A stretch of 35,497 nucleotides of DNA, taken from NCBI GenBank assembly GCA_024275045.1, contig JAJRZX010000002.1, positions 1 to 35,497 of the forward strand, read 5' to 3'. Below are positions 1-35,497 of this stretch, in pieces (positions within the stretch are counted from its first letter, which is position 1; the number at the start of each line of letters is the position of its first letter). This DNA is from Deltaproteobacteria bacterium. Its GTDB lineage: Bacteria; Desulfobacterota; GWC2-55-46; JADFVP01. The position numbers and the translations under genes were made by a program. The notes under the pieces were generated by a model. That model saw nothing but the letters and a program-made list of their open reading frames with translations, searched no databases and had not been told where the DNA came from.

Positions 1-290
1 ACCGCATGAACGGAACATTTATTATGAACGGTCCCTTCTGCCGTAAAGGCGTGGAGATAACCCCGAGGATTATTGATGTTACCCCCACAATACTGTACCT
101 TATGGGTCTCCCGCTCTTAGAGGATATGGACGGACGCGTTCTGGAAGAGGGCATAACCGCCGAGTACTTGAATTCGCACACCATTAAAAAAACTACCTCC
201 ATGGAGCACAACTCCAGCGGGGAGATATTCTCAGACGAGGACGAGACAAGGATAAAAGAGAGCCTTAAAGGGCTTGGATACCTCTCATAA
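1..290 (+). CDS. Alkaline-phosphatase-superfamily protein, C-terminal end (partial)
   Basis: Only the last 95 or so codons are in the window; the reading frame is open to the left edge, with a codon boundary at base 3. The visible part closely matches the C-terminal ends of the phosphatase-like genes at 313 and 3038. It has an Arg-Met-Asn-Gly stretch where those have the metal-binding His-Arg-x-Asp/Glu-Gly, then a VTPTILYLMGLPL segment, then an acidic tail ending LKGLGYLS. The metal-ligand His expected just before the Arg lies outside the window. The family (type I phosphodiesterase/nucleotide pyrophosphatase-like) hydrolyses or transfers phosphoryl groups using two metal ions. The substrate is unknown. 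It is the first of three such paralogues in this operon, and its stop is 22 bases before the next start. Confidence 0.85.
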   Translation, partial: RMNGTFIMNGPFCRKGVEITPRIIDVTPTILYLMGLPLLEDMDGRVLEEGITAEYLNSHTIKKTTSMEHNSSGEIFSDEDETRIKESLKGLGYLS

Positions 291-312
291 AATTAGTAAG
301 GAGTTTTACCTT

Positions 313-1968
313 ATGAACAAGAAGCGTACACTTATTATCGGTCTTGACGGTGCGACCTTTGATATTATAAAGCCAATGGTCGCTGACGGAAAGCTGCCCA
401 CATTTACCAAACTTATGAAAGAGGGGGCTTGGGGGCCCTTGAGGTCCACCATACCACCGCTTACTCCTCCTGCCTGGACATCTTTTATGACGGGCAAGAA
501 CCCGGGTAAGCACGGGGTCTTCAGCTTCTATACTCAGCCTCCGAAAGGCAGCCATGAGACTGGGATGATATCCGGAAAGACAATCAAGGCGCGTAAAATC
601 TGGGATTATTTTGATGGTGAGCGCGTGGGGCTTATTGATATTCCCATGACCTATCCTCCGGAGGAGATAAACGGGTGCATGATATCAGGTTGGCCGGTGC
701 CATCTGATGACTCAATCTTTACTCATCCGCCTGAGCTGCATACTGAGATTATCAGGGAAATCGGCGAGTACATGATAGACCGTACCCTTGCCGGCCTTGG
801 CGGCGGACCCGTTGACATGTTACGGCACCTTTACAGCTATACTGATATGAGAAGGGACGCGGCCCTTTATATGCTTAAGAACAAGGGGCCTTTTGATTTT
901 TTCATGGTTGTTTTCAGGAGCACGGATTTTATCCAGCACGAGGCCTTTAAATTTTACGATGAGGAGTACGCCTCTAAACACAAGGAGCTTACGAGAAAAT
1001 TTAAATGCCTCATACCTCAGTTATACGAGAGAATAGATACTGTAATGGCCGAGGTAATCGAGGCCATGGGAGAAGACGCCATTACCCTGGTAATGTCCGA
1101 TCATGGTCTTGGGCCCATGAAAAAAAGATTTTACATAAACAGGTGGCTTAGAGAGGAGGGGTTTGTTGTAACCAAGCGCGGCGGTATTCATATGAGCAAG
1201 AGACCCCTTGAGGACTTTATTGCCCGCAGCCCCGTATCCAAGGTCAACCGCCTGCTTCCGCAGTTCCTGCGGGAGGTAAACGTGCCGTACCCGCGTCAGA
1301 ATAAAAAAACGGCCTTAACCCATCTTGTGGATTGGACAAAGACAACCGCCTTTGTAATCCCTCCGTGGAAGGACGGCATGGTGCGTGTGAATCTGAAAGG
1401 CAGGGAGCCCCATGGTATTGTAGAGCCTCGGGACTACGAGAGGGTGGTAGATGATGTGATAAAGAGGTTTCTGGCCTTGACAGACCCGGAGACAGGGGAA
1501 AAGGTCTTTGAGGCCGCTTACAGGAGAGGCGAGATTTACAGCGGCCCATACGTGGATAAAGCCGCAGATATTGTAGTCATAGCCAAGGACGTGAGCCATA
1601 TAATCAGCTCCGACCTTGGCGAGGGGCCCATACTGGAGAAACCTGATAACCCGGCCCCCGCGCCTCACAGGATGGACGGCATACTGCTCATGCACGGTGA
1701 GGGGATAAAGGCCGGTGAGGAGCTTGGCGGTCTTAATATTACCGACATAGCGCCTACGGTTCTTTATCAGATGGGCAGACCCATCCCCGAGAGCATGGAC
1801 GGCAAGCTAATGGCTGATGGTATATGCGATGATTACCTTAAGGCCAACCCTCCTGTGTACTGCAAGGAAGCCGATGGCTCCGAGGTGCAGGAGGGGGGGG
1901 ATGATTTTACGGATGAGGAGAAGGAGAGTATCAAGGATGGGCTGAAGGCACTGGGGTACATGGATTAA
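313..1968 (+). CDS. Alkaline-phosphatase-superfamily phosphodiesterase/phosphatase-like protein
   Basis: This is a 551-residue protein. I chose the ATG at 313 because a good ribosome binding site (AAGGAG, near 298-303) precedes it; an earlier in-frame ATG at 274 overlaps the upstream gene. Two-metal residues are visible: Asp12 (IIGLDG), the likely nucleophile Thr51 (LTPPAW, followed by TGKNPGKHG), Asp205 and His209 (TDFIQH), Asp263-His264 (SDHG) and His452 (APHRMDG). There is no signal peptide or membrane segment, so it is probably cytoplasmic. The C-terminus ends in LKALGYMD, like its neighbours. It lacks the C/S-x-P-x-R formylglycine motif, so it is not a classical sulfatase. The setting among glycosyltransferases suggests a role in making or editing a phosphorylated sugar or lipid-linked intermediate. 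The substrate cannot be read from the sequence. Confidence 0.9.
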   Translation: MNKKRTLIIGLDGATFDIIKPMVADGKLPTFTKLMKEGAWGPLRSTIPPLTPPAWTSFMTGKNPGKHGVFSFYTQPPKGSHETGMISGKTIKARKIWDYFDGERVGLIDIPMTYPPEEINGCMISGWPVPSDDSIFTHPPELHTEIIREIGEYMIDRTLAGLGGGPVDMLRHLYSYTDMRRDAALYMLKNKGPFDFFMVVFRSTDFIQHEAFKFYDEEYASKHKELTRKFKCLIPQLYERIDTVMAEVIEAMGEDAITLVMSDHGLGPMKKRFYINRWLREEGFVVTKRGGIHMSKRPLEDFIARSPVSKVNRLLPQFLREVNVPYPRQNKKTALTHLVDWTKTTAFVIPPWKDGMVRVNLKGREPHGIVEPRDYERVVDDVIKRFLALTDPETGEKVFEAAYRRGEIYSGPYVDKAADIVVIAKDVSHIISSDLGEGPILEKPDNPAPAPHRMDGILLMHGEGIKAGEELGGLNITDIAPTVLYQMGRPIPESMDGKLMADGICDDYLKANPPVYCKEADGSEVQEGGDDFTDEEKESIKDGLKALGYMD

Positions 1969-3029
1969 TGGCCGGGCTTGAGGACATAAGACGCGCGAAG
2001 AGGGTGCTTTTCGTGCATCAGTTTCTTGCCATGGGAGACGCCCTCTTTCTCTCTCCGGTTTACAAGAACATCAAAGACAATGTGCCCGGTATAAAGATAT
2101 ACGTACTTACCAACAGGTACTCCGCGCCTTTTGTAAAGTCCATTCCATATGTGGACGGGGTCTATGATATTCAATCCCTTATGGGCGGGCGTTTACGCCT
2201 TGTAAAGTTAGTAAAGTTCTCTCTCTTTTTTTTAAAGGCCCGCCTTGATACCATAGTCCTTCGCGGCGATGAGCGCATGCCCCAGCGGGCCATAGAGATG
2301 GCCGCAAAGGTATGCGGACTTAAGAGGGTTGTTCTTGGCCCTTATCTTGTTAAAGAGGTGCGAGAGGACCGGCACATTGTAGAGACCTATTTAAAGATTC
2401 TCGAGGCCGCGGGTTTTAATATAGAGGAGCGCGGCAGATTGTATGTAGATGTTCCGGCTTCTTCCGTTAATGAGGCCAAGACATACCTTGGAGGAGAGAC
2501 AAAAAACCTTGTGGGCATGGCGCCTACAAGTAATATGCAGGTAAAGAACTGGGCCCCTTCAAAGACAGCGGAGCTTATCAGAGGGCTAAAGGATATGTCC
2601 TTCGAGGTCCTGCTCTTTTCTGCGGATGAGAGTTTTGTAAAGGAGGTTCTAAGCCTCGTAGAGGTAAAGGTTATCGGCATTGTTGATTTCCAGCTCCTTA
2701 CGGGTATAGTATCTAAGTGCCGGGGGTTTATCGGTGTTGATACAGGGCTTACCCACCTTGCCACTGCTCTCGGGGTTCCAACCGTAGGTCTTTACGGGCC
2801 TACATCGGAGAACGTAACAGGGCTTTACGGTACCGGCAACATGGCCCTCCACGACCACCGCGACTGCCCCTACTACAGCCCCACCGCCCCTTTTGATCCA
2901 AAGAAGAAAAAACAGGAGTGTTACTCAGAGGACAAATGCAAACTTCCCATTACCAACTGTCTTGAAGGAATAGGCGTTGCGGACGTAACAAAAGCCTTCT
3001 TAAAATTACAGAACAACATTAAGGGTTAA
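1968..3029 (+). CDS. Glycosyltransferase family 9 (heptosyltransferase-like)
   Basis: This 353-residue protein has the two-domain GT-B layout of the ADP-heptose:LPS heptosyltransferase family. The N-terminal domain carries AMGDALFLSPVY (residues 21-32), matching the GD-x-L-x-x-x-P loop. The C-terminal half has MAPTSNMQVKNW (184-195) and the sugar-nucleotide site GVDTGLTHLATALGVPTVGLYG (256-277), with Asp258 and His263. Such enzymes work in the cytoplasm at the inner membrane and add a sugar, often heptose, to a lipid-linked glycan. The start overlaps the upstream stop (TAATG), which implies translational coupling with the phosphatase-like gene. The next phosphatase-like gene starts 8 bases downstream, so this gene sits between two paralogues. 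The donor sugar is not certain. Confidence 0.9.
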   Translation: MAGLEDIRRAKRVLFVHQFLAMGDALFLSPVYKNIKDNVPGIKIYVLTNRYSAPFVKSIPYVDGVYDIQSLMGGRLRLVKLVKFSLFFLKARLDTIVLRGDERMPQRAIEMAAKVCGLKRVVLGPYLVKEVREDRHIVETYLKILEAAGFNIEERGRLYVDVPASSVNEAKTYLGGETKNLVGMAPTSNMQVKNWAPSKTAELIRGLKDMSFEVLLFSADESFVKEVLSLVEVKVIGIVDFQLLTGIVSKCRGFIGVDTGLTHLATALGVPTVGLYGPTSENVTGLYGTGNMALHDHRDCPYYSPTAPFDPKKKKQECYSEDKCKLPITNCLEGIGVADVTKAFLKLQNNIKG

Positions 3030-3037
3030 TAAAAGAT

Positions 3038-4696
3038 ATGGATAAGGTTATTGTAATAGGGCTTGACAGCGCGACCCTGGATATAATTCTTCCTATGGTC
3101 AAGGAGGGCAAACTGCCCAATATGGCCTCCCTTATGGAGGGCGGGTCCTGGGGTAATCTGCTCTCCACGACCCCGCCTGTAACGCCTCCTGCGTGGGTCT
3201 CTTTTATGACAGGCAAGAATCCCGGCAAGCACGGGGTCTTTGATTTTTACGTACCTCCCACTTACGGTTACATACGCCCCATACTTAACTCCAAGTACAT
3301 AAAGGCCAAGACTATCTGGCGCATACTCACGGACCTTAAGTACAGGGTTGGGGTAATCAACCTGCCCATGACGCATCCGCCTGAAAAAGTAAACGGCTTT
3401 ATGATACCCGGTGTGCAGTACTCTTTTGACGGCAAGGCTTTTTCTCATCCCCCGGAGCTTATGGAGGAGATTCAGAGTAAGTTCGGCGAGTACCGCGTGC
3501 TCTACGGTAACATGGAGAGCCTTTATACCAATGACCTTGATGAGTTCTTGGGTGAGTGGCGGCAGATTTTTGAGATGAGAAGAAAGACTATTCTTTATCT
3601 TATGGATAATAAAGAGTGGGATGTCTTCATGCCCGTGTTCTACAGCGTTGATGTGATGCAGCACCACTTCTGGAAGTTTTTCGACCCCAAGCACCCGCTT
3701 CACAATAAAGCCCTGGCAGGTAAATACGGAGGTATTATCCCGGAGTTTTACGAGATGGTGGATTCCGTTATCGGAGAGGTCCTGGAGAGGGCCCCCGGGG
3801 CAACGGTTGTGCTGCTCTCTGATCACGGAGCAGGGTCTGAGGAAGAGGGTTTCTCGGTAAACAACTGGCTTGCAAGCGAGGGTTTTTTGTCTTTTAGAAA
3901 ATCTTTTTCTCCTCTTCGTAAATTCCGCTGGCCTCATGTTGTGTACAAGGCGCTTAGGAGGCTGAAGTTTCCCGGGATTGGCTGGACAGTGCCCATGGCC
4001 AAACTAAAAACCCTTGGCGCAGCCGTAGACCCCAGAGAGGGGTTAAATGTGGCGGCCTTTATTAACTGGGATAAGACCGTTGCCTATGGCGGCAACCATA
4101 CGGAGCAGGGAATCTATATAAATCTAAAGGGGCGTGAGCCGGGCGGCATAGTTGAGAAGGGCACAGAGTACGAGGAGCTGAGGACTAAGATAATGGATAG
4201 GCTCCGTGAGGTAATCGACCCCTCTACGGGCAAGAGGCTTGAGGTTGATATCTGCCGCAAGGAAGATGTTTATCACGGCCCCTGCATAGACGACGCCCCT
4301 GATATCTTTGTCTTTATGAAAGACGGCAAGTGTCTTATGCAGAAGGAGATTTATCACAAGGGCTTTTTTCACCGCGCGTTCAAGAGCTCGGGCACTCACA
4401 GGCCCGAGGGCATGTTTATCGTAAAGGGCAAGGGTGTAAAGCAGGGTAACCGCGTGGAGGGAGCGAGTATAATTGATATCGCGCCAACGCTCTTATACAT
4501 GATGGGTCTTGCAATACCCGATGATATGGACGGCCATGTAATAGAGAGTGCCTTTAAGAGCGAGTACCTGAAGGAACACAAGAGCGCCTCCGGGCCATCG
4601 GCTGATCTTGAGGTCTCAAGAGGCGAGGGTGTGCTTGACGGCGAAGAATCAGAGAAGGTAAAAAAAGCATTAAGGGACCTTGGATACTTTGGATGA
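3038..4696 (+). CDS. Alkaline-phosphatase-superfamily phosphodiesterase/phosphatase-like protein (second full copy)
   Basis: This 552-residue paralogue matches the gene at 313 along its whole length. The metal and catalytic positions are kept: Asp10 (VIGLDS), nucleophile Thr49 (VTPPAW then TGKNPGKHG), Asp205 and His209 (VDVMQH), Asp262-His263 (SDHG) and His454 (GTHRPEG). It ends in LRDLGYFG, with the same acidic tail as the other copies. No signal peptide or transmembrane segment is visible. The middle (residues about 285-340) differs most from its paralogue, so the two probably act on different substrates rather than being redundant. Its stop overlaps the start of the PIG-L gene (ATGA), so the two are probably translated together. 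A phosphatase, phosphodiesterase or phosphotransferase activity all remain possible. Confidence 0.9.
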   Translation: MDKVIVIGLDSATLDIILPMVKEGKLPNMASLMEGGSWGNLLSTTPPVTPPAWVSFMTGKNPGKHGVFDFYVPPTYGYIRPILNSKYIKAKTIWRILTDLKYRVGVINLPMTHPPEKVNGFMIPGVQYSFDGKAFSHPPELMEEIQSKFGEYRVLYGNMESLYTNDLDEFLGEWRQIFEMRRKTILYLMDNKEWDVFMPVFYSVDVMQHHFWKFFDPKHPLHNKALAGKYGGIIPEFYEMVDSVIGEVLERAPGATVVLLSDHGAGSEEEGFSVNNWLASEGFLSFRKSFSPLRKFRWPHVVYKALRRLKFPGIGWTVPMAKLKTLGAAVDPREGLNVAAFINWDKTVAYGGNHTEQGIYINLKGREPGGIVEKGTEYEELRTKIMDRLREVIDPSTGKRLEVDICRKEDVYHGPCIDDAPDIFVFMKDGKCLMQKEIYHKGFFHRAFKSSGTHRPEGMFIVKGKGVKQGNRVEGASIIDIAPTLLYMMGLAIPDDMDGHVIESAFKSEYLKEHKSASGPSADLEVSRGEGVLDGEESEKVKKALRDLGYFG

Positions 4697-5457
4697 TTAA
4701 TCCCATTATGAAAAAAATCTACAGGAACCTTATACCGGCAAGGCTTAAGGGCTCCATAGACCTCTTTGGTCACCTTCGCATGGCAAGGCTTGAGGGGCTT
4801 GGAGAAAAGCGGGTGCTGGTACTTGCCCCGCACCCTGATGATGATATTATAGGCTGCGGCGGCACGCTCTCTTTATACCACGAGCGCGGCGCTGAGATTA
4901 CCTCCGTATACATGACAGACGGCAGAAAAGGTAACGAACGGTACGGTGAAGAGGAGCTTGTAGCCATAAGAAAAGACGAGGCCGCAAGGGCCGCCCAGGT
5001 CATTGGCGTAGATAACCTTGTGTTTCTTGATAACAGGGACAACGAGCTCTCGGCAACTGAGAGCACGGTCTCTGCGCTCCTTGAGGTAATAAAAGACTTT
5101 GCGCCGGAGGCGGTCTTTCTGCCTTTTTTACTTGATGAGCACCCCGATCATATGGCTACAAACAGGATATTTTTATCTGCCATAAAGCGCCTCCCTGAGT
5201 TTCGTTGTTACGCATACGGGGTCTGGACGCCGCTGCCCTCATTTAACGTGGTAGTGGATGTAACAGAGTCTCAGGGTATAAAGGATAAGGCGCTCCGCGA
5301 GCACGCATCGCAGCTGGAATCATTCGATTATCTGGGAGGCGTTTCCGGGCTCTCCCGATATTACTCCGCCATAACCGGCGGCAAGGGCTACACAGAGGTC
5401 TTTCTTGCCTGCGGTTCTCATGAGTACCGCAGGCTCGGGGAGTTGATGTCATGGTAA
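4693..5457 (+). CDS. PIG-L/LmbE family N-deacetylase
   Basis: This 254-residue protein has the zinc-binding signature of the PIG-L family: APHPDDDIIGCGGT (residues 45-58, with His47, Asp49 and Asp50) and a second site at DEHPDH (148-153). Family members remove an N-acetyl group from GlcNAc-containing substrates such as GlcNAc-phosphatidylinositol, mycothiol or bacillithiol precursors, or antibiotic intermediates. In this operon the likely substrate is an N-acetylated sugar or glycolipid. The ATG at 4693 overlaps the previous stop (ATGA); a second in-frame ATG at 4708 is possible. The C-terminus overlaps the GNAT gene by 7 bases. A deacetylase followed at once by an acyltransferase suggests that one N-acyl group is exchanged for another, but this is inference. 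Confidence 0.92.
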   Translation: MINPIMKKIYRNLIPARLKGSIDLFGHLRMARLEGLGEKRVLVLAPHPDDDIIGCGGTLSLYHERGAEITSVYMTDGRKGNERYGEEELVAIRKDEAARAAQVIGVDNLVFLDNRDNELSATESTVSALLEVIKDFAPEAVFLPFLLDEHPDHMATNRIFLSAIKRLPEFRCYAYGVWTPLPSFNVVVDVTESQGIKDKALREHASQLESFDYLGGVSGLSRYYSAITGGKGYTEVFLACGSHEYRRLGELMSW

Positions 5458-6512
5458 AGCCGGAGATTACAAGGCGTCCCTACAGGGACGGAGACGAGGC
5501 AGGGATAAATGAGCTCTTTAACAAGGTCTTTGGCCTGCAGCGCCCGCTTGAGGAGTGGAGGTGGAAGTACATTGAGAACCCCGCTGTTACCCACCCCTCG
5601 GAGTGGATAATGGTGCTTGAGAAAGAGGGGGCCATAGTGGGGCACTACGGCAGTATGCCTGTGCAGATGTTCTGCGACGGCAGTGTTGTCACTGCCTGCC
5701 AGCCCGTTGATACCATAATAGACCCTGCGGCCAAGGTGGGGATAAAGTCGCTTAGAGACCTCTTCAAGGAAGGCGTTGAGAGGGCCGCAAGGCATGCCTC
5801 CTTTGGTTTTGGTTTTCCCAATAAGGCCGCTTATAAAGTTGGGAAAAGGCTCCTTGGTTATAAAGACCTTGGCAGGATGGAGCCCTTTTACAAACGCCTA
5901 AGTCTGAGGAGCGCTTTGCAGAGAAGGCTTCCCGCCGTGCCATCGCCGCTTTTTTGGCCGGCCCATAAACTGAGTCAGGTCTACTACTCTCCCTCCATTA
6001 CAACGGGTAAATATACTGTTGAGGAGGCAGGTGAGTTCAGTGAGTCTTTTGACAAACTCTGGCATGAGCTTAAGGAGACCTTTCACATCTCCGCCATCAG
6101 GGACAGCGCTTATCTTAACTGGCGGTACAAGGGCCGAGGCTATACCATCTTTATCGTAAGGCAAGGCGATGAGGTGATGGGATACGCTGTACTTAAGATG
6201 AATGACGCGGCGGAGCAGGGGGGGCAGAAGGTTGGTTTTATAATTGATATGCTCTCAAGGCAGGAGACAGCGGGGCTGGTGCTGAAGAGGGTGATAAAGT
6301 TTTTTATAGAGAGAGACGCTGATTACTGCCTCTCTGCCGTCTCAACGGGAAGCCCCGTGGCAGGGCATCTTCGCGATGCTGGTTTTGAAGAGGATAAGGG
6401 TTTTGAGACTTTTCCCATAGTCTATGTTGGCAGGACCAAAGAGGATGAGAACGACTTTCTCATGAACCTGCAGAACTGGCACCTTACATACGGCGATACT
6501 GACGGGTATTAA
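5451..6512 (+). CDS. GNAT-superfamily acyltransferase of the polysaccharide-cluster type
   Basis: This 353-residue protein opens with ITRRPYRDGDEAGINELFNK, the usual first strand and helix of a GNAT fold, then W-R-W-K-Y-x-x-N-P, often seen in acetyltransferases of glycan clusters. A second GNAT-like half follows around residues 190-310 (DSAYLNWRYKGRGYTIFIVR). It probably transfers an acyl or aminoacyl group from a thioester or tRNA donor; the two-half layout is also compatible with FemAB-like enzymes. There is no signal peptide. It overlaps the PIG-L deacetylase by 7 bases, and the next gene starts immediately after its stop. The pairing makes re-acylation of a freshly exposed amine plausible. 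Donor and acceptor are unknown. Confidence 0.8.
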   Translation: MVKPEITRRPYRDGDEAGINELFNKVFGLQRPLEEWRWKYIENPAVTHPSEWIMVLEKEGAIVGHYGSMPVQMFCDGSVVTACQPVDTIIDPAAKVGIKSLRDLFKEGVERAARHASFGFGFPNKAAYKVGKRLLGYKDLGRMEPFYKRLSLRSALQRRLPAVPSPLFWPAHKLSQVYYSPSITTGKYTVEEAGEFSESFDKLWHELKETFHISAIRDSAYLNWRYKGRGYTIFIVRQGDEVMGYAVLKMNDAAEQGGQKVGFIIDMLSRQETAGLVLKRVIKFFIERDADYCLSAVSTGSPVAGHLRDAGFEEDKGFETFPIVYVGRTKEDENDFLMNLQNWHLTYGDTDGY

Positions 6513-6914
6513 ATGAAGATTCTTCATATAAATCATCTTTACAGGGACTTTGGCGGGGGCGAGCGTTATCTGCTGGACCTCTGCGCCGAAGAGGAGGCAG
6601 CAGGCCACGAGACCGCTGTTATCTCATCAATCCATGAAGATAACGTACGCACCGGCAAGAGGGGCGAGTATTTTATAGAGCCCTCATTCGGGCGGAAATC
6701 AGGCAGGAGAATGGCCCCTCTTGTAGAAGACATTGTAAGTAGAGAAGCCCCTGATGTTATTCATCTCCATGAGAGTCTTGTCTTTATGAGCCCCTATATC
6801 GTAAAAAGGCTTATGAGACTCAGACCTGTTGTGCAGACCATTCATACCGCCTTTTTTTTTGCCCGAAGTCTACAAAGATACTGCCTTCAGGGGAGATATG
6901 TACCTACCCCATAG
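6513..6914 (+). CDS. GT4 glycosyltransferase, N-terminal part upstream of the frameshift
   Basis: The 133-codon frame begins MKILHINHLYRDFGGGERYL, a typical GT4 start with the Gly-Gly-Gly-Glu-Arg acceptor-side loop. It continues through DVIHLHESLVFMSPYIVKRL and VVQTIHTAFFF. Residues after about 116 (ARSLQRYCLQGR...) are out of frame with the family and are probably not part of the real protein. The ATG directly follows the upstream stop. Without the downstream part it would lack the donor-binding domain and could not be an active transferase by itself. Confidence 0.6.
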   Translation: MKILHINHLYRDFGGGERYLLDLCAEEEAAGHETAVISSIHEDNVRTGKRGEYFIEPSFGRKSGRRMAPLVEDIVSREAPDVIHLHESLVFMSPYIVKRLMRLRPVVQTIHTAFFFARSLQRYCLQGRYVPTP

Positions 6915-6970
6915 GAGCCAGATGCCTTACCGCCTGCCCCGGACGATTTAACCTCAAGCTCGGTGTACTC

Positions 6971-7690
6971 ATGTACTGGAGGGCGCTAATAACGAGACAG
7001 GTGGATAAAGTCATCGCGCCTTCAGAGTACATTAAAAAAGAGGCCCTCTTAAACGGCGTACCTGAAGACAAGGTTGAGGTAATACCGCATTTTACCATGA
7101 AGAACATTGAAGGCAGACGCAGGGAGCCCCTTGAGGGCGCAGTGCTTTTTATCGGCAGGGCCGATGCCCTAAAGGGCATAGGTGAGTTTATAAAGGCGCT
7201 GAGCCTTCTTGAGTCAGAGTGGTCTGCCGTAATCGTTGCCAGCGGAGAGAGGGAGAAGATAGCGGAGTACAGGGAGATGGCCGGCGTGCTGGGAATAGCG
7301 GAGAGGGTAGAGTTTGTAGGCGGAGTTGATTACGCCTCTCTTGATGAGTATTATCAGAAGGCCTCAGTAGTGGCCTTCCCTTCAATGAGTACGGAATCAT
7401 TTGGCCTTGTTGGGATAGAGGCCATGAGTTTTGGCCGTCCTGTTGTGGCCTTTGATTCAGGGGGTCCGGCAGAGTGGCTTAAGGACGGGGAGACGGGATT
7501 TTTACTTCGCCGCGGCGATGTGAGAGCTCTGGCCTCATCCATAAGCAGGCTCCTTACGGACATGGCGCTGGCCCGCACAATGGGAGAGCGCGCCTTTCAA
7601 GAAGTTCGCGCCTTCAGGAGCGGCCCTCATATTAAGAGGCTGATAACTCTCTATGAGGCCGCCGTATCAGGAAGGGCAGATGAGGTTTAA
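6971..7690 (+). CDS. GT4 glycosyltransferase, C-terminal donor-binding part downstream of the frameshift
   Basis: This is a 239-codon frame from the first ATG, but coding similarity starts earlier, at about 6860 in the same frame. It carries the GT4 C-terminal domain: VLFIGRADALKGIGEFIKAL, then EFVGGVDYASLDEYYQKASV, and the nucleotide-sugar site STESFGLVGIEAMSFGRPVV, with the two Glu residues of the E-x7-E motif. No good ribosome binding site precedes 6971. Independent translation is therefore doubtful, and the piece is better read as the second half of the gene starting at 6513. Confidence 0.6.
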   Translation: MYWRALITRQVDKVIAPSEYIKKEALLNGVPEDKVEVIPHFTMKNIEGRRREPLEGAVLFIGRADALKGIGEFIKALSLLESEWSAVIVASGEREKIAEYREMAGVLGIAERVEFVGGVDYASLDEYYQKASVVAFPSMSTESFGLVGIEAMSFGRPVVAFDSGGPAEWLKDGETGFLLRRGDVRALASSISRLLTDMALARTMGERAFQEVRAFRSGPHIKRLITLYEAAVSGRADEV

Positions 7691-7710
7691 GCCTACGAGG
7701 AGAGTCTGAG

Positions 7711-8922
7711 TTGAGGATATGCATTGACGCCACTCTTCTTGGAGTGAAGACACTGGACAGGGGAGGTATTTACAGGTATCTCTACGAGCTTATCGAGTCC
7801 CTTGCGAGGATAGACAAGACAAATGATTATACGATATTTGTTAATTTTTTTAGAGGTGAGAACCTTCCGGCATTTGATAATTTCAAGAAGAACCTTTGCG
7901 TTGGCGATAACTTCAGAGTAAGACTATCCCGCTTTCCTCCAAGGCTACGCAGTATGCTTGAGCCGCCAATGGAGCTGCTGGCGGGAAGGTTCGATGTATA
8001 CCATAATGGTTTTGATTATCTGCCGCCAATGCTCCTTGGAAAGGGCATAACCACTGTGCAGGATATCCGCTACATGGAGGATATTGACCATAGCGTAGAT
8101 GATGAGTGGATAGAGGTGCTGCGGTCTAAGAGCCCTGCCCCGGAGTTCCATATACGAGATTGCCGTGCCCGAGGCGGGCTATTCGAGGAGCTGAGGTCAA
8201 GTATAAAAAAGACCGTGAAGAGGGCCTCGGCCATAATCACCTGCTCTGAGTTTACAAAGGCCAAGCTTACGGAGCTTCTCGGGGTAGATGAGAAGCGGGT
8301 TACGGTGATACCCCTTGCCGCTGACAGGCGTTTCAGGCCCCTTGATAAAGAGGAAATAAGGCCAACCCTTGAAAAGTTCAAGGTGAGTAAACCTTATATA
8401 TTTTACTCAGGTAAATTTGACCCTCTTAAAAACCTCCTTAGGCTCGTAGACGCCTTTGCAGTGGTACTTGAGTCCCATGACGTACAACTCGTATTCTCAG
8501 GGCCTGTAAACTGGTTCTATTATATAGTTATGGAAAGAGTAAAAAAACTTGGTTTAGCCGATAATTTTATAGCTACGGGCATTGTCACAGATGATGAGTT
8601 GACGGCCCTTTACAGCGGGGCCTCGGTATTTGCCTTTCCATCTCTATACGAGGGTTTTGGGATACCCCCTCTTGAGGCCATGTCCTGCGGCACCCCGGTA
8701 GTAGCCTCAAGGGAGTGCTCCATACCCGAGGTGGTGGGCGGGGCGGCGCACTTTGTTGATGCCAACTCCACGCAGGATATAGCAGAGGGGTTGTCTGCCT
8801 GTCTTGAGGATAAAGTCCTCAGGCAAGGGCTTATGGAAAAAGGCTTTGAACGAGTCAAGAATTTTACATGGGAGAAAACCGCTGAGAAGACCCTGAAGGT
8901 TTATCAATCGGTTTTAGGATAA
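7711..8922 (+). CDS. Glycosyltransferase family 4
   Basis: This 403-residue enzyme starts at a TTG at 7711, preceded by AGGAGAG (about 7698-7704). From there it reads MRICIDATLLGVKTLDRGGI, the standard GT4 beginning with a glycine-rich acceptor loop. The C-terminal half has YIFYSGKFDPLKNLLRLVDA, then the donor site FPSLYEGFGIPPLEAMSCGT, with both Glu of the E-x7-E motif. It resembles mannosyl- and rhamnosyltransferases of O-antigen clusters, but its sugar cannot be assigned. Probably cytoplasmic and membrane-associated. It lies 20 bases after the split GT4 gene and one base before the next GT4. Confidence 0.9.
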   Translation: MRICIDATLLGVKTLDRGGIYRYLYELIESLARIDKTNDYTIFVNFFRGENLPAFDNFKKNLCVGDNFRVRLSRFPPRLRSMLEPPMELLAGRFDVYHNGFDYLPPMLLGKGITTVQDIRYMEDIDHSVDDEWIEVLRSKSPAPEFHIRDCRARGGLFEELRSSIKKTVKRASAIITCSEFTKAKLTELLGVDEKRVTVIPLAADRRFRPLDKEEIRPTLEKFKVSKPYIFYSGKFDPLKNLLRLVDAFAVVLESHDVQLVFSGPVNWFYYIVMERVKKLGLADNFIATGIVTDDELTALYSGASVFAFPSLYEGFGIPPLEAMSCGTPVVASRECSIPEVVGGAAHFVDANSTQDIAEGLSACLEDKVLRQGLMEKGFERVKNFTWEKTAEKTLKVYQSVLG

Positions 8923-8923
8923 G

Positions 8924-10210
8924 ATGAAAACTCTGCTCATAGCCACGCAGCTCGATTATACATACTTTGCCAATACAAGAACGCACCATATGGTGGAGCA
9001 GTTCATTGGCAGGTTCTCGAAAATTACCGTCCTGCACAAGGCGCACCCAACGGGTAATACTTTAAAGGAGAAGATAAGGTCTTTTTTTACCATCAATATA
9101 AAGGAACGTCAGAAGACCCCCTGCTCCATCATAGAGGTATCGCCGCTCTTTAACGCGCAGAACGGCCTCGGGGTAAGCCTGCTGGGGCTTGGTAACCCCT
9201 ATGCCCTGCCTCCTTCCATATTCAAACGAATTTTACGAAGGGTCTTCAGCTCAATGGGGTTTGTACTTGAGCTCGCCATCCTGCCCTCTTTTATTCTGGC
9301 CTATCTTATAAAAGACAGAGGCAGGTACGATGTCTTTATAGGCGGCGGAGTCTGGGCCATGGCGCTGGGGTATTTACTTAAAAAGACGGGACGCGTAAAA
9401 CTTCTTGTGGTGGATGATTATGATTATTCCCCTGGTTCTCAGCCCATAAGCCGTTTCAGGCAGTGGTACACCAACCTTATTGAGATCTTGATGCTGAAAA
9501 GATCTGACCTTGTATTCTCCGTGGGAGCCCTGCTGGCAGGCCTCAGGATGGAGCAGACCGGCAAACACGTGGAGGTCATACCCAATGGAGTTAACTGCGC
9601 ACTCTTTAAGAAGAGCGCAGGGGTGAAATCCGCTCACGGGCCTACTCTTATATATGTAGGCGCGGTCGAGGGGTGGAGCGGTCTTGACATTACAATAGAT
9701 GCCCTTAAAGAGGTGCGCCAACGCATCCCGGATATTAAGCTGCTTGTAATCGGTCACGGTCCGGACCGCTACACCGAGGAGTTAAAGGGACTTGTACACT
9801 CTAATTCTCTTGATGATAATGTGGAGTTTCTTGGCATTAAAAAATACTCTGAGCTCCCCGCTTATATGGGCAGGGCTGATATAGGGCTTGCCATGTACAT
9901 GCCCATTGAGCTTAGGAAGTACGCCTTCTCTTTAAAGGTAATAGAATATATGTCCGCAGGTCTGCCGGTTATCGCTACAACGGAGACTCAGTCTGGGGTT
10001 CTTGTTGAGAGCGCAGAGGTGGGCATGGCCGTAGAGTACGAGCCCCGCGCTCTTGCCCGTGCCATACTGAGGCTTCTGGAGGATAAAGAGTTTTATAAGG
10101 AGTGCTCCGAAAGGGCCTCCAAGACAAGTGCTGAGTACGACTGGAAGAGTATAATGGAGAGGTGTTACTCACTTATTGAGAGTAGTTATGGGTCTCTTGC
10201 CGGGGATTAA
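8924..10210 (+). CDS. Glycosyltransferase family 4 (GT4-like)
   Basis: A 428-residue protein with a GT-B fold of the GT4 type. The C-terminal half shows VIPNGVNCALFKK, LIYVGAVEGWSGLDITIDAL, VIGHGPDRYTEELKG and FSLKVIEYMSAGLPVIATTE. In the last motif the first Glu of E-x7-E is replaced by Lys (K-V-I-E-Y), as seen in a known subgroup of GT4 enzymes. The N-terminal domain (LLIATQLDYTYFANTRTHHM) is divergent and has a hydrophobic stretch around residues 110-130 that may anchor it to the membrane. The start lies one base after the previous stop. The real stop is at 10208-10210, so the gene overlaps the following GT9 gene by 23 bases. Confidence 0.88.
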   Translation: MKTLLIATQLDYTYFANTRTHHMVEQFIGRFSKITVLHKAHPTGNTLKEKIRSFFTINIKERQKTPCSIIEVSPLFNAQNGLGVSLLGLGNPYALPPSIFKRILRRVFSSMGFVLELAILPSFILAYLIKDRGRYDVFIGGGVWAMALGYLLKKTGRVKLLVVDDYDYSPGSQPISRFRQWYTNLIEILMLKRSDLVFSVGALLAGLRMEQTGKHVEVIPNGVNCALFKKSAGVKSAHGPTLIYVGAVEGWSGLDITIDALKEVRQRIPDIKLLVIGHGPDRYTEELKGLVHSNSLDDNVEFLGIKKYSELPAYMGRADIGLAMYMPIELRKYAFSLKVIEYMSAGLPVIATTETQSGVLVESAEVGMAVEYEPRALARAILRLLEDKEFYKECSERASKTSAEYDWKSIMERCYSLIESSYGSLAGD

Positions 10211-11354
10211 AAAGAGTGTGAAGGAGTTTGGCTTTTTCTGCATCGAGGGGCTTGCGCCTTTTATGGCGGGAAAGGGCTTTTCTTCAAAGCACAGAGCCGT
10301 TAACAAAGTGCTGGTCTTTGCAGGCGGGGGACTGGGCGACCTTATCTGGGTGCTTCCGGCCATTACGTCCCTTCATAAGAATTATCCCCATGCCTCCATA
10401 ACCCTTCTTGCGGCCCCTTCCTCAAGCGCGGTTCTTGAACTATATCCGGAGCAGGGTATAATAAACGAGGTCATAAGCTATGAGCCCAGAGGACGGCACA
10501 GGGGACTTGGCGCCAAGCTGCTGCTTGTACGCGCACTTAGGAAAAAGGGTTTTGACCTCTCATACGCCCCGGGTAGAGGCGAGGGCATGAGAGAGGAGAT
10601 GGTTATGAATTATCTCATAGGCGCACCGGTAAGGCTTGGTTATAAACAGGGCAAGACAGGTCTGTTGAATACCTGTGCTCTTGAGATGAGCGATAACGTG
10701 CCTATACTCAGACAGAACCTTGAGATACTGAGAGCCGCGGGGTTTGAGACAACTGAAGAGAGCGTAAACCTTGAGGTGCCTCATAAGGGGATTGAGAGCG
10801 CAGAGAGTTTTCTTAAGTCTTGGGGTATAAAGAGAGGCGCTCCCTTTATCGTAATACACCCGGGCGCGGCATGGAACGCTCATCTGAAGTGTTGGCCCCT
10901 TGAGAGGTACATTGAGTTAATCAGCGCTCTTACCCGGGAGACGGGGCAGCACATAGTTGTAATAGGCAGCAAGGGGGAGATGGCCTCGGGAGAGGCGCTC
11001 TTTCGCGGGTTGGAGGGGCAGGACTTAGCAGTAAACGCCATAGGAAAGACGAGTATCCGGGAGATGGCGGGTATTATCAGCCTCTCAGGCCTCTTTATAG
11101 GTAACGACTCAGGGCCCCTTCATCTGGCGCAGGCATTTGATGTGCCCGCTGTCGCCATATTCGGCTACACCTCTCCAAAGCAGATAATCTGGAGAAAGGA
11201 CAGGTGCGTTGTTATACAACCTCGCGATACAGGGCCTCTGTATCTTCATCAGTATGATTACAGCCGTGATGCCTCTGATACCGCGGCCCTTGAGAGTATT
11301 ACGGTTGATGAGGTAATGGCAGGCGTAAGGAGGGCGGCGGCGGCCATGAGATGA
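10188..11354 (+). CDS. Glycosyltransferase family 9 (heptosyltransferase-like), second copy
   Basis: This 388-residue protein is a second GT9 enzyme, more standard than the one at 1968. It shows FAGGGLGDLIWVLPAITSLH (residues 44-63), VIHPGAAWNAHLKCWPLERY (222-241) and FIGNDSGPLHLAQAFDVPAV (303-322). I chose the ATG at 10188; an in-frame TTG at 10176 would add four residues. The start overlaps the end of the preceding GT4 gene in another frame. Its stop overlaps the next start (ATGA). The family adds ADP-heptose or a related sugar to lipid A core or to a lipid-linked precursor. Two GT9 enzymes in one operon suggest two successive heptose-like residues. Confidence 0.9.
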   Translation: MGLLPGIKKSVKEFGFFCIEGLAPFMAGKGFSSKHRAVNKVLVFAGGGLGDLIWVLPAITSLHKNYPHASITLLAAPSSSAVLELYPEQGIINEVISYEPRGRHRGLGAKLLLVRALRKKGFDLSYAPGRGEGMREEMVMNYLIGAPVRLGYKQGKTGLLNTCALEMSDNVPILRQNLEILRAAGFETTEESVNLEVPHKGIESAESFLKSWGIKRGAPFIVIHPGAAWNAHLKCWPLERYIELISALTRETGQHIVVIGSKGEMASGEALFRGLEGQDLAVNAIGKTSIREMAGIISLSGLFIGNDSGPLHLAQAFDVPAVAIFGYTSPKQIIWRKDRCVVIQPRDTGPLYLHQYDYSRDASDTAALESITVDEVMAGVRRAAAAMR

Positions 11355-12565
11355 GAGGAGCGGCCATTATATTGGATGTTCTCTTACTGGTCTCCGGGTT
11401 GGCGGCTTTTGCCATGGCCCTTTATCTCTTTGTTGTTACCGTGGCAGGTTTTTTCGCCAAATTAATCACACAAAATGTTCCCTCGAGCACAAGAATAGCT
11501 CTTATAATTCCTGCTCATAACGAGTCTCTGCTGATTAAGAGGACAATAGAGAGCATACAGGCAAGTGATTATCCCGCGCACCTCTTTGATATCTTTGTTA
11601 TAGCCGATAACTGTACTGATGATACGGCCGAGATAGCCGTGGGTATGGGAGTCAGGTGCCTTGAGAGGTTTGATGAGGATAAAAGAGGCAAGGGCCATGC
11701 CCTGCGCTGGGCCTTTGATAAAGCTGTAAGTGAGAAGTGGGATTACGGCGCTTATATTATTATAGATGCCGACAGTGTAGTCTCGGCAGTCCTTGTTAAA
11801 AGAGTAAATGATTATATAAGCTCGGGTTTTGATGCACTCTCGTGTTTTCATATGGTGCAGGGCTCGTCCAACTCTCCGGCCATTGATATAGTGAAGATGG
11901 GTTTCACGCTTCGTAACCTTAGAAACGCGGGCATCTCAGTGCTTGGAGGCTCCGCGCCTCTGCTTGGCAGCGGGATGTGTTTTTCCGGCCGGCTTGTGCA
12001 GCGGTACGGCTGGTCTGCTTTTTCCCTTACAGAAGACCGTGAAGAGTGGGCCTTTCTCTATTCAAAGGGCGTAAAGGTGGGGTATATACCTGACGCAAAG
12101 GTTTACTCCGAGATGCCCGGTGCCGTAAAAGACCTTGAGAATCCCATGGCAAGGTGGGATGTTGGGCGTATGAATATTACCACTCGTTTCTTGCTGCCCT
12201 TTCTCTCTCGTCTAAGAAGCGAGAAAAGCCCTGGTGCTCTTTTAACCTTACTGGAGCTTATAACTCCGCCGTTTACCCTGATTTTATTCTCCATAGGGCT
12301 GGGCATGGTCATTGCGCTGGTCCTGCATAATCTTATAAGCCAATATACCGTAGCGCTCTGGGTGGTTGCTCTCTCTCTTATGTCTGTATCAGCCCTGCTC
12401 GGTCTTATCCGTATGAAGGCCCCTCTCAGGAACTACCTTAATCTCTTTATATTCTCCGTATTTCTTGTGCCCTGGAGGGTATTGAATTTCACAAAAGGGG
12501 CCTTTGGAAAGAGAGAATGGCGCCGCACCGCGAGAGAAGAATCCACAGATAAGGAGGCCGAATGA
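11351..12565 (+). CDS. Membrane glycosyltransferase family 2
   Basis: A 404-residue inner-membrane GT-A enzyme. An N-terminal membrane segment (about residues 5-33) precedes the catalytic domain: IIPAHNE (52-58), DNCTDDT (86-92), DAD (139-141), the acid-rich TEDREEW (227-233) and a processive-like NPMARWDVGRM (264-274, the position of the QxxRW motif, with the Gln replaced). Two or three further membrane helices follow (about 305-328, 334-354 and 362-378). The overall order resembles processive synthases of the cellulose/hyaluronan/PgaC group and non-processive relatives. It may therefore extend a chain or add the first sugar. Coupled by ATGA to both neighbours. Confidence 0.9.
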   Translation: MRGAAIILDVLLLVSGLAAFAMALYLFVVTVAGFFAKLITQNVPSSTRIALIIPAHNESLLIKRTIESIQASDYPAHLFDIFVIADNCTDDTAEIAVGMGVRCLERFDEDKRGKGHALRWAFDKAVSEKWDYGAYIIIDADSVVSAVLVKRVNDYISSGFDALSCFHMVQGSSNSPAIDIVKMGFTLRNLRNAGISVLGGSAPLLGSGMCFSGRLVQRYGWSAFSLTEDREEWAFLYSKGVKVGYIPDAKVYSEMPGAVKDLENPMARWDVGRMNITTRFLLPFLSRLRSEKSPGALLTLLELITPPFTLILFSIGLGMVIALVLHNLISQYTVALWVVALSLMSVSALLGLIRMKAPLRNYLNLFIFSVFLVPWRVLNFTKGAFGKREWRRTAREESTDKEAE

Positions 12566-13683
12566 TAAAGGTACTGCATGTCTCGGCCACCTCAACGGGA
12601 GGCGTGGGACGAAACCTCCTGCTTCTTGCAGAGCACGTGGACCGCAGTCTTTTTGAGCTCTCATTTGCCCTGCCCGAGGACAGTCATTTTTTTAAGGAAA
12701 TTGCCGATACCGGTGTGAGGGTATTTCGCCTTCCCATCTCAAGGCGCCCGCTTAAACCCGTTAACATAAAGGGTTATAGAGAGATAAAGAGGCTGATGAG
12801 AGGGGGTGAGTTCGACCTTGCCCATATGCATACGGCTGTTGGCGGTTATCTCGGCAGGCTTGCTGCTGCGCGTCTGGGCATACCCGCGGTTTGGAGCATA
12901 CATGGCTGGGCATTTAATTACCCAAGAGGCAGCAGGGCGTACAGGAAGACGCTCTTAATGCTTGAGAGCTGGATAGATAAATATACAAAACACTATGTTG
13001 CCGTATGCGAGAATATGCGGGATCTTGGAATTGAAAAAAGAGTTTGCAGAGCAGATAAAGTTACGGTAATATACAACGGCGTTGATGCCGGCAGCATAAA
13101 CAGCGGAGCCGTGAATATACGAGACGAGCTGAATATTCCCGGTGACGTTCATATCATAGGGGCGGTAGGGCGTTTTGAGGAGCAAAAAGGCTTTGATACC
13201 TTTATCGAGGCCGCCGCGATTATCAAAAAAAGATTTACTGATGTTAAATTCCTTCTTGTTGGAGACGGGCCGCTGAGGCCGCAGATAGAGACCGATATAT
13301 CGAGATTGGGTCTTTCCGGGGATTTTATACTTCCCGGCTGGCAGTCCAATGTGGCTGATTATATAAATACAATGGACATCTTCTGCCTTTCCTCAAAGTG
13401 GGAGGCCATGCCCTTTATCGTACTTGAGGCCATGGCTATGGGTAAACCCATTGTGGCTACAGAGGTAGGCGGAGTAGGCGAGATTCTTGGAGAAGAAAAC
13501 TCAGCTTTTCTTCTCCCGCCTGAAGACCCGGCGGGACTTGCCGGGGCTATGTGCGGATTTTTAGAGGACGGCGAGTTACGCGCTAAGTTTGGCAGGTTAA
13601 ATCGGACAAGGTTAGATTCAATCTTTAATCTGCAAAGGATGATCACCAGCTATGAGAGACTTTATGAGAAAATCCTTAGTTAA
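12562..13683 (+). CDS. Glycosyltransferase family 4
   Basis: This 373-residue protein begins MIKVLHVSATSTGGVGRNLL, with the acceptor loop Gly-Gly-Val-Gly. The C-terminal domain contains VIYNGVDAGSIN, IGAVGRFEEQKGFDTFIEAA, FLLVGDGPLRPQIETDISRL and SSKWEAMPFIVLEAMAMGKP, which holds the E-x7-E donor motif. It looks like the common O-antigen/exopolysaccharide GT4 enzymes; the sugar is unknown. The start overlaps the GT2 stop (ATGA), and its last 20 or so bases overlap the start of the exported GH39-like gene. Confidence 0.92.
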   Translation: MIKVLHVSATSTGGVGRNLLLLAEHVDRSLFELSFALPEDSHFFKEIADTGVRVFRLPISRRPLKPVNIKGYREIKRLMRGGEFDLAHMHTAVGGYLGRLAAARLGIPAVWSIHGWAFNYPRGSRAYRKTLLMLESWIDKYTKHYVAVCENMRDLGIEKRVCRADKVTVIYNGVDAGSINSGAVNIRDELNIPGDVHIIGAVGRFEEQKGFDTFIEAAAIIKKRFTDVKFLLVGDGPLRPQIETDISRLGLSGDFILPGWQSNVADYINTMDIFCLSSKWEAMPFIVLEAMAMGKPIVATEVGGVGEILGEENSAFLLPPEDPAGLAGAMCGFLEDGELRAKFGRLNRTRLDSIFNLQRMITSYERLYEKILS

Positions 13684-15883
13684 CGTCTTTATTGTTATGC
13701 TTCTCTTATGTGCGCCTGTCCTGGCTTTTGGGAGCGTTACTAAGATTACCATAGATGCGTCCAAGACCTACGGGCCTGTGCCCGAGGTTTTTGCAAGCAG
13801 TATCTGGCTCCATCATCTGGATAATAATGATATATATACGCTCACTAAATTGTTTAGAGAAAACAGGCCCAGAGATATTCGTTTAAGCATGAGTGTGCTG
13901 CAGATCTCTAAGAGTTTTGAGGATTACAAGAAGCTGCTTAAAAAGTACTTTGATGGCAGGCCCACCAAACTGCTTATGGGTAAGGTTAATAAATACAATA
14001 TCCGCTTAATAGTTGATTTTGACGCCTGTCCCATGCCGGCTTGGCTGTCCTCAAGGCCGGGGAATATGCAGCCGGCCTCCGGTTGGGGATATAGTATACA
14101 GACATGTTCGCCGCCAAAAGATTTCAAGCTCTGGGGCAAGGTAGTCATGTATACATTAAAGGCTTTTAGCGATAGAGGCGTAAAGAGCCTTGGTCTCAAC
14201 GTTGGACATGAACAGGAAAGGGAGTGGGTAGGCGATGAGAAGAGTTTCTTTAAATTCTATGAATACGCGGCGCGCGCGGCAAAGAGGCTTGACGGTAATA
14301 TAAAGGTAGGCGGCCCCGGGGCCTCTGGTTGGGACGTGAAAAGGCTTGGGTGCTCAGGGTATCCTGCCGCCGCCAAGAAAATATGCAAACAAGAGGGCGG
14401 GTGGAGCGATCCTGAGGGAGAGACCTTTATTAAAAACTTCATAGATTATGTCGCCACTAACGGCGACGGGACAACGCGCGTACCTCTTGATTTTATAAAC
14501 TGGCATTCTTTTGGTCCAAGCACGGCTACTTTCAAGACCAACGCCTCTGTTATAAGAGGCTGGCTCAAGGAAAAGGGGATTGAAGGCATATATTTCTTTC
14601 CCTCGGATTGGTCGGGCTGGAGCTGGCCGCCATACCCCTCGGATAGTATTGATACCGAGGAGCTTGCCTCTTACATCCCGCAGGCCCTTCAGGTAATGTG
14701 GGACTCAGGCATAAAATGGCAGGGCCACGACTTCAATGTCTACAGCTCCCTTGAACAAGAGGTTATAGACAGACGTAACGGAAGCACCTTTATCGGTGAT
14801 TGGGGCCTCTTTACGCGTCATGGCGCCATGGGAGGAGGGATTATAAAGCCCGGTTATAATGCCTTCAGGCTTGTGAGCTTGATGGCCGGTCTTGATAATG
14901 AGAGAAAAATGCTGCGTCCAAAAATGTTTAGTTACGATAGAGTAAAGGCACTATCAACTCTGGACGTGGACGGCAGCGCTGTTTATGTGCTTTTGAGCAA
15001 TAATCTGGCCACTGGTAAAAAGTTTTTGCCCTTATTCGCAGCGGAGTTAACTGATTTTATGATGGAATCCGGGTTGGAGACAGAGGCGGATTGGTTTCAT
15101 GATGCCATAAAGGAGTACCGTAAAACCAAGACTGTTTCTTCTCAGGGCTCTGCTCAGAAAAAAGAATTGCTCCGCTATCTTGGAAAGAGTCTCAAGTGCA
15201 GAGGCCGCGAGAATCCTGAGACCTGTGAAAAAGACGCGGCACGGGGATTAAAGTATCCTGCCACCTTAAAGATACGAGAGATTGTCAGCACCTTAATAAA
15301 CGCCCAAAAGCCCAGAGACATAAGAGTAGATATAAAAAACCTGGGTCTTAGCGCCAAAGCCACCCTTGTATCCTATACCATTGATAATGTTTCTTCGAAC
15401 GCCTGCTCTTATAACAAGAGAACGGAACCGAAAAAGACCTCGGCTCCATGCGGCATTGATGGCGCCGTGGACAAGAAGGTAAAGGCCGCCGCAAAGGTCG
15501 CTTCGCTCAAAGGACAGAGGGCGGCAAAAGAAGAGCTGGTGAAGCAGTTCGGTCCTGCCGAGGCGGGGGCGATACTGCGCCGTGTGAAGGAGTGCAAACA
15601 GGGCGGGGCCGGCATGAAGGAGTGCATTGAAAAGTCTTCCTCAGAAGGGCAGTCCAAAGGTATAAGGGCCTCTCTTCGGCGCAGCATAGACGTGCGCGGC
15701 AAGGAATACTATCGCCGTATAGACGCCATAAACAATCTTCCTGAAATCTCCATTGATGGTTCAAGGCGCGTAGAGAAGATTTATGTGACAGACGGTCATG
15801 CAGAGATAAAGGTTAGATTAAAACCTAACTCTGTTGTGCTTTTCATCTTGAAAAAAAATACCGGAGTAAATGCAAAGCCATAG
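13664..15883 (+). CDS. Exported GH39-like glycoside hydrolase-type protein with altered catalytic residues
   Basis: This 739-residue protein starts with a signal peptide (MRKSLVNVFIVMLLLCAPVLAFG). I chose the ATG at 13664, which has GAGAG six bases upstream; an ATG at 13652 would add four residues. The middle resembles GH39 (beta-xylosidase/iduronidase type): VGHEQEREWVGDEKSFFKFY (residues 180-199) lies where WNEP is expected, followed by KVGGPGASGW, FINWHSFG (277-284), IYFFPSDWSGW (309-319) where TEW is expected, and GDWGLFTRHGAMGG-x-x-KPGYNAF. The acid/base Glu183 is kept, but the Asn before it is His and the nucleophile Glu appears to be Asp. Two long charged inserts interrupt the C-terminal beta region, which still ends VVLFILKK. 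Probably periplasmic or secreted, trimming or binding the glycan made by this operon. Confidence 0.75.
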   Translation: MRKSLVNVFIVMLLLCAPVLAFGSVTKITIDASKTYGPVPEVFASSIWLHHLDNNDIYTLTKLFRENRPRDIRLSMSVLQISKSFEDYKKLLKKYFDGRPTKLLMGKVNKYNIRLIVDFDACPMPAWLSSRPGNMQPASGWGYSIQTCSPPKDFKLWGKVVMYTLKAFSDRGVKSLGLNVGHEQEREWVGDEKSFFKFYEYAARAAKRLDGNIKVGGPGASGWDVKRLGCSGYPAAAKKICKQEGGWSDPEGETFIKNFIDYVATNGDGTTRVPLDFINWHSFGPSTATFKTNASVIRGWLKEKGIEGIYFFPSDWSGWSWPPYPSDSIDTEELASYIPQALQVMWDSGIKWQGHDFNVYSSLEQEVIDRRNGSTFIGDWGLFTRHGAMGGGIIKPGYNAFRLVSLMAGLDNERKMLRPKMFSYDRVKALSTLDVDGSAVYVLLSNNLATGKKFLPLFAAELTDFMMESGLETEADWFHDAIKEYRKTKTVSSQGSAQKKELLRYLGKSLKCRGRENPETCEKDAARGLKYPATLKIREIVSTLINAQKPRDIRVDIKNLGLSAKATLVSYTIDNVSSNACSYNKRTEPKKTSAPCGIDGAVDKKVKAAAKVASLKGQRAAKEELVKQFGPAEAGAILRRVKECKQGGAGMKECIEKSSSEGQSKGIRASLRRSIDVRGKEYYRRIDAINNLPEISIDGSRRVEKIYVTDGHAEIKVRLKPNSVVLFILKKNTGVNAKP

Positions 15884-17321
15884 CTCGACCTTAAAGATAT
15901 CGGTTATGGCCGTTGTAATAGGTGGTTTTTTAGGAACGCTTGTTTTTGCTGAACCTTATCTGGTGACTGCGCTCTCCAGCCTCATCGACGCATCGCTTAT
16001 GGGCGTCAATGTCTTTAAGCTCTTTGATTTTGAATTAACCGTAGCCTTATTCGCCTTCCTGATATTCCTTCTAATAATGGCAAGGATACTTTCCCTCACT
16101 TACAGTGTTGAGAAGGTTTTCGTGGTCCTCTACATACTGGGGATGCAGACCATAGCCCTTACGAGGTTGGCAAGGTTTGATCTAAGCGAAATAATTATTA
16201 TCTTCTTCGCTTTTATCCTGCTCATGAAGCTCTTCTCCCCTGAGCGCAGACTAACGCTTACCACATTAGATCTACTCAACCTCTTGTTCATCACAGTCCT
16301 TCTGCTTCCCGATGTTTACAGCGGAATGTCCCAGCTTGTGGACTCCCTTATCACGGGCGTTAAGATGGTAGTTATTACTACCCTTTTAGTGAACTACCTC
16401 AAGGACATGGAGCTGGTGAAAGTTGCCTTAAAGTGGGTTGTCATATTTACCGTCATATCCTCTGTTATCGCTGTGGGCCAGTTCCTGCTCTACTATGAGG
16501 TGGGGTATGCCCTCGTTGGTTTTGTTACCAAAGACGAGTTCTCACTCATGATTGAGCATACAGCCCTCGGGCCTATGCTCAGGGTGCCGGCCTTTTTCGG
16601 TGCATATAAGCCTTTTACGGCTTTTCTTGACGCCGCAATACTTATTCTCTTCAATTATCTCCTTTACAATCGCTGCACTCTCAGAGATAAAATCCTTATC
16701 AGTCTGGGGCTGGGTGTGATGACGGTTGCCCTTGCCATGACATTTTCCAAGGACGCCTATCTTGCGTTCTTTATCGGAATCGTTATATCCACAATTGCCT
16801 GGCGTCCACGGCTTATCTTTTATTGCATTGCTCTCTCGTTTCTGATGGTCGCTTTCTTGGAGGCCTTTGGGCTTGTAGAGAAGTTATGGAATAGTTTAAT
16901 CGCGGAGATAACATGGCAGGAGTACCGTATGAGGGTAATTCTTGCCAAAGAGGGCATGTATGGATTCATATACCAGCACCCCTGGATCGGGATAGGCGTA
17001 CGGAATTCCACGCGCTATACCGCGCATTTTAATAAATGGGCGGCCCATAACGGTTTTATTCAGGCCGCCGATGCCGGCGGGATGATGGGGCTCATAGCCT
17101 ATACCGCCCTTTACGTCTATACGTTCAAGTGTTTATTTCACCTGCTGCTGATCGTCCCCAGGGGGCCGGAGCGCTGGATAAGCACCGGGCTCTTTACCGG
17201 ATTTATATCCTACCTTATAATGGTACAGTTTAACCCTCTTCTCGTGGATCGGTTCCTATGGTTTTATATGGGGCTTGTAAAGGCAGCGGAACTTAAATAT
17301 ATAGACCCCGGGCCTCTCTGA
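15870..17321 (+). CDS. O-antigen ligase/polymerase-like (Wzy_C/WaaL) membrane protein
   Basis: A 483-residue inner-membrane protein with about ten hydrophobic helices, beginning near residues 10-30. The diagnostic part is the periplasmic loop and following helix at about residues 370-415: YQHPWIGIGVRNSTRYTAHF then AAHNGFIQAADAGGMMGLIA. This matches the H-P-x-x-G-x-G...H-N-x-x-x-x-x-x-x-x-G-x-x-G-L pattern of the O-antigen ligase/polymerase family. Members join undecaprenyl-linked glycan to lipid A core, protein or another repeat unit. Ligase and polymerase cannot be told apart by sequence alone. It overlaps the GH39-like gene by 14 bases and appears to be the last gene of the operon. Confidence 0.85.
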   Translation: MQSHSSTLKISVMAVVIGGFLGTLVFAEPYLVTALSSLIDASLMGVNVFKLFDFELTVALFAFLIFLLIMARILSLTYSVEKVFVVLYILGMQTIALTRLARFDLSEIIIIFFAFILLMKLFSPERRLTLTTLDLLNLLFITVLLLPDVYSGMSQLVDSLITGVKMVVITTLLVNYLKDMELVKVALKWVVIFTVISSVIAVGQFLLYYEVGYALVGFVTKDEFSLMIEHTALGPMLRVPAFFGAYKPFTAFLDAAILILFNYLLYNRCTLRDKILISLGLGVMTVALAMTFSKDAYLAFFIGIVISTIAWRPRLIFYCIALSFLMVAFLEAFGLVEKLWNSLIAEITWQEYRMRVILAKEGMYGFIYQHPWIGIGVRNSTRYTAHFNKWAAHNGFIQAADAGGMMGLIAYTALYVYTFKCLFHLLLIVPRGPERWISTGLFTGFISYLIMVQFNPLLVDRFLWFYMGLVKAAELKYIDPGPL

Positions 17322-17434
17322 GTGTGCCCTGAAAAATGGGCTTAGATGGCTCCTTTTTGTCATTTTTTTATATTATGGGCTTAAGGGCTGTGTATCATAT
17401 TGGGGCTTTTGCTGGTTTTCACCCATACTCTTTA

Positions 17435-17461
17435 CATAGAGGGTACTTATAAGCCTCTATG
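17435..17461. repeat. 8-bp inverted repeat (CATAGAGG / CCTCTATG)
   Basis: Perfect arms at 17435-17442 and 17454-17461 with an 11-base spacer. No T run follows, so a terminator is unlikely. It could be an operator or an RNA hairpin. Confidence 0.4.
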
Positions 17462-17739
17462 AGCGGTAAGCATAATTAATATAGCATATGTCATGTTTTT
17501 TTGTATATTATAGCCTGCATCTGTGTTACACTTGTTACAGTAAGACATGACCCTATGTTGCTTATATCCGCAAATAGTTCCCTGGATATGGCTTAAAATA
17601 GGGTTTGTTCGTATACTGTGCCTCTGTGACTTCCGGGCGAAGGTCTGTACGCGGTTAACCCGAGTAGTTTAAGACGCGGCTTCAAGTGCGCGGCGGGGGA
17701 TGGCGGGTCCGGATATTATTATATTATTTTCAGCCAATA

Positions 17740-17798
17740 GCTTTTAATCAATGCAAGGTGGTGTTTTACATAGAGTTTCATCGGACATCGCTTTTAAT
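17740..17798 (+). repeat. Direct repeat GCTTTTAAT, two copies exactly 50 bases apart
   Basis: Copies lie at 17740-17748 and 17790-17798, about 50 to 110 bases before the first protease start. The spacing is close to five helical turns, which would suit a bound regulator. It may be chance in AT-rich sequence. Confidence 0.3.
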
Positions 17799-17801
17799 AT
17801 A

Positions 17802-17821
17802 CAGTAAACATTGCAGTAAAC
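17802..17821 (+). repeat. Direct repeat CAGTAAAC-ATTG-CAGTAAAC
   Basis: Perfect 8-base copies at 17802-17809 and 17814-17821 are separated by four bases, 30 bases before the GTG start of the first protease. A related CAGTAAGAC lies near 17538. Possible regulator site in the promoter or leader region. Confidence 0.35.
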
Positions 17822-17850
17822 TTTTTTAACATCAAGACGAGGAGGTTCAA

Positions 17851-19458
17851 GTGTCGATAAAAGGGTACGGAATATTTATTATTTCACTGATAATGGCGGT
17901 AAGCACGGTAGCCGCCGCGGGTCCGCAGCGTCCCGCTTATGTGCCGGGCGAGTTAATTGTCTCTTTTAACGATGGTGTTAAGCAGGCCGCTGTAAACAGC
18001 GCCCTTGCGCGGGTTCGCGGCAAGTTGGTAAAGCGTTTTCCCAATATTCATGCCCTTCATGTACGGGTTCCTGCCGGGACGGCCAAACAGGCGGTACGTG
18101 TATTAAAGGGGCTGAGAGGCGTTAAATATGCCGAGCTGAATGCCTTGAGATACCTTAACGCCACCCCCAATGACCCGAATTTTACAAGCCTCTGGGGTCT
18201 GAATAACACAGGTCAGACAGGCGGGACCTTTGATGCCGATATAGATGCTGCCGAGGCGTGGAATATGTTCACGGGCAGCTCTGCGATGGTGGTCGCCGAT
18301 ATAGACACGGGTCTGGATATGGCTCACCCTGATATCGCAGCCAACGTATATACAAACCCCGGTGAGATAGCCGGAAACGGCATAGATGACGACGGCAACG
18401 GTTATGTTGATGATGTGCATGGCTGGGACTTTGCCCGCAATGATAACGATGCCTCTGATACAGAGACCCTCTGCGGCGGACACGGCACACATACGGCGGG
18501 AACCATAGGCGCCGTTGGCAATAACGGCATAGGCGTAACCGGTGTTAACTGGAATGTGCAGATAATGCCCCTTAAGGTCTTTAAGGTCTTCTTTAAAGTA
18601 TTCTGCTCAGCCTCTTCCACGGATATTATCAGCGCCATTAATTACGCCGCGGACATGGGTGTAAGGGTATCAAACAACTCATACGGCAGCACCTCTTACA
18701 CGCAGGCCGAGAGAGATGCCATAGAGGCGTCAAACAGTGTTTTTGTAGCCGCCGCCGGTAATGACGGAATGAACACTGATATTACTCCACAGTATCCATC
18801 GGCTTATGATCTTCCAAATATTATATCCGTTGCAGCTACGGATCATGATGACCTCATGGCCAGTTTCTCTAACTTTGGTGTTGTCACCGTAGACCTGGCG
18901 GCCCCGGGCGTTAACACCCTCTCCACAACACCCGGAAATACGTACAGCTTTTTTAGCGGAACCTCCATGGCTACGCCTCATGTAACCGGTGCGGCAACCC
19001 TTCTTATGGCCATGGACCCAACGCTTACCGTAAACGAGGTGAAGTGGAGGCTTCTTGCCGGTGTTGATCCCCTCTTCTTGCCGGTTGGCACCGGAGGCCG
19101 CCTTAACATCAACAATACCTTCCTCCTTCCCGCACCCGTGGTAAGTATGGCCGTTACGCCGATAGGCCCCACGACAGCGCCCCTTGGAGGAAGCATCTCA
19201 TATTCCGTGGAGATTAATAACACCAGCGCCGCGGTTCAGCTCGTTAATGCCAGCGTAGTTGCCGTATTCCCCGATGGCCACGAGGTGGTCCTGGATTCAA
19301 GGACCTTTGACGCGGCCCCCACTACGCTATTTAGCGCCAACTTCACAAAGACCGTACCGGCAGGTGTTCCAACAGGCGCATATAAGATAGCCGGCAGGGC
19401 CGAGGTTACGGGTATAAGCTACGATGAGGACATAGCCGCTTATACAATCACTCCTTAG
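17851..19458 (+). CDS. Secreted subtilisin-like serine protease (S8), copy 1
   Basis: 535 residues from a GTG start with an excellent ribosome binding site (GAGGAGG, 17839-17845). A signal peptide (about residues 1-23, ending VAAAG) is followed by an inhibitor-I9-like propeptide region (about 29-101) and the peptidase domain. The catalytic triad is Asp152 (DIDTGLD), His211 (GHGTHTAG) and Ser372 (GTSMATPH), with oxyanion Asn304 (AAGND). A calcium-site-like GNGIDDDGNGYVDD lies at 175-188. Residues after about 430 form a beta-rich, Ig/CARDB-like tail. Compared with copy 2 it has KVFKVFFKVF in a loop at about 242-251, and Asp instead of the usual Val two residues before the catalytic Asp. Probably exported, perhaps through the type II system encoded downstream. 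It has its own terminator. Confidence 0.95.
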   Translation: MSIKGYGIFIISLIMAVSTVAAAGPQRPAYVPGELIVSFNDGVKQAAVNSALARVRGKLVKRFPNIHALHVRVPAGTAKQAVRVLKGLRGVKYAELNALRYLNATPNDPNFTSLWGLNNTGQTGGTFDADIDAAEAWNMFTGSSAMVVADIDTGLDMAHPDIAANVYTNPGEIAGNGIDDDGNGYVDDVHGWDFARNDNDASDTETLCGGHGTHTAGTIGAVGNNGIGVTGVNWNVQIMPLKVFKVFFKVFCSASSTDIISAINYAADMGVRVSNNSYGSTSYTQAERDAIEASNSVFVAAAGNDGMNTDITPQYPSAYDLPNIISVAATDHDDLMASFSNFGVVTVDLAAPGVNTLSTTPGNTYSFFSGTSMATPHVTGAATLLMAMDPTLTVNEVKWRLLAGVDPLFLPVGTGGRLNINNTFLLPAPVVSMAVTPIGPTTAPLGGSISYSVEINNTSAAVQLVNASVVAVFPDGHEVVLDSRTFDAAPTTLFSANFTKTVPAGVPTGAYKIAGRAEVTGISYDEDIAAYTITP

Positions 19459-19466
19459 GTTATATG

Positions 19467-19512
19467 TGCTTCGGGGGCAGTTCTTGAGACTGTCCTCGAG
19501 GCATTTATTTTA
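19467..19512 (+). terminator. Rho-independent terminator after protease copy 1
   Basis: The left arm at 19467-19481 pairs with 19489-19503 along all 15 positions (12 Watson-Crick, 3 G-T) around a 7-base loop. The tail TTTATTTTA follows at once. It lies 9 bases after the stop. Confidence 0.85.
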
Positions 19513-19592
19513 TCATACAAGTCTCCATGGCTTGTAAACACTCTATAGTGATTCATTTAAAGTAATGCCTTAATATAGGGATACGGAAAATC

Positions 19593-21194
19593 TTGCTGAA
19601 AAGTTGCGCTTTTTTAATAATTTTTTTAATAATGGCAGTCAGTCAAGTCGCTTTTGCCGGCCCTGCTCAGGAGCCACTGGATTACGTGCCGGGGGAGTTG
19701 ATCGTGCGTTTTAACGATGGCGTAAATCAGGTCGCCGTAGACCGTGCCATTTCAATGGTGAACGGTAAGCTGATCAAGCGCTTTGAACGCATACATGCCC
19801 TTCATGTAAAGGTTCCCACTGGTACGGCAGAGCGTGCTGTAAATTTACTGAAGGGGTTTAAGGGAGTTAAATATGCCGAGCTTAACGCCTTGAGGTCCCC
19901 TGACACAGTACCTAATGATACATTCTATACCTCTCTCTGGAACCTTAACAACACGGGGCAGACAGGTGGAACCTATGATGCCGATATAGACGCACCTGAG
20001 GCCTGGAACTCCGCTCAGGGGACCTCGCACATGGTAGTGGCTGTTATAGACACGGGTCTGGATATGGCACACGAGGATATTGCCGCCAATGTATATACCA
20101 ACCCTCGTGAGATAGCCGGAAACGGCATAGATGACGACGGCAATGGTTATATAGACGACGTGCATGGTTGGGATTTTGTCCATGATCTCAATGACCCATC
20201 TGATCGTAACCTTATCTGCAATGGTCACGGTACGCATACGGCGGGCATATTAGGGGCCGTAGGCAATAATAACATCGGTATTACAGGAGTTAACTGGCAT
20301 GTTCAGATAATGCCCCTTAAAGTTTTGGGGGGGTTTTACTGTCGCGCCTCAAGCGCTAACATAATAAGCGCTATCAATTACGCGGCGGACATGGGTGTAA
20401 AGGTTTCCAACAACTCTTACGGAGGCGGCCCCTTTTCTCAGGCGGAAAAAGATGCCATTCAGGCATCAAGGACCCTCTTTGTGGCCGCTGCCGGCAATTT
20501 TGGCCTGGATTCGGACACTAATCCTCACTATCCCGCCGCTTACGACCTTCCCAATATCATATCCGTGGCCTCAACGGATTATAAAGACAGACTGGCCGTT
20601 GACTCAAACTTCGGCATCAACTCTGTTGATCTTGCCGCTCCGGGAGTAAATATTTTTTCCACTACGCCGCTTAACACATATACCTTCATGGACGGAACGT
20701 CAATGGCCGCACCTCATGTGACGGGGGCTACCGCTCTTCTTATGGCCAAAGATCCTATTCTAACGGTAAACGAGGCGAAGTTGAGGATACTCGACGGTGT
20801 GGACCCGCTGGGACTGCCCGTGGCCACGGGAGGTCGTCTTAATATTAATAACGCATTACTCATGCCGTCCCCGGTGGTAAGCATAGACGTGGCTCCCAAT
20901 GGTCCTCAGACAATACCCCTTGGAGGAAGCGCATCATTTTCCATCAGCATCAGCAATAACGCTCTTACAAGATATACAGTTAATGTCTTCGTAGTCGCCG
21001 TATTGCCTGACGGCAGCTCTACGCCGATTGGCGCGAAGATATTCTCCCTTGGCCCCGCGGCTCTGGCGACAGGGTATTTTACAAGGGTAGTGCCGGCTAC
21101 TTTTGCCGCGGGAAGGTATGATATCCTGGGCAGAGTCGAAGTAATTGGCATAAGTTATGATGAAGACCAACTCAGCTATACGGTTACTCCATAG
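19593..21194 (+). CDS. Secreted subtilisin-like serine protease (S8), copy 2
   Basis: 533 residues, clearly a duplicate of the gene at 17851: the two align over the whole length, including the tail domain. The TTG start at 19593 is needed to include the signal peptide (LKSCAFLIIFLIMAVSQVAFAG); the ribosome binding site is weak. The triad is Asp153 (VIDTGLD), His212 (GHGTHTAG) and Ser370 (GTSMAAPH), with oxyanion Asn302 (AAGNF) and the same GNGIDDDGNGYIDD calcium-like loop. The loop at about 242-250 is the normal KVLGGFYC form. Because copy 1 ends in a strong terminator, this gene probably has its own promoter in the 134-base gap. A TTGTAA/TTTAAA pair with 18-base spacing (19532-19561) is a weak candidate. 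Confidence 0.94.
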   Translation: MLKSCAFLIIFLIMAVSQVAFAGPAQEPLDYVPGELIVRFNDGVNQVAVDRAISMVNGKLIKRFERIHALHVKVPTGTAERAVNLLKGFKGVKYAELNALRSPDTVPNDTFYTSLWNLNNTGQTGGTYDADIDAPEAWNSAQGTSHMVVAVIDTGLDMAHEDIAANVYTNPREIAGNGIDDDGNGYIDDVHGWDFVHDLNDPSDRNLICNGHGTHTAGILGAVGNNNIGITGVNWHVQIMPLKVLGGFYCRASSANIISAINYAADMGVKVSNNSYGGGPFSQAEKDAIQASRTLFVAAAGNFGLDSDTNPHYPAAYDLPNIISVASTDYKDRLAVDSNFGINSVDLAAPGVNIFSTTPLNTYTFMDGTSMAAPHVTGATALLMAKDPILTVNEAKLRILDGVDPLGLPVATGGRLNINNALLMPSPVVSIDVAPNGPQTIPLGGSASFSISISNNALTRYTVNVFVVAVLPDGSSTPIGAKIFSLGPAALATGYFTRVVPATFAAGRYDILGRVEVIGISYDEDQLSYTVTP

Positions 21195-21206
21195 GTTGTC
21201 TGTCCA

Positions 21207-21240
21207 GGGCCGGTCTGCCTCGGCCCATACGGAACTTTTT
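21207..21240 (+). terminator. Weak terminator-like hairpin after protease copy 2
   Basis: GGGCCG (21207-21212) pairs with CGGCCC (21221-21226) around an 8-base loop. A T5 run ends at 21240, nine bases after the stem, which is farther than usual. It starts 12 bases after the stop codon. Confidence 0.35.
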
Positions 21241-21390
21241 GTAGGTTTATTGGTGTGAAAATGCAGAAGCTTTCAATGGCGGTTACAGTTAGGGATTGCC
21301 TCTGATTTGATACTTAACTGCTTGAAGTCCGTCTATGCGCCCTCCGTGGGTATGTTCATTAACAGACCTATCACTTCATCAGGTCATTGA

Positions 21391-21440
21391 ATAAAAACCT
21401 CTGCGAGGATTATAAACTCGCAGAGGTTTTTATTTTTTTA
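21391..21440 (+). terminator. Strong Rho-independent terminator with perfect 17-bp stem
   Basis: Bases 21391-21407 are the exact reverse complement of 21417-21433, with the 9-base loop GATTATAAA. A T-rich tail runs to about 21439. It lies nearly 200 bases after the protease stop, so it ends either a long protease transcript or a separate small transcript. Confidence 0.85.
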
Positions 21441-21686
21441 CATGTCCTTGCAGATATAAGCATGACCTGAGATAAAAGCCTTGCCACAGACTTAAAAACA
21501 CCTCATTTTGGCTTTGACCCTAAAAGTTTCCCTTAAGGTACTGCTCTTGACATCCGATAATGTATTGTGGAATACTTACGAAAGCATTAATATGTGCTCA
21601 ATACGAGGGCGTATTAACGTCTTTATCGTTTTTTTTGAAATCAGTCAGGGCAAGGCTTATTAGTGAAGAAAGAGTCTTTTTATACT

Positions 21687-21714
21687 TTGAAATGCACAGC
21701 GAAGATGATATAAT
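21687..21714 (+). promoter_or_regulatory. Strong sigma-70-type promoter for the phosphatase-cysD-cysN unit
   Basis: TTGAAA (21687-21692; five of six to consensus), a 16-base spacer and TATAAT (21709-21714; perfect). TG one base before the -10 gives an extended -10. Transcription should start near 21721, about 268 bases before the first large gene. Confidence 0.7.
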
Positions 21715-21720
21715 ACAAAA

Positions 21721-21988
21721 TTGAGTTGTACCTCATAAACAGAGGTCACGGCTCATGAGGAAAAAACGTGCGGCAATACTCACCTTGCCTTCTGCTCCGT
21801 TAATGCCATATGGCGAGGGCAGGGGGTTGCTCACTGCTCCCGGCCATTTGTCTCTGTAAGGATGGGAGGGGTGGCAGGCGGCCTTTATCACAATACCTAA
21901 TCCCATCACGTGAATCTTAAGCTCATAATTCCATGTCCGCTCCGCCGGACGACTTTACTTTACAAAATATTTAAAAGAGGGGGAACCT
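21721..21988 (+). promoter_or_regulatory. Long leader with several inverted repeats
   Basis: The leader holds CCTCAT/ATGAGG (around 21731-21760), TGCCTTC/GAGGGCA (21786-21792 with 21815-21821) enclosing the palindrome GCCATATGGC (21805-21814), GATGGGA/TCCCATC (21861-21867 with 21901-21907) and GTCCG/CGGAC (21935-21939 with 21946-21950). It does not match a riboswitch class that I know by eye. The density of pairable segments and the unusual length suggest control by RNA structure, perhaps coupled to the small ORF inside it. Confidence 0.4.
21755..21859 (+). CDS. Possible 34-residue leader peptide
   Basis: An ATG at 21755 with AGAGGT eight bases upstream (21741-21746) opens a 34-codon frame, MRKKRAAILTLPSAPLMPYG and so on, ending TAA at 21857-21859. 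It starts about 34 bases downstream of the predicted transcription start. The first five residues equal those at the second possible start of the next gene (MRKKR), which may be chance. There is no recognisable domain. The evidence is only position and ribosome binding site, so this may not be translated. Confidence 0.25.
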   Translation: MRKKRAAILTLPSAPLMPYGEGRGLLTAPGHLSL

Positions 21989-23341
21989 TTGTCGCAGATG
22001 AGAAAGAAAAGATGCCTTGCCGTAGGTCTTGACGGTGTATCCCGCGGCCTTGTGGCCAGGTTTATGGATATGGGCCTTATGCCCCAAGTAAAAGAAATCT
22101 TATCAGGCGGGTTCAGCCTTCATGAGATGGACGCATCCATTCCTGATGTATCCTCAACCTCGTGGGCCTCATTCCTTACAGGCACTAATCCCGGTGAACA
22201 CGGCATATACGGTTTTATGGACCTTAAACCCAATGCCTATTCCATGTATTTCCCCTCATACACTCATATGGCCGCGCCCTCTATCTGGGATATCATCGGA
22301 GGCACGGCAGGTGATAAGAAGTCCACATTGCTTGATAGATACGGCAGCAGGTTTACCGAGCCCCTGCGCTCTATTATAATGAACATACCGGAGACTTACC
22401 CGGCGGCTCCCATGAACGGCATACTTACGGCGGGTTTTGTCTGCATAGACCTTGAGAAGGGCACTTACCCGGCTACTGCTTATGATTACCTTAAATCCAT
22501 TGGCTACCGCTCTGATGTGGACTCCACAAAGGCCGTTACCGACCCTGACGCCTTTTTCGAGGAGGTGGACTTTGTCCTTGACAGGCGTGTTCAGGCATTT
22601 GATCATTACATGAAGTCCCAGCCCTGGGACCTCTTTATCGCCGTTATTACAGAGACGGACCGCCTGCATCACTTCTTCTTTGACGCGGCCTTTGATGAGT
22701 CCCATAAGTACCATGGACGGTTTATTGATTTTTACCGGAAACTCGATGGGATTATAGGCAGACTCTTTGCCCGTTTTCATGACCTTACAGGGGGCGAGGG
22801 GTTTTTTATGACAATGTCTGATCACGGCTTTACGGAGCTTAAAAAAGAGGTCTATATCAACACCCTTTTTCAGAAAGAGGGCCTGCTGCACCTTGATGAG
22901 ACAAAAGAATATTTTGAACAGATAAAGGCCCCTACAAAGGCATTTGCCATGGAGCCCGCGAGGATATACCTTAACCATGAGGGCAGGTACCCCGAGGGGG
23001 CCGTTGGCGCAGATGAGGTGCGTGGTGTTACGGACCAGGTTAAGCGTGTCCTTGCCGCCCTTACATATGAGGGCGAGAATGTCATAAAGCGCATATATGA
23101 TAATGACGAGCTCTACAGCGGGGAGGCCGCAAATAGGGGCCCTGATATGGTCTGCCTTGCCAATGACGGCTTTGACCTAAAGAGCGCCTTTAAGAAGACC
23201 GAGGTCTTTGGCAACGGCAGGTTTACGGGCATGCACACTCGTCATGACGCGCATTCCATCCTGCCTGATTCGGCGGCTCCGGAAAAACGCCTTCATATAG
23301 AGTCACTTTCCGCCATCATACTTGATTATTTTTCATCTTAA
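21989..23341 (+). CDS. Alkaline-phosphatase-superfamily protein, short form with Ser nucleophile
   Basis: 450 residues from a TTG at 21989, five bases after AGAGGGGG; an ATG at 21998 is also possible. Metal-site residues are recognisable: Asp15 (VGLDG), Asp224 and His228 (TDRLHH), Asp278-His279 (SDHG) and a His near 416 (GMHTRHDA). The nucleophile position, Thr in the glycan-operon copies, is Ser55 here (SSTSW, then TGTNPGEHG). It is about 100 residues shorter and lacks the LGY-type tail. There is no signal peptide, so it is probably cytoplasmic. It begins a transcription unit with cysD and cysN, separated by only 24 bases. A role on a sulfur-containing or adenylylated substrate is conceivable but not shown. 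No formylglycine sulfatase motif is present. Confidence 0.88.
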   Translation: MSQMRKKRCLAVGLDGVSRGLVARFMDMGLMPQVKEILSGGFSLHEMDASIPDVSSTSWASFLTGTNPGEHGIYGFMDLKPNAYSMYFPSYTHMAAPSIWDIIGGTAGDKKSTLLDRYGSRFTEPLRSIIMNIPETYPAAPMNGILTAGFVCIDLEKGTYPATAYDYLKSIGYRSDVDSTKAVTDPDAFFEEVDFVLDRRVQAFDHYMKSQPWDLFIAVITETDRLHHFFFDAAFDESHKYHGRFIDFYRKLDGIIGRLFARFHDLTGGEGFFMTMSDHGFTELKKEVYINTLFQKEGLLHLDETKEYFEQIKAPTKAFAMEPARIYLNHEGRYPEGAVGADEVRGVTDQVKRVLAALTYEGENVIKRIYDNDELYSGEAANRGPDMVCLANDGFDLKSAFKKTEVFGNGRFTGMHTRHDAHSILPDSAAPEKRLHIESLSAIILDYFSS

Positions 23342-23365
23342 TTCTTTAAATACCAAGGAGAAGTT

Positions 23366-24169
23366 ATGGACCAGCTCACAATGCTTGAGAATAAAAGTAT
23401 CTTTATCATCCGTGAGGCTTATGCAAAGTACAAGGACATAGCCCTGCTGTGGTCTGTGGGTAAAGACTCGACCACTCTCTTGTGGTTATGCCAGAAGGCT
23501 TTTTTCGGTAAGATTCCTTTCCCTGTGATACATATTGACACTGGGTACAAATTTCCGCAGATGTACGAGTTCCGTGACCACTACGCCAAGGAGTACGGCC
23601 TTAACCTGATCGTGGGGCGCAACAAAGAGGCCATTGACGGCGGCATGGGGCCGGGTAAAGGCAGCAAGCTTGATTGCTGCAACGAGCTCAAGACCAACGC
23701 CCTGAAGCAGACCATCGCGAAGTACGGTTTCAAGGCCCTGCTTCTCGGCATAAGGCGTGACGAGCACGGTATTCGCGCAAAGGAGAGGGTCTTTTCTCCA
23801 CGCGATGAGAACTTCCGCTGGAATTACGAGGACCAGCCCGCGGAGCTCTGGGACCAGTATAAATCAGAGTCCGAGGGCGAGGATCACGTACGCGTTCACC
23901 CCATACTCCATATGACGGAGCTTGATATCTGGAAGTACGTAAAGAGAGAGAACCTGCCGATATCAGAGCTCTACTTCAGCAAAGAGGGCAAGCGCTTCCG
24001 CTCCATCGGCTGCGAGCCGTGCTGCGGCCCTGTGCCCTCAACCGCCAGTAACGTAGATGAGATAATAGATGAGATAGCCAACGCGACGACATCGGAGAGG
24101 GCAGGCAGGGCGCAGGACAAAGAAGACGCCTATACCATGCAGAAACTCCGCTCATTAGGGTATATGTAA
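23366..24169 (+). CDS. cysD: Sulfate adenylyltransferase subunit 2 (CysD type)
   Basis: A 267-residue member of the PP-loop ATP pyrophosphatase/PAPS-reductase-like family. The ATP-binding PP-loop is SVGKDS (residues 30-35), followed by HIDTGYKFPQMYEFRD, GIRRDEHGIRAKER and RFRSIGCEPCC, and it ends in the typical TTSERAGRAQDKED region. With CysN it makes adenosine 5'-phosphosulfate from ATP and sulfate. It is shorter than the E. coli protein because a loop before the GC-x-P motif is missing. It carries CC (104-105) and CxxC (216-219), the spacing style of iron-sulfur APS reductases; similar cysteines occur in CysD-like proteins of Desulfobacterota. A good AAGGAG site precedes the ATG. Pairing with cysN favours ATP sulfurylase over a reductase. 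Confidence 0.9.
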   Translation: MDQLTMLENKSIFIIREAYAKYKDIALLWSVGKDSTTLLWLCQKAFFGKIPFPVIHIDTGYKFPQMYEFRDHYAKEYGLNLIVGRNKEAIDGGMGPGKGSKLDCCNELKTNALKQTIAKYGFKALLLGIRRDEHGIRAKERVFSPRDENFRWNYEDQPAELWDQYKSESEGEDHVRVHPILHMTELDIWKYVKRENLPISELYFSKEGKRFRSIGCEPCCGPVPSTASNVDEIIDEIANATTSERAGRAQDKEDAYTMQKLRSLGYM

Positions 24170-24193
24170 TACAAACAAATCAGGAGAAGTCAT

Positions 24194-25423
24194 ATGGAAG
24201 AGAGAGAACTTCATTTAGTGATTGTTGGCCATGTTGACCACGGCAAGAGTACCCTCATAGGCAGGCTTTTTTATGATACGGGCTGCCTCTCTCCGTCTAA
24301 GATAGAGGAGATAAAGGAGAGCTCCGCCGCCGAGGGTAATGAAGATGGCAAGATAGAGTTCGCCCATGTTATGGATTGCCTGAAGGAAGAGCGCGACCAG
24401 GGCATTACCATAGACATTGCCCATACTTTTTTTAATACGGATAGAAGAAGATACGTTATCATCGACGCCCCCGGGCACAGGGAGTTTCTCAAAAACATGA
24501 TTAGCGGTACCTCTCAGGCCGAGGCTGCCCTTATGCTTGTAGACGCCGAGCGCGGCGTTGAGGAGCAGACTCTTCGCCACTGCCATGTGCTTGGGCTTCT
24601 CGGCATCAGGCAGGTAGCCGTGCTACTTAACAAGATGGACCTTACGGGGTACTCTGAGGAGACCTTTAAGACGGTAAAAGCAAAGATAGTGGAGGTCTTG
24701 TCAGGGCTTGGCATAACACCTTCCTTTGTCATACCCCTATCCGCCATGGAGGGTGATAACGTGGCGACAAGGTCAGAGAACATGAAGTGGTATGACGGGC
24801 CAACCGTTCTTGAGGCCCTTGACAGCTTTGAGTCCGCGAAGGTCCTTGAGCGCGGCATGAGGTTTCCCGTGCAGGACGTATATGATATTGATGGCCAGTC
24901 TGTTGCCGTTGGCAGGGTAGAGGCAGGGATACTGCGCGTAGGCGAAGAGGTATTCATACTGCCGGATAATACAAAGGCCCACATCAAAGAGATAAAAAAA
25001 TACCTTGAAGAGGATATTAAAGAGGCCCCTGCCGGTGACGCCATAGGCATTACCTTGGATGGGCAGCCTCTGACGCGCGGACAGATAGTCGTTGACAGGG
25101 TGGATTCAAAGATAACCGATACCGTGAAGGCCAATATCTTCTGGATGGTGGATAAGGACTACACGCGTGGAGTTCCACTTACATTCAAGTGCGCCACTCA
25201 GGACGTTAAGTGCACCATTGATAAGATATTCCAGAGGTTTGACCCTGCTTCCATTGAGGTTGTGGAGAGAGACGCATCTGTTATCAAACCCTCTGAGGTT
25301 GCCGAGGTGGAGATAAAACTTGATAAAAAAGTAGTTGTAGACTCCTTTGATAAGATTCAGGAGACAGGGCGTTTTGTCCTCGAGCATGACGGCTTTACCG
25401 TTGCCGGAGGTATTATCCTCTAA
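24194..25423 (+). CDS. cysN: Sulfate adenylyltransferase subunit 1, GTPase (CysN)
   Basis: A 409-residue translation-factor-type GTPase. G1 is GHVDHGKS (residues 12-19), G3 is DAPGH (91-95) and G4 is NKMD (146-149). The switch I region, [11 protein letters not shown], is typical of CysN. Elongation-factor-like domains 2 and 3 follow. GTP hydrolysis drives sulfate adenylylation by CysD. The protein ends without the APS-kinase (CysC) domain that is often fused to CysN, and no separate cysC, cysH or sulfotransferase gene is seen in the window. A clear AGGAGAA site precedes the ATG, 24 bases after cysD. It is the last gene of this unit; 58 bases separate it from gspG. Confidence 0.94.
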
Positions 25424-25481
25424 GAAGGGTGATACTATAAAACATCTAATCTGTGCATCCTGAAGGGTAGGGTATATATAG

Positions 25482-25958
25482 ATGAAAAAACAGGTACGAG
25501 CAGAGTCCGCTTTAATGCGCAGGAGTCTTGGCGGCACAGAGGGTTTTACCCTTATAGAGCTCATGGTGGTTATAGTCATACTGGGCATCCTTGCCGCCAT
25601 TATAGCCCCGAGGGTTATAGGGCGCACTGATGAGGCCAAGGTAACAGAGGCCCGTGTGCAGATTAAGAACTTTGATACTGCCATAAAGCTCTACAAGATA
25701 GATAATGGCCGTTATCCTACTACGGAGCAGGGGCTTCAAGCCCTTGTTGTAAAACCTTCAGTTGGTATAATCCCACGAAACTGGCGCGAGGGAGGGTATC
25801 TTGATAATAAGAGAATACCCAAGGATCCCTGGGGTAATCCATACATCTACGCCTCGCCGGGTCTGAACGGCGATTATGATATCCTTTCCCTTGGAAGGGA
25901 CGGAGCAAGAGGGGGCGAGGGTTATGACGGGGATGTGGAGAGCTGGAACATCAACTAA
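25482..25958 (+). CDS. gspG: Type II secretion major pseudopilin GspG
   Basis: 158 residues. The prepilin cleavage site is Gly-Phe in [20 protein letters not shown], after a 21-residue leader from the ATG at 25482, or a 10-residue leader if the in-frame ATG at 25515 is used. Glu at +5 is kept. The rest is classic Gsp[16 protein letters not shown], then [20 protein letters not shown] and a C-terminal acidic loop ([20 protein letters not shown]) resembling the calcium site of major pseudopilins. It polymerises into the periplasmic pseudopilus that pushes substrates through the secretin. It is the first gene of the gsp operon. Confidence 0.95.
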
Positions 25959-26463
25959 GAGAGTGGCAAGGGGCAGGCGGGGGCAGGCGGGTTTTACACT
26001 GATAGAGCTCCTTGTTGTTATCGCTATCCTCTCTACGGTTCTTCTTATCGCCTTTCCCGGCATTAATGCCCTTGAGGGGTACGGCTTTAACTCAGACGCG
26101 AGGCGTATGGCAGGGCTTATCCGCCGCCTTGACGATTCCGCCACCACTGAGGGGCTTTACTACAGGTTGTGGTTTTATGTGGAGACGGAGAGTGTGCAGG
26201 TGGAGGTCTCACGGGACGGTGAGGAGTTTTCTGTCCCTGAAGACCACGAGGTAGGGGGTTTCAGCCTTCATCGCGCCACAGAGATTGAGGATGTTCTCAT
26301 AGACGGTCTCGGTACTGTCTCATCAGGTTCGGCAGCTGTTATCTTCAACCCTTCGGCAGGCGCCGACCCTTTCAGTCTTCATCTTCAGCAGGGTGAGACA
26401 AGGCTTACCTTAAGTTACAACCCCTATACCGGCAAGGTAAAAATAATACAAGGTTATGTTTAA
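25924..26463 (+). CDS. gspH: Type II secretion minor pseudopilin GspH
   Basis: About 179 residues. The cleavage site is Gly-Phe in [20 protein letters not shown], with Glu at +5. The start is uncertain. ATG 25924 has AGAGGGGG eight bases upstream and overlaps gspG; ATG 25933 and GTG 25963 are in frame, and the latter gives a short basic leader, [10 protein letters not shown]. The body after the helix ([20 protein letters not shown], and [17 protein letters not shown] at the end) fits the GspH/FimT type, a minor subunit near the pseudopilus tip. Confidence 0.88.
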
Positions 26464-26848
26464 AATGCGTATTGGGCCAAGTGCGGCTCCTTTCCCGGCT
26501 CTCTCGGCAGAGGGAGGTTTTACCCTTCTTGAGATAATGGTGGCGCTGGCCATTCTCGGAGGCGTCATCGTAACCGTGCTCACAAGCATTAGTTATCATC
26601 TTACAGTAATTGACAGTAATATGACGAAGACCATCTCTGTCATGCTTGCAGCTGATAAGTTGGCGCATATAAGGCTCTCAGGAGATGCGCCGGAGAAGGA
26701 GGGTGATTTTGGTACGGGTTATGAGGGTTATTCCTGGAGTTTTAACTCAGAGAAGTCTGATTACAGCGGGATTAGCAATGAGTCTCTTACCGTGAGCCGC
26801 GTTGGCGGCCTGAGTCTCACGCTGGAGACCATGGTCTCAGGTCAGTAG
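26456..26848 (+). CDS. gspI: Type II secretion minor pseudopilin GspI
   Basis: 130 residues. The cleavage site is Gly-Phe in AEGGFTLLEIMVALAILGGV, with Glu at +5. The ATG at 26456 overlaps the gspH stop by 8 bases; an ATG at 26465, just after that stop, is equally possible. The region after the helix (VIDSNMTKTISVMLAADKLAHIRL) and the short length match GspI. With GspJ and GspK it forms the tip complex of the pseudopilus. Confidence 0.9.
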   Translation: MFKMRIGPSAAPFPALSAEGGFTLLEIMVALAILGGVIVTVLTSISYHLTVIDSNMTKTISVMLAADKLAHIRLSGDAPEKEGDFGTGYEGYSWSFNSEKSDYSGISNESLTVSRVGGLSLTLETMVSGQ

Positions 26849-26850
26849 AT

Positions 26851-27510
26851 ATGCATCTTGTGAGAAACTGCGTGGATAACAAGGAGATAAAAAAAAACTC
26901 TTGTAGACGCCTTCTTTGTCGCCGCGGCTTTACCCTTGTAGAGCTGCTCATCGCCGTTGCCATCCTTGCCGTAGTTGTTACCGCTATTTACGCTACTTTA
27001 TTTAACGTGCTTGACTCAAGAGAGAGCATGCAGGCCAATATGGACCGCCTGCGCTCCTTTCGCCGTTTTTCCGCATCCTTCCAACGAGAGGCGCGGGCCT
27101 CGTTTTTCAGTCCCGATAACCCCGTTACTCTATGGCAGGGCAGCGGCGGTACTTCCACTACCCCCCCCCTTGCAAGCCTATCCATGACTTTTTTTACCTA
27201 CCCGTCGGGGCAAGACCGCTCAGGCGACCTCATGGCCGTAAGCTACAGCGCAGAGAGCTCCGAGGATGGTATGATTACTCTTTACAGAGAGAGCTGGAAC
27301 CCTTATACAGGCAAGCATGGCATGAAGGCCGAGGTCCTTGAGGATATAGAGGGGGTGAGGGCACTGTTTTACGATGGCGCCAAGTGGGTGGACTCATGGG
27401 ACGGTACGGACCGTAAGGGACCGCCTCAGGCCGTTAGCCTTCTGGTTGATATAAAGGCACTTGGCGGAGTAGAGACATTGAGCACAACCGTACTTACCAT
27501 GGTGAAGTGA
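26851..27510 (+). CDS. gspJ: Type II secretion minor pseudopilin GspJ
   Basis: 219 residues. The leader is long and basic (25 residues, ending CRRG) before FTLVELLIAVAILAVVVTAI, with Glu at +5. The body contains FRRFSASFQREARASFF, a typical GspJ pattern, and VSLLVDIKALGGVETLSTTV near the end. It follows gspI with only two bases between stop and start. Part of the tip complex with GspI and GspK. A C8 run near 27164-27171 is in frame and does not break the gene. Confidence 0.9.
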   Translation: MHLVRNCVDNKEIKKNSCRRLLCRRGFTLVELLIAVAILAVVVTAIYATLFNVLDSRESMQANMDRLRSFRRFSASFQREARASFFSPDNPVTLWQGSGGTSTTPPLASLSMTFFTYPSGQDRSGDLMAVSYSAESSEDGMITLYRESWNPYTGKHGMKAEVLEDIEGVRALFYDGAKWVDSWDGTDRKGPPQAVSLLVDIKALGGVETLSTTVLTMVK

Positions 27511-27512
27511 AG

Positions 27513-28439
27513 ATGAATGGATTAGTGCACAGGCAGCGCGGTGAGCAGGGTTTCGCCCTTATTATAACTCTCCTTGTTACGGCTATAATCGTCAGCGTAC
27601 TTGGCGAGATAGTTTTTTCCGTGCACATGGATACCACGGCTACAGCCGGGTATATTGATTACAAGAACGCAGGTATCATGGCAGCGGACGGGCTGCCTGT
27701 TGCCGTTGCTTTTTCCCGTGAGATTAATGAGGCGGGTTATACGTACCTTGAGAAGGAGGGTGGTTTAAGGAGTTTCAGGAACGATAGAGGAGCCCTTGAC
27801 GTAAGGCTTACCGATGAGTCCGGAAGGGTATCTCTTAACGCCATTGTCTTTAAAAATGGAGAGATAAATCAAGACTATTATGATATGTATATACGGTTGC
27901 TGGATGAGCTGGATCTGCCCCCCTCTCTTGCCGGGACCCTTGCCGATTGGATAGACGCCGATGATTCCCCACGTAAGGACGGCGGTGAGAACAGTGATTA
28001 TTATATGAGCCTCGACTCTCCCTATGCCTCAAAGGGCGGACCTCTTTCCAGCGTTGAGGAGTTATATCTTGTAAAGGGGTACGGGCAGCACGAGGTAAAC
28101 GCGCTTAAGGATTTTGTTACCGTTAGTACAAACGGCAAGGTCAATATTAATACCGCATCGCCTGAGGTGATTAAGACCCTCTCGGCTGATATCACCGATG
28201 AAATGGCCGGCGATGTGATATCATACAGAGCAGGTACGCCTTTTGAGAATACCGCTGATATCAGGAAGGTATCGGGTTTTGAGCAGCTTGGTTTTAATCT
28301 CCAGAACAGTATAGTCGTAAAGAGTGATATTTTCAGGGCCTTTATTACGGCACGTGTGGGTAAATCGCGTAGCGCGGTGGAGGCTGTCTTTGAGAACAAT
28401 AAAGGTGATTCAGCCACATATTATTACAGGCAGAGGTAA
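27513..28439 (+). CDS. gspK: Type II secretion minor pseudopilin GspK
   Basis: 308 residues from the ATG at 27513, with GGTGAAG just upstream; a GTG at 27507 overlapping the gspJ stop is the alternative. The leader MNGLVHRQRGEQG is followed by FALIITLLVTAIIVSVLGEI, without Glu at +5, as expected for GspK. The large globular domain has DWIDADDSPRKDGGENSDYY, then SSVEELYLVKGYG and KVNINTASPEVIKTLS, standard GspK sequences. It caps the pseudopilus tip. Its stop overlaps the gspL start (TAATG). Confidence 0.94.
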   Translation: MNGLVHRQRGEQGFALIITLLVTAIIVSVLGEIVFSVHMDTTATAGYIDYKNAGIMAADGLPVAVAFSREINEAGYTYLEKEGGLRSFRNDRGALDVRLTDESGRVSLNAIVFKNGEINQDYYDMYIRLLDELDLPPSLAGTLADWIDADDSPRKDGGENSDYYMSLDSPYASKGGPLSSVEELYLVKGYGQHEVNALKDFVTVSTNGKVNINTASPEVIKTLSADITDEMAGDVISYRAGTPFENTADIRKVSGFEQLGFNLQNSIVVKSDIFRAFITARVGKSRSAVEAVFENNKGDSATYYYRQR

Positions 28440-29746
28440 TGTCAAAACCCTTACTAATAATTGATATTGGAATAGATGTCCTGAGAGGGTGCTGCCTTAC
28501 TCCGGGCAGCGGCGATGGCAGGGTCTGTTTTGAGGTCCCTCTTAAGGACGATGACTTTAAGGCGGCCCTTTCTGCGCTTACCGCTGAGATGGAAGGTGCG
28601 GGGTGGAGGTCTTTTTCAAGGGTTGTTCTCGGTATTCCGGCAGATACTCTTAGTATGAGGGTAGTGGAGCTTCCAATCACCGACAGGCAGAAGGTAGAGG
28701 AAATTCTGCCCTTTGAGCTTGAGGACAGGCTTGTTAAAGGCACGGGGGAATTTATCTTTGAGGCCGCTCCCCTCTCAGGGGGGCGCACCATGGCCCTTGC
28801 CCTTGAAAAATCAGTGCTGCGCCAATACCTTGCGGCGCTAAGGGATGCGGGGCTTGAGCCTTACCGTGTGGGCTGCGCCTTATTATGTAAAGACAGGCTC
28901 CTTCAGAAGGTGAATACAGGCAAGGTCCCTGCGGCCTTTCTTGATAATGAATCCATAGTTATCTCCGATGGTACGGAGGTTGTGCTGTACAAAAAAGTTG
29001 CAGGCCCTGTTGATGTACAGCTGGCCCTTGCCGAGGTTGAGTCCTGCGGGCTGGAAGTAAAGACCTTTTACTGCTGCGGTACCGCGGCGGAGGGACTTGT
29101 GCCCGCTGGGGCGGAGGTGAGGGGCGTAAGTGAGTGGGACGAGAGGTTTACCGGGGTCTCGGCCCTTGCCATGGAGGCAGAGGAGGGGCAGAGGGGCGGC
29201 GTAAACTTCAGAAAAGGGGAGTTTGCAGATACGGTTGCTTTTGAGAGGGCAAGAAAGGGTTTTAAGGTTACCGCGCTGCTGGCATTGCTTGTGGCCGTGT
29301 TATGGGGCGGGTTTATCTCTTTACAGTCCCGCCGCTTAAGCAGTGAGGCCAGGCAGATGAAGAGTGAGATTCTCTCATCCTACCGCAGGGCCTTTCCTGC
29401 GGAGAAGACGGTTCAGGAACCTCTCTATCAGCTTGAGATAAAGCTTAAAGAGCAGGCCGGAGACATTGGGCTCATGGGCCGCGGTCTGGATGTACTTGGC
29501 AATCTCAGGCAGCTCGCCAGGGCCGGAGGCGCGGCAGGAGTCACTTTATATAATATCTCCATGAGCGGCAAGAGGGTGACGGCAAAGGGCAAGGCCCGGT
29601 CTTTTGAGAAGGCAGAGCTCTTTAAGGCCGAGCTTGTTAAGCTGAAGGTCTTTAAGACTCCCGCTCTTACGGATGTAAAGACAAGTATCAGCGGGGGCGT
29701 TACGTTTTCCATTGCCCTTGATATAAACGGTAAAGTGGTCTCGTAA
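28439..29746 (+). CDS. gspL: Type II secretion inner-membrane platform protein GspL
   Basis: 435 residues. The N-terminal cytoplasmic part is actin-like (LLIIDIGIDVLRGCCL; VVLGIPADTLSMRVVELPI; EILPFELEDRL), similar to PilM/GspL. The motif VNFRKGEFA (255-263) precedes a single membrane helix (about residues 275-294), followed by a coiled-coil-prone periplasmic stretch and a ferredoxin-like domain. GspL links the GspE ATPase to GspM and the pseudopilus platform. TAATG coupling to gspK. Confidence 0.92.
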   Translation: MSKPLLIIDIGIDVLRGCCLTPGSGDGRVCFEVPLKDDDFKAALSALTAEMEGAGWRSFSRVVLGIPADTLSMRVVELPITDRQKVEEILPFELEDRLVKGTGEFIFEAAPLSGGRTMALALEKSVLRQYLAALRDAGLEPYRVGCALLCKDRLLQKVNTGKVPAAFLDNESIVISDGTEVVLYKKVAGPVDVQLALAEVESCGLEVKTFYCCGTAAEGLVPAGAEVRGVSEWDERFTGVSALAMEAEEGQRGGVNFRKGEFADTVAFERARKGFKVTALLALLVAVLWGGFISLQSRRLSSEARQMKSEILSSYRRAFPAEKTVQEPLYQLEIKLKEQAGDIGLMGRGLDVLGNLRQLARAGGAAGVTLYNISMSGKRVTAKGKARSFEKAELFKAELVKLKVFKTPALTDVKTSISGGVTFSIALDINGKVVS

Positions 29747-29787
29747 GAGATGTGTAAAATTGTGAGTAAAGGATAGGTTGGGCCCTT

Positions 29788-30324
29788 ATGGCGTCACGTG
29801 AGCTCTTAAAAGGACTTTCAGAGAGACAGGTACTGATTGGCAAGTACGTACTTGTGCTTGTGCTTCTTCTTGTCTTTGTCGCCGGTACCTGCAGTTATCT
29901 CTCAGGCGTAAAGGCTCGGCTCTCGGTACGGGAGCGTGAGTTTGAGAGGTTTACGGAGATGATGCAAAAATACACGGGAGGTCTCGCTGAGACCGCTCCT
30001 CTTAAAAAGCGGCTGCTCGTAAATGGCGGCGCCGCTTCTCCGGTTACGGCTATGGAAGAGATAGGCAGGGAGCTTGGTTTAAAGGATAAGCTCAGCTCCT
30101 TTAAAGGTGCTGAGGAGAGTATATCCGGTGGTTACAAGATAGGGAGCGTAGAGGTCTCCATTAAGGATATTACCCTTAATCAGTTTGTAAATCTCATGTA
30201 CGAGATAGAGCGTTATCCGGGGCTGCTTCTTGTAAAAGACCTGGACCTTAAGACGGGTTTTGAGGACAATAAATCGCTGGACTGTTCTTTGAAGGTACTG
30301 CTTATAAGACGGGCCGCTTCTTAG
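29788..30324 (+). CDS. gspM: Type II secretion platform protein GspM (GspM/PilO-like)
   Basis: 178 residues with one membrane helix (about residues 17-38), then a coiled-coil-prone segment (VKARLSVREREFERFTEMMQ) and a small alpha/beta domain ending in SLKVLLIRRAAS. Sequence identity to GspM is low, as is usual for this family. The call rests on topology, length and position directly after gspL. It pairs with GspL in the periplasm. Starts 41 bases after the gspL stop. Confidence 0.82.
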   Translation: MASRELLKGLSERQVLIGKYVLVLVLLLVFVAGTCSYLSGVKARLSVREREFERFTEMMQKYTGGLAETAPLKKRLLVNGGAASPVTAMEEIGRELGLKDKLSSFKGAEESISGGYKIGSVEVSIKDITLNQFVNLMYEIERYPGLLLVKDLDLKTGFEDNKSLDCSLKVLLIRRAAS

Positions 30325-30392
30325 GCCCTGAAGATGATGTCTTGAAAGGGAACCCGTCTCAGGCCGCCTTGTGCGGCTGTGGGGTTATATAT

Positions 30393-31418
30393 ATGAGCAT
30401 GAAATCAATATCCATAGCAGACGTAACAAGTGGTATTAATATACCTCGATATATTAACCTGCTCCTCGTGCTCGTCTCTATCCTTGTAGTTGCTCTTCTT
30501 GTGCGTGAGTACGCATCAACAGGGTCAACGGCAGAGAGGGGCGGCGGAGGTTTACGCGGCCTTGCCGGGACTAAGACACCGGGCACGGCAAGAAGGGCTT
30601 TTTCCGATAATATGATAATCGGCAGCAGCGGGGTGCTTGGCGTTCGCACCTCGCTCAGCCCTATTCATAAAAGGGCTTCCAGTAGGTCCGGCGGCGCTGC
30701 TTCTACGGCGGCCGCGGACTCAGACGTTATTCTTCTTGGCACTGTTACAGGCTCGGGTAAAGATGACAGGGATTTTACGGCTATATTTAAGAACAAGTCC
30801 GGGGGCAAGGAAGAGGTCGTGAGGCGCGGCGAGTCTGTATTCGGTATAGGCCGCCTTGTAAGCGTGAGTAAATACCGCGCTGTTGTACAGAGCGGCGGTA
30901 GACGCCTTACGTTTGTCATGGATCTGGGTGATAGCGGGAAAGAGCCTGTTCAGACCCCGGGTGGTTCTTTAACAGACAGAGGCAGGGGGTTTGGTTTTGC
31001 CGGGCGTACCCCTGGGTCACGTCTTGGCGCCTTTGGCTCCAATGGGATGGACCCTTTTACAGGTAATACTACCAAGCCCATAGCCAAGGCCCTGGGCAAA
31101 GGCAAGTGGCTCATAGACAAGAGGGCCCTTGATGAGGCGCTTAAGGATTCTAACCGTATTATCTCAGACGCAAGGTTTTATCCATACAGGGAAGGTGGTG
31201 TTGTAAAGGGGTTTATGCTGAGTCAGGTTCGGCCTTCAGGAGTTTTTTTCGGACTTGGGCTGAAGGGTGGTGATATAATTCTAAGGGTAAATGATTATAC
31301 AATAGACGCGCCTGAAAAAGCCATGAGCCTCATGAAGGGGCTAAAGGGCGAGACAAATGTAAAGGTTGATTTTATCAGGCGCGGCCATGCGCGGACATAC
31401 AAATACGAGATAAGATAA
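30393..31418 (+). CDS. gspC: Type II secretion clamp protein GspC with PDZ domain
   Basis: 341 residues from the ATG at 30393 (GGGG eight bases upstream); a TTG at 30342 would extend it by 17 codons. One membrane helix lies at residues 20-37. A Gly/Ser/Thr/Arg-rich linker (about 42-110) leads to the HR domain (111-178: VILLGTVTGSGKDDRDFTAI then RRGESVFGIGRLVSVSKYRA), which contacts the secretin N0 domain. A PDZ domain fills the last 90 or so residues (GLGLKGGDIILRVNDYTIDA). A GCCGC/GCGGC hairpin (30363-30377) lies just before the ribosome binding site and could affect its access. GspC selects substrates and ties the inner platform to GspD. Confidence 0.92.
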   Translation: MSMKSISIADVTSGINIPRYINLLLVLVSILVVALLVREYASTGSTAERGGGGLRGLAGTKTPGTARRAFSDNMIIGSSGVLGVRTSLSPIHKRASSRSGGAASTAAADSDVILLGTVTGSGKDDRDFTAIFKNKSGGKEEVVRRGESVFGIGRLVSVSKYRAVVQSGGRRLTFVMDLGDSGKEPVQTPGGSLTDRGRGFGFAGRTPGSRLGAFGSNGMDPFTGNTTKPIAKALGKGKWLIDKRALDEALKDSNRIISDARFYPYREGGVVKGFMLSQVRPSGVFFGLGLKGGDIILRVNDYTIDAPEKAMSLMKGLKGETNVKVDFIRRGHARTYKYEIR

Positions 31419-31429
31419 AGAGGTCTTAG

Positions 31430-33442
31430 ATGAATATTCTAAAGAGATTCCTTATAAGCTGTCTGCTGTTATTATCTCTGGGTGTTTTCTTCCCGTCTCC
31501 GGGCAAAGCCGCGGGGGGAGGTTCAGGCAAGATTGCCATGAACTTTCATGATGTTGATATAACCACTGTGGTGAGGTTTATAAGTGAGACTACTGGGAGG
31601 AACTTTATTTATGATAACAGGCTAAAGGGAAAGATAACCATAATAGCCCCCAAGGGCCTCACCCGTAACGAGGCATTTGATCTCTTTGTCTCAGTCCTGG
31701 AGCTTAAGGGGTTTACTGTTGTTAATACGGGCAGCGCCTACAGGGTCTCTCCTCTTTCTCTGGTAAAGCAGGACCCTCTTAAGGTCTCACGGGGTAAGCA
31801 CAGTCCCGCCAGAATCAATGAGTTGTACATGGCAAGACTCATACCCCTTGATCACCTCTCTCCCGGTGAACTTCTCCCTGTACTCACACCTATTATCTCG
31901 CGTCAGGGATATCTGGCGGCTTTTGGAAGCTCCAACTCGATTCTTGTTCTGGATACCGCGAGGAATATTGATAAGATTCTCAAGGTTGTGGGGTACCTTG
32001 ATGTAAAAGGCATAACCAGTCCATCTGAGCTGGTGATGCTGAAGTACGCCATGGCCGAGGATATGGTGGATATGCTCAAGCAGTACGATTCAAGCGGCGG
32101 CCCAGGCGCGATGGTATCCGGGCAGCCGCAGCTTGTGGGCTCTCAGGCCTCCAAAAAAACCGCCATTGCCGTAAAGCGTCTTAATGCGGTAATCATTATC
32201 GGCAACGACGCGCAGAGGCAGAGGCTGAGAGACCTGATAACCCTTCTTGACGTGCAGCCCTCAGAGGTAAGGTCGAGGATAAACGTATATTACCTTGAGA
32301 ACGCCGATGCCGAGGAACTTGCCAAGACCCTTGAGAAGGTCATTAGCGCCGCTCCGGGCAGCGCCTCAAAGATAGGCGGCAAGTCCGGTAAGGCGCCTTT
32401 GCGGGCCCAGTCCCGCTTCAGGGATTCCATTATTATAACCCCGGAGGTTGATACGAACTCTCTGATTATAATGGCCCAACCCGATGATTACAGCAGTCTT
32501 GTAAATGTAATCAAACAGCTTGACAGGCGTCCTCTGCAGGTCTATGTAGAGGCCATGATAGTGGAGGTATCTGTTGACAGGGCCAGAGACCTTGGGACCA
32601 AGTGGCGTATAGCCGCCGAGCAGAACGGCGCGCCCGTAACCATAGGCGGGTTCGGCACAGTGGATTCAAGCACCATGAGCAACATCGTCAACGGTCTCTC
32701 TGGTTTTAGTCTCGGCGGTGTGGCCAACTTCTTTGATTTTACGGCGATACAGCCCGATGGTTCCAGTCTCACTTTCGGTGTTCCCGGCTTTTCAGTCTTA
32801 TTTAACCTCTCGGATTTTAAAGATGTTGTAAACGTGCTGAGCACCCCTCAGATACTGACATCGAATAATCAGGAGGCCGAGATAGTAGTTGGTGATAACG
32901 TGCCTTTTTTAAGCTCTCTTGAGAGAAGCTCCTCAACTACCAATCAGCCCGTGCTGCAGTCCATTGAGAGAAAAGACGTTGGTGTTACCCTTAAAATAAA
33001 ACCGCAGATAAGCAAAGGGGATTATATAAAGCTCGATATCTATCAGGAGATTTCTTCTGTTACTCCAACGACTCAGACCGCTGGCATAGGCGCCTCGGAT
33101 ATTATTACCTCAAAACGTTCCGCCAGGACCACTGTTGTGGTTAAGGACAGGCAGACCATTGTCATAGGCGGGCTGATTCAGGACAAGATTGTAAAAAACA
33201 ATACAAGGGTTCCGGTACTGAGTAAGATTCCGCTTCTCGGGTGGCTCTTTAAATCCACAACAGAGAGAAAGGAAAAGACCAACCTCCTTGTGTATCTCAC
33301 CCCTACGATTGTGCGGAACTTTGATGACCTTAACGAGCTTAAAATTAAGAAGGACAAAGAGTTCAGTGATGCGAGCAAAGCTCCCGCACTTGATGATAAG
33401 GAAGATAACAAGGAAGAGGGCGCTTCGCACATTGATGAGTAG
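31430..33442 (+). CDS. gspD: Type II secretion secretin GspD
   Basis: 670 residues with a signal peptide (about 1-27, ending GKAAG). The N0 domain begins at about residue 35 (IAMNFHDVDITTVVRFISET, then GKITIIAPKGLTRNEAFDLF). Repeated N1-N3 domains follow (LIPLDHLSPGELLPVLTPII; VMLKYAMAEDMVDMLK; INVYYLENADAEELAKTLEK), with a Gly/Ser-rich loop in N3. The secretin pore domain ends VPVLSKIPLLGWLFKSTTER and LLVYLTPTIVRN. It forms the outer-membrane channel. The charged C-terminal tail may act as the pilotin-binding segment. AGAGG precedes the ATG, 11 bases after gspC. Confidence 0.96.
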   Translation: MNILKRFLISCLLLLSLGVFFPSPGKAAGGGSGKIAMNFHDVDITTVVRFISETTGRNFIYDNRLKGKITIIAPKGLTRNEAFDLFVSVLELKGFTVVNTGSAYRVSPLSLVKQDPLKVSRGKHSPARINELYMARLIPLDHLSPGELLPVLTPIISRQGYLAAFGSSNSILVLDTARNIDKILKVVGYLDVKGITSPSELVMLKYAMAEDMVDMLKQYDSSGGPGAMVSGQPQLVGSQASKKTAIAVKRLNAVIIIGNDAQRQRLRDLITLLDVQPSEVRSRINVYYLENADAEELAKTLEKVISAAPGSASKIGGKSGKAPLRAQSRFRDSIIITPEVDTNSLIIMAQPDDYSSLVNVIKQLDRRPLQVYVEAMIVEVSVDRARDLGTKWRIAAEQNGAPVTIGGFGTVDSSTMSNIVNGLSGFSLGGVANFFDFTAIQPDGSSLTFGVPGFSVLFNLSDFKDVVNVLSTPQILTSNNQEAEIVVGDNVPFLSSLERSSSTTNQPVLQSIERKDVGVTLKIKPQISKGDYIKLDIYQEISSVTPTTQTAGIGASDIITSKRSARTTVVVKDRQTIVIGGLIQDKIVKNNTRVPVLSKIPLLGWLFKSTTERKEKTNLLVYLTPTIVRNFDDLNELKIKKDKEFSDASKAPALDDKEDNKEEGASHIDE

Positions 33443-33460
33443 TCTGCTGAAGGTGAGAGA

Positions 33461-35068
33461 GTGTTAGGTATGGCAAGAGACCTTGAAGGTAAAGAGAGAC
33501 CCGCCAGAGGCGGCGATCCATGCGGGGACCTGCGGTCTTTGGCGCAAAAGTACGGTATCGCCTACAGGGAGAGCCTTGAAGATGATGACGTAGACCCTTT
33601 TTTTCTTGAGCAGCTCCCCATAAGTTTTGTTAAGACCAACCACGTCCTTCCTCTTAAAAAAGAAGACGAGCGCCTCTTTGTTGCCTTTGCCGGGCCTGTG
33701 GCTCTCTTTGCCCTTGATGATATCTCCAGGCTTTTTTCCCTGCCCCTTACGCCTGTTTTTGTTCCTGCGGAGGAGATACTTGGTATTGCCAATCGTTTTT
33801 ACGAGCGCCTCTCCGGCTCTGCCAACGAGGTAATGGAGGAGCTGCATACCGAGAGCCTTGACGAGATAGCCAGCCAGTGGCAGGGCCCGCGTGACCTGCT
33901 TGACCTTAATGATGAGGCCCCCATAATAAAGCTCCTTAACTCCGTGCTTGGTCAGGCCGTAAAAGACCGTGCAAGCGATATTCATATCGAGCCCTTTGAG
34001 AAAAAGATAGACGTTCGCTTCAGGATAGACGGTATTCTGTACCCCGTGCTCAGCCCTCCGCGTGTTATTCAGGAGGCCCTTGTCTCAAGGGTGAAGATAA
34101 TGGCGGGGCTTAACATCGCCGAGAAGCGTCTTCCCCAGGACGGCAGGATAAGGCTCCTTGTGGCAGGTAAGGACATAGACGTGCGCGTATCCATTGTACC
34201 CACTTCTTTTGGTGAGCGCGTGGTTATGAGGCTCCTTGACAGAAAGTTCGGTCTTGTTACCCTTACTGGGCTGGGTCTGGAGCCGGAAAGGGTGGCCGAG
34301 GTGGAGCGGGTTCTCGGCATTACCAACGGGATAATCCTTGTTACCGGCCCCACGGGTTCAGGTAAGACCACGAGCCTTTATGCGTACATTAACAGCATCA
34401 ACAGCAAGGAGCGTAATATCATAACGGTTGAGGATCCCGTGGAGTATCAGATACAGGGCATAGGGCAGATTCAAGTCGCCCCAAAGATAGACCTTACCTT
34501 TGCAACTGGGCTTCGTTCCATACTAAGGCAAGACCCGGATGTGATAATGGTAGGCGAGATTCGAGATATGGAGACAGCGGAGATGGCTGTGCAGGCATCC
34601 ATGACAGGTCATCTCGTACTCTCCACCCTTCATACAAACGATGCCCCAACGGCCGTAACACGCCTTGTGGATATGGGGATTGAGCAGTTTCTCGTGGCCT
34701 CCTCCCTTGTAGCCGTTATCTCGCAGCGCCTTGTAAGGGTACTATGCGAGTCATGTAAAGAGCCCTATACACCTGTGGATGAAGAGAAGGCCCTTTTTAG
34801 GAAGGGGCCTCTGCCTGATACTCTTTACCGGCCCCGTGGATGTGAGAAGTGTTTTAAGACGGGTTTTTACGGTCAGACCGGTATCTTCGAGTTCATGGCC
34901 GTTGACAAGGGGCTTCGGGCCATTATATTAAAAAATCCCGACGCAACAACTCTTCGCGCTTACCTTGCGGAGAAAGGGGTAAAGACGCTTCGTGAGGACG
35001 GGCTTGATAAGGTTCGAGAGGGGGTTACAAGCCTTGAAGAGGTGGTAAGGGTTACGCACTTTGATTGA
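33461..35068 (+). CDS. gspE: Type II secretion ATPase GspE
   Basis: 535 residues. GTG 33461 is preferred because AAGGTGA lies about five bases upstream; ATG 33470 is the alternative. An N-terminal GspE-N domain (about residues 20-140) is followed by the hexameric ATPase core: Walker A GPTGSGKT (296-303), Asp-box region ITVEDPVEYQ (321-330), Walker B region RQDPDVIMVGEIRD (356-369) and His-box HLVLSTLHTND (384-394). A four-cysteine zinc site, CxxC at 429-432 and CxxC at 461-464, is complete. It powers pseudopilus assembly from the cytoplasm through GspL and GspF. Confidence 0.97.
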   Translation: MLGMARDLEGKERPARGGDPCGDLRSLAQKYGIAYRESLEDDDVDPFFLEQLPISFVKTNHVLPLKKEDERLFVAFAGPVALFALDDISRLFSLPLTPVFVPAEEILGIANRFYERLSGSANEVMEELHTESLDEIASQWQGPRDLLDLNDEAPIIKLLNSVLGQAVKDRASDIHIEPFEKKIDVRFRIDGILYPVLSPPRVIQEALVSRVKIMAGLNIAEKRLPQDGRIRLLVAGKDIDVRVSIVPTSFGERVVMRLLDRKFGLVTLTGLGLEPERVAEVERVLGITNGIILVTGPTGSGKTTSLYAYINSINSKERNIITVEDPVEYQIQGIGQIQVAPKIDLTFATGLRSILRQDPDVIMVGEIRDMETAEMAVQASMTGHLVLSTLHTNDAPTAVTRLVDMGIEQFLVASSLVAVISQRLVRVLCESCKEPYTPVDEEKALFRKGPLPDTLYRPRGCEKCFKTGFYGQTGIFEFMAVDKGLRAIILKNPDATTLRAYLAEKGVKTLREDGLDKVREGVTSLEEVVRVTHFD

Positions 35069-35081
35069 GGTTTACCGGTAA

Positions 35082-35497
35082 ATGCCGATATTTCACTACA
35101 GGGCCTATGACAGTCTTGGCAAAGAGGTAAGGGGCCAGATTGAGGCCACGGGTGTAAAAGACGCTGCCTCGAGGCTTAAAAATGAGGGGCTTTTTCCTCA
35201 CGAGGTCTCTCTTGAGGCCAAAAAAAGAGAGCTATCCGCCTGGCTGAGGTCGCATCTGCCGCGCGGCTCTGCCTCCATGGAGCTGGCCTCTGCCTCGCGC
35301 CAGCTCTCAACGCTTCTCTGCTCAGGGGCCTCTTTACATGAGTCCCTTGATATTATAGTTCAGGAGACAGAGAACAGGGCCTTTAAGGATTCCTTTATAG
35401 ACGTTAAGGAGAGGCTTGCCGGGGGCAGCTCCTTTGCCGCTGCTCTGGACGCGCAGGCAGGTGTCTTTCCTGAGATGTACTGCCGTATGGTAGAGGC
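35082..35497 (+). CDS. gspF: Type II secretion inner-membrane protein GspF, N-terminal part (cut by window end)
   Basis: 138 codons are visible and the frame is open at the right edge. It starts MPIFHYRAYDSLGKEVRGQI and continues EATGVKDAASRLKNEGLFPH, the usual GspF/PilC beginning. The first cytoplasmic four-helix domain follows (ASRQLSTLLCSGASLHESLD, then LAGGSSFAAALDAQAGVFPE). GspF is the polytopic platform protein that works with GspE. Fourteen bases separate it from gspE. The membrane helices lie beyond the window. Confidence 0.94.
   Translation, partial: MPIFHYRAYDSLGKEVRGQIEATGVKDAASRLKNEGLFPHEVSLEAKKRELSAWLRSHLPRGSASMELASASRQLSTLLCSGASLHESLDIIVQETENRAFKDSFIDVKERLAGGSSFAAALDAQAGVFPEMYCRMVE

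Follow-up and report, generated by a model that had tools for sequence, protein, structure and literature searches.

What would several soluble enzymes of the alkaline phosphatase (AlkP) superfamily do inside a surface-glycan operon? The question is raised by the start of contig JAJRZX010000002.1 from a Deltaproteobacteria bacterium, whose whole length (35,497 nucleotides) is the window analyzed here. Enzyme evolution has a textbook example in the AlkP superfamily, whose membrane phosphotransferases of the LtaS/EptA type act on surface glycans or lipids; the soluble branch found here is widespread, with no job assigned to it in the searchable papers. We take the family to be the predicted phosphohydrolases or phosphomutases of COG3379, and we found no open-access papers on COG3379, on the "AlkP superfamily phosphohydrolase" or on a link between AlkP and sulfate activation. 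Based on the analysis below, we lean towards the view that the two complete copies, AlkP1 and AlkP2, are soluble cytoplasmic transferases or hydrolases of phosphoryl (possibly sulfuryl) groups, acting on lipid-linked glycan intermediates and fixed in a surface-glycan operon.

All features described here lie on the forward strand. Base 1 falls within a third AlkP-superfamily gene, of which the contig start leaves the C-terminal 95 codons (3..290; 36-38% identity to the AlkP2 C-terminus, with an LGY tail), and no second copy of this truncated paralogue was found elsewhere in the genome. It is followed by AlkP1 (313..1968, 551 aa; PF01663 E 1.2e-38), with an ATG start and an AAGGAG ribosome site, by a heptosyltransferase-like GT9 glycosyltransferase (1968..3029; PF01075 E 2.7e-24) and by AlkP2 (3038..4696, 552 aa; PF01663 E 2e-35), so that the head-to-tail order around GT9 given in the initial annotation stands, with the partial copy upstream. 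Next come a PIG-L family de-N-acetylase (4693..5457; PF02585 E 8.6e-32) and a GNAT-like acyltransferase (5451..6512; PF13527 E 1.4e-6), the start and stop codons overlapping both between AlkP1 and GT9 and between AlkP2 and PIG-L. A GT4 glycosyltransferase (6513..7690) is split over two reading frames into N- and C-terminal halves (6513-6914 and 6971-7690); all three frames were inspected here, and orthologous loci have a single open reading frame of about 400 aa. The remaining glycan cluster (7711..17321) encodes two GT4, a GT9, a GT2, a further GT4, a GH39-like protein and a Wzy/O-antigen-ligase-like protein. A fourth, divergent paralogue, AlkP3 (21989..23341, 450 aa; PF01663 E 8.7e-40), which was missing from the initial list, lies further downstream.

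One scan confirmed 541 relatives of these enzymes; residues and types were counted over 201 relatives (149 of type I, 41 of type II and 11 of type III). AlkP1 and AlkP2 are type I enzymes, and AlkP3 is a type II enzyme. The scores against Pfam PF01663 (Phosphodiest) are 134 bits for AlkP1, 124 for AlkP2 and 138 for AlkP3, against a curated cut-off of 23. AlkP1 and AlkP2 share the residues D10, T49, D205, H209, D262, H263 and H454 (AlkP2 numbering), which are near-universal in the 201 relatives: within type I, each of the six metal ligands is kept in at least 145 of 149 sequences, and position 49 is Thr or Ser in 145. The two-metal residues and the TPPAW nucleophile context, initially ascribed to all three copies around GT9, are intact in AlkP1 and AlkP2; in the third copy the visible part begins just after the C-terminal metal His, and none of these sites can be seen. 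The LGY tail is confirmed as a type I feature (135/149), being found in none of the 41 type II and none of the 11 type III sequences; AlkP3 lacks it and has Ser at the nucleophile position.

The AlphaFold2 model of AlkP2 (pLDDT 93.8) has a confident AlkP fold, with Foldseek matches to ENPP1, Xac NPP and ENPP6 at E values of about 1e-15. The AlkP3 model (pLDDT 88.2) best matches phosphonoacetate hydrolase and ENPP1, and a profile search of the PDB returned distant homologues, the best being phosphonoacetate hydrolase (E 1e-12). Together, the modelled fold, the six metal ligands and the Ser/Thr nucleophile place the family in the AlkP superfamily. As for solubility, neither AlkP1 nor AlkP2 has a hydrophobic segment above 1.65 (19-residue Kyte-Doolittle), and the 201 members contain no transmembrane segments and none above 1.9. 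Additionally, the first β-strand of the AlkP2 model begins at residue 4, too close to the N-terminus for a signal peptide to precede it. The absence of a membrane anchor, claimed from the start, is therefore borne out for both complete copies, and AlkP1 and AlkP2 are most likely soluble and catalytically competent, with a predicted two-metal site.

Like the nucleotide pyrophosphatases/phosphodiesterases (NPP/ENPP, such as Xac NPP and ENPP1), our proteins belong to PF01663 and combine the AlkP fold and two-metal ligands with a Thr nucleophile at the matching place; unlike them, they have neither signal peptide nor membrane anchor, and, where the NPPs have a His at the fourth position beyond the nucleophile, they carry Trp (W53; 198/201). 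Identity in structural alignment is 12-14%. Furthermore, Asn111 of Xac NPP, which hydrogen-bonds the phosphate (PMC3145672), aligns with F70, and Phe occupies this position in 193/201 relatives. Because these two active-site residues are replaced, AlkP1 and AlkP2 are not ordinary NPPs. Phosphonoacetate hydrolase (PhnA), despite being the best PDB profile match and the top structural match of AlkP3, has a different genomic context, and its equivalog model (NCBIfam TIGR02335) gives only 29-32 bits against a cut-off of 408. The LtaS/EptA enzymes share the superfamily but are membrane proteins, whereas the AlkPs have no transmembrane helices, so that their reaction is predicted to be cytoplasmic. 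The S1 sulfatases are also superfamily members, whose C-terminal part aligns, but TPPAW replaces their formylglycine motif (Cys/Ser-x-Pro-x-Arg).

AlkP1 and AlkP2 are 38% identical over their full length and differ in the central region, as had been noted for the copies initially. The clades P1 (AlkP1), P2 (AlkP2, identity up to 62%) and a third lineage, PX, are separate, with SH-aLRT supports of 99, 99 and 98, which indicates ancient, retained paralogues; a recent tandem duplication of AlkP1/AlkP2 is ruled out by the tree. An assignment of the truncated third copy to PX by synteny was set aside, since its 95 residues are too few to decide between lineages and do not favor PX.

These lineages travel together with glycan genes. 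AlkP1 and AlkP2 recur with the third lineage, a PQQ β-propeller, Wzx, GT9, PIG-L, GNAT and GT4s in Brocadia-like Planctomycetes, Nitrospirae and others, and the module AlkPX, PQQ propeller, AlkP1, GT9, AlkP2, PIG-L, GNAT, GT4 is found, complete or partial, in loci L058, L059, L060, L061, L063, L065 and L118, several of which carry Wzx upstream. Orthologues of the window's GT9 (37-48% identity) and GNAT protein (34-42%) occur within the module, and those of PIG-L (48-58%) adjoin AlkP1/AlkP2 elsewhere. The AlkP/GT9 arrangement is thus more than chance, since the same neighbors recur in other phyla and AlkP1 and AlkP2 fall within orthologue clades. Among 78 loci picked by AlkP sequence alone, core glycan genes (one or more) are present in 62 and tandem type I pairs in 27, and a locus can have as many as five type I copies. 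Immediate same-strand neighbors are mostly GT2, GT4, GT9, Wzx, LPG_synthase_TM, PIG-L and GNAT genes (14, 7 and 4 of the 116 nearest being GT2, GT9 and PIG-L, respectively, with 13 Wzx, 12 GT4, 8 LPG_synthase_TM and 4 GNAT). An unassigned cytoplasmic step in a glycan operon, as first proposed, is supported by this survey, which found no conserved linkage to non-glycan pathways, while the confident AlkP fold of the model gives no evidence against formation of the metal sites. Such a cassette of ancient paralogues and glycosyltransferases points to a missing surface-glycan step in anammox, Nitrospirae and sulfate-reducing lineages.

In the mechanism that we propose, the conserved Thr would attack a phosphate (or sulfate) ester coordinated by the two metals, forming a covalent intermediate from which water or a sugar hydroxyl would then take up the group. 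We infer that this happens in the cytoplasm and favors transfer over hydrolysis, the substrate, still to be exported by Wzx, being perhaps the repeat unit on its polyprenyl carrier or an activated precursor of that unit. Each ancient paralogue could serve its own position or sugar, and the adjoining PIG-L/GNAT pair may deacetylate, then re-acylate, an amino sugar. The context does not name the transferred group, since no donor-synthesis genes (e.g. for CDP-linked groups) appear among the 25 most frequent neighbor families.

The genomic evidence is also compatible with hydrolysis of a precursor or by-product. The AlkPs could be sugar-phosphate phosphatases or phosphomutases, supplying nucleotide-sugar synthesis with sugar-1-phosphates or free sugars, in line with their presumed COG3379 description and with phosphoglycerate mutase and phosphopentomutase, which are cytoplasmic members of the superfamily. 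This we consider unlikely, if the foremost of the alternatives: the equivalog model of 2,3-bisphosphoglycerate-independent phosphoglycerate mutase (NCBIfam) leaves only a trace match (18 bits against 862), nucleotide-sugar synthesis genes are rarer neighbors than glycosyltransferases and flippases, and up to five copies per locus better fit acceptor-specific enzymes. Least probable is a clean-up or editing role, in which NPP-like hydrolases would cleave nucleotide sugars, nucleotides left as by-products (AMP, PAP) or polyprenyl-diphosphate sugars that were wrongly assembled; the NPPs are indeed the closest solved folds, but the Asn and His replacements described above argue against it, and general clean-up would not need several dedicated paralogues per operon.

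The remaining alternative, sulfuryl transfer, starts from the sister clades. AlkP3 lies directly upstream of CysD (sulfate adenylyltransferase small subunit, 23366..24169; NCBIfam NF003587, 350 bits, cut-off 195) and CysN (the GTPase subunit, 24194..25423; TIGR02034, 343 bits, cut-off 336), the latter having 409 aa and no fused APS kinase domain. A same-strand sulfate-activation or CysD-like gene lies within 1.5 kb of 23/41 type II and 9/11 type III genes, but of only 3/149 type I genes. That two sister clades sit beside sulfate-activation genes is a new finding, which offers a concrete reaction to test; of the partners suggested initially, GT9 and PIG-L (with GNAT) do belong to the AlkP1/AlkP2 module, while CysDN accompanies the AlkP3 clade instead. 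Canonical CysD-CysN adjoins the AlkP3 type in the window and in L042, L114, L172, L174-L177, L182, L185 and L187, and in L067, L127, L180, L195 and L202 two AlkPs flank CysC. Not every type II gene shows this link: divergent relatives adjoin unrelated genes (e.g. L204, L206, L208).

On this basis, types I, II and III might all handle activated sulfate as a new class of glycan sulfotransferases, unrelated to the P-loop enzymes and using APS/PAPS directly: the Ser/Thr nucleophile would carry the sulfate, type II (AlkP3) would work with CysDN via APS and type III with Sat/CysC, and the type I paralogues would be derived, acceptor-specific versions sulfating glycans. Besides the synteny, sulfate-activation genes in 8/78 loci picked by type I sequence speak for this joint reading, as does the lack of sulfotransferases PF13469, PF00685 and PF03567 in this genome (G000) and in over half of 25 AlkP-Cys genomes. 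In its favor, too, this genome has a second ATP sulfurylase (contig C5, with CysH and a sulfate symporter), so that the window's CysDN is not its sole sulfate-activating enzyme. We nevertheless judge it improbable. Ordinary sulfotransferases occur in 8/10 module-bearing genomes, in G020 even between two type I AlkPs. APS kinase is absent from this genome and was not detected in G406, which bears the AlkP1/AlkP2 module; this rules out PAPS as a general donor for AlkP1/AlkP2. With no adjacent sulfate genes, no APS kinase and no sulfotransferase of the three families searched, sulfuryl transfer by AlkP1/AlkP2 is speculative, and it was downgraded as the main answer because type I almost never adjoins sulfate-activation genes and this genome cannot make PAPS.

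Gene fusions were also considered as clues to function and set aside, as the N-terminal extensions in L046, L053, L057 and L079 resemble over-extended reading frames, with one exception, a possible Gfo/Idh-like stretch in L053 (13957-16770).

The window corresponds to the whole of contig C7 (35,497 bases), from a genome assembly that is 99% complete and totals 2.28 Mb over 156 contigs. The contig opens within an alkaline phosphatase (AlkP) superfamily gene, base 1 being inside the gene and only its last 95 codons remaining. As described in the initial annotation, AlkP paralogues surround a GT9 gene: AlkP1 (313-1968) and AlkP2 (3038-4696), both full-length PF01663 proteins sharing 38% identity, flank it on either side, with the partial third copy at the start. 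The accompanying claim that all three copies have intact metal residues could be confirmed for the two complete ones, the partial copy beginning one residue past the C-terminal metal His. Downstream of AlkP2 there are PIG-L and GNAT genes and then a long run of glycosyltransferases, with a Wzy-like protein at its end. The GT4 gene following GNAT (6513-7690) is found in two reading frames (the N-terminal and C-terminal halves), while its orthologues are single ORFs of ~400 residues in the orthologous loci; the split is either an assembly frameshift or a broken gene. A fourth family member, AlkP3 (21989-23341), lies immediately 5' of cysD and cysN. The interval between the glycan cluster and AlkP3 holds two subtilase genes in tandem (17851-21194), with a fervidolysin-like propeptide, and a type II secretion operon is found 3' of cysN.

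Scanning 84,980 species genomes yielded 78 loci. The closest AlkP2 relatives (48-63% identity) come from Brocadia, Loosdrechtia, other Planctomycetes, Nitrospirae, Magnetomicrobium and one Desulfobacteraceae genome, and the gene order around them is AlkPX (a third lineage), a beta-propeller (PQQ_2/Beta-prop_ACSF4), AlkP1, GT9, AlkP2, PIG-L, GNAT and GT4. This order is conserved with rearrangements and some gene losses, and a Wzx flippase lies upstream in several loci. In a maximum-likelihood tree, AlkP1, AlkP2 and AlkPX form separate clades (SH-aLRT 99, 99 and 98, respectively), and are therefore ancient paralogues retained together, which speaks for different roles within one pathway. In descriptive counts, 62 of the 78 loci contain a core glycan gene and 27 a tandem type I pair, the nearest same-strand neighbours being mainly glycosyltransferases and flippases. 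The beta-propeller (~510 residues, PQQ/ACSF4-type) is a module member in L058, L060, L061, L063, L065 and L118. Sulfatase-family proteins occur in the AlkP-bearing glycan loci L060 (8715-9998), L069 (12996-14267; nucleophile region TTTTPCAGS, with no obvious N-terminal signal peptide) and L074 (4144-5559). In another genome (G020, contig C14, 79593-93437), a glycan region has several P-loop sulfotransferase matches, one of them between two type I AlkP genes.

Among 201 aligned relatives, three sub-types are distinguished: type I (about 550 residues, with an LGY tail, including AlkP1 and AlkP2), type II (about 450 residues, including AlkP3) and type III (about 460 residues). D10, D205, H209, D262, H263 and H454 are near-universal across all three; at the nucleophile position, type I carries either Thr or Ser, type II Ser (41/41) and type III Thr (11/11). 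The AF2 models of AlkP2 (pLDDT 93.8, 57 sequences) and AlkP3 (pLDDT 88.2, 8 sequences) match, in Foldseek searches against the PDB, ENPP1, Xac NPP, ENPP6 and phosphonoacetate hydrolase. In nucleotide pyrophosphatase/phosphodiesterase (NPP)-type enzymes, an Asn and a His line the phosphate site (PMC3145672). In this family, however, the Asn is replaced by Phe (193/201) and the His, four residues past the nucleophile, by Trp (198/201); these proteins are therefore relatives of NPPs, not ordinary NPPs. A cytoplasmic location is likely, since the first strand of the AlkP2 model starts at residue 4 and no segment with a Kyte-Doolittle mean above 1.9 was found in any family member. The best-supported reading is that of a soluble set of enzymes, predicted to be catalytically competent, that takes part in surface-glycan assembly during its cytoplasmic phase, where they would most likely use lipid-linked intermediates, or precursors of these, as substrates for group transfer or hydrolysis.

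Types II and III are linked to sulfate activation by genomic context. AlkP3 relatives were found in 55 of 395 genomes of the phylum; among 40 regions taken, canonical CysD and CysN directly adjoin AlkP3 in nine, a CysD-like protein is adjacent or next but one in five more (the three scored all fell below the curated cut-offs) and CysC adjoins or is near AlkP3 in four. A sulfate-activation or CysD-like gene lies on the same strand, within 1.5 kb, in 23/41 type II, 9/11 type III and 3/149 type I cases, these loci being mutually related and not independent events, with at least 11 changes of the label on the tree. The AlkP superfamily and PF01663 are already known; as far as the literature searched shows, neither the multi-lineage glycan cassette nor this link of the sister clades has been described. 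In the window's genome, contig C5 encodes a separate ATP sulfurylase, CysH and a sulfate symporter, and neither an APS kinase nor sulfotransferases of PF13469, PF00685 or PF03567 were found. Given this enzyme complement and the linkage of AlkP3 to sulfate activation, APS-dependent sulfuryl transfer is a testable hypothesis for AlkP3. It is not easily extended to AlkP1 and AlkP2, because sulfate-activation genes are not adjacent to them, PAPS apparently cannot be made in this genome, and most other module-bearing genomes have ordinary sulfotransferases.

AlkP3-type genes lie directly beside cysD-cysN in the window (21989-25423) and in L042, L114, L172, L174-L177, L182, L185 and L187, with the order NusG-like, CysD, CysN, AlkP3 and Wzz-like protein in L185 and L187. 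Upstream of AlkP3-CysD-CysN, three loci (L114, L175 and L182) have PstSCAB-like ABC transporter genes, possibly encoding a sulfate rather than a phosphate importer. An APS kinase gene stands between type III and type II AlkP genes in L067, L127, L180, L195 and L202, and in L067 four type I AlkP genes and a flippase come after this set.
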